Shown here one piece after another: positions 1 to 64,000 of a DNA stretch of 64,000 bases. Made by a program: the position numbers and the translations under genes. Origin of the DNA: Cordylochernes scorpioides (Eukaryota > Arthropoda > Arachnida > Pseudoscorpiones > Chernetidae); NCBI GenBank assembly GCA_030710605.1, contig CP092870.1, positions 12,419,408 to 12,483,407 of the forward strand. Reading direction: 5' to 3'. Below the pieces are notes generated by a model. It saw nothing but the letters and a program-made list of their open reading frames with translations. It was not told the origin of the DNA and ran no database searches. The stretch's first letter is position 1. The number at the start of each line of letters is the position of its first letter.

Positions 1-64
1 TATTGTAGATACACGATATAACCAAGTGTGAGAAAAATTGCCTCTTTTGTCAATAAGTGTACAG
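1..64. mobile_element. Truncated Tc1/mariner-like MITE end
   Basis: The block matches the second half of the MITEs at 8920-9148 and 10916-11142, sharing ACGATATAACCAAGTGTGA and an end resembling the AAGTGTA terminus. The other half lies outside the window or is lost. It has no coding capacity. Confidence 0.5.
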
Positions 65-597
65 CAATAAGATATCAATTGTCTATAGAACTACTATATT
101 CCTATGTAGAGACATGTAGTTACTTAGTATCGGTACCTGTAGCTTCACATACTCGGGGTGTACAGTAAGTATTCCATCCTTTTTTTAGAATAAATAACGT
201 TGATGGATATGTACCTTATATAATATATTTTCAAATTAAAAAAAAAAAACTTACTTTTGGAAGATAATTCCACTCAAGTTTAAATGTGTTTATTCTGAAT
301 TTACCACAAGGAAATGTTTTTAATTAGTTTAAAGTGGGATAGACGAGGAAGGTTCTGTGTGATCAGGTTTTCCTCCAATAAAATTCCAAGTGTTGAAAGT
401 GTTTTGCTCCGAACACTCTGGTTTTATATCGGACTGAGGTTATCAACCAGTGGTCGCTGGGATTGTCAAGATGGGATGAAGAAGTCCAGAACACATATCC
501 TGTGTAAGCATGTCAGCATGCTGGCCGCAAGAACTGTTCTTTCACCTAGCCAGAGAGGATCCTCATCAGGTGAAACAATAATCTTTCTATTCTTTAC
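65..597. other. No gene recognised
   Basis: AT-rich DNA. A 107-aa open frame (314-637) shows no recognisable motif and runs into the U6-like fragment at its end, so it is treated as chance. Confidence 0.5.
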
Positions 598-633
598 CGC
601 CTTGTTCGGCGGTACATATACTAAAATTATAAA
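598..633 (+). pseudogene. U6 snRNA 5'-end fragment
   Basis: The block CTTGTTCGGCGGTACATATA followed by CTAAAATT corresponds to the U6 5' stem-loop and the start of the next segment. The rest of U6 is missing, so this is a truncated copy. Confidence 0.6.
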
Positions 634-883
634 ATAAATAAAGCTTCCAGGGTTAAGTTTCTTGTTCAAATTTTTATTATCAAGCTTTCGGACTTGTCAG
701 TCCTTCAACAGGATTATCACGATAAAAAATAGATGTTATATACTATTTTATATGCAAATTAATTTTTACATATTTAAATATTAATGATATTGAAAGGGGA
801 GAAAATATATATTACATTCTTTGTGTGTTATAAACAATTTTGAAAATATACTCGTACGTGCATGGTTAAGGATACGCGCTGGT

Positions 884-962
884 CTATATATACCAAAATT
901 GGAACGATACATTATTAGCATGGCCCCTGCGCATTGATGACACGCAAAATCGTTAAAGCGTT
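884..962 (+). pseudogene. U6 snRNA pseudocopy (5'-truncated)
   Basis: Reads as U6 from the segment after the 5' stem-loop (CCAAAATTGGAACGATACA) through GCATGGCCCCTGCGC and GATGACACGCAAA to AAAGCG. The conserved ACAGAGA region is damaged: ACATTATTAGC stands where ACAGAGAAGATTAGC is expected. There is no 5' stem-loop and no clear terminal T run, so it is not a working gene. Confidence 0.75.
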
Positions 963-1301
963 TTATCTATTCTTACAAAATTGATCCCATTTGGAATATA
1001 ACAATTGCGAACTACGGTTTTATTATCATTCATTGCGTCTCGACTACTGTTTACAGGCAGCTGACCTTTCAACACACAGTTGTCTGGGAATTCAAAACTA
1101 CCAGGATAGTTACGCCAATATAAGTGAAAAAACAAAACTAACAAAGGTTTTGGCGACTTTAATGAAAATACAGTTTAAGAATAAGAAAAAATCGATATAA
1201 TTAATTATTCGATTGTAAAGTGAGAAGTTTGAAAAAATGTGTAATTCCACTTTCTATATATTCTCTCTCTCATATAATCTTGTATGCACATTTCTTAGAT
1301 G
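963..1301. other. No gene recognised
   Basis: Short open frames only. No transposon ends, RNA gene or tandem repeat was seen. Confidence 0.4.
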
Positions 1302-1699
1302 GAAATTTTGCCGGGAGAAAATTGATCCAAAGAGACAAAGGTCGCCTCTCCCGTCAAAACAGACGTCTAAAACCAGACGCCATCTATTGACCGTCGCTGC
1401 AACTAGAGGCCTCGGGTCGGTGACAAAGCCACAACACCAGCACCACCTAGAGACCATGGTTTCGGGCTAATGGCCCTCGTCAGTCTAGGGCGGACTTTAT
1501 TCCATGAGATCCACACGGGATCTAATGGAATCTTGACAATCTGCCAAAGAGGTGTTTAGCTGGCAAAGTGGTTGTGCCATATCTATGGCTAAAATATAGA
1601 TTGAAATTTTGCCGGGAGGAAATTGATCTAAAGAGACAAAGGTTGCGGCGACGGTCAATAGATGGCGTCTGGTTTTAGACGTCTGTTTTGACGGGAGAG
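1302..1699. repeat. Element with 52-bp inverted arms and direct repeats
   Basis: 1346-1397 and 1648-1699 are reverse complements over 52 bases by eye. In addition a 40-base block beginning GAAATTTTGCCGGGAG occurs in the same orientation at 1302-1341 and 1603-1642 with about two differences. The interior (about 1420-1540) is related to 25760-25960 (ACCATGGTTTC followed by a GGC-CTCRTCAG block). It is probably a non-autonomous dispersed repeat. The superfamily is unknown. Confidence 0.55.
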
Positions 1700-2524
1700 G
1701 AGACCTTTCTCTCTTTACACATTTCTTAATAGAGTAGTTTCAATCTCTTTCTATTAACACAATCTAAAATAATTTATTAATTTTTATACTTTACGGGATA
1801 TATAAGGCATATTTGAAGACATTTGTCTGTACGCTCAAAACTGAAATTGTAAAAGTACTACTTTTAGTTATTTAGAGATATCAGGGATCATTCTAACAGG
1901 AGAGATGTAATGACACCGTTGCCAACATTTACGTACAACACGCTAAGATGGAATTATCGAGCTCCTAGTTATCCATACAGCGCGGGAGACTAGGAGATCT
2001 CACTCACCTGAAGCAATGTTCAACCAACATTCTATCACCATAAGGATCTTAATTCCGGGCAGCAGGTGTAAGTGTTGTTGTTGCTTATTCCTCAAGTCGT
2101 TTGAACGATCTCCATTAGGTCCCATTGTCTCAGTTTTTCTATTATAGTCCTGGGGTTTTCCCAGAGGACTTTTTTGGAGTATTTGATACAATTCAATAGA
2201 TGTTTAGGACTGGCAGGCTGGGAATCACATTTGGGACATTTCGGGAATGTTTTGATTTTTCCATTAAATTTGAGAATTTTAAGATGTCCTGTTCGTAATC
2301 TTTAAATCACCGTTTGTTCTTCCCTAGTAAGGGTGTGGACAGAAGATTCGTTAGGAATGGGGGTGTACCAGGGGTGGTTTAGAGTGGATTTTTAGAGAAA
2401 GGTTATTTTTTGTTTATTATGGAAGTAATTTCGGAAAAGGGGAGTTGGGCTGGCCCTTACAGTCTTCTTTAGCCAATTAACTGGTCAGCCGTCATCTCGT
2501 TGCCGTTTATGTTAACGTGAGAGG
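1700..2524. other. No gene recognised
   Basis: Mixed-composition DNA with short open frames lacking domain signals. Its last part may belong to the transposon remnant that follows. Confidence 0.35.
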
Positions 2525-2950
2525 GGAGCAAGTGCAAGAGATTATCGACTGAAATCCTGGAACCTCCATCAAAGCCACTGCCAGAGTTCTCAAAGTGTCC
2601 GTGGAAACAATCCAGAATGTGGTTCACGAAAACTTAAAGGTAAAGGTTTTACCTACTGAAAAAAAGGCATTTATGCCAGTACAAACTCAGCATCAACAGC
2701 TAGTGCTCAGTAAATGCCTCCTCAGCAAAGTGAAGCATCCAGAAGTCTTGCCATGCTTGAATTCTTCTCCTCAACATGGAAATTTTCATCCAGTTACAAA
2801 TGTTTAACAGAAGAAACTGCCATCTAACTGTCCACCTCTGGACTATTACGTCTGATGCGTGCTTGAACGTGAAACCATTACTCTGTGGATGAAATGGTGG
2901 CTGCCATTGTCGATGCAATGTCTAATCTTAATAAGGATCATTTAATTCGG
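2525..2950 (+). pseudogene. Tc1/mariner (Tc3-like) transposase remnant
   Basis: The frame at 2560-2807 reads as the paired-type helix-turn-helix end of a transposase (SIKATARVLKVSVETIQNVV) followed by a KHPE block, the spacing expected before the catalytic domain. After about 2780 the reading frame is lost. Pieces near 2820-2945 still read as the carboxyl end (PPLDYYV, then LERET, AAIVDAMSNLNK). The DDE core between them is deleted. This is a decayed element with no coding capacity. The family call rests on remembered motif order. Confidence 0.6.
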
Positions 2951-2963
2951 GAAAATTACAATA

Positions 2964-3118
2964 CAGTCGAACTTGGGTAATTCGAAGCCCAAGGGACAAA
3001 AAAAAATTCGAATTATCTAAAAATTCGAATTAAAAACGTTTTGAATAAAATACTTAAAAGTCTAGGGACCAAAATAAATATTGGGATTAAAGATGTTGGA
3101 ATTATCCAAGTTCTACTG
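2964..3118. mobile_element. pogo/Tigger-like MITE with TA target duplication
   Basis: A 155-bp non-coding element with terminal inverted repeats CAGTCGAACTTGGGTAATTC and, on the other end, the complement of CAGTAGAACTTGGATAATTC, flanked by TA on both sides (2962-2963, 3119-3120). The CAGT ends, the TA site and repeated AATTCGAAT-type motifs fit non-autonomous pogo/Tigger elements. Confidence 0.75.
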
Positions 3119-3120
3119 TA

Positions 3121-4405
3121 TATCCAATCAAGTATCAAAGCCTTTATTGAGGCAAATAGGTCTATTAAAGAAGGTATTTCTTAAATATTTAGCTATGTGG
3201 TTGCCAAATATCTTATATACCCTAAGAACCAAACGAAGGTTTGCGAGGGAAACTATGCTCCTTGTAACAACGCCTTATGACTTCCCGCGAGCTTCTCAAT
3301 TTGTTCATGGCAGGAATATGCAAATAGAATGTCATTTTTACAATATTCCAATTTTATAAGAGTTTCTTATCATATGAATGACACTCACTATGTTTTCTAT
3401 TTAAATCTCAAGTTTACCATGGAAGAATAAACCGAGAATTTACTCTTTGACGTTGTTCAGCCTTAAAGAAACACCGTAGATATTTCTGGGAACTCGGCAC
3501 ATTGCAAACATAAACATGGCCTACATTTCCCTCTTTATTTCCAAGATGTACGATGTAGGCATTCCACCATCCAAGATGGAACGTATTTTTAAAACCGTGA
3601 TACGTATTTTCAGACGGCTTAGTCAGATCAACACCAGTTACTTACACCCAAAATGTCAATTGTTAGTTATTCGATAAGTTTTATGGAGAGATCACACTGG
3701 GCTTAAGCCTGACATTTTTCTTTCTCTCGATAAATAGAAGCAAATGTTTCATGGTGTAACTATAGCTAGGGTAAAAGTTCAGGCTAAGTATAAATATGCG
3801 CGTGAGAGGGTGAAAATTGATTTAGTTGAATCGTAATAACAGAGATAGTGTCATTATCTTGCCATGTCAACAGGTCTGATGTCCTTGGAATCTGGTGGAA
3901 ACATCCTCCTGGCCCACCCGCCGATACAACACTTCTCTAGTACCTTGACAATTAAAATAATTTATTAACATCTTGTCAATACATGCAAAGTGCACAGTCT
4001 TTACTATTTTAAAAATATAATTATATATATATATATATGCATCATACTACGTGCAATGAACATGGCCTCTCTGCCAGCGCTGCAGAGTTTGGTGGAGAAT
4101 CGCCAGCGGGTCTCCAGAGACACCACGTATTTCGTGATCTACAAAGAATACGTAGATCGCCTACTTGGCAGCTGAGGAGATGGTGATGGCGTGGTCCTCG
4201 AGACCAACTGGAAATCTCCTCTAGAACCTTGATGTGACGAAGAACTGCCTTATTTACATACTGCCCCTTAAACTTACTTATAAAACCCGTCAAATTTCAA
4301 AGTTCTGTAGTACGATTATTTCTAACCTCCCAAGTACACGTGTCACAACAGGCAATGTAATCATGGAGTTAATTAGCGACTGCTTTTACTGAAACGGCAC
4401 TACAT
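3121..4405. other. No gene recognised
   Basis: About 1.3 kb with short open frames (for example 3081-3359) and a short AT microsatellite near 4020-4040. No homology or repeat structure was recognised. Confidence 0.4.
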
Positions 4406-4727
4406 TAATATATACAGTTATCAGCGTCATAATCAAGTAACAATTCTTAATTCTGTCACCGTTTGCTTTGTGAATGGAATAAATACCCAAATATGGCCAT
4501 TTCTCATAACCATCGGTGGTTCAGTGGTAGAATTTTCGCCTGCCATGCGGGCGGCCCGGGTTCGATTCCCGGCCGATGCATTTTTTTTTTTTTACAATTT
4601 TTAAAACTCATTTATATATTATACAAGAATGACATCCACGGCGCCAATTTATAATTGTAACGAATAGTATTTGAATAAAAGCATTTAATCGGGTAAAACC
4701 CGGGCGTTGCCCGGGTCATTCGCCTAG
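4406..4727 (+). mobile_element. Helitron-like element carrying a tRNA-Gly sequence
   Basis: The 3' end is diagnostic: a perfect 8-bp hairpin (ACCCGGGC-GTT-GCCCGGGT, 4698-4716) lies 7 bases before CTAG (4724-4727), and the next base is T. The 5' part (TATATACAGTTATCAGCGTC) matches the 5' end of the copy at 8609-8869. There are no terminal inverted repeats and no ORF. The interior contains the tRNA-Gly-like block at 4510-4580. The exact 5' base is uncertain because the expected TC is mutated. Confidence 0.75.
4510..4580 (+). tRNA. tRNA-Gly(GCC)-like sequence inside a Helitron
   Basis: A 71-base cloverleaf with A box (TGGTTCAGTGG), anticodon loop CTGCCAT (anticodon GCC), B box (GGTTCGATTCC) and acceptor CCATCGG against CCGATGC. 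One acceptor pair (C1-C72) is mismatched and the anticodon stem has two G-U pairs. A run of T starts at the base after the discriminator, as expected for an RNA polymerase III terminator. It could be transcribed, but the mismatch and the position inside a transposon suggest a captured, decaying copy. Confidence 0.6.
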
Positions 4728-4740
4728 TATCTACATATGT

Positions 4741-4840
4741 AGAGAGCAGTTCGACTTTTGCTCTTAAAAGTTTATCAAAGCTTTGTTTGGTTACTTACTC
4801 TCACTGATGGGGTTGAACCTTCAAGAATCGGGGACCATAT
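4741..4840 (-). mobile_element. SINE body fragment
   Basis: Shares AGCAGTTCGACTTT, TTTGGTTACTT and CTCACTGATGGGGTTG with the reverse complement of the SINE at 27935-28238. The tRNA head and 3' tail are absent. Confidence 0.6.
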
Positions 4841-4961
4841 GTGTAATACATCTTCATCCCTGCCTTTACAATTCAACAAAATCAACAAGTAATACAGGGT
4901 CAGATCTGGCCTTGGATTGTATTTGTTGAAATATATATGTAGGTGAACAAATCGTGTTATA

Positions 4962-5324
4962 TCTCTATATCTATATATATATAAGTCAATGTCTGTCTGT
5001 CTGTTTCGCGATAAACTCAAAAACTACTGAACCAATTGGTACCAAATTTTGCATGTCGCTTTTTATAAACCTGAGGAAAATTTTCGGCTGCATTTTGATC
5101 ATTATTTTTGGCTATTTCTTTTTTTAATTTGAAGAACTTTTTTTTACGCGGACTAATCCGGAATGGACTGGATACCTAAATATGGCCATTTTTTTTAAAG
5201 CATCGGTGGTTCAGTGGTAGAATGCTCGCCTGCCACGCGGGCATAATTTATTATTGATATGCTTTTAGTATGAAGGAAATTGCACCCAAGGGATTTCTCG
5301 GGCGAAGCCGGGTCATTCGCCTAG
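4962..5324 (+). mobile_element. Helitron-like element, second subfamily
   Basis: Begins A^TCTCTATATCTATATATA and contains the CTGTCTGTCTGTTTCGCGATAAACTCAAAAACTACTGAACC-type 5' region common in non-autonomous invertebrate elements. It ends with a decayed GC hairpin and GTCATTCGCCTAG^T. TC start, CTAG end, A/T insertion site and lack of inverted repeats fit a Helitron. It carries half of the same tRNA-Gly sequence as its neighbour and shares its 3' end, so the two subfamilies have a common origin. Confidence 0.7.
5200..5242 (+). pseudogene. tRNA-Gly 5' half
   Basis: Acceptor strand GCATCGG, D arm and anticodon arm (loop CTGCCAC) are intact, but the sequence stops just after the anticodon stem, so the T arm and 3' acceptor strand are missing. 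It lies inside the Helitron-like element. Confidence 0.7.
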
Positions 5325-5585
5325 TTTCCTATAAATATGATAACTCGATGAAGAGAGGTGAGTTGTCGATGAAATATTAGGACACATAATAACATTTATG
5401 ACACGTATGATTCAAATGTACAATGACAGATGGCATGGTAATGTATCAGGTTCATAATAACATTTCTATTAAATCCAATATTAGCAGTTACAATGTGTGT
5501 TTGTAAAGCCAGCAGGCATATTTACATACACCTTCAGTCAGAGTTGTACTCAAAGTATAAGAAGCCTGTGTGAATCATGGCAGTT
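5325..5585. other. No gene recognised
   Basis: AT-rich spacer between a Helitron-like element and a SINE copy. Confidence 0.4.
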
Positions 5586-5795
5586 TTTTTTTTTTTTGCT
5601 TATCCCTAGTACACGTGGTACAGTCCATAATATTCATGGTGGGTAGAAGTAGGCGACTGATTTTACTCTAAGTGCACCACATGTCTACACATGTGAAAAA
5701 CAGTTCGACTTTGCACTTAAAAATATGCCAGAGCCCTATTTGGTTACTTTCACTCGCTGGTGGGGTTGGACGTTTGCAAGAAATGGGGGCCATTA
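5586..5795 (-). mobile_element. SINE copy, body and tail
   Basis: Reverse complement of the body and tail of the SINE at 27935-28238: poly(T), CTTATCCCTAGTACACGTGG, the GTGGGTAGAAGTAGGCGACTG block, ACACATGTGAAA, and GGGGTTGGAC. The tRNA head is missing. Confidence 0.7.
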
Positions 5796-6213
5796 GGGCA
5801 TGTGTAACTCTATAGGTTTGTGCAGGAATAAACCACCCTACCTGCACTTTCAGGATCTATAAATAGGTGTAAACCGTATATATAGAGAGTACATAGAAAC
5901 TCGTATCTATATCACGGATAAGACGGCAACGTATTATCTGTCCCGTCCCGTGAGCTGTACGGATGGTAGGCAGCGCCGTTGGTGGCAGTTCCCCAAATAA
6001 AAGTATCCTGCGACATCTATTTCCGCCCCGATAGACCGCCGTGGAGTATTTCTGGCTGAATGGAGCCGCTGTGGCGGAGGTGTGAGATGTCTGCAGGTGT
6101 CCCTCTACAAACTCTCAATGGACAAGTTTCTTGTCGGATCAAACTTGGGATGTCTGTGTCTGGGGCACTAACCGGCAAAAAATGTAGATAAATAGAAAAG
6201 TTTGATTAAACCT
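5796..6213. other. No gene recognised
   Basis: Moderately GC-rich spacer without recognisable repeats or coding frames. Confidence 0.35.
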
Positions 6214-6256
6214 TTTGAGCGCTTCGCGATTTTGCGTGTCATCCTTGCGCAGGGCC

Positions 6257-6287
<31 letters not shown>

Positions 6288-6312
6288 GGTATATGTACCG
6301 CTGAGCAAGTGT
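6214..6312 (-). pseudogene. U6 snRNA copy A
   Basis: On the minus strand this follows U6 nearly end to end: CTTGCTCAGCGGTACATATA, then AAATTGGAACGATACAGAGA, AGATTAGCATGG, TGCGCAAGGATGACACGCAA and GCGAAGCGCTC. The ACAGAGA and AGC catalytic motifs are intact. One C is missing in the GGCCCC run, and the 3' end lacks an immediate T run. No TATA or PSE-like promoter is obvious, so a pseudocopy is likelier than an active gene. Confidence 0.75.
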
Positions 6313-6385
6313 GCATCACCACCCACATCACCTACATTTACCGACAAAAAAAGGAAGAGAAATAGTAATGTTTGCTCAAACACTT

Positions 6386-6426
6386 AGAGCGGTTCACGAT
6401 TTTGCATGTCATCCTTGTGCAGGGCC

Positions 6427-6457
<31 letters not shown>

Positions 6458-6482
6458 GGTATATGTACCGCTGAGCAAGCTT
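6386..6482 (-). pseudogene. U6 snRNA copy B
   Basis: A second minus-strand U6 about 170 bases from copy A, with the same missing C in GGCCCC and intact ACAGAGA. It differs from copy A in the 3' part (GATGACATGCAAA, TGAACCGCTC). The shared lesion suggests local duplication of one defective copy. Confidence 0.75.
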
Positions 6483-6718
6483 GTACCACCACTTAAAACC
6501 TTGGAGATTTGATAATTTCAGTGATGTGGGATAGAGCTGTGTATAGCGACTGAGAGGAATGTGAAATGTGATCCTGACATGTGAGAGGTTGGCGTGAGTT
6601 TATTTGCACTTCCTCCCAGGCCTGGATCAGATGAGCCGCGGCCGGAAGCTTCTGAACAATGGGCAGCGAGTGCACGCACAACGTGCGCGGTCCCGACCTC
6701 CGCATTCCCTGTCCCCGC

Positions 6719-7868
6719 CCTGCCTCGCTGCCGTTATACACCAGATGGTAAACTACTTAGATCTCAGTCTGATGTAGCCCTTCCTCGCTGCCGTTATACA
6801 CCAGATGGTAAACTACTTAGGTCTCAGTCTGATGTAGCCCTTCCTCGCTGCCATTATACACCAGATGGTAAACTACTTAGATCTCAGTCTGATGTAGCCC
6901 TTCCTCGCTGCCATTATACACCAGATGGTAAACTACTTAGATCTCAGTTTGATGTAGCCCTGCCTCGCTGCCGTTATACACCAGATGGTAAACTACTTAG
7001 ATCTCAGTCTGATGTAGCCCTTCCTCGCTGCCGTTGTACACCAGATGGTAAACTACTTAGATCTCAGTCTGATGTAGCCCTTCCTCGCTGCCGTTGTACA
7101 CCAGATGGTAAACTACTTAGATCTCAGTTTGATGTAGCCCTTCCTCTCTGCCGTTATACACCAGATGGTAAACTACTTAGATCTCAGTTTGATGTAGCCC
7201 TGCCTCGCTGCCGTTATACACCAGATGGTAAACTACTTAGATCTCAGTCTGATGTAGCCCTTCCTCGCTGCCGTTGTACACCAGATGGTAAACTACTTAG
7301 ATCTCAGTCTGATGTAGCCCTTCCTCGCTGCCGTTGTACACCAGATGGTAAACTACTTAGATCTCAGTTTGATGTAGCCCTTCCTCGCTGCCGTTATACA
7401 CCAGATGGTAAACTACTTAGATCTCAGTTTGATGTAGCCCTTCCTCGCTGCCGTTATACACCAGATGGTAAACTACTTAGATCTCAGTCTGATGTAGCCC
7501 TTCCTCGCTGCCGTTATACACCAGATGGTAAACTACTTAGATCTCAGTCTGATGTAGCCCTTCCTCGCTGCCGTTATACACCAGATGGTAAACTACTTAG
7601 ATCTCAGTCTGATGTAGCCCTTCCTCGCTGCCGTTATACACCAGATGGTAAACTACTTAGATCTCTTCTGATGTAGCCCTTCCTCGCTGCCGTTATACAC
7701 CAGATGGTAAACTACTTAGATCTCAGTCTGATGTAGCCCTTCCTCGCTGCCGTTATACACCAGATGGTAAACTACTTAGATCTCAGTCTGATGTAGCCCT
7801 TCCTCGCTGCCGTTATACACCAGATGGTAAACTACTTAGATCTCAGTCTGATGTAGCCCTTCCTCGCT
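6719..7868. repeat. 60-bp minisatellite, about 19 copies
   Basis: Units of 60 bases (for example TCGCTGCCGTTATACACCAG then ATGGTAAACTACTTAGATCT) run head to tail with few substitutions. Because 60 is divisible by three, a plus-strand frame from 6594 stays open for 360 codons. A one-base deletion in the unit near 7665 ends it. Unit variants at 6961-7200 recur in the same order at 7201-7440, a 240-bp higher-order repeat. The frame is an array by-product and I do not call it a gene. Confidence 0.9.
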
Positions 7869-8608
7869 GGGAACTGTAGTTGTACCAGACCACTCTAGGT
7901 ACACAACCCACCACCGTGTCAGCAGTTTGGGACAGCTTATTCGATCTCTCGGCTCCTCCCTCTTCCATTTGATTAAGTCGTCCAATCCCGCTCAATAACG
8001 ACGAATCAAAAACCTACACAAGGTGTACAGTAGAGCCATACCTATACAGAGTTTGTAAGTAGAGTTTACAAATTTTAACTAATCAAATAAAATATGGCCT
8101 GCTTTCTGGATAGACCTTTTTCAACAACCGATAGAAGTGTTTTATTATTTGTAAAAGAGACAGGAAGGTAAAAAAAGCATCGATCTCTAAAAACACTCGA
8201 AAATGTTTTTTCGAAATATATATTAAAATAACTATTACCTTAGAATAGGCTGAAAGAGAAAGGCTGTTGGTCTCACAAAACAATATAATACCGATAATTG
8301 GTTGCCACGAATTCCCAGGAGAACAAACCAATCAAAAGTCGAGGTGTAATTCGCCGAGGTCGGACCACTTCCTAATGGCCTGTGTAAGGACAAATGGCTG
8401 GTTTGTTCTAGTGAGGCCGTTCTCCCTCAGAAATTGTTGCCAGATAACCAACTGAGTTATAAACTATTCAAACTCCGAGGTAGAAACATCTTACTTTCCC
8501 AGATTTCAAATAGCAGTCCATCTTTAGTTAGTTCATGCATCATTAGATGTAGAGAAAATATTTTATTCAGAACCTAAGAAGCGTAAAATATTCGACCATG
8601 TAAAAATA
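7869..8608. other. No gene recognised
   Basis: Non-repetitive DNA with short frames of no recognisable content. Confidence 0.4.
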
Positions 8609-8869
8609 TTAGCCGAATGACCCGGGCAACGCCCGGGGTTTACCCGATTAAATGCTTTTATTCAAATACTATTCGTTACAATTATAAATTGGCGCCGTGG
8701 ATGTCATTCTTGTATAATATATAAATGAGTTTTAAAAATTGTAAAAAAAAAATGCATCGGCCGGGAATCGAACCCGGGGCGGCCGCGTGGCAGGCGAGCA
8801 TTCTACCACTGAACCAAAAGCAAACGGCGACAGAATTAAGAACGCATGACGCTGATAACTGTATATAGA
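8609..8869 (-). mobile_element. Helitron-like element carrying a tRNA-Gly remnant
   Basis: On the minus strand it starts TCTATATACAGTTATCAGCG and ends with the hairpin CCCGGGCGTTGCCCGGG, a short spacer and CTAA followed by T. It shares the subterminal region (GGCGCCAATTTATAATTG) with the copies at 4406-4727 and 55793-56180. Confidence 0.75.
8753..8815 (-). pseudogene. tRNA-Gly(GCC) lacking its 5' acceptor strand
   Basis: Reads from the A box (GGTTCAGTGG) through a GCC anticodon loop to CCGGCCGATGCA, followed by a T run on the minus strand. The first bases (GCATCGGT) are missing, and an extra C sits in the variable region. Confidence 0.7.
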
Positions 8870-8919
8870 ATAAGGATGTCTGAATGAAAATGGCAATCGA
8901 TTTACAACTTGGGCGCATT

Positions 8920-9148
8920 TACACTTATAAACAAAACTTTAGGAATTTGTACCTTTTAAATGTATATTGGAATTCAGATAATAACTCTGAAATATATTTG
9001 ATATACAGTGACCTTTATTGAAGACACATGAGATAACCAAGTGTGAACAAAGTTGCCTCTGTCTCCTTAAATTATTAAAAGTATTAAAAATAATAATAGA
9101 GACGATTACGAAGACATTTCACTTCCTTAAGTTTTGTCCTTAAGTGTA
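8920..9148. mobile_element. Tc1/mariner-like MITE
   Basis: Inverted ends TACACTTATAAACAAAACTT and AAGTTTTGTCCTTAAGTGTA with TA at both termini. The interior shares GACCTTTATTGAAGACACA and AGATAACCAAGTGTGAA with the other members. No ORF. Confidence 0.75.
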
Positions 9149-9351
9149 TTTCCCTGAGAACTTGATGAGACAAATAGGCTTTGATTGTGTGTGTATGAAG
9201 TTTTACAGAATGGTATTAAATATAAAGATAAGTCTTCAGATGTTTTACTTTGGAATATAATATCTATTATTGGTTTATAAGGGGAATTGGTGGATATGGA
9301 CATCGTCGATTTTGGACAATCCTGACCCGGAATAGAATTCCTCATTGAGCA

Positions 9352-9561
9352 TTTTTTGCCGCTTCAATGGCCCCTGATCCTTTCACAAGTCCAACCCCAA
9401 CAGCGGGTACAAGTAAGGGGCTCTGCACACTTGTAAGTGAAAAGTCTCAAACTGCTTTTCTACATGTGTTGACACGTGGTGCATTTACAGTAAAAGTAGT
9501 CACTAATCCCTAACCATTATAATAATAGCCTATACACTACATGTGCTTGGAATAAGCAATA
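9352..9561 (+). mobile_element. SINE copy, body and tail
   Basis: Homologous to the body of the SINE at 27935-28238: TTCAATGGCCCCTGATCC, AAGTCCAACCCCA, ACATGTGTTGACACGTGGTG. It lacks the tRNA head and is more diverged than the other copies. Confidence 0.6.
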
Positions 9562-10915
9562 TTTTGAAAATGAATGTTTACAGCCATAGTTTATTTGGAA
9601 TATCAGTAAAAGAAAGCTAAGCATAGTTTAAAAATGAATTTTTGCAGCATAATGTGGTAGTAGTTTATTAAAGTGAAAATTCTATATGTGTTCTATATTA
9701 GGGTCATATAGAAAAATGCAGCTCATGCATTTCCTCAGAATAGAGTTCATTCGTGCCTTAGCGGCGTTTGGTTTCCATAGGAACAAACTCATCAAGTTGC
9801 GGTGGAGAGAGGCAATAAACATTCCATAAACGGCGACAGAGTTACCTCGACTCAAGGTGACGGGAAGTTCAGAGTAGGCTGACATGGAAGTAGAAACTAG
9901 AAGTACCAAGTGGCCAATCACTGAGGTGGTATACAACTCAACGATACTCTCTCTATAGACACTACATCAATAATGGGAGGGAGGACATGTAGCCTACCAA
10001 TAGTATCCGACTAACATGTAGAAATGGACATGTATCCTGCCGTTCTACCTTGTACCAAGGTTTCTTTCTTTAGGAAAGAACATTTCTTCAAGCAGCTCTT
10101 TTGATACTCGCTAGCGATACTTATGGATCACTTAGAAAGGCCCTAAGCTACGAATTTAAAATCCTCCTTCTATTAAATTGATTCAGAGTTAATAAAATAC
10201 AAGATTCGAGTAACTCTCAAGAAAAATTTGAATGTTTTCACTTTTTTCTCATTAAGAGTTTCAAATACCATTGAATCATTGATGGTCATTCAATTGCCAG
10301 TACAGTAACTATTTGCCCCGCATGTCCTAGATAGGAAAGACTTTACATAGAGCTGCTATACCCCCGTTTTGTTTCTCAGAGCTGAACTTGTACATGATTG
10401 AAACAGAACAGGATTTATGGGTTTGGGAGATAGAAATAGTAAAGAAAAGATAAATAAAATAGAAGATATCGGGCAGTCGAATGATGACAAATCAACTCTT
10501 GATCAATTTTATCCGATATTTTTGTTGATAAATAAAACATCAAGTTGTGTTTTCCGATAGATAGCAGTTGTGTATTTCAGAAGATGTCAGCACGTTACTT
10601 GTCAGTAGGCAATACTGCCAACTGGTGACAAGAAGACTGTCGTCTCCTCATCAGATCTCGGAACTTGTAAATAAAGTTCTCAGATTTATAAAGCACACCA
10701 CGCTATCGTGGCCTCGGTTCAATGCGGCTCATTTGCATCCATTGTGTGGAGCGACGTGATAAAGTAACAACTCGGAGAGATAGAAGAACACAACTCCAAC
10801 TTCTGAGAACACGGAACACAAATCCAGGTCAAAGCAGCAGAAAAACAACTCTAAACGTGCATTTACATACAACATTTTTCTAGCTTCATTTTACTTAAAG
10901 ACCTCAGCACGGATG
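9562..10915. other. No gene recognised
   Basis: About 1.35 kb of unique-looking DNA. Open frames up to 84 aa show no domain signal. Confidence 0.4.
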
Positions 10916-11142
10916 TACACTAATGAACAAAACTTAAGGAAGTTGTACCTTTTTGCATGTATATCGGGATTCAGGCAATAACTTTTAAAGATATTTGATA
11001 CACACACCACACACACAATGACCTTTATTGAAGACATACGAGATAACCAAGTGTGAATAAAATTGTGACTCCGTCTCCTTAAAAAATAAATAAAGGCGAC
11101 ATAAAAGACTTTCTACTTCGCTAAGTTTTGTCCATGAGTGTA
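10916..11142. mobile_element. Tc1/mariner-like MITE, best-preserved copy
   Basis: 227 bp with ends TACACTAATGAACAAAACTT and TAAGTTTTGTCCATGAGTGTA, TA target motifs, and the family's internal block (CCTTTATTGAAGACATACGAGATAACC region). A CA microsatellite has expanded inside it. Confidence 0.75.
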
Positions 11143-11966
11143 TATCCCGAGAAAAAATCACGTACAAAATCTGATTTCATAATAAGAATTTATCTACGTT
11201 AAATCAAGTAGTAATTTGCGAATATATTCATTTATCCTTGATCATTTGAGAATATCTGTAGACCAAATATACATGGGCAATCTAACCTGTTTACAATGAC
11301 TTCTTCATTTAAATTTACATACAATCAATGTCTCATCAAACATTTATTCTCAAAAATAGGATAACTTACTCACTCGAACCAGCCAAGTAAGTGACCTAAA
11401 ACACTTTAACACCATTACTCAACGCTATCTCAACAAATGAAAATAGACAATAGTGCTATTATTAACTATTATGTGTTATCTTTGCTACAACAATGTTTAT
11501 AGTTTGGCTCGTCGTTTCATAAGCCTCTAGCCATTTTGCTTAGAAAGAGTTGATAACCAACGAGCAACGCCCTCTAAACTACTCAAGTCGGAATTGTTGT
11601 TGCTGTTTCTTATCCCCTTGTGCAAAGTTACACGAATTCCATGAGTGATCTCATAGAATGGGGTGTAGGGATGCAGCTTTCGTTGATCATGATACCATGA
11701 TCCAGGCACATATATAATAGTTGAATGATTTGATATTCCTTGCAGACGGTTATAGCCATCTCCACGGACAGTTCTCCCGCCAAGACAAATGTGTTCATTC
11801 CTGGTGAAATAGGATGCGCCTATACATTCCATTTGTACTAATCCTCATGTTCCATGGTTCGTTCAAACATCTACTTCTAACGCAAGAAAATCTCCATCTA
11901 CTCAGGGTTAAAGTTTTGTTTAACATTTTTTATACGTAAATTAAATTTAATTGCCATATATCGTTA
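11143..11966. other. No gene recognised
   Basis: Contains a 101-aa minus-strand frame (11527-11832) with mixed composition but no motif I can place. No repeats seen. Confidence 0.35.
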
Positions 11967-12151
11967 AAATTTTACACAAATAAGTTTACTGGGAATGCGT
12001 TTCTTTAAAATATCATCAAATATTATCTCTACAGACCTTACTTCAATGATACTTTCAATAACTCATATCATTGAAGTAAGGTCTGTAGAGATAATATTTG
12101 ATGATATTTAAAAGAAACGCATTGACAGTAAACTTATTTGAGTAAAATTTT
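11967..12151. mobile_element. Foldback MITE with ~85-bp arms
   Basis: 11967-12051 and 12066-12151 are near-perfect reverse complements around a 14-base loop, differing at only a few positions (for example GGGAATGC versus GTCAATGC when aligned). It is non-coding, and no target duplication was identified. Confidence 0.8.
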
Positions 12152-12327
12152 GTATACGTGTTTTTAAAACGATTATACATACTTTATATTGACATTGAGA
12201 ATGTAACAAAAAGAGCATTATAAATAAAGCTCAGCTTATTTTTGCATTGCTTTATTCAATTATCAAATGCGTGTACCAATTCGATACAATCAGAGCTTCA
12301 AGTTCCAACCTTGATCATATAGACCAG

Positions 12328-12480
12328 GGATCAGCAAACTGCGGTTTGTGAGCCACATGTGGCTCTTTGGATGTGAAGTTCTTTATATAGTTCCATATGC
12401 AAATATTATTTATGCGAGTACTATTTATTGTTGACAAGAAAACTTTTTGTGGCTCTTTAAAAACTTTGAAATTTTTAATT
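12328..12480. mobile_element. hAT-like MITE fragment
   Basis: CAGGGATCAGCAAACTGCGG followed by GAGCCACATGTGGCTCTTT matches the remembered CAGNGGTCNNCAAAC-type terminus with a subterminal GAGCC-GGCTC hairpin. A second TGTGGCTCTTTAAA lies near 12450. Only one end is clear. Confidence 0.45.
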
Positions 12481-12514
12481 TTTAATTTTTGACTCTTCCG
12501 ACTTTCGCCAATTT

Positions 12515-12735
12515 TTTTTTTTTTTTTTTATCTACCATACCGCTTCTTTAGAGATCTAATACTGTATTGAACGATACTGGTTTGGTAGATTAAATTGACA
12601 AAACCGCTGGGAGGGTTCACCACTCATGAGCCAAGCCCTCCCAATATATTTTCCATCACAGTAAGGGCAGTAGAAGTTTGATTTATTTTTGAAAAGAAAC
12701 ATTCGCGTTTTAATGTCTTCATACGTTATAGATAG
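12515..12735. mobile_element. Mutator-like foldback arm, diverged copy
   Basis: Contains the family's arm in order: ACCGCTTCTTTAGAGATCT, TAGATTAAATTGACAAAACC, GCTGGGAGGGTTCACCACTC, GAGCCAAGCCCTCCC, CAGTAAGGGCAGTAGAAG and AGAAACATTCGCG. The partner arm is absent. Confidence 0.7.
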
Positions 12736-13219
12736 ATATCGTGTTATATTGATTTTTAATAATTATATATACTAAATATTTGATATTATATAACTGTATA
12801 ACCCTACCAAATATCTACCCGGCCACAAAACTCCTCCCTCCCACGACCCGGGGTGGGCGGCCGCTCACACCAGGTAATGACCGAGCGGCGGCGAGAGAAC
12901 GAGAAAAAAAAAAAAAAAAAAAGAAGAGCTAAAAAAGAAAAGAACACGTTTCCAACAAAGACAGGTATCATCTGGTGCCGAGCGGGATTAAGTGAAGGGT
13001 CGCTTGCTTCCTTGTACATAATTCTCTCAGAGGGCAATTTGCTCGTACTGGCCGCGCTCTTAAATAAGGAAGAGCCGTGGCCTGATCTTTGCATTATTGG
13101 ATCACTTAGAGGACGTTAGGTTTATGCTAGCTTTTTTGTTGGATATAGGTTCGTAACACAAAGCAATAACGCGCCATCTATACATATAAAATAAAAGGAT
13201 TTAAAAGCGCGAATGTTTC

Positions 13220-13559
13220 TGTTCCAGCCTTACATATGCAAAATTGTTGAAATTTACTTTTGTAATTATTGTTAAATTATGTAAATTTTAGACATGTATA
13301 TAATCTTGATTTTTAGAAAATAAAAGCAGTTATTAAGTATACGTGGTTGAGTCATTAGAGTTGGTGAGACAAGAGTTATAAAAGGTATACGTGGTTGAGT
13401 CATTAGAGTTAGTAAGACGAGACAATAGCAGTTATTCAAGTTTAAATGAGTTATAGTTAGCTCGCTGAGTTAAGAAGCATATAATTAAAACCAGCGTTAA
13501 AATAAGAACTTGGCGGTGATTCCTCCTTAGTGCCAGGAGGCCAAAGCCAGTTCGATTCA
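13220..13559 (+). repeat. BEL 5' LTR
   Basis: 340 bp, TGTTCCAGCC...TTCGATTCA. Contains AATAAA near its first third and two copies of the GTATACGTGGTTGAGTCATT block. The pair with 18574-18913 shows no difference by eye. Confidence 0.9.
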
Positions 13560-13635
13560 TGGTCCCTCAAGAGCCTGATTAGGATTTGAAACAGAAGAAA
13601 TTTAAGCAGAAACTCAGTGAGAATACAATTGCAAA

Positions 13636-16401
13636 ATGTCTCGAGACGAAAGGATCCTCCAAAGAAAGTTAAGTTGTCAGATAAGGAGAATTGATGGATT
13701 TATTGAAAGTGTGGATTCAATTATTGAGGCAGGTGAAAGAATACGCTTAGAAATAATGGGTGAAGAATTAAAGGAGATCAAAGAGAAAATTGAGAAACTC
13801 TACGACGAGCTGTTTTCTTTGGATGAAGTTGATATAGATAAAGAAAGTGAGGCATATGATGGTTCAATGAACAAGATTGGAAGCTTGAGGGTAAAAATAG
13901 AAAATGAGAGAAAACTCAAAGACAAACTGGCGGACATAAAGCCAAATGGCTCTCAGGCAAATATAAAATTGCCTCAATTTGACTTACCGATATATGATGG
14001 AGATATAGGCAATTGGATCAACTTCAAAGAGCTATTCCTCACCACCATCGATGCACATCCAGGGTTAACTAATATACAGAAGTTACAATATTTGAATTCA
14101 GCAGTAAAAGGCGAAGCGGCCAGATTAATAAGGGGTTTCCCTTTACTAAGTGAAAATTATGGCCAAGCATGGAGTACACTGTTATCAAGATATGATAACC
14201 CGAGAGAGCTAGCTTATGCCCAGGTGTCAAAAATCTTTTCTCTCCGGGCAATTAAGAATCCATCGGCAAAGTGTCTCCATGAATTCATGGATGTTTGTAA
14301 TGAAGCCATAAGAAACTTAGAAACGCTGGAATTGAAGAGAAATCAATTAGTGGATGTGATCCTGGTGCACTTCCTCCAGCAGAAGTTGAGTGAAAATCTA
14401 AGGTTGGATTGGGAACTGTCAGTGGACAACACTCTTCCTTCTTATGACAAGTTCATAGCGTTTATTTCCAGACATGCAAGAAGCATGTCTTGTGCTGTCA
14501 GGGAATGTTCAAAAAGGGAAGAAACCACCGGATCGAGATTTCCCAAATGCCAAAGCTACGGGATGCTAATTGAGAAATCGGACACTTGCATATTATGCAA
14601 ATCTAAGCATCATCCACTATACATGTGCAGCTTATTTTGCAAAATGCCTTTAAAAGAAAAATTAAATGTAGTAAAAGGTCATAAATTGTGCTTCAATTGC
14701 TTGAGGAAAGGCCATTTCTCATGGAATTGTAGGCTGAACCAACGATGCAAAGTATGCAAGGGAAAGCACCACACGATGATTCATTATGATAAACCGAGCA
14801 CGGAAGGCGCTTCGGCCCAAGTTGAGAACACAACTCCGAAGGAACATGAAAGTGCTATCAATTTAACGAATACTCAACAGGCAAACTGCAATGATAGCCA
14901 CGTACTACTCGCAACGGCTAGAATCAAGATAAAAAATGGACTCGGAAAGTTATGCACCTGCAGAGCCCTACTGGACAGCGGTTCCCAAGTCACCATGATA
15001 ACAAAAGGATGCTGCGAAAGATTGGGACTTGTCCAAAGGAAATCAGATCGGATGATTATAGGGGTTGGAAACACACCAGTGCAGCATTCTTCATCGACAG
15101 TAAGTGTGACATTTTGTCCACTGAATAATTCTGAGGAATTCTCGGTGGAGGCAGTAGTCACGGGAGTGCTCACTTCAAAAATTCCGAACTTCAGGTTAAA
15201 AGACCCTAATTGGCCAACTTTGAAGAGCCTCAAATTGGCAGACCCAGAGTTCTACATACAAGCCCCAATAGATATGATATTGGGAGCAGATATATACACT
15301 GAACTTATGTTGAATGGCTCTATATCTATCGGAGAAGGATTGCCAATGGCTATTAATACAAGACTAGGTTGGGTACTTCTAGGAAAACTCATGGGAACAT
15401 CGGAGAGTAATACAGAAGTCTGTAACCTGAGTTTACAATCTGAACCAGAACTAGAATTCGTAATGAAAAGATTCTGGGAAATTGAATCTGTGCCGTCACC
15501 GGATCTTTGTACACAGGACGAAGATTGTGAAAGGTTATTTTCGAATAACCATGGCAGAGATAGCCATGGAAGGTATTGGGTAAAATTGCCATTCAGACAA
15601 CATCGACCGATTCTGGGTGAATCAAGAGAAAAAGCTTTAAGAAGGTTCCTTTCGTTGGAAGGAAAATTGTGTAAGAATGTGAAATTATATGACCAATACC
15701 GGGGATTCATGAAGGAATATGAACACTTAAACCACATGGAAAGAGTCCCAATTGCAGAAGTGAAGCGAGAATTGTGCAGATGCTATTACATGCCTCATCA
15801 TCCAGTAATTAGAGAGCAATCCACTACAACAAAAATGAGAGTTGTGTTTGATGCATCAGCTAAATCTGAAAATAATGTTTCTTTAAATCAAGTTTTGCAC
15901 AAGGGACCAAAAATTCAACAGGATGTATTTTTCATTCTCCTCAGATTCAGAACGTATCCTGTCGCCATAACTGCTGATATAGAAAAGATGTACCGCCAGA
16001 TAAGAATTCATCCAGAAGATGCGGACTATCAGAGGATATTGTGGAGACCATCGCCAGAAGAGCCTGTGGTGGACTATCGACTGCTGACTGTTACCTATGG
16101 TACAACTTCGGCTCCATTTTTGGCAATGAGAACATTACAACAGTTAGCAGAAGATGAAGGCCAAAATTATCCTGAGGCTTCTAGGGTGACCTTGAATGAT
16201 TTCTATGTCGATGATCTGCTAACAGGAGCTCAAACGATTGCTGAAACCAAAGAACTAATAGACCAATTAAAGGACTTAATGAAAAAGGGAGGGTTTCACT
16301 TAAGAAAGTGGAATTCAAATTGCCACGAGATAGTGTCTCATGTCGAGGAAATGAACGAAGAGAAGAAAATTAACATGGAGAAGTGGAACAGGCTGGGATG
16401 A
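13636..16401 (+). CDS. BEL/Pao polyprotein, gag-protease-RT part
   Basis: 921 codons from an ATG in good context (AAAATGTC) 76 bases after the 5' LTR. Domains in order: N-terminal coiled-coil-like charged region (1-100), DUF1759-type gag (about 105-265, LPIYDGDIGNWINFKELF), Cys/His zinc knuckles (about 316-330 and 350-385), aspartic protease with LLDSGSQVTMI (about 445), and RT with MRVVFDASAKSENNVSLNQ (about 735) and the YVDDLLTG catalytic motif (about 857). Soon after, the usual RT connection segment is missing and the frame stops at TGA 16399-16401, just where the conserved W-D-E-H block begins in another frame. The product would be gag, protease and a truncated RT. Confidence 0.88.
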   Translation: MSRDERILQRKLSCQIRRIDGFIESVDSIIEAGERIRLEIMGEELKEIKEKIEKLYDELFSLDEVDIDKESEAYDGSMNKIGSLRVKIENERKLKDKLADIKPNGSQANIKLPQFDLPIYDGDIGNWINFKELFLTTIDAHPGLTNIQKLQYLNSAVKGEAARLIRGFPLLSENYGQAWSTLLSRYDNPRELAYAQVSKIFSLRAIKNPSAKCLHEFMDVCNEAIRNLETLELKRNQLVDVILVHFLQQKLSENLRLDWELSVDNTLPSYDKFIAFISRHARSMSCAVRECSKREETTGSRFPKCQSYGMLIEKSDTCILCKSKHHPLYMCSLFCKMPLKEKLNVVKGHKLCFNCLRKGHFSWNCRLNQRCKVCKGKHHTMIHYDKPSTEGASAQVENTTPKEHESAINLTNTQQANCNDSHVLLATARIKIKNGLGKLCTCRALLDSGSQVTMITKGCCERLGLVQRKSDRMIIGVGNTPVQHSSSTVSVTFCPLNNSEEFSVEAVVTGVLTSKIPNFRLKDPNWPTLKSLKLADPEFYIQAPIDMILGADIYTELMLNGSISIGEGLPMAINTRLGWVLLGKLMGTSESNTEVCNLSLQSEPELEFVMKRFWEIESVPSPDLCTQDEDCERLFSNNHGRDSHGRYWVKLPFRQHRPILGESREKALRRFLSLEGKLCKNVKLYDQYRGFMKEYEHLNHMERVPIAEVKRELCRCYYMPHHPVIREQSTTTKMRVVFDASAKSENNVSLNQVLHKGPKIQQDVFFILLRFRTYPVAITADIEKMYRQIRIHPEDADYQRILWRPSPEEPVVDYRLLTVTYGTTSAPFLAMRTLQQLAEDEGQNYPEASRVTLNDFYVDDLLTGAQTIAETKELIDQLKDLMKKGGFHLRKWNSNCHEIVSHVEEMNEEKKINMEKWNRLG

Positions 16402-16468
16402 GCATATTCCGAACGAAATCAAGGAAAGGTGGAATAATTTTAGAGCCGAATTACTAAAATTAGGGGAG

Positions 16469-18604
16469 TTGGGTATCCCAAGATACGTATGGGCATGTGA
16501 AGGGGATCGAGATGTTCAGCTCCACGGATTTTGTGACGCGTCAAGTGTAGCTTATTCGGCTGTGTGCTACTTGAGAACAGTCTCTCTGGATGGACAAGTC
16601 CATATATCAATGCTTGCAGCAAAAACCAGAGTTGCCCCATGTAAGTCTCTAACTCTACCAAGATTGGAATTGTGCGCTGCTCTCCTCCTGTCTCAGCTCT
16701 ACAGATCTGTTGTTGATTCATTGAAGATTGATATTGGCAGGACATATTTGTGGTCAGATTCTCAGATCTCATTGAGTTGGATCAAATCAGATCCTAGCAG
16801 ATGGAAGACCTTTATACACAATAGAGTTGTGAAAATACAGCAACTGTCTGATAGAAACTCATGGCGTCATGTGTCTGGGAAGGATAATCCCGCCGATTGT
16901 GCCTCTAGGGGAATAATGCCTGCTGCGTTATCTGGACATACACTGTGGTGGCAAGGACCGACTTGGTTGAAAGATAACCACTTTGTTCAGAATCAGGATA
17001 ATTGCTATGGCCGAGAATGCCATGAGGAAGAAAAAGTAGCCTTAGCTTGCCAGTCCCGAGTTTCAGTCTGTCCAGAGGTTGTAACAAAATATTCCACTTT
17101 TAACAAGACGAGGCGAATCATAGCCTGGTGTTTGAGATTCATCACTAATTGTCGGGTGTCGCTGAAGAAAAGAGAAATTGGAACATTATCAAAGAAGGAA
17201 TTAGAAAATGCAGTGATTAGGATTGTTGGATGGATTCAGGAGGACGAATTCGGAGAAGAAATGCAGGATCTAAGAAATACGGGACATGCTTCAAGAAAAA
17301 GTAGAATTTTGCAGCTTAATCCTTTTATAGATGCAACTGGGATGTTAAGAGTAGGAGGAAGGATTCAGTTCGCGAATGTAGGCCCTGATCAAAAATTCCC
17401 ACTGTTATTACCGAAAAATCATCACTTTACCAACTTAATAATACTTCATTTTCACACGAGATATTTGCATGCTGGTCCACAGCTGGTCTTATCTCTAATA
17501 AGAAATAGTTATTGGATCATGGGAGGTAGAGACATTGTAAGAAGAATCATTAAACAGTGTATAACCTGCTTCAGATTCAGGGCAAAAACTGCAGTACAAA
17601 TTATGGGGAATTTGCCTGCTGATAGAGTAAATCCATCAAGACCGTTTGCCAAGACTGGAGTCGATTTGGCAGGACCTTACGAACTAAAACCAAGTCTGAC
17701 TAGATCGAAGGGGACGATCAAATGCTATGTGATTCTCTTTGTGTGTTTTTCGGTCAAGGCAATTCATTTGGAAATGGTAACTAGTCTCTCGACCAGTTCA
17801 TTCATTGCAGCTCTCAGGAGGTTTATATCTCGTAGAGGAAAACCATCAAAAATTTACTCAGACAATGGAACGAACTTCAAAGGAACCGAAAGCTTCATGA
17901 AGAAACAATATAAAATTATGAATTCAAAGGAAACTAAAGACTTTTTAGCAGAAGAGTTTATAGAGTGGCATTTCATTCCTCCATCAGCTCCACACTTTGG
18001 AGGACTTTGGGAGGCAAACATCAAATGCTTAAAGGGTCATCTGAGCAAGGTAATAAAGTCATCACTTTTAAATAGTGAGGAATTCATCACACTACTCTGT
18101 CAAGTTGAGGCTTGCCTTAATTCAAGACCGTTAGTAGAATTAAGTCCCGACCCTAACGATCTTCGGGCTTTGACTCCGGGACATTTCTTGATTGGCTCCC
18201 CTCTGATTGAGGACCCAGGATTGCAAAATTATGAGCAAGGAGATTTGCGGTCAAGATGGAATCTGGTACAAAGTCTGAGGAACTCGTTCTGGTCAAGATG
18301 GACAAGAGAGTACATCAACTCTTTGCAACAGAGAAATAAATGGAGGTTGTCACAAGACAATTTGAAGCCTAATCAGTTAGTGCTAATAAAAGAAGATAAC
18401 CTTCCACCTCTAAAATGGCGTCTGGCCAGGATCCTCGAGGTATATCCGGGCTCTGACCAGAAGGTGCGAGTTGCCCAAGTTCGGGCTGCTACCGGAGTCT
18501 ACCTACGACCTATTACGAAGTTGGCTCCGCTTCCCTTCAAATCTGAACCAGGGTTCAGCGGCCGGGGGGAGTATGTTCCAGCCTTACATATGCAAAATTG
18601 TTGA
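16469..18604 (+). CDS. BEL/Pao polyprotein, RNase H-integrase part
   Basis: The frame is open from about 16385, upstream of the first ATG at 16469, so the coding segment continues the polyprotein after a frame change. It contains the RNase H-like region (HGFCDASSVAYSAVCYLR, LPRLELCAALLLSQL), an H-H-C-C zinc-binding region (LHFHTRYLHAG, CITCF), the integrase core with Asp (TGVDLAGPY), Asp (YSDNGTNFKG) and Glu (GGLWEANIK), and the BEL-type C-terminal domain (ALTPGHFLIGSPL). It ends 31 bases inside the 3' LTR. As a separate ORF it has no obvious translation start signal. Confidence 0.85.
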   Translation: MGIPRYVWACEGDRDVQLHGFCDASSVAYSAVCYLRTVSLDGQVHISMLAAKTRVAPCKSLTLPRLELCAALLLSQLYRSVVDSLKIDIGRTYLWSDSQISLSWIKSDPSRWKTFIHNRVVKIQQLSDRNSWRHVSGKDNPADCASRGIMPAALSGHTLWWQGPTWLKDNHFVQNQDNCYGRECHEEEKVALACQSRVSVCPEVVTKYSTFNKTRRIIAWCLRFITNCRVSLKKREIGTLSKKELENAVIRIVGWIQEDEFGEEMQDLRNTGHASRKSRILQLNPFIDATGMLRVGGRIQFANVGPDQKFPLLLPKNHHFTNLIILHFHTRYLHAGPQLVLSLIRNSYWIMGGRDIVRRIIKQCITCFRFRAKTAVQIMGNLPADRVNPSRPFAKTGVDLAGPYELKPSLTRSKGTIKCYVILFVCFSVKAIHLEMVTSLSTSSFIAALRRFISRRGKPSKIYSDNGTNFKGTESFMKKQYKIMNSKETKDFLAEEFIEWHFIPPSAPHFGGLWEANIKCLKGHLSKVIKSSLLNSEEFITLLCQVEACLNSRPLVELSPDPNDLRALTPGHFLIGSPLIEDPGLQNYEQGDLRSRWNLVQSLRNSFWSRWTREYINSLQQRNKWRLSQDNLKPNQLVLIKEDNLPPLKWRLARILEVYPGSDQKVRVAQVRAATGVYLRPITKLAPLPFKSEPGFSGRGEYVPALHMQNC

Positions 18605-18913
18605 AATTTACTTTTGTAATTATTGTTAAATTATGTAAATTTTAGACATGTATATAATCTTGATTTTTAGAAAATAAAAGCAGTTATTAAGTATACGTGG
18701 TTGAGTCATTAGAGTTGGTGAGACAAGAGTTATAAAAGGTATACGTGGTTGAGTCATTAGAGTTAGTAAGACGAGACAATAGCAGTTATTCAAGTTTAAA
18801 TGAGTTATAGTTAGCTCGCTGAGTTAAGAAGCATATAATTAAAACCAGCGTTAAAATAAGAACTTGGCGGTGATTCCTCCTTAGTGCCAGGAGGCCAAAG
18901 CCAGTTCGATTCA
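18574..18913 (+). repeat. BEL 3' LTR
   Basis: 340 bp, same length and sequence by eye as 13220-13559, preceded by the polypurine tract GGGGGGAG and followed by the target duplication GTTTC. Confidence 0.9.
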
Positions 18914-19682
18914 GTTTCTTTTATACATAAAACGAACTTCTACTGTCCTTACTGCGAAGAAAAAATATATTGGGAGGGCTTGGCTCATCAGTGGTGAACC
19001 CTCCCAGCGGTTTCGCCAATTTAATCCACCAGACCGCTTCTCAGAGCTCTAATATTGTATTGGATCATTCTGCTTTTATATGCTACACTGATAAAAATAC
19101 ACATATAAAAGCAGAATGATCCAATACAATATTAGAGCTCTGAGAAGCGGTCTGGTGGATTAAATTGGCGAAACCGCTGGGAGGGTTCACCACTGATGAG
19201 CCAAGCCCTCCCAATATATTTTTTCTTCGCAGTAAGGACAGTAGAAGTTCGTTTTATGTATAAAAGAAACATTCGCGCTTTTAAATCCTTTTATTTTATA
19301 TGTATAGATGGCGCGTTATTGCTTTGTGTTAATTTATTCCTAATGGCCTTGTCTTTATAGTTTGCTGAAGAGCATTGCTCGAAGCAAATATTTGAATATA
19401 ATTCTACTGACCTATAAGCTTATGTCCATAGTTTACTTGAAAACCATTTCTAAGATTCCATCCTTCAGTGTAGCATATAAAAGCAGAATGATCCAATACA
19501 ATATTAGAGCTCTGAGAAGCGGTCTGGTGGATTAAATTGGCGAAACCGCTGGGAGGGTTCACCACTGATGAGCCAAGCCCTCCCAATATATTTTTTCTTC
19601 GCAGTAAGGACAGTAGAAGTTCGTTTTATGTATAAAAGAAACATTCGCGCTTTTAAATCCTTTTATTTTATAGGTTCGTAAC

Positions 19683-19850
19683 GTGTGGCCACTAGACACG
19701 CGTCGAACCTGTAGGCTGTTGTTGGGATCTGTGCTACCTTGAGTATAGGAGCTCCATCAATGCTTCCTTCCTGTTGTGAATCTGTATAAGACTGGAGTTC
19801 TTAATAAATCTGCGTGTGTGATATAGGGTGGTATAATTGTAATGAGAATT
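19683..19850. repeat. Dispersed repeat shared with 44150-44310
   Basis: Shares GGCCACTAGACACGCGTCG (with changes), TGTTGTTGGG, ATGCTTCCTTCCTGTTGTGA, CTGTATAAGACTGG and CTTAATAAATCTGCGTGTG with the second copy. An AATAAA followed by a GT-rich end is reminiscent of a solo LTR or a polyadenylated retroelement end. The family is unknown. Confidence 0.5.
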
Positions 19851-20642
19851 ATCGCACAAAACACATGGGTGTGTCTGTGAGAACATAGGAATAATAGAAA
19901 CCATATACAAGTGTTGGAATAACGAAAGTCACATTGCGAATATCGCTAAATAAATTTCGATAAAAATTGGTGGATGAGTGGTGTAAACTGTCAATTATCA
20001 ACAGCCATGTTTTTTACAGGAGCAGCGATTCCATCCATTGTTAGCAGATACATTTTATCCAAAATTACATTTTCACCAAACGACTGCATTTAGTAAGATA
20101 CATTTCAACAAATTATTCAATGATATGATTTAAATAGTTTCGTAAAAGAATAACTCGTACTTTTGTTTCGTTTCTGGACAAATAGAAAAGTTGAAAATTG
20201 TTTTGTATTCTCAATTTCTGAAGATGCTCATTGTCTCCTATAAAAAAAATCGGAGAGAAACCTGGCCATTTGGGCAAATTTGACCAAATCGGACGACTTC
20301 TCAAGTCCCTTGTTCAATCTGGTGATATTGAAGCTGACCCGCCGGACTTTCCAAGTTGCCCAAGCTGGTGTGGAAGCACTCTACTGACCGAATGAACTGG
20401 TCAATAGATGGTTCAACACAAGGGAGGGAGATTTTCCTTGCGAAGATAAGGTTTAGTGTAGTAGAGTTAGCTGTATGAGCTCGGGTGTAGCAGACGTGAG
20501 GGGAGAATGTGCATGAAGACGACGTTCAGAGGCCAGCTGCCTACCTCACGATGTGGATTTGTGATTCTATTTTTGGATAGTTTAGTTACGCCTTTTGTTT
20601 TTGTGTGTCAAGTTACTTTTTGAGAATGTTTTAAATACAAGG
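19851..20642. other. No gene recognised
   Basis: No domain-bearing frame and no repeat recognised before the minisatellite. Confidence 0.4.
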
Positions 20643-20845
20643 TATATATACGCAGATATACGACGTGTGAGTACATATACGGCGTGTAAGCACATAAACG
20701 TACATACACGACGTGCAACTACATATATTCGTACATACACGACGTGCAACTACATATATTCGTACATACACGACGTGCAACTACATATATTCGTACATAC
20801 ACGACGTGCAACTACATATATTCGTACATACACGACGTGTAACGA
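20643..20845. repeat. 31-bp minisatellite
   Basis: About four clean units of ACGACGTGCAACTACATATA plus TTCGTACATAC, preceded by related degenerate units. Built from the same ACG(A/G)CGTG(T/C)AA-type word as the larger array at 20976-21862. Confidence 0.85.
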
Positions 20846-20975
20846 GTAGGTAAAACTCTCGATTCCCAACAGCCATGAACCGGGATCGAATCCCGCGTTG
20901 GACCCTTGTTGCAAATGTCATAAACTAGGTTGCTCTTTTTGAGCGGCATCTAACAAAGTGATTTTGGAACAAGAC
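20846..20975. repeat. tRNA-like/dispersed repeat spacer between two arrays
   Basis: Contains CCGGGATCGAATCCCGCGTTGGAC, which resembles the T arm and 3' end of the SINE head at 46615-46690, and then ATAAACTAGGTTGCTCTT with ATTTTGGAACAAGA, which recurs at 29755-29815. It interrupts otherwise related minisatellites. Confidence 0.5.
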
Positions 20976-21862
20976 ACGGCGTGCAAGTACATATATACGT
21001 ATATATACGACGTGTAACCACATAAACGTATATATACGGCGTGTAAGCACATATACGGCGTGTAACCATATAAACGTATATATACGGCGTGTAAGCACAT
21101 ATACGACGTGTAACCACATAAGCGTATATATACGGCGTGTAAGCACATATACGACGTGTAACCACATAAACGTATATATACGACGTGTAACCACATAAAC
21201 GTATATATACGGCGTGTAAGCACATATACGGCGTGTAACCATATAAACGTATATATACGGCGTGTAAGCACATATACGACGTGTAACCACATAAGCGTAT
21301 ATATACGGCGTGTAAGCACATATACGACGTGTAACCACATAAGCGTATATATACGGCGTGTAAGCACATATACGGCGTGTAACCACATAAACGTATATAT
21401 ACGGCGTGTAAGCACATATACGGCGTGTAACCATATAAACGTATATATACGGCGTGTAAGCACATATACGACGTGTAACCACATAAGCGTATATATACGG
21501 CGTGTAAGCACATATACGACGTGTAACCACATAAGCGTATATATACGGCGTGTAAGCACATATACGGCGTGTAACCATATAAACGTATATATACGGCGTG
21601 TAAGCACATATACGGCGTGTAACCATATAAGCGTATATATACGGCGTGTAAGCACATATACGACGTGTAACCACATAAGCGTATATATACGGCGTGTAAG
21701 CACATATACGACGTGTAACCACATAAGCGTATATATACGGCGTGTAAGCACATATACGGCGTGTAACCATATAAACGTATATATACGGCGTGTAAGCACA
21801 TATATACGTACATATACGGCGTGTAACCACATAAACGTACATACACGACGTGTAAGTAAACT
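20976..21862. repeat. 48-bp minisatellite, about 18 units
   Basis: Units follow CGTGTAAGCACATATACGRC then GTGTAACCAYATAARCGTAT with a TATATACGG joint, 48 bases long. The minus strand is open in all three frames for about 300 codons, each frame translating to a 16-residue periodic peptide. Divisibility by three and absence of stop triplets in the unit explain this without any need for selection. Confidence 0.9.
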
Positions 21863-22155
21863 TCCTACCGCGGCATCCGTATTAACGTTAAACTATTTCA
21901 CAACATTTCGTGGTTTAAACCACACACACAATGTAGCATGTTCCTACAAAGAAAACCTAAATTTCAAACCTTTCCAGCCAAGTTCCTTCCTTACGAGAAG
22001 GAGTTCTCCATAAATAACTGACCGTTAAAAATATCTGACATTTTTTATTATACTTTATGTGAGAGGGTCATTTTTATTATCACCATTACAATAAAAAAAT
22101 AATAAAGCTACCTTAAGCCGAAATTCTATTTCAAGGTGCTTGCGTTTTCGGTAAA
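21863..22155. other. No gene recognised
   Basis: AT-rich spacer between minisatellite and mariner remnant. Confidence 0.4.
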
Positions 22156-22927
22156 ATGGATTGGCACGAATTACGAGCGGTAATAAAATATTGGAATTTT
22201 AAAAGTCGAACATCGTTTGAAATTTCTAATGAAAATGTAAACACTATTGAGAGGAAGGATAGTATATCTTATTACACATTCAAAAAAACAATCAAGGAAG
22301 ACCATCAACAACGAGAATAAAAATAAAATATTGGTTTAAAAATTATCTTTAGGAAATTGGAAAATAACGGCTGCTTTCTCATATAATCAATTTATTTTAA
22401 AGGATGGTTTTAAAATGTAGAAGATAGCTGCAAGATGTATACCGAAATGTTTAACTCCAGGCACAAAAAAAGCGCAATAAGTAAGATCAAACATGACCGT
22501 TAACGAGGATAAGACTAGTTTTGGAAAAATATCCAACAATAGATGAATATAGGTACTTCCTCGGCGCGGAACTGAGGAGTGTACAAGAAGATCCTCTCCT
22601 TGTCTGGAGGAGGACTCTCTCAAGGTGGGGAAGCCTTCCTTGCTGAAGATATTTGTATATATATTCCCCTACACTTTATATACCCTTTTACTCTTTTATT
22701 TTTCCACCTTTGTAAAATTTGATTAAAAGAATCAATAAAATTGTTTAAATTGTCAAATTGTCCAACAATGGATGAAACCTGGGTTTACCTTTTTGACTCA
22801 GAAACAAAAGCATAAAGTTTAAACACCCCATCTCACCAATCCTACAAAATTAAAGTCCCAAATATCTTAAGGCAAGCTTATGGTGCCAGTTTTTTTAGGA
22901 TTGCAAAGGATTATAGTTAAATTGAAT

Positions 22928-23143
22928 AATTAAAAAGGTTTCTGGAGATGAGTTTCTTTTTTATTATTAAAGCCGTTTCAAGATTTCGGGCATCTCTGTC
23001 TTCCTACAGGAGAACATGTTGGCATCAGGCGGCGTTTTATTCGTTTATTTATGTTCTCCTGTAGAAGGGCAGAGATGCCCGAAAAAGCTTGAGACTGCAT
23101 TGATAAAATAAAAATAAACTCATCTCCAGAAACCTTTTTAATT
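22928..23143. mobile_element. Foldback MITE inside the mariner remnant
   Basis: Terminal arms AATTAAAAAGGTTTCTGGAG with ATGAG, matched by its complement at 23117-23143, and inner arms GGGCATCTCTG / TCCTACAGGAGAACAT that pair with the ATGTTCTCCTGTAGAAGGGC and AGAGATGCCC blocks. About 216 bp, non-coding. Confidence 0.75.
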
Positions 23144-23195
23144 ATTTATGTCCAGGAGATTTGAATCAATTTCAAAGGAGTAATAGTGTTTTTAT

Positions 23196-23610
23196 AAAAC
23201 TATATCCTGCCCAGAAGTCCAACCCCTCCCCTACGTGGTGGGCAGGAGAAGCAGCACAAGTAAGGGACTGCCCTGTAGGGCGAAGTACGGTGTCGTGAGC
23301 CCCGAGCCGCTACGGTAACCGTGAAGGCCTACAGGGAACTCTGAAATGTGGCTGACTAACAGGGCAATGCCCCCCTTATTCCATGGAATGGACAAGACAC
23401 CACCACCATAAAACTATATCCTGCTCAGAAGTCCTCCTCTACGTGGCGGGCGAGAGAAGCAGCACAAGTAAGGGACTGTCCTGTAAGGTGAAGTAAGGTG
23501 TCGTGAGCCCCGAGCCGCTACGGTAACCGTGAACAGGGAACTCTGAAATGTGGCTGACTAACGGGGCAATGCCCCCCTCATTCCATGAATGGACAAGACA
23601 CCACCACCAT
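23196..23610. repeat. Tandem pair of a ~205-bp repeat
   Basis: Unit 1 (23196-23408) and unit 2 (23409-23610) share GTCGTGAGCCCCGAGCCGCT, ACGGTAACCGTGAA, GGGAACTCTGAAATGTGGCT and GACAAGACACCACCACCATA. The word AAAACTATAT occurs before, between and after the units, like a target duplication from two successive insertions at one site. Unit 2 is shortened by small deletions. GC content is much higher than the flanks. Possibly a retroposon end. Confidence 0.7.
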
Positions 23611-23867
23611 AAAACTATATGAATAGTTATTCTTCACTAAAATAAAACTAACAATGGAAGTAAAGAGGATTTAAGAGAAGAGGAAAACTATAAAAAAGCC
23701 CATTTCTACCTTCACGACAATGTATCCGCCGCATCGGCCATTTGGACCACTTTAATCGAACAATGCAAATTCACAATCATCAAATGCCCTCCTCCATTTT
23801 CTCCAAACCTAGCGACTATTAATTATTCGGAATTCTAAAAATATTTGAAAGGAAATAAATTTGATGT

Positions 23868-24433
23868 TGTTGTCGTGTCCAATGAAAAGCCTCAGATGTC
23901 TCCATGCATCTCTATCACAGCAGTTGCAATGTCCACTATCTTGGGTGTGTATACTGTATTGTTGTTGTTGTCGTGTCCAATGAAGAGCCTCAGATGTCTC
24001 CATGCATCTCTATCTAAGCAGTCGCAATTTCCACTATCTTGAGTGTGTATACTGTATTGTTGTTATTGTCGTGTCCAATGAAGACCCTCAGATGTCTCCA
24101 TGCATCTCTATCACAGCAGTCGCAATGTCCACTATCTTGAGTGTGTATAATGTATTGTTGTTGTTGTCGTGTCCAATGAAGACCCTCAGATGTCTCCATG
24201 CATCTCTATCACAGCAGTCGCAATGTCCACTATCTTGAGTGTGTATACTGTATTGTTGTTGTTGTTGTGTCCAATGAAGAGCCTCAGATGTCTCCATGCA
24301 TCTCTATCTAAGCAGTCGCAATGTCCACTATCTTGAGTGTGTATACTGTATTGTTGTTGTTGTCGTGTCCAATGAAGAGCCTCAGATGTCTCCATGCATC
24401 TCTATCACAGCAGTCGCAATGTCCACTTTCTTG
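23868..24433. repeat. 98-bp tandem repeat, about six copies
   Basis: Unit: GTTGTTGTTGTCGTGTCCAA, then TGAAGAGCCTCAGATGTCTC, CATGCATCTCTATCACAGCA, GTCGCAATGTCCACTATCTT, GAGTGTGTATACTGTATT. Copies differ mainly at GAGCC/GACCC and CACAGCAG/TAAGCAG. The 98-base period is not a multiple of three, so the short frames across it are artefacts. Confidence 0.9.
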
Positions 24434-24727
24434 GGTTAATTGGGTTAATAAATAAATTTGATAATTAAAGCAATTAACGCCGTTGTAAAATATTTTGTAG
24501 GACCAAGACAAACCTTCTATAATAACGGCAAACGTTCCTATTAGTTAACTAAGTATATATTATATAGAGTAATTCTATAAACTACTCTCCTAGAGATAAC
24601 TCTACGTCTTTGTAGGTCTATGTACACGTGTATAGTGCATTTGTTTTATAAAATATAACAATTTTTAAATGGTTAAATTTGCTAGATAATTTGACAAGGG
24701 AGAATAAGATATATATATATTTTAATT
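24434..24727. other. No gene recognised
   Basis: AT-rich spacer. Confidence 0.4.
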
Positions 24728-25184
24728 AAAAAGGCATATATTGGATAAAAAAACACTTATTTTACCAATATTTCAGTTGGCTGAACGCCAACCTTTATCA
24801 AGGTATTATAACATATTAATGTGCGTCAACAACAAACTCAGCGCCACACATGTTGACACGCATTAAAATTATTTTTAAAAAGGCATCTCCTTATCGTGCA
24901 ACTGAAATTTGCTGATGGCTTGCGCCATCTATCGGAATAAATATCAACGAGAATAGTTGATATTTATTCCGATAGATGGTGCAAGCCATCAGCAACTTTC
25001 AGTTGCACGATAAGGAGATGCCTTTTTTTATATATAATTTATGCACCTTATCCCAGTACAATATCACATTTGTACTATTTTTTCACACATTAAAATGTTA
25101 TAATACCTTGATAAAGGTTGGCGTTTAGCCAACTGAAATATTGGTAAAATAAGTGTTTTTTTATCCAATATATGCCTTTTTATT
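24728..25184. mobile_element. Outer foldback element
   Basis: Left arm (AAAGGCATATATTGGAT, TTACCAATATTTCAGTTGGC, CCAACCTTTATCAAGGTATT) is repeated in reverse complement at about 25090-25184. Related single arms occur at 47603-47712 and 58661-58738. A second foldback (24876-25027) sits in its loop region. Confidence 0.8.
24876..25027. mobile_element. Inner foldback element
   Basis: Nearly perfect palindrome with ~70-bp arms, from AAAGGCATCTCCTTATCGTG through GCGCCATCTATCGGAATAAA to a GAGAATAG loop and back. Related copies at 28384-28632, 32030-32216, 38212-38276 and 45900-46000. Confidence 0.85.
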
Positions 25185-25759
25185 TAAAGATTTAATTATG
25201 GATTTCTCTATTTAAAAATATATATCTTATTTAAAAAGAAAAGAAATTTGCTGCTGTATTTTAGATCATGTTGAGGATTATAGTAATGCAGTTATTTGTT
25301 GGTTCTTTTTGGTACTAAATAGTATTGGTAATGCAGTCGTGTCTAAAATCTTGAAAGTATAATAATAAAAATAGTTTTGATAAGAGATTGTTTTAATTGA
25401 GCTTTAGGATAAACATAATTTGGCAAAAGTAATGCCTGGCTTAAGGCGAGTAAACAAAGAAAACAAAAGATTATTTACATAATGTACAAGTTTTGAGCCC
25501 GCCAACGGGGAACAACAACAACGAGTCTTTATAGGGGAAGCATGACCTCTGGCGGTCGATTTAGCAGTATTTGTATCTATGAAATATATATTTTTTTAAA
25601 ATAAAATAATATTTTAATATAACATTTTAAATAATACCTTTATATAACATATATATATATATATAAGGCACATATATTATGGATTGATATGTACCTAGAG
25701 AGCCTACTCTTCCTTTAATTAGGCATCAAAACATTATGTTTATTAACCTAGTAAACAAC
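25185..25759. other. No gene recognised
   Basis: AT-rich DNA with TA microsatellites near 25650. Confidence 0.4.
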
Positions 25760-25960
25760 TTTACTGGTGGTGATGAAGAATGAGCCACAACACCAGTTTT
25801 GGCAAAATCAGACAAAAGCCAACAGCCTGTATACCATGGTTTCAGTCTATGGCTCTCATCAGTACAGGGACGGCTTCGATTTCATAAAATCCTTCGAGAG
25901 GTGTTATAAAATCGATCGAATTTGCCACCAAACTGGTGAAGTGACAAAGGCCAATTTTCA
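25760..25960. repeat. Dispersed repeat related to the 1.4-kb element
   Basis: GCCACAACACCAG, ATACCATGGTTTCAGTCTAT, GGCTCTCATCAGTA and AAATCCTTCGAGAGGTGT recall 1430-1545 (GCCACAACACCAG, ACCATGGTTTCGGGCTAATG, GGCCCTCGTCAGT, GAGGTGT). The 85-codon frame across it is not conserved. Confidence 0.5.
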
Positions 25961-26035
25961 GGCTAGAATACAACATCAAGTTGTGGTAGGATTCATGTTC
26001 CTAGAGAGGCAGTTCTCCCTTTAGTTAACTTTCTT

Positions 26036-26487
26036 TTTGTCTATCCCTAGTACACCAATACCTCGCTTTGCGTCGTTTCGTTTTGCGTTTTTTTTTTTTT
26101 TTTCGAAGTTGCGTCGCTGCTTAATTTTTACTGATTTTCACTGTGCGTCGTTAGATTTTCGAAGTTGTGTTGTTTTGGATTCGAGTCTTCAATTTTTTTT
26201 TTTTTTTTTTATTTTTTTCCTAAAATATGGCAACACCTTTATTTTTGATTGCGCCTTCACATATTTTCACTTTGCGTCGTGTTTTTTTGGAACGTAACCC
26301 CGACGCAAAGCGAGGTATGGGTGTACACTTGGTACAGGCCATTAAAATCATGGTGGGTAGAAGTAGGCGACTGCTTTTACTGTAAGTGCACCACATGTCT
26401 ACACATGTGAAAAGCAGTTCGACTTTTTCACTTACAAATGTGCCAGAGCTCCGTTTGGTTTCTTGCACTCGCTGATGGGGTTGGACT
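26036..26487 (-). mobile_element. SINE copy split by a MITE
   Basis: Tail end CTATCCCTAGTA (26041-26052) continues after the MITE as CACTTGGTACAGGCC and the GTGGGTAGAAGTAGGCGACTG block through GATGGGGTTGGACTT. Removing the MITE and one TA restores the SINE order seen at 5586-5795. Confidence 0.75.
26053..26323. mobile_element. pogo-like MITE inside the SINE
   Basis: 271 bp with inverted ends CACCAATACCTCGCTTTGCG and CGCAAAGCGAGGTATGGGTG, flanked by TA (26051-26052, 26324-26325). The interior repeats GCGTCG/TTCGAAGTTG words and T runs. No ORF. Confidence 0.8.
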
Positions 26488-27169
26488 TAATTAACATGAT
26501 TAACTTAATGAATCGTTCTGATTCGCTTTTATTTAGAAATTAATTCTTTTTAGTATTGTTTTAATTGAATAATTCTCTAATATCTAGCATATTTTCATTC
26601 AAAAATATTCCTTTAAACTTTTTTTTTTTTCAAATCTGTATATTGCTTTTCTTGAATACACACAATACTTTACAATTTGATTTCATTTAACTAAATTTGC
26701 ATACCAACCCTTTGTACATATATCAATTGTGTTGATATATATATAAATATTGTGCTCGTGGTCAGGAGATGCCTTCTTTATTTTAATATCAACACCTGAC
26801 CCACTTATCTTTTATTTTTTCTATTGTTTTTTCATATATAAATATATATTTTTATCTTTTCATCTAACTAACTTGCATACTAATTCTGTACATATCTTTC
26901 TTTCATTTCTATCAAAATTTTTGTTTATGTTTAAAGTGCAAGTGTCCCTAGGGGGACATAGCGCTCTAAGTCGAAATAAAGAAATCGTTCTGATTCATAA
27001 TTAAAAGGAGATATGTCTCTATAGGTACATGAATAAATTCCTCCTCCAACTTTACATTATACATATAGTGAAATAGTTCATCAAATAACTTTTCCTCCAG
27101 TTCCGTCCTTTTATTAATCATTATATTATGATGCATTAGCGCGCCATCTGTTATCAAAATTCGAAACTA
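26488..27169. other. No gene recognised
   Basis: Very AT-rich. A TTGATATATATATAAATATT-type simple region lies near 26720. No gene signal. Confidence 0.4.
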
Positions 27170-27400
27170 TTATAGACGTGTATGATTCTTTTTGAAATAA
27201 AACAATTTCTACTGACCTTACTGCAATGTAAAAATTAATGGGAGGGCCTGGCTCATCAGTGGGGAACCCTCCCAGCGGTTTCGCCAGTTTAATCTACCAT
27301 ACCGCTGTTATATTGCATTTTTGGAACTTCATTTTATAGTGATACTGATGCTAGACTCTTGGAATGGGTATTTTAGATAAACTATGGACATAAGCTTTGA
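27170..27400. mobile_element. Mutator-like foldback arm, second subfamily
   Basis: ATTTCTACTGACCTTACTGC, GGGAGGGCCTGGCTCATCAG, GGTGGGGAACCCTCCCAGCG (with small changes), GGTTTCGCCAGTTTAATCTA and TAAACTATGGACATAAGC follow the arm and centre of 42923-43460. The start differs (CTATTATAGACGTGTATGAT) and matches 30360-30510. Confidence 0.65.
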
Positions 27401-27921
27401 GGACAGCAGAATTACATATAATTATAAATTATAGTTGTTAAATTTAACTACCCAACGTTAGAAATTAACGAATGGAATGGACCATATAGAGATGGAAGTT
27501 TTGAAGAAAACACAGTAATGTAAGTGATGGGGTACCTAGATGCAGTGTTCAGGCGCCTCCTGCTCGGCGATGATAAATCACCCACCGGTCGGCACGCGCC
27601 AAAGCTAAGGGCAAAATGTATTTTAACCGGGCGAGATGCGATCAACCAATGGGGATCGAGATAAATCACGGGCTGAAACAATGGAGGGCTATCTAAGCTG
27701 CCCGGGTTTATGGAGCTAGATTCCAGATTCAGAACTAACCTCAATTTGAACCTGTTGGAAAACATCCGCCACTCTCTATATATAGATTGGCCAAACTACT
27801 TCTGGAAATCTGGATTTAAAATGTTCACTAAAAGGGTTTACAATAGGTAAAACACAATACCGAGAGAGAAGACAAATGATATCGAAAATTATCCAAGATG
27901 AACTTTGTGATTCGATCATTT
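27401..27921. other. No gene recognised
   Basis: A 105-aa minus-strand frame (27448-27765) has no recognisable domain. Confidence 0.35.
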
Positions 27922-27934
27922 AAAATGTCTTTGA

Positions 27935-28238
27935 CAGGGGTCGGTGGAAGGATGGTCTAAACCGTTGGTTTTCGACCGCTACGACCCGGGTTCGATTCCC
28001 GTATTAGATACTTTTTCTGATTTAAAAAAAATGCTCCAATGGCCCTCAATTCTTGCAAAAGTCCAACCCCACCAGCGAATGCAAGTAACCAAACGGGGCT
28101 TTGGCACATTTGTAAGTGCAAAGTCGAACTGCTTTTTACATGTGTAGACATATGGTGCACTTAGAGTAAAAACAGTCGCTTATTTCTACCCACCATGGTT
28201 ATCATGATCTGTACCACGTGTACTAGGGATAAGCAAAA
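27935..28238 (+). mobile_element. Full-length tRNA-derived SINE with 13-bp target duplication
   Basis: A tRNA head (about 27937-28010) has A-box-like TGGTCTAAACC and B box GGTTCGATTCC, with TTGGTTTTCGACC resembling the tRNA-Glu(TTC) anticodon arm. The body (CAATGGCCC, AAGTCCAACCCCACCAGC, ACATGTGTAGACATATGGTG) ends in CTAGGGATAAGC plus poly(A). AAAATGTCTTTGA flanks both ends (27922-27934 and 28239-28251). This is the reference copy for the family in this window. SINEs rely on LINE enzymes for movement. Confidence 0.85.
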
Positions 28239-28383
28239 AAAATGTCTTTGAACTGTTTGTCAAATGTCGGTGGTATAGTTGTGGGCGGATCTCTGTGGCG
28301 TTAAAACCTCTTGCCTCTTCTGTGAGAAGTAAATCTTTAAAATTTTATTGAGAAACCCGTTATATATAAATAAATACATTAAG

Positions 28384-28632
28384 GAAAAAAAGGCATTTCT
28401 CCTGAACGTGCAACTAAAATTTGCTGATGGCTTGCTCAATCTTTCGGAATAAATTTAAACTAATCGTCGATTTTTAATAATTGCAGAATTGGACAAATAT
28501 CTTGATTACTCAAGAAAGGGTATTTGATGAATTCTGTCATAATTAAATATCAACCTTTAGTTCATATTTATTCCGATAGATGGTTCTATCCATAAGCAAA
28601 TTTTAGTTACACGATCAGGAGATGTCTTTTTT
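28384..28632. mobile_element. Foldback element, diverged copy of the 24.9-kb family
   Basis: Left arm AAAAGGCATTTCTCC, TGCAACTAAAATTTGCTGAT, TTTCGGAATAAA and right arm ATTTATTCCGATAGATGG, AGCAAATTTTAGTTACACGA, AGGAGATGTC, separated by about 110 bases (GAATTGGACAAATATCTTGA region) that also occur in 32030-32216. Confidence 0.7.
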
Positions 28633-29940
28633 TTTTAATGCCTTAAAAATGCAAAATTACAGAAGACAAGCTTCGGGATGATTCAGCTATTTTATTTAAG
28701 TCAAGAACAAACTATGAATGATAAACAAAAGATAAGCAATGAGGGAAGTTTACAGCAAAATATAAACATTAAAAAAATATACTCTGTTAATACTAGTGTA
28801 AAATAATAAATACTTTGCTACAATAAATTTATATAGCAAACAATATTTCATTATGGAACGGTTAAAGCAATTTCTAAAAGATGAAGATGGGGTATAGTTT
28901 AGTCTTTATTCTGTTCACTGACTTAGTAAACATTTTTAATAGAGATAAAAAGGTCGTTTGGATTCCTAAATGGTACACACACAGGGATACTTTAATATTA
29001 AATAATAAAGAATGGTAAGATATACCTGACTCAACAATATTGATAGGTTGGTACCCTGAATTTCAAGTCAATAGAACCATTTAGTTTGCTCTTTATAGCT
29101 TCCACATAATCCCAGCAAAGATTTAGTACATCGTACTACATAGTATAGCTGTGTTCCACCAAAACTTTCAAGATTTCAGAGCGATTTCATTCGCCGAATC
29201 AGGACGTTGGTCCTGTGGCAGTCTGAAGGAAGAATTCCCAAATCATCACAATTCATCGTCATATCAGCAGAGACAACTGGAGACAAGATTCGTGATTATA
29301 AAAACCTCCAAACGGGTTAAGGAAATTACTGAATTATGGCACAAAATTATTTTCTCTTTTTTTTTTTATCAGTAATGTTGTCATTTTTTTAACGAGAAAT
29401 ACGACAATAAAAGATTAGAAAACGTCATAGAATAAATGTCACTCTGTGGATGTTTTTACACAACTATTCATAGATATCAATAAGATTAAGAGAAAATAAA
29501 AAACTCCAACTGGCCGAAGTGTCTATTTTTTATATAAATATGAATGCCGGCCAGGCAACCTCTATATTTACAATATTGTTACAAATTTTATTATTTTTAT
29601 TAACAGAGTGGTCATTTTTATGTTTATATTTTGCTACTCTGTAAATTTCCCTCGTGGCTTATCTTTTGTTTACCATTTCATAGTTTGTCCTTGCCCTATC
29701 TAACAAAGTATTTATTAATAAATACTATGCTACAATATTAATCATTGTTGCAAATATCATAAACTAGGTTGCTCTTGTACCTGATAAAGTAATTTTGGAA
29801 CAAGAACAAGTTAGAAAAGATAGAGAAACTGACCGATATTGATTGAATACATTCAAATAGAAAAGGAGTCAACTTGGGTTGGAACCAATCAGAATTGGTA
29901 CGTAGTGTTTTTTTCATCGTCAGTTGCTATTTATTGACAA
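28633..29940. other. No gene recognised
   Basis: AT-rich, about 1.3 kb. 29755-29815 matches the dispersed repeat at 20905-20975. No coding signal. Confidence 0.4.
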
Positions 29941-30156
29941 TATAATTACATCACTAATTACAAAATGTTTCGTCACTGACGAACAAGGCCTTCCCAATAC
30001 TTTTACATCGCGGTTAGGATAGTAGGAAGTTAGTTTTATTTAGAAAACACAAAAATTCCTACATAATGGCATCATTTATTATACACTCATGGACAAAACT
30101 TAAGGAAGTTGTACTTTTTAGCATGTATATCGGGTTTCAGACAATACTTCTGAAAG
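29941..30156. repeat. 216-bp duplicated block, copy 1
   Basis: Aligns without length change to 31701-31916, from TATAATTACATCACTAATTA to AATACTTCTGAAAG. It spans a foldback-arm piece (TTCGTCACTGACGAAC, CCTTCCCAATA, AGTAGGAAGTTAG) and the first part of a Tc1-like MITE (ACACTCATGGACAAAACTTA), so it copies a junction between two elements. Confidence 0.75.
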
Positions 30157-30359
30157 TTTGCATATAGAAAGTTTGACAGTACGTTCTATTATCTTAATCT
30201 TGTCCTTTTAATTTTACTTTGCCTAATTTAATTTGAAATCATACCTTTGATCACTTTAGTTACCTTTTTTACAAATAGATTTTAATTTACTTTTCCCATT
30301 ATAAATACCATAATGCTAGTATTTAGTTGTCCAATTGTTACCTGACAACTTTTGTTTTG

Positions 30360-30510
30360 AAAATTCGACACTATTATAGACGCGTATGATTCTTTTAAAA
30401 ATAAAACAATTTCTACTGCCTTTACTGCAATGGAAAAATTATTGGGAGGGCCTGGCTCATCAGTGGTGAACCCTCCTAGCGGTTTAGCCAGTTTAATCTA
30501 TATTACACTT
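30360..30510. mobile_element. Mutator-like foldback arm, second subfamily
   Basis: CACTATTATAGACGCGTATG, AACAATTTCTACTGCCTTTA, TGGGAGGGCCTGGCTCATCA, GGTGAACCCTCCTAGCGG. Same arm type as 27170-27400, truncated. Confidence 0.65.
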
Positions 30511-30768
30511 TTGTTGTGTTTCCTCGCGGCCCTCCAGAACGTAAGTACAACAACATAGGAAATAAAAGTGTAGGTTTAGGAAATCTCGCTTATTTCTTTA
30601 GTAAATCCATAATTTTTAATCAAAATATTATATTTTGATAAAATATTTATAAATTAAACAAATTTACTTGATACTAGTTCTAGACTAAGTGACACCTCGC
30701 GACTTTTCACCGATTCTACGGTTTTGAGTTGATGCTTCTTTCATCAGTTGGAGTTTCTTCATGCCAGA

Positions 30769-30872
30769 ACTCGCTTGTTCGGTGGTATACCTACTACTAC
30801 AATAGGAACAATACAGAGAATATTAACATGGCCCCTATGTAAGGATGACACGCAATATCATAAAGCGTTCTT
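30769..30872 (+). pseudogene. U6 snRNA pseudocopy
   Basis: Follows U6 across its length (CTTGTTCGGTGGTATACCTA, GGAACAATACAGAGAATATT, AACATGGCCCC, AAGGATGACACGCAATATCA, AAAGCGTTC) with many substitutions, including AACATGG for AGCATGG. No promoter or terminator. Confidence 0.75.
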
Positions 30873-30959
30873 CCTGACAGAATAAGATGGTGCGAATCTA
30901 TGCTATCCTGATTTAGTTCTGAACGATTTAGACCTTTCCATTTTTATTTAACAAAATAA

Positions 30960-31160
30960 ATTTATAAACACAAGGTACTAAGACCAAATCCAAATAAATA
31001 AATAGTGTGTGACATTTCGGCAACAGCGATGTTACCATCTTCAGACAAAAGTACTGAAAGTACTCATTTAGTACTTTTGTCTGAAGATGGTAACAACGCT
31101 GTTGCCGAAACGTCACACACTATTTATTTATTTGGATTTGGTCTTATTACTCTGTGTTTT
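30960..31160. mobile_element. Foldback MITE
   Basis: Arms of about 90 bp: AAACACAAGGTACTAAGACC, AAATCCAAATAAATAAATAG, TGTGTGACATTTCGGCAACA, TTACCATCTTCAGACAAAAG, with the complement following. A shorter relative is at 44565-44680. Confidence 0.8.
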
Positions 31161-31542
31161 TAATCTATAATCCTAATTGTGCCTTATCAAAATGTATTGA
31201 CAGAAAATGCACATATCTGAATCTGTTAAAATGTATCATAGAAGATGAATATATCATTGGGGAGAACTTTCGATCACAATGCTGATGGACATTCTGTGTC
31301 AGAGCGGAAGAGGCGTGGCCCGACCCGCCCTTCCTTCTGTGTCTCTCCCTATCTAACCCAGAAATAGAAGATCATTTGTTATCAGTCTGATGAATTATTA
31401 AACATCCCACAAGCAAACGGTAGCGTGCTGCCAGAACGGCGGTAAACACAGCTCCTCTTCTATATATCTGGGGAGATTTCATACTCAGTTATACATATAC
31501 GTCATTGTAAAGATAGAGGCTGCCTGGCCGGTATTCATATTT
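31161..31542. other. No gene recognised
   Basis: Spacer with no domain-bearing frame. Confidence 0.35.
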
Positions 31543-31665
31543 CTTGAAAATACTTCTGCTAGTAAATCTTTTTATTACCTCGATGTTTTGACAAAAAGCT
31601 TTTTGTCGACACGTCGATGTAATAAAAAGATTTACTGGCCGAAGTATCTTTATTTTCAAGAAACA
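31543..31665. mobile_element. Short foldback element
   Basis: AGTAAATCTTTTTATTACCT and its complement at 31618-31640 flank a GACAAAAAGC/GCTTTTTGTC inner hairpin. The outer GAAAATA / TATTTTC pairs extend it. Confidence 0.7.
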
Positions 31666-31700
31666 TATAGGTCACTTATGACTAAGGTCACATAAGACTA

Positions 31701-31916
31701 TATAATTACATCACTAATTACGAAATATTTCGTCACTGATGAACCAGACCTTCCCAATATTTTTAGATGGCAGTAAAGTCAGTAGGAAGTTAGTTTTATT
31801 TGGAAAACACAAAAATTCGTATATAATGGCATCATTTATTATACACTCATGGACAAAATTTAAGGAAGTTGTACTTTTTAGCATGCATATGGGGTTTCAG
31901 ATAATACTTCTGAAAG
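31701..31916. repeat. 216-bp duplicated block, copy 2
   Basis: Second copy of 29941-30156, 1,760 bases downstream in the same orientation, with scattered substitutions. Here the MITE part continues further (to about 31976) than in copy 1. Confidence 0.75.
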
Positions 31917-32029
31917 ATAGAGTGAATTTTATTGAAGACACACGAGATAATCAAGTGCAAACAAAATTGTCTCTGTGAAAAAAATAGCACAAATGTGATA
32001 TTGTACTGGGATAAGATGAATAAATTAAG

Positions 32030-32216
32030 AAAAAGGCATCTCCTTATCGTGCAACTGAAAGTTGCTGATGGCTAGCGCCATCTATCGGAATAAATATCAA
32101 CTATTCGTTGATTTTTAATTATTCCAGAATTGGACAAATACCCATTCTTGATTAACGAATCAACGAATAGTTGGCGCCAGTCATCAGCTACTTTCAGTTG
32201 CACGATAAGGAGATGC
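32030..32216. mobile_element. Foldback element, 24.9-kb family
   Basis: AAAAGGCATCTCCTTATCGT, GCAACTGAAAGTTGCTGATG, GCGCCATCTATCGGAATAAA, a central AATTGGACAAATA segment, and then a right arm with the AGCTACTTTCAGTTGCACGA end. The right arm lacks the ATTTATTCCGATAG part, so it is a deleted copy. It abuts a mariner remnant. Confidence 0.7.
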
Positions 32217-32221
32217 CGTTC

Positions 32222-32640
32222 ATCCCATTATTCACGACAATCTGCAAATTGTAAAGAATTTGTCCAAATTTGTTACTAAACATCTCACATTCGAACACAA
32301 ACAGAGACGCCGAGAAACATGTGAGACCATTCTTGAAATGGACGCAGAAGATAATAAATGGTTCAAGAAAGTAATAACGGGGGACGTGGATTTAATGGCT
32401 ATAACCAGGAAACCAGAAAGTCAATAAAAATAATGGCGCTATAAAGAAGAATCAAAACAAACAAACTAATCTCGCTTTTAAAAATCCAAAATCAAAATTC
32501 TGTTGGTAACATTTTTTTATGATAAAGGACTAGCATGCCATTACTTTGTTCCTGAAGGACAAACCATAAACCAGCATATCTATATCGATGTTTCGCGACG
32601 GCTACAGAAATACATGAGGAGGAAACGACCAGAAAAATGA
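32222..32640 (+). pseudogene. Mariner transposase remnant
   Basis: Translated pieces follow mariner order: RRRETCETILEMDAEDNKWF, VITGD (first catalytic Asp region), then after a gap FYDKGLACHYFVPEGQT with INQHIYIDV and RRKRP. Indels and stops break the frame and neither terminus was found. Confidence 0.6.
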
Positions 32641-35600
32641 GCTTCTCAGGATTGTGTTTTATACCACTTCCAACTTATCCGTAGAAATAATTTACGATAT
32701 ATTCATATTTCCATCAAGTTTACAGAGAGCCCGCCCTGTTATACACAAGTATGTAAGTAGGATGAAGTGTCCTGTGGAGTGTGCCCAAAGTTCAAGGATC
32801 CCAGCCAGCCGGCATCCTGTCCAGAAAATGACAAAAAGCAGTCTTGTCGTCTGCACACTCGAGTGATTTCCCTTCTCATTAGAGGCGCTGCCGTGGCTGC
32901 TTATGCAAATATTTCCAACACACGGCTTCTTGTTAACGTGATACTAAAATCTAGGTCATATGCTTTTTATTGGAGAAGTTTCATTTTTTAGTCGTAATGA
33001 GAGAGCGGCCTAGCGTATCGGCGGCATTGTGCGGCAAACCGGCCCCTGGGACCGACGCCAGGATATATCAGCCCAACTCACTCCAAGGGACATTGCATTC
33101 ATCCATCCACACAATGTCTTCTTTCGTTATATTAGAGAACAACGACGATATTTTATTCCGAAGCTTCATCCATCCAGGAAATGAAAGAGCGGATTCCACC
33201 GCGGAGTTATTCAGCCGCCTCATCCCTCCGCCATTAATCATCAACTCGTCTGATACATGTTCAGATTATATCCGCTGTAGTGAAGTTTCCACTAGGATCT
33301 CTTCACGTTTATATAGATCTAGATACTATGATTGACTAGAGAAATAGAATGTTACTATCTCAAAAAATTGTAATTAAATAATTAATTAACACACAAACAA
33401 TAGATTATTATTTATAATAGATATATAGATGAATATAGTCAACGGGTGATCTCACTATGTATAGTCCCATTCTGCCAAACAACCTTCGTTATTGAACGAG
33501 ATGCCGTCCACGCCATATTGAGACCAATTCTGCTGAACCTGGCTCCTCGAGCATATGACCAACCCACAGTGGCTGGCCAAATGAGTTCTAACCGTTATCT
33601 GACAAATCAGGACTCTCCAGACAACAGAAAAGGTTTTCCCAGAGCGACGCACTGAGACGAGGGGTCACGACTGGAGGAGTGAGCGGCCATTGGCACGGGT
33701 TCGCCTCCCGCTCGGGTATTTTTAGCGGACTCTAGAGAGCGCCAGCGCCATAAAAATTTGTTTCCAGATCTAAAATAAGTCTCAGGTTGGAATTTGTTCT
33801 TTAAGAATCCAGCAAGTCATGTACTCGGCTCGCTACCCGGATAAAGAAGATGTGGAGAGATAATAAACACAACCCTGCTAGACACTCAATGGTTTTCTCA
33901 AGAGTGTAGATATTCAGAAGATATATCTCCAGACACTCCGATAGTCTGGGATGTCTTAGAGAGTCTTATTATAAGATATTGTCAGAACCCTCGTCGAATT
34001 AAAGCCTGTTAATCAGCATGAGAGCTGAGTGTTAGAGCTGTATAGAAATTAGAGGTAACCCTATTGACTAATATTTCTTTGAAATATGTTTATTTTTGGC
34101 TATATCTTAAATAATATTTTTAAACATTTTCTTGAATATTGAAAAATCCATACACGATTTTAATATTAGAAAAGCTTATTTTGTATTAAAATAAAATTAA
34201 ACTTTTTTTTTTAATTCCAAATTATTGCAAGGCCTATCTTATTCAGGTCCTCTCTTTATTTTGAGAGTGTTCAGAGTGAGAATTTGCAAAATAAAGAGAA
34301 ACTCTCCGAAGAAGTAAGCGTAGAGCTTGTAAAATTTCTCTCTCTCACTCTCGTATTTTAAATAAAAATATATTTTTTAATTCGATTGGATCCAAAAATA
34401 AGCCTTTCTATTATTAGGTATGACCAATAACGAGTCGTATTTTGAAATTATTTCCTTAATCCTTTATTTTGAAACATAAACGTGATATTTCGAAAGACCA
34501 AACGCCTTTCTTTTTAAAACAAATTCACGATGGAGAAGTGCTGCCCCACCTGGCAGTACCTCCTTGATGGTTGAGTTTTTCTAGGGTCAGATTTTATTAA
34601 TTTTATATAGTTCCGTATTAATTCCTATTTTTTATATTTTAATATTATTTTTATTTATTATTGACTTAAACACCAACTCCAACCTAACACACACACAATA
34701 CAACACACAACAACATAACAACAACAAACTACACAACATGCAATAACACACACAAAACGTATTAACATTTCTTCCAAATTTGAAGCCCTTTTTAAAATTC
34801 CATTATCGGTTCCGGTCAATGTAAAAGTGACTAGTAGATTCTAAATTGATCACAAACATCACACAAAATAATTATTTGGCTTTTTTTAAATGTGAGATTT
34901 ACTTTAATCCAAAATTGAACTGAGTTCTTATTTTCTTTGATCCAATGGTATACTCTGAGAATTCAAAACCTTTTTCAAATTGGATTCAACAGTTTCTCTC
35001 ACCTTACAACATTACTCTTCAAACCGCTGTCTAGGAACTTCCAATTGTGGCGCTTTCACCACAGTTAAAACCTCCAACTTCATTAGGAAAACCTTTACTT
35101 CAATATTTCGAGGTCCAAATACAGGCTTTTTAAAGATATTCGCTAGTTTCTCTTCTACGTTGAATTTCAATCAACGTTATGTAAATTTAAAGAACACACT
35201 ATTTTATCGAATGTATCGAACAATTCTCAAATTCGCAAAAGTTGATATTCTCAAGGCCAACCCTTTGGGTTTCGAAAACCTTTGTTATAGCTAAATTTCA
35301 AGGCCAAAACTGGGGCTTTCAAAAATTTCCTCGCAAGGTTTGTATTTCAAGGCCAAACATCTACCGTCCAATTATAATCCCCTTCCATTGCAGGCGTTGA
35401 CAGTGTTCCAATTAGTAAACAACACACGGCCTCAAGGTCGCCGCGTCATAAAGCCCCGGAAGTTCCGGTGGACGTGCTCGGACAATGCTGGGTAAAAAGT
35501 AATATACAGACCGGCTGATCACTTTATCTCGTGGTTGTGTATAATGAAGAGAGTCAGCTACCACGTGAGATTCCGTGACTTCCCCAAGAAGCCAAGAAGA

Positions 35601-38211
35601 TAACAATACGGGATCTAATTTTTATATTAAATTGCTTCCAAATTATTACCAATCGCGGGGTACACTTCCTCTTCCCATCACTTCCTGACCGCAATTATTG
35701 TTCTCGATGGGCTGTAATCGATGCTAATGGATGAGCCGCTTCTTCATTGATGGCCAGGTTTCATGTGGGAACCCTGGGCGTCAGCAAGATTCCGTTTATT
35801 AAGTGTGAAAGACAATATGGATGCCATCTCAACGCTGAAAGTTGAAATATAGACGTTCTACAACGCTTCAGATTGCTGTAAAACGTCAATTTTAGGTCAT
35901 TCCCACACCGTATTGTGTCACTTTCTTTATAAAAGGACTCAAAGACGTATTATGTAAGGTACAATAACTATTATATAACAAAAGGCAATTATCATTATAT
36001 ATCTATTTAAAATTGGTTTCTAAATATTTATTCTCCCTTTACAGAGTTCTTACTGAAAAAAAAATAATACGCAGTGAATAAATTCTAGCGTAAAATATAC
36101 CTATACTTTCATTCTCTGAAGAGAATGTGTTGAATTAGAAAATTCCCAACATAGATGAAGGCACAGTTAAATGATGAAATTTCACTTGTGAAAATGTTAA
36201 GGCAAATTTTTAATGTTTAATATGTATATCCTTTAATTGACACTATCTATTTTCACCTTAAAAGTGCAAATATCTTTGGAATGAAGATGCGTCTAGGCAT
36301 TCTGATTGCCTCTGAAAATAAACTCTTTGATCAACTGGACTGAACACCCAAAAAGGTTTGATGTCTGTCTGACTATCCAAGGTTGTTGATTGAAATCTTG
36401 GCAAGTAGTTCCTGAGGTCAACACTGTGGTTCAGCGAGAGGCACTGACGTTCTGAGTACAATGGAAGATCCAAGATGGAAGCAACTGTGGCATATCTAAG
36501 CTCGAGCCGAGGAATGCAGTTGGCCGGAGATGACTGAAGCCTCTTTGGGATTCAGGGCCACGCGACCTTGCGCAAGGCCGCAGGTGTTGTTACCTCCGCT
36601 TCCACCTGTCGGTGACAACGCGAGTACTGAATGTTGGTCCACTCACATTCGAATTCTCGTTAGCGGCTTACAGCTCCAATATTGACTGTTGGTCCCCTCA
36701 CATACAAGAAGTCAGATTTCACTAGCAGATAAATCTACAAAGTTGAAACTAGACTGGCCATTAAAGACAGACCCAGCATCGTGCTAACTACGCGCAAAAA
36801 CTATTCAGGCAGTGAACGACCTACCATTGCATTTGACAAATTTTACAAGAGTTAAATTCAATCTAGAGTGCAATGGTAAAATATTCTTCAGAAATAACAA
36901 ATAGTACTGACCCAAAACACTTTAGATTTAGAGGTGCGCAGAAGACATATAAAGACATTAGTGAGATGCATTGAGACCGTTAGCCATGGGCGTATGATTT
37001 CTGGAGGATTTTGAGTTGGAGTACTGAAGATGTTTACTGAAAATGCCATGGACTGCACACGTTAGAAATGGCGTCATCACAAGCGGGATAAATTAAGATT
37101 GGAACTACTTTATTATTATATATTAGTCAAATAATATTATATATGGTAAAAGCTCTAGTGGAAGAGAACACAGATACCTCATTAAAATACTACGAATTCA
37201 CAATTCAACAAAATAATCCTCTGTATCGATGGTGAAAGCATCAGGCTTCTCCCCGGAGAGAAATCTCTTAAAATCTCTAGCTTTCTCGTGCATGAAAGCC
37301 CTTCTACAGGAGAAAACACTAGAGAGTTGAATTAATTTTTTTAACGTATCTCTCGGAACAAGTTCACTGCAAGGTCCTCAAGAAGAAACCCGCGGAACAA
37401 CACCATTGCACAATGCCACAGAAAAAATCTCCAACATAAGGACAGTTTTACCAAACTATCCCAGTACACAGAGCTAGAAGACAGTAGTCGCTGGCAGAAA
37501 AGCCGGGTCAGGGGACAAGCAGTGTTACTGGCAGGTAAAAAGCCACCGTAGTGTTCCTATATTTACCTTACTGTATTTACCCGAGACAGCAAATACTAAG
37601 TAACTGCCATCAATAAATAAGTTTTATTTCAGGCGATGGCCGCGGCTGACCAAACAGTGGCCGAGGTCACCACATGCCGGCCTAGCATATCCATGGTCAC
37701 ATAGAAAGAACGTATAACGGCCTCCAACAAAGAAGGTTATCAGATAAAAAGATATACTGCTCTCTATCTATGGATATTCCCGTCCCATCTGACATTAATC
37801 TATCTCAACAACAACGTCCAAAGATACGATATTACGTATTAATTTTCAAGAGTGTAGTAGTATTTTTCTCCATAATAGAAAATAGCATTAACTTTAAAAT
37901 AAAAGGTAGTGCCAAGTGCTGTCCTCATGTCAGTGATGTCTATATTCCATAGACAGACTTTGGAAACGACTAATTGACCAAATGCGAACTTGCGAGAGAC
38001 GGCAACACACCCGTGAGATAGCTGACGTTGTCCCATTAGGAGAACGCCCCACCCTCTCTGCCATCAGATCCTAAATAGAGATGAATGAATGGACAAATGA
38101 TAGCCCTTAGGTCATCAATACTTTGTTAAAAGATGATTCCCTTGATTTCTCCATGTAAACTCTCCATAAAGAACACTAATATAATTTTACATATTTGTAT
38201 ATCGTTTATAT
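32641..38211. other. Long interval without recognised genes or transposons
   Basis: About 5.6 kb. A CA-rich low-complexity stretch lies at 34665-34760. 35090-35370 contains loosely repeated TTCAAGGCCAAA-type words. Open frames up to 121 aa (32970-33335) show no motif I recognise. This is the least repetitive part of the window and could hold exons or regulatory DNA of the neighbouring gene that I cannot see. Confidence 0.4.
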
Positions 38212-38276
38212 TTATTTCGATAAATGGCGCACGTTATCAGCATCGTTCGTTGAACGATTAGGAGATTTTTTTCCTC
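38212..38276. mobile_element. Foldback remnant
   Basis: ATTTATTTCGATAAATGGCG, ACGTTATCAGCATCG and ACGATTAGGAGATTTTTTT match one arm of the 24.9-kb foldback family with several changes. Confidence 0.5.
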
Positions 38277-38322
38277 TGAGTCTGAACACACTAATTTAGG
38301 TATATATTATGTTTTTGATGAA

Positions 38323-38332
38323 TTTTTATTTC
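38323..38332 (-). promoter_or_regulatory. Possible polyadenylation signal for the 38.5-kb gene
   Basis: TTTTTATT on the plus strand gives AATAAA on the minus strand about 215 bases after the stop codon. The hexamer is common in AT-rich DNA, so this is weak. Confidence 0.2.
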
Positions 38333-38545
38333 ACCAAATTTACTCAAATGTAAGACTTGGTGCCTGTTTATTGTACTGCGTCTATGCACTTTGCGCAGAG
38401 AGAAGGTCAACAAAATAAATAGTTTCTATACATTTTTAAAGGGAAAGTTGTCCCCTTTCGGGCATAATCTATTCGATAGACCAAGTGGGTGTTCCCGCGG
38501 TCAGTCAGTCAACTACCCGAGAAACTTCCATGGGCCAGACCTACC

Positions 38546-41119
38546 TCAGGGGTTGGTGGCCACGAGGCTCTGGCTGGCGTAGTAGCAGCTGCCGTACTTG
38601 CGGCACCCGGGGCAGCGGCAGTGCGGCTGGCGGCTGCCGGGGTGCACGGCCACCGACGTCGTGGACAGCCGGCCCACGAACGATGACTCGATCCACAGCA
38701 CTGGGCCCTTCAGCCGCGTCAAGTCATTCTCCGACACACTGTGCCGGGGTTTGGTGTCTGAGGGAGGACGCTTGGGGGCAGGAGCAGGGGCGGGGCGGGG
38801 GTCAGATGGAGGAGTTTTCAGTAAGGGGAGCGGCCGTGCAGCTTCTGGTTTGGGTGTGGATGTGCGGGGTGGTGTGGAATCTGGTCTCCGCTGCGTGTGA
38901 CACGAACCGTCGGCCCCGAAGGTGGTCTCCTGCCGAGGCAGAGGCTCTGGAGGGGCGGCCGAAGGAGGAGGGGGTGGAGTGGGAGCCAAACTGACCGAGC
39001 CGGAGCCGAGATATCCTGAATCTCCGCCCAGAGTTCGCTCGAAAGGCTCGCAGACCGGGGTCGGTGTCTCGCAGGGTGTTTTGGCCGCGCGCCAGCCCAA
39101 ATACGGCTGCCGAATGGAACGGTAGGCTGGAGAAGCGAAGGCGCTCTGGGAGCTGGTTGAGCGGGACAGAGTCCCTGGCTTCCACCCAAACTGCAGACTC
39201 TCGCGGCTGGACTTGAGAGAGGTGCAGCTATCTTTCTTCGGCAAGCTAAGGGCGCGCCCTGCCAAGTTGGACAGCGAGTTTGTTCTGGAGTAGACGCTCC
39301 ATCCTTTTTGTTCTCCTGGCTTTTCCCGCTTCTTGAGGAGGGTCTGTGGCGCCGACTGCCTTTCTCGATACCACGATGGCAATGATAGATTTTGCAGAGA
39401 TCGTTCAATTCTCAGCTCATACTCGGACTTTGCTCTGCCGTCAGGATGCAGCGGGGAGGTCTCGATAGGATGAGAAGTCATCAATGGCTGTTGTTCCACA
39501 GATTTTTGCACCGTTCTGCACTGCAACGTGTCGACATCTGTCTCCAAGTAGCCGAGGTTGATCTCTGGGCGCGGACTGTGTTTTCTGGAATGCGCTCGGC
39601 GCACACACTCTTGCCATTGAGCATCTGTCAAGGTTGTGGAGCTTGGGGCCCTTCGATACGAAATGGGAGACTGCTGTGTAACTTTTGGCTTGCAGAACGT
39701 TGGCTTTGTCGATGGAACCGTTTGCTTAAGCGTAGTTTCCAAGTCCGCCAGATCCGGCGTACTCTGGATAAGTTTGGCACGCTCTTCACGAGCTTGCTGT
39801 CGGAATTGTTCGAAGCGATGGTTTTCTTCCGGGTTGACAGGAGCTGATATTTTGGCGCGGTGGTCCTTCTCGAAGAAGTTCTTGCGAGCACTGGCTGTGC
39901 GGAGCTTCACCCCCGTGGACGGCAGGATGGCCGGGCGAGGCGGGAGGGGAGGCTTAGCCTGAGATATGCGGCCGCCGTCCTCGACGGACTTAGAGGCACT
40001 TTCTTGCAAGTTAACTTCCACCTCGACTTTTGTTTCAGCTCTCGACTTTGAACTCTGATCGGCTAGAGGCGTTTTCTTTATGACGTCACAGTTGATCTCT
40101 GGCGGCACTGAGTTAGCTCTAGTGGGTTTGAAAGTGTAATCTGAAGGCGGCAGGCTATTGGCTTTAGTTGACTTAATGTCCGTTTCTAGTTTCCCGGAAA
40201 GGGGTTTAGTTTGCTTGTAGCTGGACTCCGGAGCTGTAGAATTGGCCTTAGAACTGGCTTCGGGTCTCCTCAGATTCGACTCGGAAGGACCTGACTTCTT
40301 GGCATCTAACTTTTGGCTGTCTCTTGGTGGCCCATGGAAGTCGGAACTGGACTCATACTTTTCGAACTTACTTTCGCTCCTATTTGAACTGCTCTCGTAG
40401 TGTCTAGTCTCCGTACTGTCCGCGGCGTGGCCGTTCAGCTCGCTAAGAGAGGACTCAACGATCTCCGTCGTGACCACTTCCTCTTCCAGGACATAGGACG
40501 ACTGTATGGAGAGAACAGAGGATTGGAAAGACTTACTTTTAGGCAGCGCCGACGAAGCACCACTGCGGATAGCTTGATCCGATTGGCTTTTAGGCATTGA
40601 GGGGGTGGCATCCTTGGGTCGAGCTTGGTTGGGTTGAGCTAAGTCTGGAGGCTTGGGCGGAGGCACCGGCTTGACGCGAGCTCTCTCCGGCGGGTCATCG
40701 TACACCGTGATCACCACACGACGCACTTCCTTGGACTTGGCCGGGAGGCGAGACGGCGACTCGGCGCTGAAGGTGACGGTGCGACGCTGCACGAGGTCTG
40801 GCGTGACCGTGGCCTGGCGTGGGTGGCCCGCGCCCCCTTCAAGTTCCTCTACCTGCACCACTCGCACCCCGTCCTCCTCCCGCGGCGCCTTCAAGATGGA
40901 CTTGACACTCATCGCGGCAGCCGGCGCCGCTCTGGAGCCAGGGAGGCTCGCGGCGCATGCGCCGTCTTGGTCTAAATTTGGCCCGGACCCCCGATCCTGC
41001 CGGCGCGCCGAGTCTCGGGCGATCAGCCGCTGCAGGCGACCGTGGAGATCGGGCTCGGCCATGCCGCAGTGCGCGTCGACGGCGGCGCTGGCAGTCGTCT
41101 GCGCGGTCAAGGGCGCCAT
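38546..41119 (-). CDS. Proline/serine-rich protein with SILK and RVxF-type PP1-docking motifs
   Basis: The open frame runs from 41200, but its first 27 codons lie partly in satellite DNA, so I choose the ATG at 41119 (context AACATGG, a strong Kozak match), giving 857 residues ending in TGA. The protein is hydrophilic and largely disordered: SILK at about 74-77, RTVTF at about 113-117, a KEVRRVVITVYDDPPE block (about 130-146), PPPKPP and PPLPPRP proline motifs, many Ser-rich segments, and a C-terminal C-X-C-X2-C-X5-C cluster (about 834-845). SILK followed by RVxF is the arrangement of protein phosphatase 1 regulators; that function is inferred. Codon use and GC content contrast sharply with the flanks. 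No family name recognised. It may be one large exon. Confidence 0.7.
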   Translation of the reverse strand: MAPLTAQTTASAAVDAHCGMAEPDLHGRLQRLIARDSARRQDRGSGPNLDQDGACAASLPGSRAAPAAAMSVKSILKAPREEDGVRVVQVEELEGGAGHPRQATVTPDLVQRRTVTFSAESPSRLPAKSKEVRRVVITVYDDPPERARVKPVPPPKPPDLAQPNQARPKDATPSMPKSQSDQAIRSGASSALPKSKSFQSSVLSIQSSYVLEEEVVTTEIVESSLSELNGHAADSTETRHYESSSNRSESKFEKYESSSDFHGPPRDSQKLDAKKSGPSESNLRRPEASSKANSTAPESSYKQTKPLSGKLETDIKSTKANSLPPSDYTFKPTRANSVPPEINCDVIKKTPLADQSSKSRAETKVEVEVNLQESASKSVEDGGRISQAKPPLPPRPAILPSTGVKLRTASARKNFFEKDHRAKISAPVNPEENHRFEQFRQQAREERAKLIQSTPDLADLETTLKQTVPSTKPTFCKPKVTQQSPISYRRAPSSTTLTDAQWQECVRRAHSRKHSPRPEINLGYLETDVDTLQCRTVQKSVEQQPLMTSHPIETSPLHPDGRAKSEYELRIERSLQNLSLPSWYRERQSAPQTLLKKREKPGEQKGWSVYSRTNSLSNLAGRALSLPKKDSCTSLKSSRESLQFGWKPGTLSRSTSSQSAFASPAYRSIRQPYLGWRAAKTPCETPTPVCEPFERTLGGDSGYLGSGSVSLAPTPPPPPSAAPPEPLPRQETTFGADGSCHTQRRPDSTPPRTSTPKPEAARPLPLLKTPPSDPRPAPAPAPKRPPSDTKPRHSVSENDLTRLKGPVLWIESSFVGRLSTTSVAVHPGSRQPHCRCPGCRKYGSCYYASQSLVATNP

Positions 41120-41181
41120 GTTGCCATCGACCGGCGGCGTACAGGGAGGATGTGTCTGGCGGAACACCGACACAAGCCGTC

Positions 41182-41818
41182 TATTTCTCAATTTCAGCAT
41201 ATGTACCGCCGAATGTGCTCTATAACAATTTCAGCATATGTACCGCCGAATGTGCTCAATAACAACCACAGCATATGTACCGCCGAATGTGCTCTATAAC
41301 AATTTCAGCATATGTACCGTCGAATGTGCTCTATAACAATTTCAACATATGTACCGCCGAATGTGCTCTATAACAATTTCAACATATGTACCGCCGAAAG
41401 TGCTCTATAACAATGTCAGCATATGTACCGCCGAATGTGCAGTATAACAATGTCAGCATATGTACCGCCGAATGTGCTCTATAACAATTTCAGCATATGT
41501 ACCGCCGAATGTGCTCTATAACAATGTCAGCATATGTACCGCCGAATGTGCTCTATAACAATGTCAGCATATGTACCGCCGAATGTGCTCTATAACAATG
41601 TCAGCATATGTATGGCCGAATGTGCTGTATAACAATGTCAGCCGATTTACCGCCGAATGTGCTCTATAACAATGTCAGCATATGTACCGCCGAATGTGCA
41701 GTATAACAATGTCAGCATATGTACCGCCGAATGTGCTCTATAACAATTTCAGCATATGTACCGCCGAATGTGCTCTATAACAATTTCAGCATATGTACCG
41801 CCGAATGTGCTCTATAAC
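41182..41818. repeat. 37-bp satellite derived from the U6 snRNA 5' stem-loop
   Basis: About 17 units of CTATAACAATTTCAGCATAT plus GTACCGCCGAATGTGCT. On the minus strand each unit reads GCACATTCGGCGGTACATAT then GCTGAAATTG, which lines up with the 5' stem-loop and following bases of the local U6 copies (CTTGTTCGGCGGTACATATA at 603-622). Units vary at TTTCAG/TGTCAG and CTCTA/CAGTA. The array begins about 60 bases upstream of the chosen start codon of the 38.5-kb gene. Confidence 0.8.
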
Positions 41819-42544
41819 ACAAGAACTGATCAACCACACCCACACTTACCAAGCTCCCGTGCACGGTATTTCTGAAAGGTTGTTTCAACAATACAAAACT
41901 ACTCGTATATGCAGAACTATCGCTGATAAAGCGGCATTCTCTAATTACTATTTGAAAAAGGAAGATCAAACAATTTAAAAATTAAAATGACAAAACTTTG
42001 AAACAATAGATACCTCTATCTATCGGAACAGACATGAACCAGCGAACAAATAGAAAGCATTAACAGAAAAACTTTTCCTATATATTTATACGTCAAAAAA
42101 GAGCATTCAAAAAACCTATACCTTTTAGAATTTAAAAATATATAAATTTTATGTTTCGGGAGAAGAGATAGATAATGGTGATGTCAATATTTGCAAAGTT
42201 TGATTGCATGCTATTCTGTAGAGGAGATGGTGTTCTAGCATATATTTAGTACATTCAGCCATAATACAGAAGTTTGGAATAGTAGAAGGTTGTTGTTCTT
42301 TGCCAAACCAGATGGGCTATATTGCTGCATTAGCGTCATGAAATATCCAAAGATGTTTTTCCACTTTGGACTTGTCAGGTTTGTGCTTTCCTCCTCATGC
42401 AATCTTTGTAGATAGGATGTATTGGTTGTTTTACCTTATACTATCTACATAAATTGAGGCAGTTTCTGAGTACTTAACAATATAGACATCTCTGTAATCC
42501 TATAATATCATCAACAATATAAAATTCTACTGTCCTAAAAGCTT
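41819..42544. other. No gene recognised
   Basis: AT-rich DNA with no recognised repeat or coding frame. Confidence 0.4.
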
Positions 42545-42785
42545 TCGTGAATACCATTTCTAAGATTCCACCCTTCAGTGTAGCATATAAAAGCAGAATG
42601 ATCCAATACAGTATTAGAGCTCTAAGAAGCGGTCTGGTAGATTAAATTGGCGAATCCGCTGGGAAGGTTCACCATTGATGAGTGAAGCCCTCTCAATTAT
42701 TTTTGATCGCATTAAGACACTAGAAATTTTATTTGAGTGAAAAAGAAACATTCGTGCTTATATAATTTCATTCCTTAAATATAAA
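42545..42785. mobile_element. Mutator-like foldback, truncated copy
   Basis: Central piece ACCATTTCTAAGATTCCACC, AGTGTAGCATATAAAAGCAG, then the arm TATTAGAGCTCTAAGAAGCG, GGTAGATTAAATTGGCGAAT and AGAAACATTCGTGC. The left arm is missing. Confidence 0.75.
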
Positions 42786-42922
42786 ATTCATTTAAACCAG
42801 GAAAGGGCGTCATATGGCTCAGCACTACACTACACGACCCTCGTATCTATTTCTGACTCTCCTTAAACATGGTCTTTATAAACTTGGGAAACGTTCATTT
42901 TGCATTAAATATACTATTTTAC

Positions 42923-43460
42923 TACAAAGCAATAACGCGCCATCTATACATATAAAATAAAAGGATTTAAAGCGCGAATGTTTCTTTTATACATAATACG
43001 AACTTCTACTGTCCTTACTGCGATGAAAAAATATATTGGGAGGGCTTGGCTCATCAGTGGTGAACCCCCCCAGCGGTTTCGCCAATTTAATCTACCAGAC
43101 CGCCTCTCAGAGCTCTAATACTGTATTGGATCATTCTGCTTTTATATGCTACACTGAAGGATGGAATCTTAGAAATGGTTTTCAAATAAACTATGGACAT
43201 AAGCTTATAGGACAGTAGCATTATATTCAAATGTTTGCATCGAGCAATGCTCTTCAGTGTAGCATATAAAATCAGAATGATCCAATACAGTATTAGAGCT
43301 CTGAGAGGCGGTCTGGTGGATTAAATTGGCGAAACCGCTGGGGGGGTTCACCACTGATGAGCCAAGCCCTCCCAATATATTTTTTCATCGCAGTAAGGAC
43401 AGTAGAAGTTCGTATTATGTATAAAAGAAACATTCGCGCTTTAAATCCTTTTATTTTATA
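42923..43460. mobile_element. Mutator-like foldback, intact reference copy
   Basis: 538 bp flanked by CTATTTTAC at 42914-42922 and 43461-43469 (9-bp target duplication). Left arm 42950-43151 and right arm 43258-43460 are inverted copies; the left end has an extra 27 bases (TACAAAGCAATAACGCGCC) not mirrored on the right. The 9-bp duplication and ~200-bp inverted repeats fit Mutator/foldback elements. A 60-codon frame (43036-43218) crosses the arm and centre. Confidence 0.85.
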
Positions 43461-43469
43461 CTATTTTAC

Positions 43470-44149
43470 ATCTTTAAAAAAATATTTCTCACTAATCACC
43501 GTCCATTATGTGGGACATTGATTCCCTGACCCACAGTCAACGAACAACTTGCACGCGCTTGGATTGGGCCATTTTAAATATTAACAAATAAATTAAAATA
43601 AATATTACGTAAAAAATATATGAATAATTTCATAATTCTAATAGTTTTGTTATTTTTATCAATTTTTTTTTTTTAGATTCCATATTTTCACACACTAATG
43701 GAAAGATAATTTAAATAAATTGTTGTTTTTCATTTTGAATTCCTTGTCCCATTCTGAAATCTGTTGTTTTTCCAATGGAGGTTTGTTTAAAAGTTCGGCA
43801 TCTTTATCTGAAAATGACGTTTTCCTGGTGTTGCTACAATTTGAAGGCTGAAATGGAAATGTTGTTCTTCGAGAAGGTCCAATGAAATTCTAAGCCAATC
43901 ACTGCTCTGGGAATTGATTCTCTTGATATCTATGACAATCCGATAGTCAACAAATATATAACTGGATGAATACAATGATGTTTGATCAAGGTCTTCTTTC
44001 TGGTTTATATAAATTCTACAAGGCCGCAGTCGCCGTTCGGAGGAGATTAATAGAATCGCCGAATGTCGTGGTCCATTTGAATGAGAAAAGCGAAGACTAG
44101 AACGCGGCTGATTCCACACTAGCTTGTTCAGTGATACGCTAACCTTGAC
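43470..44149. other. No gene recognised; one unclassified 131-codon frame
   Basis: A minus-strand frame at 43787-44182 is longer than most chance frames here, with ordinary amino-acid composition, but shows no motif I recognise. It ends beside the repeat at 44150-44310, so it may belong to that element. Confidence 0.3.
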
Positions 44150-44310
44150 ATATGCACGAAGGAAGGTATGGCCACTGGACATGCGTCGGAATGGAGACTG
44201 TTGTTGGGTGCTGCGCTGCCTGGAGTACAGTGGCTACATCTATGCTTCCTTTCTTCCTGTGGTGAATCTGTATAAGACCGGTGGTCTTAATAAAGCTGTG
44301 TGTTACTAAC
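44150..44310. repeat. Dispersed repeat shared with 19683-19850
   Basis: GGCCACTGGACATGCGTCGG, ACTGTTGTTGGGTGCTGCGC, ATGCTTCC, GTGGTGAATCTGTATAAGAC and CTTAATAAAGCTGTGTGTTA match the other copy in order and spacing. Confidence 0.5.
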
Positions 44311-44564
44311 TATGTCTTAAAGGACTTTGTGGCATCGCGGAGTATTCTTCATGTAGACGAGTTTGTACTGTCGTTTCTTGTCTATCTTTAACTCCTACTT
44401 TCTTGAGGATCTCTGTGTGACATCCTGGATTATACTTTATGTATCTATTATCTATTGAAACCATAACCATCAAATTATTATTTTTATTATAAGCTTTATT
44501 TATTCATTTTAAATTTTTCGATTCATTGGATGGAGTTTGATAAGGCATAATTTGTATTATAGAT

Positions 44565-44680
44565 TATAAACACAAGGTAATAAAGACCAAAATAAATAAA
44601 TAGTGTGACGTTTCGGTAACAGCGTTGTTACATCACACACTATTTATTTATTTGGATTTGGTCTTATTACCTTGTAGATG
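44565..44680. mobile_element. Short foldback, relative of 30960-31160
   Basis: AAACACAAGGTAATAAAGAC, AAATAAATAAATAGTGTGAC, TTTCGGTAACAGCG, then the complement GTCACACACTATTTATTT-type arm and GGATTTGGTCTTATTACCTT. The inner hairpin is mostly deleted. Confidence 0.7.
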
Positions 44681-44912
44681 GATTTTACCTCTTTTTAAAA
44701 TTTAGAATCTCCTATAAATTCATTATTGAGAGGAGGTATTCAGACTTGTGTAATATTTTGAAAGGTTATGTGTATATCTTTATCCGAAATGAATTTTTTT
44801 TTAAGAAAAAAAAAAAGTGTTGCTGTTTATCGAAAAATATGCAACTTTTATTATTTTAAATAAAATACTTTATTTTAATACAAAATATATTCATTAATTT
44901 GATAGGCATTTA

Positions 44913-45110
44913 TATACTCATGGAAAAAAATTAAGGAAGTTGACTTCTTAGGATTTATATCCTAACTGAAATATTTTTGATACACAGTGATCTTAATTGG
45001 AGACACACGAGATAACCAAATGTGGGTAAAATTGCTTCTGCCTCTTTCAAAAGCAGAATACCGGCGACATAAAAGACTATTCACTTCCTTAGATTTTGTC
45101 AATGAGTGTA
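44913..45110. mobile_element. Tc1/mariner-like MITE
   Basis: Ends TACTCATGGAAAAAAATTAA and AGATTTTGTCAATGAGTGTA. Interior ACACAGTGATCTTAATTGGA and ACACGAGATAACCAAATGTG match 10916-11142. Confidence 0.7.
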
Positions 45111-45899
45111 TATAGGAAGCCACGACTTGACTTTGAATCAATCATTTTGAAAGAACCTGATTGAGCAGGCATGCCAGCCACACAGGACTTTAAATAAATA
45201 AAATCAACTTCTAGATTAATAAGAAAGGAAACGTCATGTAATAGAGATCCATGTTATTGAAGAGATCTATGGAGCTATCCATCCTTACAATGGTAATTCT
45301 GCAAGAACAATCGGATTGTCCGGAAGCCTACATTGCAAGATACTTGGCGATAAGGAAGGAGGAGCAAGATTTTGTCTTTATTTCCTTCCTAATCGGCCAA
45401 TTGAGATCTCTTCATTCCTTCCTTCATTCACCTGTCAAGGCAGACACAAGGGTAATCAGAGCTTTCTCAATCAAACCCTCTAATTACAGGGAGGATGAGG
45501 ACTAGATGGCCGACAGGAGAGAGGGTTCGACCAGAGCCAAAGGTTCTCGGTTTGGACCATGCGCTACGTGGTAACATTTCTCTGAGATTTGTTTATCTCG
45601 GAAGGGTGAAGCTTGGCGCTACAACATTGTGATTCTCGATGTGTGTCGACGTCCAGCTACAGTTCTTCACACATATCTCAGCCGGTTTCTTGACGGATAG
45701 TTAAAATGTTTAATATGGAATACAACATTTTGAGATTCTCAGCCAAATATGTTTAGTGTTTTGTTAGAAAGATCTTGGTTTTCATCTTCCCCGGGTACAA
45801 TAAATCAATATATATCCCCTGTTATAATACTAATTTTTAAATTTTGGGACCTAAAAAATGACGGTCATGCGAGAGTCTTTTTCCCGGTGTTTTGCGTTT
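45111..45899. other. No gene recognised
   Basis: Mixed DNA. An 84-codon frame (45251-45505) lacks recognisable motifs. Confidence 0.35.
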
Positions 45900-46000
45900 T
45901 TACTGATGGCTTACGCCATCTATCGGAATAAATATCAACTAATCGTTGATTTTTAATTATTCCAGATTTCGCCACAATATTGTTTATTGATTAATCAAGA
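45900..46000. mobile_element. Foldback arm, 24.9-kb family
   Basis: CTGATGGCTTACGCCATCTA, TCGGAATAAATATCAACTAA, TCGTTGATTTTTAATTATTC as in the left part of 32030-32216. The partner arm is missing. Confidence 0.6.
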
Positions 46001-46603
46001 AAAGCTAACCACGTACGCGTTTCGGGCCTTCGTTAGCGTGGTGCAAGCTGGAACGGTATTTGGCCACACAATTCTGGAATAATTTTCCCAGAGGTTGGGG
46101 CAGTTTATTCCCCTCTCTTATTGTATTTTCCTGTCTTCAGAGGTAGTGTTGGTAAAACTACTTAGTTATAAAAGAGAAATTCTCAAAATTTCATTTGTAA
46201 AGAGTTATTCTAACTATCTTTCCCGACAATCACTTGCTCTAAAGTGGATGCCAAGGAGTGACAGCGGTCTGGAGACTAAAGGGAAGAAACTCCACTGATG
46301 GGGTTTTTTTCAACGAAGTGGATGTTCTAGATAAGTTTTATTTTTATTTTTTAAATGCGCTGAGTGAAAATACAAGTTTTAACTTTCATAACTAGAAAAT
46401 TTCTCGGTTGATCGGTTCCGATAATGTCAAGAAAGAGTGTTCAGACAGATCTGGCATCCCTGGTAGGTACGCACACATTTCTTGATGTAAACACTGGCGT
46501 GATTTCTGTGTTTTGCACATTTAAATATAGCAACTATATTTCTTAGTCTGGGAGTAAAGTTTCTACGAAGTTATTTTTAAACTGATTCTAAATGTTATGT
46601 TTT
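46001..46603. other. No gene recognised
   Basis: Short frames only. Confidence 0.35.
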
Positions 46604-46614
46604 ACATTCAAACC

Positions 46615-47263
46615 GGGGGTCAGTGGAAGGGTGGTCTAAACCGTTGGTTTTCGACACCTACGATCCAGGATCGAATCGCGCATTGGACACTTTTTTCTAA
46701 TTAAAAAAAAAAAGATACTTCAATGGCCCATGATTCTTGCAAAGTTCAACCCCACCAGAGAGTGTAAGTAATCAAACGGGGTTCTGGCACATTTGTAAGT
46801 GTAAAATGGAACTGCTTTATACATGTGTAGACATGTGCTGCATTTACAGTAAAAGCAGTCGCCAACTTCTACCCACCATGATTATCATAACTCCGCCTTT
46901 GCCGGTCCCAAGCCCGGATGAAAAAGGAGGAGGAGGAGCAGTAACAAGCTCGGTAAAAAACCTGAGCTCAGCTGGCTTTGCTGATAGTACCCTGTAAGGG
47001 CTCCTAATCCAAGGATACAGGATGAGAAGCGTTTGTACTCCATGTTAGGAGCGGCTGCACATGACATCTGTTCCTTATGTCAGAGGCGGCCATTTATTTT
47101 GGAGCTAAGACGGCCTGCCACTGAGTAGTACTCCCAGTCTTGATGACAAAGGCAGACGCTTTCTACTTCACCCAGCGTGGAGATAAGAAAGAAGAAGATG
47201 ATGATGATTATCATGGCCTGTACCACGTGTACTATAGGGATAATAATAATAATTAAAAAAAAA
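46615..47263 (+). mobile_element. tRNA-derived SINE with 11-bp target duplication, interrupted
   Basis: ACATTCAAACC flanks both ends (46604-46614, 47264-47274). A diverged tRNA head (TGGTCTAAACC, TTGGTTTTCGAC, GGATCGAATCG) and the family body run to 46888. After a 315-bp insertion the tail (CATGGCCTGTACCACGTGTA, TAGGGATAA, poly(A)) resumes. Confidence 0.8.
46889..47203 (+). mobile_element. Non-LTR retroposon fragment inside the SINE
   Basis: 315 bp with ATGATTATCAT on both sides (46878-46888, 47204-47214) and a GAAGAAGATGATG tail, as left by target-primed reverse transcription. It starts CTCCGCCTTTGCCGGTCCCA then AGCCCGGATG. No ORF. Could be a LINE end or a second SINE. Confidence 0.65.
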
Positions 47264-47602
47264 ACATTCAAACCCCTAAATCCGGCTAGTTAGTCAGAAC
47301 TTGTTCTCAGTAGGGATTGAGTAGAAAGGCGGCAAGAAGGTTTCTTCGAGCTGATGTTGCCAGCTGGTGCGACACCTGTGTTCTAGAGCGTCACTTATTG
47401 TTGGAGTCATCTGGCATATCGTTACTTCATTTCGGCTTATTCAATCCTCGTTATTCACAGTTGGATGTGGAGATTCAGCACCGAGGATGGGTGTCCAATT
47501 GATTTAGAATAACTCGCTCATTAATACTTTTCTCCTCATTGAATATAAGCAAAAATATTTTTAAAACTTAATTCTGTTGACGTTATGTGGCTCTGAGTTG
47601 TT
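47264..47602. other. No gene recognised
   Basis: Short frames only. Confidence 0.35.
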
Positions 47603-47712
47603 GTTGACACACATTAATATGTTATAATACCTTGATAAAGGTTGGAGTTCAGCCAACTGAAATATTGGTAAAATAAATGATTTTTTGATCCAATATATGC
47701 CTTTTTAATTAA
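47603..47712. mobile_element. Arm of the outer foldback family (24.7 kb)
   Basis: ATATGTTATAATACCTTGAT, AAAGGTTGGAGTTCAGCCAA, CTGAAATATTGGTAAAATAA, CCAATATATGCCTTTTT. Single arm only. Confidence 0.7.
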
Positions 47713-47868
47713 ATAATTCAATTTATCAACTTTTTTTGTCATTAACCTCTAACTTCGCTACATTTCTTCCAGGTTGGATTGGCTCAAGTCTTCTTTAGGT
47801 ATCACGGATATTAAACCAATGCCTGTTCGAAGGCAGATCCTGGTAAATACATTTATCAACTTTCGAGA

Positions 47869-48141
47869 GCTAACACTCCACTCCCATCATGGCAAAATCA
47901 ATAATCGCAGTAAGGACAGTAGAGGTTTTGGTTCATTTGTGGAAAAAAACACTCGCGTCTTAATGTTCTCATTTTTTATATAACTATATCTCACTTTCTA
48001 TCTGAGAGTGTATGAGATATAGTTATGTGAAATATGAGAACATTAAGACGCGAGTGTTTTTTCCACAAATAAATCAAATTTCTACTGTTCTTACTGTGAT
48101 TATTGATTGTGCCATGATGGGAGTTCAGTGTTAGCTCTTTA
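47869..48141. mobile_element. Foldback element related to the Mutator-like family
   Basis: Arms from CTCCCATCATGGCAAAATCA to ATAACTATATCTCA are repeated in reverse complement from TGAGATATAGTTAT. ATCGCAGTAAGGACAGTAGA and ACACTCGCGTCTTAATG correspond to arm motifs of 42923-43460, so this is a short relative. Confidence 0.75.
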
Positions 48142-48246
48142 TTGTTCAAACACAAACCTATAGCACGATCTGACAATCCTAATTGGAACCTTTGTGCTAT
48201 TTGAAAGCATCTTCATAATAAAGCGATTTTTGACAATTATCCCGCA

Positions 48247-48597
48247 TGTGTTTCTTTTGAACGAAAAATCGAAATTTATTTTAAGGAGAAATAACGATTA
48301 TTTCTAAAATTAGGGATGAAGTATGAAAGGATGAATTGTGAAGAGTAATGATAAACGGAAAAATAAAGTGTCCAGGGATGGGAATCGAACCCACAGTGTT
48401 CCGTTTACCGGGCAGATGCCATGTCCACTAGGCTACCCTAGTTCCGTTTATCATTACTCTTCACATTTTTTTCCGTTTATCATTTCTCTTCACAATTCTT
48501 CCTTTCATACTTCATCCTTAAGATTAGAAATAATCGTTATTTCTCCTTAAAATAAATTTCGTTTTTTTTTTTTTTTGTTCAAAAGAAACACATGCGG
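48247..48597. mobile_element. Foldback element with a tRNA-like sequence in its centre
   Basis: Outer arms (TGTGTTTCTTTTGAAC, AAATTTATTTTAAGGAGAAA, TAACGATTATTTCTAA) and inner arms (GAAGAGTAATGATAAACGGA) are both repeated in reverse complement on the right. The right side has an extra CCGTTTATCATTTCTCTTCA. The loop holds the tRNA-like sequence at 48370-48442. Confidence 0.75.
48370..48442 (-). tRNA. tRNA-like sequence, anticodon probably GGT (Thr)
   Basis: On the minus strand: acceptor ACTAGGG with CCCTGGA (6 of 7 pair), D arm GCC...GGC, an anticodon loop CCGGTAA giving GGT, and a T arm with B box GGTTCGATTCC. Position 33 is C instead of the near-universal T, and the anticodon stem has a mismatch, so it is probably a pseudogene or SINE-like relic. 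Confidence 0.45.
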
Positions 48598-49127
48598 GTT
48601 AATTTTCAAATGTCGTTCTACAACCTAAAGCCTCATTATATTGTAATTAAAGCTATTGTTGAATTTATTACCGTACATTTTAAATATTTGTAATTTCTAA
48701 CTAACAAGTGGTGTATCCTCTCTCCCGTTAAAAGAGTTTTAGATTCAATTTGTTTCAAAAGTTGAACTGGTGTTTACATTATCACTTGTAGAGAGATTCT
48801 AGGTCATGATACCTTCCTAAACTAAATCTATAGAAGCTTCTCTGTCTCTGGTAAATAATAAATGGAATAGTTGGTATGCGAAGTGGATCACGTGAAGGTA
48901 GAGTTATGGGACTGAGTGATGACACCGCAATTACAAGACGAGTTAATGAGCTTCCGTGGTGGATTGCTTAAATCTTTCTGCCTGCGTCAACTGCTTGCTG
49001 CCTGCGTCAGCTGCTTTCTGCGGGAATTCCATATCCTGTGGTCGGGCCGATACAGATCGATCTGTAACCTCTCCTGGGAGAATCCCATTAACTATTAATA
49101 AAGTCAGATAGAAACTTGGCTTATATA
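48598..49127. other. No gene recognised
   Basis: Spacer. CTTGCTGCCTGCGTCAGCTG near 48995 is a short direct duplication. Confidence 0.35.
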
Positions 49128-49955
49128 TACAAGGTAGGATCAAAAAGTTCCTAGTATAGTAATTTAAACATAAAATTTTTCAAAATAGGAGTTTTGGTTA
49201 TCTACACATTTTTTCCAGCGTGAAAAAAGCTGTGGAAATGCTAGTTCAAGTCAATTTTTCTAAGCTTGTTTAGCTCCACCGTCGCATTTTCAATTATTTC
49301 TGATGACGACGAAAAGCGCCTCCTTTTTAACGTCATTTTAAGTTTTGGAAAGAAGAAGAAATCACATGGGGCGATATCAGTAGAGTAAGGAGGATGTGGC
49401 AAGAGAGCTACAGAGTGTTTGACTAAATAGTCTTGAACAATAATGGCTCTATGAGCAGGGGCATTATCATGTAGCAATTTCCACTGTTTTAATTTAAAGA
49501 GTTGGTTTCTTTTCTTCTTATCGCATCACGAAGGCGCACAAGTATTTCTTTGTATGCCTGTTTATTAATAGTAACCACCTCTTTAATATATTCATAATAG
49601 ACAAGTCCTTGATAATCTAAAAACACTACGAACATTACATTTCCTTTGGACTTGTCAAGACGAACTTTCTTCTTCCTAGGAGAACTTGGTGTGTGCCATT
49701 CGAGTGAATGTTTTTTTGGTTTGTGGATCAAAAAGAGGCACCATGTTTCATTACCAGGTATTATTGTTTTAAAAAATCAGAATCATTATTTACAGTTTCA
49801 ATAAAATCTTTGCAAATTGATAATCTGGTTTCTCTTTGTTGATCTGTTAAATTTCGTGGGACAAAATAGCCACAAAGTTTTTTCATGTTTAAATGTTCGC
49901 CAATAATTTTTTGGCAACTACCATACGAAATTCCAAGTATTTCTGATATATTATC

Positions 49956-50079
49956 TGTTTTAATGTCCATCCATACAGAGAGCAAAACAACAACTGACTC
50001 ACCCGTGCAGGCAAGGTCACGCTCCGCTGCGTCACGTGGGAAAACATAGGTACATGTTTTCTTACATGTTCTCAGCACA
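49956..50079 (-). repeat. Gypsy 3' LTR
   Basis: 124 bp. On the minus strand TGTGCTGAGAACATG...ATTAAAACA. Identical by eye to 52987-53110. Confidence 0.9.
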
Positions 50080-50139
50080 TCCCCCTTTTTAAGACTTGAA
50101 ATATATATATACATTACAAACTTTAAATGCATAATATAA

Positions 50140-52065
50140 TTAATAACGAAGGAGATCCACAGGTTTAACAATTCGTCCACTCCGGGTTCTTATCTGGCCG
50201 TCTTCTGAGTCGTTAGAGGGATAATCCACAACTGGGGTCTTTTCATTTTCAACCAGTTCCTCCCCCGAAAAGGTCGGCGTCGATGGGTCGGCTGGATATT
50301 GCACTGTAACTCCTTTTCGTAGATGGAACCTGTTTCGACGTAAAGTCCCAACTGGAGTATCAACTATATATGACCTTGGTGTCGATGCCTTCTGCTTTAC
50401 AATCCCACAGGTTCGCATATCTGTAATCCAAACCGTGTCACCTTCGGATAGCTCCTCCATGTCCGTAGCTCCGCAGCGTCGATCATACCTGGATTTCATA
50501 TCCTTTCTCCTTCTCCCCTCCTTTCTTTTCAGGGTCTGAGAGTCCACCAACTTTGGATTAAGATTCTCTGGCGCAATTGGCAAGGTCGTTCGGAGTTTAC
50601 GTCCCATGAGAAGCTCAGCAGGGCTGTAACCGTTCTCCAAAGGGGTCGATCGATACTCCAGGAGTCCAAGCGATGGGTCTTGATTTTTCTTGAGGATCAA
50701 CTTAGCAATTTTCACACCTGCTTCTGCCATCCCATTGCTCTGCGGGAATCGAGGACTTGAAGTGACATGTGTGAATCCGTACTGCCTTGCGAAATTTGCA
50801 AATTCACGAGCAGCTCCAAATTGCGTCCCATTATCGCTTACAACAGTTTCTGGTATTCCATGTCGGGCAAATATGGATTTGCAACTACGCACCACCACAC
50901 TGGCTGTGAGCCGATCCAGCTGAATCATTTCAGGAAAGCGAGAATAATAGTCAATGACGACTAGATACCACTTATTCTCGAACTTGAACAAATCCATTCC
51001 AATCTTTTGCCACGGTCGTGTAGGAAAGTTGGTTGGTATCAAAGGTTCATGTTTTGAGACGGCTTCCTGGATACAGACACTGCACTTTCTGACCGTTTCC
51101 GCGATCTCCTCCGAAATTCCAGGCCACCATACCGTCTCACGTGCGCGAAGTCTTGTTTTTGTAATCCCGAAGTGCCCAGCGTGCAACTTCTCTAGGATCT
51201 CCAGTTTCATACTTGCTGGAATAACAAGACGACAGCTACGCATCAGTAGTCCATTTTGAACGCCGAGTTCATCCTTGACATGCCAATAAGAGAGCAGAGC
51301 CTGTGACATCTTCTTCTTATCTGGCCAGCCTTGCTCAAGGTAGTTGACTACTGCTTTCAGGGTCGTATCTTCTTGTTGAGCTTCAAAATTCTTCGTCAAC
51401 ATCTCGTCTTTGTCGGTTATACTCGAGAGAACTGCATTTATATGCGCCGAGGTTGGCCGTTCGTCTTCACCTCCCTCGGTTGTAAGAAGTGGTTGTCTGG
51501 ATAATGCATCGGCGTCGAGCAGCTCCTTTCCAGGGATGTCCAATCTTGTTTTGAGCTTTTCCATCAAAGGTATTGGTACCCGTCGAGGAGTATGCACAGC
51601 ATATGGTTTTGCTCCAGGTTTCAATTTGATTTCGTAAGGGTTTCCGATCTGTCCCAGTCCTTCAAATACTTCGGGAAATTCCTTGATCGGGTTAATTCTC
51701 GTCGCAACCACTTCAATCCGCCTTGCCAGGTTCAAGAGCTCACATGCCCGACGACTCAGAAGAGGTTCACTCAAACGACGAATGACATAAATCTTCTCCT
51801 TGATTTCATAATTGCCATTTCGCAGCGTTGATATAAACATACCCACAGTCTGAAGTTCGGAGAATTCAGCAGCTCTAATGTTGATATCACTTTCCACTAG
51901 TCGTTGTTGTCCCATTATCTTCCTGAAGAGACACAGAGGAACACATGTAACATCCGCCTGGGAGTCGAGCTTGAACTTCAGCTGTTTCCCGTTCATTTGG
52001 ATTTCTGCTGTCCATCGCCTCCTGCACTCGCCTTCATCATCATCGAGATTAGATGAATCCTCCAC
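50140..52065 (-). CDS. Gypsy pol with protease and integrase but no RT/RNase H
   Basis: 641 codons; the listed start is GTG, and the frame is open a little further upstream, overlapping the gag end in the -1 frame, so expression by frameshifting is likely. Residues 30-110 are a retropepsin-like domain, but the active site reads DSQA (34-37) instead of DSGA. The start of the RT region (KPYAVHTPRRVPIPLMEKLK, to about 173) is followed directly at about 176 by the segment that normally ends RNase H (LLDADALSR). The integrase is complete: H295, H298, C328, C331, then D358, D411 and E448, and a C-terminal chromodomain-less tail. The stop is close to the 3' LTR. Confidence 0.88.
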   Translation of the reverse strand: MEDSSNLDDDEGECRRRWTAEIQMNGKQLKFKLDSQADVTCVPLCLFRKIMGQQRLVESDINIRAAEFSELQTVGMFISTLRNGNYEIKEKIYVIRRLSEPLLSRRACELLNLARRIEVVATRINPIKEFPEVFEGLGQIGNPYEIKLKPGAKPYAVHTPRRVPIPLMEKLKTRLDIPGKELLDADALSRQPLLTTEGGEDERPTSAHINAVLSSITDKDEMLTKNFEAQQEDTTLKAVVNYLEQGWPDKKKMSQALLSYWHVKDELGVQNGLLMRSCRLVIPASMKLEILEKLHAGHFGITKTRLRARETVWWPGISEEIAETVRKCSVCIQEAVSKHEPLIPTNFPTRPWQKIGMDLFKFENKWYLVVIDYYSRFPEMIQLDRLTASVVVRSCKSIFARHGIPETVVSDNGTQFGAAREFANFARQYGFTHVTSSPRFPQSNGMAEAGVKIAKLILKKNQDPSLGLLEYRSTPLENGYSPAELLMGRKLRTTLPIAPENLNPKLVDSQTLKRKEGRRRKDMKSRYDRRCGATDMEELSEGDTVWITDMRTCGIVKQKASTPRSYIVDTPVGTLRRNRFHLRKGVTVQYPADPSTPTFSGEELVENEKTPVVDYPSNDSEDGQIRTRSGRIVKPVDLLRY

Positions 52066-52904
52066 AGCTGAGACCTCCAGGAGAAAACCAATTTTTCTTC
52101 ATCAAGTTCAGAAACAGCTTTGACTTCCGCAGTCTTCGCCTGCTTATCTGGGCAGCAATTTGCAAAATGGCCTGTTTTTGAACACAGGTAACATCTTTGT
52201 CCTTCAGCACGGCAAGCCTGTCCTTCCCTGTGGGTGAAACCTCTGCACTTTGGACATCGTGATCTTGTTTTGGCTGACTTCTCCTTCTTCCTCGAAGGCT
52301 GCTGTTGTTGTTTCGGTGATTGTTTCTTCGAGTTAAACTTCACCTGATTCACCTTTTGGCTTGTTGAGGGACGCTGCAGGTCGACTTGCTGCTGTCGAAC
52401 GGCTTCCTGCTGTCGAACCATTTTCACCGCCTTTTCCAAAGTCAGTTCGCTGTCCAACTGCATTCTTTCAGATAAAGCTTTGTCCCTCACTCCAACCACT
52501 ATTCGGTCACGGATCAACTGCTCATGAAGACCCTCAAATTCGCAACTATCAGCCAATTTGTACAATGAAGTGATGAATTCGTCCACTGGCTCCCGATCCT
52601 CTTGGATTCTTGAATTAAATTTCGCACGTTCGTAGATAATATTCTTTCTGACACAGAAGTGGCTGTCGAACGCCTTGAGGACGGAATCAAATTTTGTTGC
52701 CTCTTCCTCCTTTTCGAACTTGAAGGCCCTGAATATATCATCCGCGCGGTCACCCATCAAGTACATGAACAAATCGATCTTGTCCGCCTCCTCTTTCTTC
52801 TTCATTCCACTGACCACGAGGTATCGTTCGAATCTTTTCCTCCATTTGGGCCATTCGTTGGGAGTCGAGAAGTCGAAAGTTTCTGGAGGTTGAATCTGAG
52901 CCAT
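51993..52904 (-). CDS. Gypsy gag
   Basis: 303 residues from ATG 52904 (MAQIQPPETFDFSTPNEWPK), about 80 bases inside the 5' LTR. Capsid-like helical region (20-180), a basic Gln/Lys-rich linker (about 190-225), and two Cys/His knuckles, CPKCRGFTHREGQAC and CYLCSKTGHFANCC (CCHC), for RNA packaging. It overlaps pol by more than 70 bases in a different frame. The frame is intact, consistent with the identical LTRs. Confidence 0.88.
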   Translation of the reverse strand: MAQIQPPETFDFSTPNEWPKWRKRFERYLVVSGMKKKEEADKIDLFMYLMGDRADDIFRAFKFEKEEEATKFDSVLKAFDSHFCVRKNIIYERAKFNSRIQEDREPVDEFITSLYKLADSCEFEGLHEQLIRDRIVVGVRDKALSERMQLDSELTLEKAVKMVRQQEAVRQQQVDLQRPSTSQKVNQVKFNSKKQSPKQQQQPSRKKEKSAKTRSRCPKCRGFTHREGQACRAEGQRCYLCSKTGHFANCCPDKQAKTAEVKAVSELDEEKLVFSWRSQLWRIHLISMMMKASAGGDGQQKSK

Positions 52905-52986
52905 GTTGAATTATCTTCCAAGGTACGCAAAAATCGATATTTTGCAATATACGGGTTCGTATTTTATCCAGTTATCGCTGCCACCA

Positions 52987-53110
52987 TGTTTTAATGTCCA
53001 TCCATACAGAGAGCAAAACAACAACTGACTCACCCGTGCAGGCAAGGTCACGCTCCGCTGCGTCACGTGGGAAAACATAGGTACATGTTTTCTTACATGT
53101 TCTCAGCACA
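52987..53110 (-). repeat. Gypsy 5' LTR
   Basis: 124 bp, followed on the minus strand by the primer-binding site TGGTGGCAGCGATAACTGG. Confidence 0.9.
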
Positions 53111-53577
53111 TTATCAATAGTAATTTTTCTATCAGCAACAGTTAAATCGCGTACCTGCCCAATATTGCGATCCGTTGTTGACGTCATGGCCGACCTGACC
53201 TTGAATCATCTGCGATGCTCTAACGGCCATCTTTAAAACGTTTATACCAGAAATAAACTTGCGTTCGTGACAATTTTTTATCTTCATAAGCTTCATTTAT
53301 TAATTCTAATGTCTCTGTGAAACACTTTTTAATTTTACACAGAATTTAATATTTGGCCTTTGCTCAAATGATGACATTGCAGAAACCGACGCGAGCTAAA
53401 TACTTACAACAAAAATATGCCTAAAATGAAAACTACGCATGCGCATTTACTGGCGTTGCTAAATTAAATTTTAGGCTTTGTTCTTTACAGTAAAATTGAT
53501 TTTACATTTTTCAAAAGTTGTTTTATATTTATATTTTAAAGTTAGGGAACTTTCTGATCTCCTACGGTGTATATATG

Positions 53578-53728
53578 TGTTGTATTTTGAATTTTAATTT
53601 AACATAACTGCAGCTTATTAATTTAAACAAATTTATTATTCAAATACAAGGAGAGGTTAAACAAACAAATTAACTTAACAAATGAAGAAAAAAGTTGAGC
53701 TTCTATATTCTAAGCTATTACTACAACA
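53578..53728 (-). repeat. Copia 3' LTR
   Basis: 151 bp; aligns to 58428-58586 except for an indel near the GTGTGTGTGAAT stretch and a few substitutions. Confidence 0.85.
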
Positions 53729-54095
53729 TAAACAAAACAAACTTAGTCAAAAAGGAACATATTTGGCATCACAGATTATTTTAAATTGATTTGTTTACCA
53801 ATTTCAACAACTCCCCCCTTTGGTGAGCAAATCAAAATTAGGTCCAAAAAGAAGTCCCATATTTACAAGCAGTCTCTGAATTCTGTCTCCCGGCAGCCTC
53901 TTGGTGAGAAGATCCGCTTCTTGAGCTTCTGAGTTTACGAAGAAGATCCTTAAATTTCCCTTTGAGACTTCATCTTTCACGAAGAAATATATTTCTGTTA
54001 ATGTGCTTGGTTCTACAATGATGAGTTGTTCCTTTAATCCAGTCTATTGATGATTTACTGTCTGTCTTCAGAACAAGTGGTATTTCAGCACATGA

Positions 54096-55790
54096 TTAAT
54101 GACCTATTTCAGAAAGAAAGTTCATAAACCATTTTAACTCTTTAGTGCCCTCACAGATAGCCATTAATTCCGCTTCGCATGTTAACAGGGCTACCAGTGG
54201 TTGTTTTTGAGATTTCCAACTAAGTAGTGAAGATCCTAATTTAGTTAAATATCCAGAAAAAAATGTTGAGTCTTTAGTTGAGGACCAACTAGCATCTGTA
54301 AAGACTTCAATTTTCCCTCTTATTCTGTCAAAGCATAACTTGTAGCTTTTTGTTCCCATCAAGTATTTATATATTGTTTTAAGTGCAGTAAGGTGAATGA
54401 CTTTGGGATCCTTGCTGTATTGGGAGAGTTGACTAACATAAAATGTTATATCGGGCCTTGTTCCCACTGATAAATACATCAAGGAACCTATCATTTCTTG
54501 GTAAAGTTTAGGGTCCACAGGAGAAGAATCTGGGTGATTATCCAGATCTTGATTAAGATCACCAGGGGTTTTTACTGGATTACATTCTTCAAGGTTAAAT
54601 TTCTTCAAAATCTTTTCTACATAGGCTTCTTGTGAAAGTTCGAAACAATTTTCTTTTTCCTCAATATTGATTCCAAGAAAAAATATAGGCTTTTCTTTTC
54701 GAACAATGACAATTTGCTTATCCAATTGCTTAACTATTCTGTTAATTATGGTACTATCCGATCCAATAATGAGAAAATCATTTACATAAATCCCAATTAT
54801 TAGAGTTTTCTCCTCTTCTCTCTTGAAGGATGTATGCACATGGTTCACTTTCTAAACATCTGAGTCCAATATCATTAAAAATTTGGTTAATTTTTCATTC
54901 CAGCATCTTCCGGATTGTGGTAAACCATATAAACTTCTGTTTAGTTTACACACTTTATTTTTCTGTCCTGCTTGAACAAATCCTTCAGGTTGTTCCAGGT
55001 ACACATCGTCTTTTAGTTCCGCATTGAGATAGGCAGTTTTAACATCATATTGTTCAATTTTCATGTTTTGTTGTGATGCAATGGCAATCAATGTTCTTAA
55101 AGAGTCCAGCTTCATCACAGGAGCAAAAGATTCTTCATAGTCAACGCCAGGTTTTTGATTATGCCCCATTGCAACAAATCTAGCCTTTCTTTTGTCAATG
55201 CTTCCATCTGGATTCATTTTTATATTAAAAATCCATTTTCCTTTTATCAGGTTTTCATTTTCTGGTTTGGGTACAAGGGTCCATACATTATGTGAAGTTA
55301 GGGAATGGAATTCCTCTTCCATTGCTTCTTTCCATTGGTCTGAAAATGGGGTGTTCATGGCTTCTCGATATGTTTTAGGTATGTTCATGGAAGTTGAAGA
55401 TAGTTCGGTTACATTGGCTGCGTTTCTTTCTTTTATTCTTTCAGATCGTCTTACACCACTTGCTCTCAGCCTTTCTTCCTGCTCTTGTAGATTGATGAGA
55501 TGCTTTGCCTGAATATCTTCATTAGTTCTTCCTGCAATACGTCCGGGTTTTCGGGGTAATCCAGATGATTCAGGTATTGGTTCAGGGTTGTCTGGAGTAT
55601 TTAGTTCTTCTGGAGTAGAGCCCATGGTATGTGTAATTTGAAAGAAATCTGATTCATGTTGTTCATCTCTATAGATAATATGATCTTGGACATGTTGGTC
55701 AAAACATTAGAAGTCAAGAGATCAGAGCCTTTTGAATTTTCATCAAATTTGACAGTTTGAACTTCGTGTATTTTTCCATCTTGTGGATCA
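54096..55790 (-). pseudogene. Copia RT-RNase H, frameshifted
   Basis: The RT part is open from 55625 to 54852 (NVWTLVPKPENENLIKGKWI, then YDVKTAYLNAELKDDVYLEQ with the first catalytic Asp, and YGLPQSGRCWNEKL). It shifts frame near 54880 and again before the second frame (54848-54096). The catalytic pair reads YVND in place of YVDD. The remainder carries MIGSLMYLSVGTRPDI and the RNase H region (EVFTDASWSS, then TCEAELMAICEGTKEL). Sequence upstream of 55625 links to the integrase part across the Helitron. Confidence 0.82.
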
Positions 55791-55792
55791 TA

Positions 55793-56180
55793 TTATATAT
55801 ACAGTTACGAGCGTCTTTCCGAATCAAGCGGTCATCCGTCAGCCGACTCTGTCACCGTTTGCTTTTATTGGTTGGCTCCCGTCACGCCACCTTTGCTCCC
55901 CCCCCCCCCCCCCCTGCCGGCGGCTCGCGCCCGTTGGCTGCCGGCGAGCACGTGACTTCCCTGTGCGCGCGCATGGCGGTCGGTAGGCTATTCTATATAC
56001 AGTTACGAGCGTCTTTCCTACGGAAGCCAACAGTACATAGGCAGATAAAGCACATAGGCTATAGTTATTAACTAATATATGCATTTATATAAGGCGCCAA
56101 TTTATAATTGTAACAAATAGTATTTGAATAAAAACATTCAATCGGGTAAAACACGGGCGTTGCCCGGGTCATTCGGCTAG
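55793..56180 (+). mobile_element. Helitron-like element inside Copia
   Basis: 3' end ACACGGGCGTTGCCCGGGT hairpin, CATTCGGCTAG, then T at 56181. The 5' end TTATATATACAGTTACGAGC follows A at 55792. Removing it joins Copia codons across an A/T junction without gain or loss of bases. A second copy of the 5' end lies at about 55993. Between them is a GC-rich, CpG-rich segment with a run of C (55895-55985). It lacks the tRNA-Gly block of other copies. Confidence 0.8.
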
Positions 56181-56181
56181 T

Positions 56182-57400
56182 ATTCTATAAGCTTTTCTTT
56201 GTCTGGAGTAACCGGTGAATATTCCTTTTCTTGCTCTAGAGTCAAATTTATTTCTTTGATTTTTAGGAATGTAATAGTAGGCAAGACTTCCAAAGATTTT
56301 TAAATGTGCTACTGATGGTTTGTGTCCAGTCCATTTCTTTATGGGAGTTTTCATGTTATCGTTCTTGGCCGGTGTGCAATTCTTCAAATAAGCGGCTGTT
56401 GCAATGGCTTCCGCCCAAAACTCAGTTGGTAACTTAACATCAAACAACATAGTTCTAGCCCAATCTAGAAGGGTGCGATTGGTTCGTTCTGCAATTCCGT
56501 TGCTTTGTGGTGAATATGGAACTGTTCTTTGATGGTGTATTCCTTCATTTCTGAAAATCTCATGAAATTTTTTATTTGCAAATTCGGTTCCGTTGTCCGA
56601 TCTAACATTTTTGATTTTAACATTAGTTTCATTTTCTCGATGATTTTTAAATTCTAAAAAAAAATCAAATGCATCCTCCTTTGATTTCAAGAAGTATACA
56701 AAGATACGTCTACTATACGAATCCACAATAACGTACAGGTATTTTGCACCACCCAGTGATTTGGTTGGCATAGGACCACATAGATCCATGTGTATAAGTT
56801 CTAATGGCCTTTCAGAATGATTATTCTCTATAGCTTTGAAAGGGTTTTGGGTTAGTTTACCAAGGATACATGGTTCACATTTCTCGAGATGTTGACAATC
56901 AAAATTAAGTCCTTTTACCATATTATTCTTCATCATTTTATCCAAATATTCTTCGTTCAAGTGTCCTAGTCTTCTATGCCACATTGTCTTGGCTGAACAT
57001 TTATCTTCTGCTTTTAAACAATTATCTTTAGTGCTTAACAAATTTCTAGGTAAAGTTTTAATTATAAACATTCTATCTTCCTCATTAGCCTCAGCTATCA
57101 AATCTCCTTTGCAGTTATAAATTTTAGCTATTCCTTTCTCAAAATATACTTTATTTCCATTATTAACCAGACATCTGACAGAAAGAAGATTAGATTTAAG
57201 TCTAGGCACATAGAGTACATCCTTAATAAAAATATCTTGCTTACCTTCACTTGTGCATGTAGACAATTTCACATCACCTTGTGCTTCAGCTTTTATGAAC
57301 CTTTCTTCTTCTGCAAGGTTAATTTCACTGTCAATAGGAACCTTGTTGATAAGCCAATCTTCTCTAGGAGACATGTGTGAAGTGCCCCCTGAATCAAGGT
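56182..57400 (-). pseudogene. Copia protease-integrase
   Basis: The frame is open from above ATG 57374; the aspartic protease motif LDSGGTSHM lies just upstream of that ATG in the same frame. It continues with the zinc-binding region (MWHRRLGHLNEEYLDKMMKN, CEPCILGK) and the integrase core: D in HMDLCGPM, D in VRSDNGTEF, E in NGIAERTNRT, then SVAHLKIFGSLAYYYIP. A one-base change near 57425 puts gag in another frame, and the Helitron cuts the 3' end. Confidence 0.82.
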
Positions 57401-58330
57401 TCCAAATGTGTGCATCCTCCTCTCAGGTAGATGTGAAGAAGAGTAGATTATTTCCGCTGAAGTAAACGCATGTTCAGTGTTAGCAGAACCATTCGCTACA
57501 TTAGCATGTTCCCTTGAGTTATTTTTCCAAGATGATGAAGACTTAGTTTGCATATTATTTTGTGGATATTTGCCTTTTGGTTTATTGAAGTTCGCTTTAT
57601 CTTGACGATGCCAACAGTTTCTTGACATGTGCCCAAATTTTCCGCATGTATGACATTTCCCTTCAAATTTGCATGTTATTTGTATCCCTCGGTCATTTCG
57701 AGCTTTAAAAGCTTTTTCATATTGACCTTCTTTAGGAAATCCCATTGAGTTTAGCCTCATTTCTTCCTCTTGAAGTGCCTGGAAAACTTCCTCGAGACTC
57801 GCAAATCGTTGTGGTCGTAAAACCGCTGCTATATTTTCAAACTTTGGCAACAAACCTCTCACTACATGATACACCATTTCCCTTGGTGAAATAGGCTGTC
57901 CCAAGTTAGCACTTCTGGATGCAATATTTCTGGCCCTTGTTATGTAGGCTTCAATGCCTTCATTATTTCTCATTTGAATATTTTTCAATTCAAGTCCAAT
58001 GTCGATTATTTTATCTTCAATATTTCCAGTATGGATACGCTTCAGTTCATCCCACACAGTTTTAGCATTTGTCTCTCCTATAAATATGCCAGCCTGCTCA
58101 GGTGACAAATTTACTATTATTATTCCAAACGCCTCATCATTTTTATCCTCCCATTCTTTGAAAAATTCTTCTTCCTTTGAATCTGCCATTCCACGGTTAG
58201 GCTTAGGCGATTCGATCACTTTTTTGAACAATTTTTTGCTTCTCAAAATTGCTGATATTTTAAGCGCCCATATGTGGTAAATTGAAGATGTCAGTGGCTC
58301 AATTCTATTCATCGAAAAATATTCTGCCAT
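57293..58330 (-). CDS. Copia gag
   Basis: ATG 58330; about 300 residues are gag: an N-terminal UBN2-type helical region (IYHIWALKISAILRSKKLFK, VWDELKRIHTG, MVYHVVRGLLPKF) and one CCHC knuckle (CHTCGKFGHMSRNC). After about residue 303 the sequence runs out of frame into the protease region because of the indel near 57425, so the last ~40 codons are not native. Gag forms the particle around the element RNA. Confidence 0.8.
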   Translation of the reverse strand: MAEYFSMNRIEPLTSSIYHIWALKISAILRSKKLFKKVIESPKPNRGMADSKEEEFFKEWEDKNDEAFGIIIVNLSPEQAGIFIGETNAKTVWDELKRIHTGNIEDKIIDIGLELKNIQMRNNEGIEAYITRARNIASRSANLGQPISPREMVYHVVRGLLPKFENIAAVLRPQRFASLEEVFQALQEEEMRLNSMGFPKEGQYEKAFKARNDRGIQITCKFEGKCHTCGKFGHMSRNCWHRQDKANFNKPKGKYPQNNMQTKSSSSWKNNSREHANVANGSANTEHAFTSAEIIYSSSHLPERRMHTFGTLIQGALHTCLLEKIGLSTRFLLTVKLTLQKKKGS

Positions 58331-58427
58331 TTTTAAAATATATATATAATCGTACTCAACCTTTCTTTAAAAAAATCGGCTGTTTTCTTCTGACGCAATA
58401 ACAATTAACCAGGCTTCTGCTACCAGT

Positions 58428-58586
58428 TGTTGTATTTTGAATTTTAATTTAACATAACTGCAGCTTATTAATTTAAACAAATTTATTATTCAAATACAAG
58501 GAGAGGTTAAACAAACTAATTAACTTAACAAATGTGTGTGTGAATAAAAAAGTTGAGCTTCTATATTCTAAGCTATTACTACAACA
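58428..58586 (-). repeat. Copia 5' LTR
   Basis: 159 bp, flanked on the internal side by the initiator tRNA-Met-type primer site. Confidence 0.85.
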
Positions 58587-58660
58587 TACACTTTTTTGTT
58601 TTTAATATATATGCACATAAGTATATATTGAAAATAGAGCAATCCATAAATAAATCTTTA

Positions 58661-58738
58661 TTTAAAAGGCATATATTGGATCAAAATATCATTTATTTTA
58701 CCAATATTTCCGTTGGCTGAACGCCAACCTTTTTCAAG
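58661..58738. mobile_element. Arm of the outer foldback family
   Basis: AAAAGGCATATATTGGATCA, TTTACCAATATTTCCGTTGG, CTGAACGCCAACCTTTTTCA. It stops where the 50-bp repeat array starts. Confidence 0.65.
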
Positions 58739-58955
58739 GATAACCGTTCCTCCTTCAGTACATTGGACCGTGTAGAGATACCAACATTGATACCCGTTCC
58801 TCCTACAGTACATTGGACCGTGTAGAAATGCCAACATTGATAGCCGTTCCTCCTACAGTACATTGGGCCGTGTAGAGATACCAACATTGATAGCCGTTCC
58901 TCCTACAGTACATTGGGCCGTGTAGAAATACCAACATTGATAACCGTTCCTCCTA
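58739..58955. repeat. 50-bp tandem repeat, about four copies
   Basis: Unit GATARCCGTTCCTCCTACAG, TACATTGGRCCGTGTAGARA, TACCAACATT. It begins exactly at the broken end of a foldback arm, so the array may have grown from the element's loop. Confidence 0.85.
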
Positions 58956-59362
58956 AAGACAAACTCCAACAGAAGATAACATGTTGGACAGGGATTAGGC
59001 CCACAATTACTTGTGTCAACTTTCCTCGATGGAAAGTAAACAATGGCCCTAACGATTGCTTGGAAATTCTAATTAGGCCTAACGAGTAGGAAGGTCTTCA
59101 GCTGTCGTCGCTTCTTTCGATGGCAGATGCCAGAGACAATCTACAATAGTTCTGACTAGTCATCTTTAGGCCCCAGACACCTGGGTTGAGAAGGCTTTGC
59201 GCAAATAACTAACACCAATAAATATGATAATTGCCGATCTCTCGGCTGTAGCATTGAACCCCTCAACTGACCTTGAAATGCCGTTGTACATACAGAAATC
59301 GCCAGTTCGGCGCATAAATTTTGGTTTGTTCTAAAATTGAAGAGTATAGAGAAGGTTGGATA
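58956..59362. other. No gene recognised
   Basis: Short frames only. Confidence 0.35.
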
Positions 59363-60201
59363 CAAAGCAATAACACGCCATCTATATATAGAAAATGAAA
59401 TCATTCAAGCATGAATGTTTTTTTATACACAAAAAAAATACTCCTACTACCCTTACTGTGATGATAAATATATTGGGAGGGCTCAACTCACATCAGTGGT
59501 GAACCCTTCCAGCGGTTTTGCGTATTAAATCTACTAGACCGCTTCCTAGAGTTCTAATACTGTATTCGACGAATCTGCTTATATATGCCTCACTGCCTAA
59601 CTGGCCTTTTTTTTTTAATTGTTTGCGGCGATGCATTGTTCGTTGCAAATATTTATATTTAATTTCACTGTTCTAAAAGCTTTTGGCAATAGTTTTCTTA
59701 AATACCATTTCTGAGATTCCACCCTTCAGTACAGCATATACACGGTAGGATCAAAAAGTTCCCGAACATTTAAAAAATAAAAAATAAAACAACTTTTGAA
59801 AAATGTAAAATCTATTTTACTGTAAATAACAAAGCCTAAACTATAATTTAATTTAGCAACTCCAGTAAACGCGCATGCGTAGTTTTCATTTTAGGCATAT
59901 TTTTGTTATAAGTATTTAGCTCGCGTCGGTTTCTGCAATGTCATCATTTGAGCAAAGGGCTAATATTAAATTTTGTGTAAAATATAAAAGGTCTTTCACA
60001 GAGACATTAGCATTAATGAATGAAGCTTATGAAGACGAAAAATTGTCGCGAACGCAATTTCTGGTATAAACGTTTTAAAGATGGCCGTAAGAGCATCGCA
60101 GATGATTCAAGGTCAGGTCGGCCAGGACGTCTACAACGGATCGCAATATTGGGCAGGTACGCGATTTAACTGTTGCTGATAGAAAAATTACTATTGATAA
60201 A

Positions 60202-60403
60202 TGTTAGGATTTTACAAGTTGTTTTATCATAGATTTATATATTTATATTTGACCAGATGACCGGACGACTTTACATGTATATATTTGGTTTTAATGATGT
60301 AAATTGGTTAGTCATGATAGGTAATTAAAAGTGTTGATTTTCTGAGAGGTGTAGTGTTTTACTCTGCTCGATTGGTAGACTAGGAAAGAATTGGTTCCTA
60401 ACA
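60202..60403 (+). repeat. 5' LTR of the minisatellite element
   Basis: 202 bp, TGTTAGGATTTTAC...GGTTCCTAACA, with an 8-bp terminal inverted repeat. Confidence 0.88.
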
Positions 60404-60429
60404 GGTTATGGGCCCAGCACGCTTCCACT

Positions 60430-60944
60430 GCGCCGAAGAAAGTAATTAGTTTAGCCAAAGAAGGTCAAGAAGAAAAAGCTGAAGTTTAAGCTAAAGAAGA
60501 AACAGCTGAAGTTAAAGCTGAAGGGAAAGCCAAAGAAGAAAAGTTTGTTAGGCTAACTAAGATAGAGAATAGAATTTGATTATAAGAAATTTGAGTGATT
60601 TAAAGACTGAACTTTGTGCAACGAAGAAGAAAAGCTTTGAGTTATAATTTTTTGTCAGATTTGCATAACTAGAAAAGCTAAGAAGGTAAAGAAGAAAAAG
60701 CTGAAGTTAAAGCTAAGAAAGTAAAGAAGTGAAGCTAAAGTTTGAAAAGGTAGAGTTTAAAGAAGTGAAGGTAAAGTGTGAAGAAGTAGTGTTTGAGGAG
60801 GTGAAGATAGGGTTTGAAGAAGTAGTGTTTGAAGAAGTGATGGTGAGGTTTGAATGAGAATAAGTAGAAAGTTTAAAGAAGAAGAAGAAGAAAATATTTG
60901 AGTTATAATTTTTTGTCAGATTTGCATAACTAGAAAAATCAATA
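60430..60944 (+). other. Purine-rich leader region of the LTR element
   Basis: Repeated AAAGAAGAAAAAGCTGAAGT-type words suggest a decayed Lys/Glu/Ala-repeat coding segment, but frames are short. ATTTTTTGTCAGATTTGCAT with AACTAGAAAA occurs twice (about 60647 and 60909), marking an internal duplication. Confidence 0.5.
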
Positions 60945-62033
60945 GCTGTAGATGGTTGATGAAGGTTATGCCTACAGCTGGTTGGAGATAGCTATAGATG
61001 TTTGAAGAAGGTTATGCCTATAGCTGGTTGGAGATAGCTATAGATGTTTGATGAAGGTTATGACTACAGCTGGTTGGAGATAGCTATAGATGTTTGAAGA
61101 AGGTTATTCGTACAGCTGGTTGGAGATAGCTGTAGATGTTTGAAGAAGGTTATGCCTATAGCTGGTTGGAGATAGCTATAGATGTTTGATGAAGGTTATG
61201 ACTACAGCTGGTTGGAGATAGCTATAGATGTTTGATGAAGGTTATGCCTACAGCTGGTTGGAGATAGCTATAGATGTTTGAAGAAGGTTATGCCTATAGC
61301 TGGTTGGAGATAGCTATAGATGTTTGAAGAAGGTTATGCCTATAGCTGGTTGGAGATAGCTATAGATGTTTGATGAAGGTTATGACTACAGCTGGTTGGA
61401 GATAGCTATAGATGTTTGAAGAAGGTTATTCGTATAGCTGGTTGGAGATAGCTGTAGATGGTTGAAGAAGGTTATGCCTACAGCTGGTTGGAGATAGCTG
61501 TAGATGTTTGAAGAAGGTTATGCCTATAGCTGGTTGGAGATAGCTATAGATGTTTGATGAAGGTTATGACTACAGCTGGTTGGAGATAGCTATAGATGTT
61601 TGAAGAAGGTTATGCCTATAGCTGGTTGGAGATAGCTATAGATGTTTGATGAAGGTTATGCCTACAGCTGGTTGGAGATAGCTATAGATGTTTGAAGAAG
61701 GTTATGCCTATAGCTGGTTGGAGATAGCTATAGATGTTTGAAGAAGGTTATGCCTATAGCTGGTTGGAGATAGCTATAGATGTTTGATGAAGGTTATGCC
61801 TACAGCTGGTTGGAGATGGCTATAGATGGTTGAAGAAGGTTATTCCTATAGCTGGTTGGAGATAGCTGTAGATGGTTGATGAAGGTTATGCCTACAGCTG
61901 GTTGGAGATAGCTGTAGATGGTTGATTAAGGTTATGCCTACAGCTGGTTGGAGATGGCTATAGATGGTTGAAGAAGGTTATTCCTATAGCTGGTTGGAGA
62001 TGGCTATAGATGGTTGAAGAAGGTTATTCCTAT
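60945..62033 (+). repeat. 46-bp minisatellite inside the LTR element
   Basis: About 24 units of GCTGGTTGGAGATAGCTATA, GATGTTTGAAGAAGGTTATG, CCTATA with TATA/TGTA, GATGAAGG/GAAGAAGG and CCTATA/ACTACA variants. Variant order repeats, indicating multi-unit duplications. Confidence 0.9.
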
Positions 62034-62590
62034 AGCCGATTGGAGAATACCACGACCGATGGGAGAATACCACGGCCGATGGGAGAACATCACGACCGAT
62101 GGGAGAATACCACGGCCGATGGGAGAACATCACGACCGATGGGAGAATACCATGGCCGATGGGAGAATACCACAGCCGATGGGAGTATACCACGACCGAT
62201 GGGAGAATACCACGGCCGATGGGAGAACATCACGACCGATGGGAGAATACCATGGCCGATGGGAGAATACCACAGCCGATGGGAGAACATCACGACCGAT
62301 GGGAGAATACCATGGCCGATGGAAGAATACCACAGCCGATGGGAGAACATCACGACCAATGGGAGAATACCATGGCCGATGGGAGAATACCACAGCCGAT
62401 GGGAGAATACCACGACCGATGGGAGAATACCATGGCCGATGGGACAGTGCCACAGCCGATGGGAGAACATCACGACCGATAGGAGAATACCACGACCGAT
62501 GGGAGAATACCACGGCCGATGGGAGAATACCACAGCCGATGGGAGAATACCACGACCGATGGGAGAATACCACGGCCGATGGGAGAATAC
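62034..62590 (+). repeat. 20-bp minisatellite inside the LTR element
   Basis: About 28 units of CGATGGGAGAATACCACGGC with GAACATCAC, CATGGC and CACAGC variants. Higher-order blocks of 40-120 bases recur. The first unit grows directly out of the last 46-bp unit (CTATAGCCGATTGGAG). Open frames across it reflect few stops in the unit, not a protein. Confidence 0.9.
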
Positions 62591-62789
62591 GAAGAACTGA
62601 GGAGAGAAGACGAAGAGGAAGGCCAGAATGAAAATATAATCCCAAGGGGGTCTTCAAGAGTTGCGGCTTGGCGGAGGGAGTGTTGCAGATATTCTAACTG
62701 GGGGAATTGGAGGAATTAAACTGACCGGGATCTTGGCCACTATAGGCCTCCGATGAGGGTATGAAAACAACTTTAAAATGGGGGGGCAT

Positions 62790-62991
62790 TGTTAGGATTT
62801 TACAAGTTGTTTTATCATAGATTTATATATTTATATTTGACCAGATGACCGGACGACTTTACATGTATATATTTGGTTTTAATGATGTAAATTGGTTAGT
62901 CATGATAGGTAATTAAAAGTGTTGATTTTCTGAGAGGTGTAGTGTTTTACTCTGCTCGATTGGTAGACTAGGAAAGAATTGGTTCCTAACA
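62790..62991 (+). repeat. 3' LTR of the minisatellite element
   Basis: 202 bp, identical by eye to 60202-60403. Confidence 0.88.
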
Positions 62992-64000
62992 ATAAAATAT
63001 CAGAAATACTTGGAATTTCGTATGGTAGTTGCCAAAAAATTATTGGTGAACATTTAAACATGAAAAAACTGTGGTTATTTTGTCCCACGAAATTTAACAG
63101 ATCAAAAAAGAGAAACCAGATTATCAATTTGCAAAGATTTAATTGAAACTGAAAATAATGATTCTGATTTTTTTTAAACAATAATAACTGGTGATGAAAC
63201 TTGGTGCTTTCTTTATGATCCACAAACCAAAAAACAACCACTCGAATGGCACACACCAAGTTCTCCTAGGAAGAAGAAAGTTTGTCTTGACAAGTCCAAA
63301 GGATATGTAATGTTCGTAGTGTTTTTAGATTATGAAGGACTTGTCTATTATGAATTTATTAAAGAGGTGGTTACTATTAATAAACAGGCATACAAAGAAA
63401 TACTTGTGCGCCTTCGTGATGCGATAACAAGAAAAGAAACCATCTCTTTAAATTAAAACAGTGGAAATTGCTACATGATAATGCCCCTGCTCATAGAGCC
63501 ATTATTGTTCAAGGCTATTTAGCCAAACACTCTGTATCTGTCTTGCCGCATCCTCCTTACTCTCCTGCTATCGCCCCATGTGATTTCTTCATCTTTCCAA
63601 AACTTAAAATGACGTTTAAAAGGAGGCACTTTTCATCGTCACAGAAGTAATTGAAAATACGACGGGGTGGAGCTAAACAAGCTTAGAAAAATTGACTTTG
63701 AACTAGCATTTCCACAGCTTTTTTCACGCTGGAAAAAATGTGTAGATAACCAAGGCTCCTATTTTGAAAAATTTGATGCTAAAATTAATATACTATGAAT
63801 GAATAATTAATTTTTAAAAGTTCGGAAACTTTTTGATCTTACCTTGTAAAAACAGAATGATCCAATACAGTGTAGTAGAACTCCAATAAGCGGTCTGGTA
63901 GATTAAATTGGTGAAACCGCTGGAAGGGTTCACCCTTGTTGAGCCAAGCCCTCCCAATATATTTTCATCTCAGTAAGGGCAGTAGAAGTATGTTTTATGT

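Follow-up and report, generated by a model that had tools for sequence, protein, structure and literature searches.

Anatomy of the insertion

A recent Ty1/copia-type insertion of 2790 bp was confirmed at positions 60202-62991 of the window, the whole 64,000-nucleotide stretch of Cordylochernes scorpioides DNA that we analysed (contig CP092870.1 of assembly GCA_030710605.1). Its features, in window coordinates, are as follows.

60197..60201, unstranded: target-site duplication (TSD) ATAAA, 5' copy, from the sequence
60202..60403, + strand: 5' LTR, 202 bp, TGTTAGG...CCTAACA, identical to 62790-62991; 41 genomic matches
60404..60434, + strand: primer-binding site, 31 nt, complementary to the 5' half of initiator-Met tRNA
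60435..60941, + strand: purine-rich leader, the family 5' UTR, with internal repeats of its own
60942..62046, + strand: 46-bp minisatellite, 24.0 units, from TRF and unit maps
62035..62590, + strand: 20-bp minisatellite, 27.8 units, from TRF and genome matches
62591..62682, + strand: remnant of the integrase-RT coding linker, from alignment with L051, L070 and L068
62683..62690, + strand: RT-RNaseH deletion junction with the short shared motif TTGCAGAT, from alignment; the downstream side is the RNaseH end
62780..62786, + strand: seven-G run followed by CAT, probable polypurine tract; the G-run/LTR junction was counted genome-wide
62790..62991, + strand: 3' LTR, 202 bp, identical to the 5' LTR
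62992..62996, unstranded: target-site duplication ATAAA, 3' copy, from the sequence

The LTRs, each 202 bp, are 100% identical. Between them lie a 538-bp leader (primer site included), two arrays that overlap by 12 bases and a 199-bp tail. The arrays cover 1649 of the 2386 interior bases, with 93% matches for the 46-bp repeat and 84% for the 20-bp repeat according to TRF. Within the leader there are 54-bp copies spaced 261 bp apart as well as 36-bp units, and the leader stops at the position where gag begins in coding relatives; L062, L061 and L063 show the leader followed by the gag start. The primer site directly follows the 5' LTR and is a perfect 31-nt complement of a tRNA stretch with 82 exact matches in the genome. 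ARAGORN called tRNA-Met with anticodon CAT in two of the three loci fetched for that stretch. No second primer site of this type was found in the window at up to one mismatch in 13 nt. The seven-G run ends three bases (CAT) upstream of the 3' LTR, and a similar run occurs at the other 3' ends of the family, so this run is the probable polypurine tract. An earlier reading of the letters alone, hereafter the sequence-only reading, had described identical 202-bp LTRs, a 5-bp TSD, a Copia-type primer site, a purine tract and two abutting arrays, and this description proved accurate throughout.

Drosophila copia takes its primer site from half of an initiator-Met tRNA (half-tRNA priming), and the 31 nt of complementarity place the window copy in the same scheme, together with its TG...CA LTR ends and short target duplication. 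The remaining Ty1/copia hallmark, a Copia-type gag and an integrase encoded before RT, is found in relatives of the window copy, which itself has no genes. The insertion is flanked by two halves of what we take, judged by eye rather than by family search, to be a degenerate mariner-like transposase. When the insertion is removed and one ATAAA is kept, a reading frame spans the join. Mobile elements of the host genome include mariner-like and BEL/Pao elements.

Dispersal and variation of the arrays

We searched the genome (2.62 Gb in 24 contigs) by scoring the best candidates of each search, and the family counts are therefore lower bounds. The LTR gave 41 matches (40 scored of 1754 first-look candidates). 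An exact 20-base pattern spanning the LTR-primer junction occurred 450 times, compared to 0 for its reversed control, and a 16-base pattern spanning the G-run/LTR junction occurred 415 times, compared to 1 for its control. The sequence-only reading had anticipated many copies with the same LTRs and differing unit numbers, which these junctions and the variable arrays described below bear out. We tabulated 37 elements (the fetched loci plus the window copy), which range from 1144 to 6528 bp with LTRs of 197-218 bp and represent at most 34 independent insertions, because four of them are segmental copies of one insertion. Recent mobility, also proposed earlier, is evident from the perfect 5-bp TSDs of 30 of the 37 and from LTR pairs without substitution in 21, five of which have small gaps. 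The seven entries lacking a perfect TSD are the tandem recombinant L040 (two rows), L011 (an ambiguous TG repeat), L012, L020, the first element of L037, and L043.

The 46-bp repeat gave 61 matches, merged by position, and 39 places were scored of 106 first-look candidates. All 39 adjoin family parts. The family LTR was read on both sides of 27 and on one side only of two (L030 and L037); the fetched 5' flank carries the leader at three more (L065-L067), and seven were placed by adjacent leader, tail, LTR or junction matches. Where copies were mapped, the length of the 46-bp array ranged from zero or roughly one unit (L026, L015) up to 86 units (L030), and that of the 20-bp array from zero up to 38 units. 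The longest arrays seen measure ~3.9 kb and ~2.7 kb, respectively. The 2.7-kb 20-bp array (~137 units, contig C7) is bordered by leader plus LTR at one end and by tail plus LTR at the other, with AATAT duplicated. For this repeat 40 of 98 candidate places were scored, and flanking LTRs were examined for part of these. Beyond its 3' end, the L030 array on C20 shows no family sequence over the 0.6 kb that was read there (L064). Dispersal of arrays is thus established, and seeding of satellite DNA by such elements, the further suggestion of the sequence-only reading, stays hypothetical. Long element-independent arrays were not encountered among the 39 scored 46-bp places (of 106 candidates): each adjoins the family and the longest array reaches ~3.9 kb.

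We resolved 630 full 46-bp units into 124 distinct types, 82 of which are private to one element. Units differ on average by 3.57 positions within an element and by 4.03 between elements (29 elements), which indicates weak homogenisation. The window copy and L011 have an uninterrupted run of nine unit types in common, compared to a longest common run of at most five when unit order was shuffled within elements (all pairs, 20 shuffles). Most other pairs have only short runs in common. The nine-unit run therefore points to common descent of at least some of the arrays, which have gained or lost blocks along the way.

Four elements on contig C13 (L031, L032, L044 and L045) lie within ~0.08 Mb of one another and carry the same TSD, TTTAT. 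Over the longest pieces that could be aligned, their flanks show 97.7-99.6% identity, and no substitution separates their 5' LTRs. The 20-bp arrays are constant at 18.1-18.2 units, and the 46-bp arrays hold 29.5, 18.5, 17.5 and 17.3 units; the difference in the longest consists of repeats of a four-unit-type block. Segmental duplicates of one insertion thus differ in array length, indicating that the arrays also change in the chromosome, after insertion if the assembly is right. The same segmental-duplicate test is reported to reveal post-insertion VNTR change in gibbon LAVA elements (PMC4432496).

Array lengths were taken from the assembly, in which collapse or expansion could in principle mimic length differences. 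However, the 2.62 Gb are assembled into only 24 contigs, insertions that are distinct by TSD and flanks differ in unit order as well as in length, and unit types private to one element are common. We therefore regard artefact as a very improbable explanation of the variation.

To look at where the units come from, we took pieces of L062, L051 and L017 and searched both strands by local alignment with doubled units, using 200 mononucleotide shuffles for each comparison. No source of the 20-bp unit rose above the shuffles in these three loci (at best, 15 of 200 reached the score). The 46-bp unit gave one weak match in six comparisons, to the purine-rich leader of L017, with a score of 19 against a shuffle maximum of 18. 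An origin in the family's coding form is thus not clear for either unit, as would be expected if both minisatellites were older genomic arrays captured through template switching or insertion. Such capture nevertheless seems rather unlikely, because the 39 scored places (of 106 candidates) include no free 46-bp array.

Folding of the 46-bp array is strong on the antisense strand (z -6.5), and on the sense strand it exceeds that of shuffles only modestly (z -1.9 and -2.3). We considered a covarying hairpin across unit boundaries and rejected it, because pairing of the two variable arm positions between neighbouring units was 0.560 compared to a shuffled mean of 0.581 (905 of 1000 shuffles reached the observed value). 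Within one unit these two positions do go together (0.736), and linkage alone can explain this association. A search of Rfam returned nothing above cut-off, the one match being at chance level (SNORD94 at 17.4 bits, where the cut-off is 60). These observations bear on whether the arrays are inert filler, with movement driven by the element ends and no array effect on mobility or packaging. Copies with proper ends hold anything from 0 to ~86 units, and the empty Rfam result, the modest sense-strand folding and the lack of a pairing excess between neighbours all agree with inertness. On the other side stand the strong antisense fold and the effect of the VNTR on mobilisation in ape SVA and LAVA elements (PMC4432496). 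We judge the two outcomes to be about evenly balanced.

Coding relatives and a shared RT deletion

The earlier statement that the element has no genes holds for the window copy and fails for the family, which includes Gag-protease (Gag-PR) and Gag-protease-integrase (Gag-PR-IN) members with the same LTR, leader and tail. L017 encodes Gag, CCHC zinc knuckles and Pol_BBD, and L025, L037 and the second element of L040 are 97-98% alike to it in the coding stretch. L018 encodes Gag (Retrotran_gag_2 in coding relatives), CCHC, Pol_BBD, rve and SH3 domains without RVT, and L019 encodes rve and SH3. L050 and L051 contain an L018-like frame that is open at 868 and 879 aa and continues into the tail and 3' LTR without RT; L052 ends in the same way with a broken frame. 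Among the 138 integrase matches listed, open frames reach at most 933 aa, compared to as many as 1352 aa for Copia RT matches in the same genome.

We also paired exact junctions, using 100 of the 450 5' junctions and 95 of the 415 3' junctions (C1, C2 and part of C3). This procedure paired 78 of 95 and left 17 unpaired. Interiors of 2030-2110 bp, the size of the Gag-PR copy L017, were found in 22 elements, two of which have an integrase match; interiors of 2848-2976 bp were found in 17 elements, 13 with an integrase match. Another 17 interiors are marked by arrays and scatter between 1045 and 2594 bp. These size classes rest on interior length and on array or integrase matches, with few of the elements read. 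Two much larger entries, at 7316 and 10458 bp, probably reflect wrong pairing.

The fetched close coding relatives lack RT-RNaseH. In an alignment of tails, the window copy, L051, L019, L018 and L020 (five of five) share one point at which the integrase-RT linker meets the final bases of RNaseH. This common junction indicates that the array form and the Gag-PR-IN form share a single RT loss. The Gag-PR copy L017 carries another deletion, in which the start of RT survives, and RT was therefore lost at least twice. In two chimeras, L018 and L029, Gag-IN gives way to 46-bp arrays of 62 and 75 units, respectively, which ties the array form to the Gag-PR-IN form. The two pass from Gag-IN to the array at different junctions, and L029 has a broken frame.

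Pairwise dN/dS among L050, L051, L052 and L019 was 0.10-0.18 at dS 0.08-0.19, and the pair L018 and L050, separated by 56 synonymous and 13 non-synonymous differences, gave 0.05. Values within the Gag-PR group (L017, L025 and L037) were 0.43-0.61 at dS 0.03-0.04. These values come from eight copies in comparisons that are not independent of one another. They cover integrase in L018, L050 and L051 and only Gag-PR in L052, taken as its longest frame (418 aa), and in L019, taken up to a nested insertion. Because L051 and L019 share the RT deletion and L050 and L052 have the same protein end, part of the constraint on Gag-PR-IN should post-date the loss of RT. Recombination with RT-bearing masters could mimic such post-loss constraint.

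RT-bearing members of the family were also recovered. L068, with a 4353-bp interior that was partly read, carries the linker and, after it, sequence resembling the RT and RNaseH of the intact Copia L053, spread over several frames. In a second such copy, L070, the RT frame differs from the linker frame. A 163-aa RNaseH query from L068 matched 35 of 150 listed places at 77-100% and the other 115 at no more than 51%. The longest open frames at the 35 places are 771 aa (with two TGA codons), 585 aa and 560 aa, compared to 1328-1330 aa in other Copia families, and a single full-length frame was reported for none of them. From these matches, the RT-bearing form appears to survive as a few dozen places, and it may read pol in two frames by programmed frameshift.

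Source of reverse transcriptase and mode of mobilisation

The array copies encode none of the proteins needed for movement, from which movement in trans follows, as the sequence-only reading had suggested. Their helper may be a working RT-bearing member of the same family that was missed, lies on another haplotype or reads pol in two frames. RT-bearing members exist (L068, L070), a working RT is required to explain array copies that are recent and have identical LTRs, our search scored only the best candidates, and on C6 and C7 RNaseH matches are preceded by integrase frames of ~870-880 aa. Yet the RNaseH query dropped from 35 family places to matches of at most 51%, the best family frames fall well short of those in other Copia families (771 aa with two TGA, then 585, against 1328-1330 aa), and the RT-RNaseH region of L068 is scattered over several frames. 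We give a same-family helper somewhat less than even weight.

RT could instead be borrowed from an intact Copia of the L053 type, a possibility suggested by sequence similarity. The L053 family has a long open frame and a presumed 192-bp LTR, cut by eye from one copy, that matches the window LTR at 114 of 187 columns (61%) with a score that beats 500 of 500 dinucleotide shuffles. At one locus, L055, a related sequence ends in CAACA; next come the first 27 bases of the same primer site, which lie within a short palindrome. The integrases of L018 and L053 are 40.5% identical, and intact-frame Copia families are 45-51% identical to the present family in RNaseH. The sequence-only reading had asked for an autonomous Copia sharing LTR or primer site; the candidate found here is this intact-frame family, with weak LTR likeness in L053 and the primer site in L055, and it is a possible helper. 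A Copia at 53578-58591 of the window was considered as partner of the insertion and dropped, as there is no matching primer site elsewhere in the window.

Together, these results suggest the following course of events. A single internal deletion would have removed RT-RNaseH from a Ty1/copia-type family and produced a Gag-protease-integrase element. Among the descendants of this element, the coding region from about the start of gag to the integrase-RT linker would then have been replaced by the 46-bp and 20-bp minisatellites, with the cis-acting parts retained (LTRs, tRNA-iMet primer site, leader and G-run primer). Array copies would be transcribed, packaged with the Gag, protease and integrase of coding relatives, copied by RT from another source and inserted with 5-bp duplications, each insertion thereby planting a minisatellite locus. 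Array length would change in the chromosome, provided that the assembly is correct; reverse transcription probably contributes as well, through strand transfer from one repeat unit to another or between co-packaged RNAs. Of this scheme, the anatomy, the dispersal, the variation in unit number, the common RT deletion, the chimeras and the change in the chromosome are documented by the sequences. We infer such template switching because the two Gag-IN/array chimeras have different junctions, and from the unit maps. Packaging in trans and the RT donor are likewise deduced from sequence. As a whole, we consider it probable that the array copies are RT-less Copia descendants whose coding region was replaced by minisatellites and which are mobilised in trans with variable arrays. 

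A bolder version, which we advance tentatively and think more doubtful than not, is that the RT-less lineage persists as a mobile family in its own right. Its Gag-protease-integrase would be kept under purifying selection, RT would come from a different Copia family, and minisatellite members would ride on both, in a three-party LTR counterpart of SVA that creates, recombines and spreads arrays.

Non-autonomous LTR elements of the TR-GAG type, and others that are partly coding, carry Gag and lack RT; in contrast to TR-GAG, the present family also keeps the protease region and, in one class, the integrase. Plant Tat elements (Ogre, GmOgre/Gmr9, Retand) are LTR elements that likewise disperse polymorphic short tandem arrays, located downstream of gag-pol between pol and the 3' LTR, and they are a source of satellites (PMC7004042, PMC3305785, PMC11963269). 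Some Retand copies are non-autonomous, and soybean monomers reach 149 repeats per locus (PMC3305785, PMC11963269, PMC7004042). Tat elements are Ty3/gypsy elements with arrays beside gag-pol, whereas here the arrays replace the coding region of an element with Copia domains and a Copia primer site, which sets the family outside the Tat 3' UTR class. Ape SVA and LAVA elements are also non-autonomous, moved in trans and built around a central VNTR with ordered unit types, and DNA-level change of that VNTR was demonstrated with segmental duplicates (PMC4432496). However, they are LINE-1-driven non-LTR elements, and the LTRs, tRNA primer site and 5-bp TSDs of the present copies point, from structure alone, to integrase-type insertion rather than to a LINE-mobilised composite.

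TRIMs, including ant PbTRIM, resemble the array copies in being small, non-autonomous and gene-free with LTRs of ~100-350 bp (PMC3532108), but they are shorter than 1000 bp. The window copy measures 2790 bp and the tabulated elements 1.1-6.5 kb, mostly arrays, in a family with coding members. LARDs, with LTRs of ~4.4 kb (PMC3532108), differ from the 197-218-bp LTRs found here. Animal array carriers are known from oyster Helentron satellite-like arrays (PMC7492417) and Drosophila virilis Tetris (PMC4079207); unlike the present family, these are rolling-circle and foldback DNA transposons and not LTR retrotransposons. In the open-licence literature, consulted in part, we found no animal LTR element with minisatellites in place of its coding region, although absence is unproven. 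By analogy, the family appears to combine LTR machinery like that of plant Tat elements with a VNTR-replaced coding region like that of SVA and LAVA.

How dispersed minisatellites and satellites start is an open question, and here an animal element scatters variable repeat arrays across its genome by a process best known from plants. With many recent insertions, each with its own array and flanks, the birth of arrays, their transfer and their change in the chromosome become separable, and the four segmental duplicates of one insertion provide a built-in control. The RT-less Gag-PR-IN class raises the question of long-term retroelement evolution without a polymerase of its own.

LTR elements and other repeats of the window

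The gypsy-type element at 49956-53111 is a second LTR element without reverse transcriptase (RT), lying in the same stretch as the Ty1/copia-type insertion that carries the 46-bp and 20-bp minisatellites (60202-62991).

Other minisatellites and LTR elements in the window
6717-7869, 60-bp minisatellite
13220-18913, BEL/Pao element whose two LTRs, each 340 bp, are identical
21003-21855, 48-bp minisatellite
23861-24433, 98-bp minisatellite
41189-41819, 37-bp minisatellite
49956-53111, gypsy-type LTR element lacking RT, with identical 125-bp LTRs
53578-58591, minus strand, degenerate Copia with LTR-like repeats that are 93% alike

The target duplication of the gypsy-type element is TATC, or TTATC if the LTR end is taken as CA. 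Its 303-aa frame is gag-like, with a score under the Pfam cut-off, and its 641-aa frame contains Integrase_H2C2 and rve domains; a domain search of the latter frame matched no RT. The BEL/Pao element is flanked by GTTTC on either side and has two long frames of 921 aa and 711 aa. Immediately outside the 5' end of the degenerate Copia lies a 50-bp tandem array (58739-58955).

Reading frames through the 20-bp array

Across the 20-bp array of the minisatellite-bearing insertion (62010-62657), reading stays open in two frames of the forward strand, 196 aa and 205 aa long, and in one of 175 aa on the reverse strand. Open frames of this kind are expected when a repeat unit contains no stops in them.

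A tandem recombinant, a duplicated insertion and a palindrome elsewhere in the genome

At locus L040 (C9:25061500-25067500), an array element and a Gag-PR element of the same family form a tandem recombinant and have the middle LTR in common. On contig C13 (86.7-86.8 Mb), where one array insertion is present as four segmental duplicates (L031, L032, L044 and L045), offset self-matches of the flanks show that the duplicated insertion lies within or next to a tandem repeat of ~64 bp. Locus L055 holds sequence related to another Copia family, with the same primer site, and has two Copia RT matches in opposite orientations close to a short palindrome, which consists of an LTR end and the primer site. 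Self-primed or dimeric cDNA could leave such a structure.
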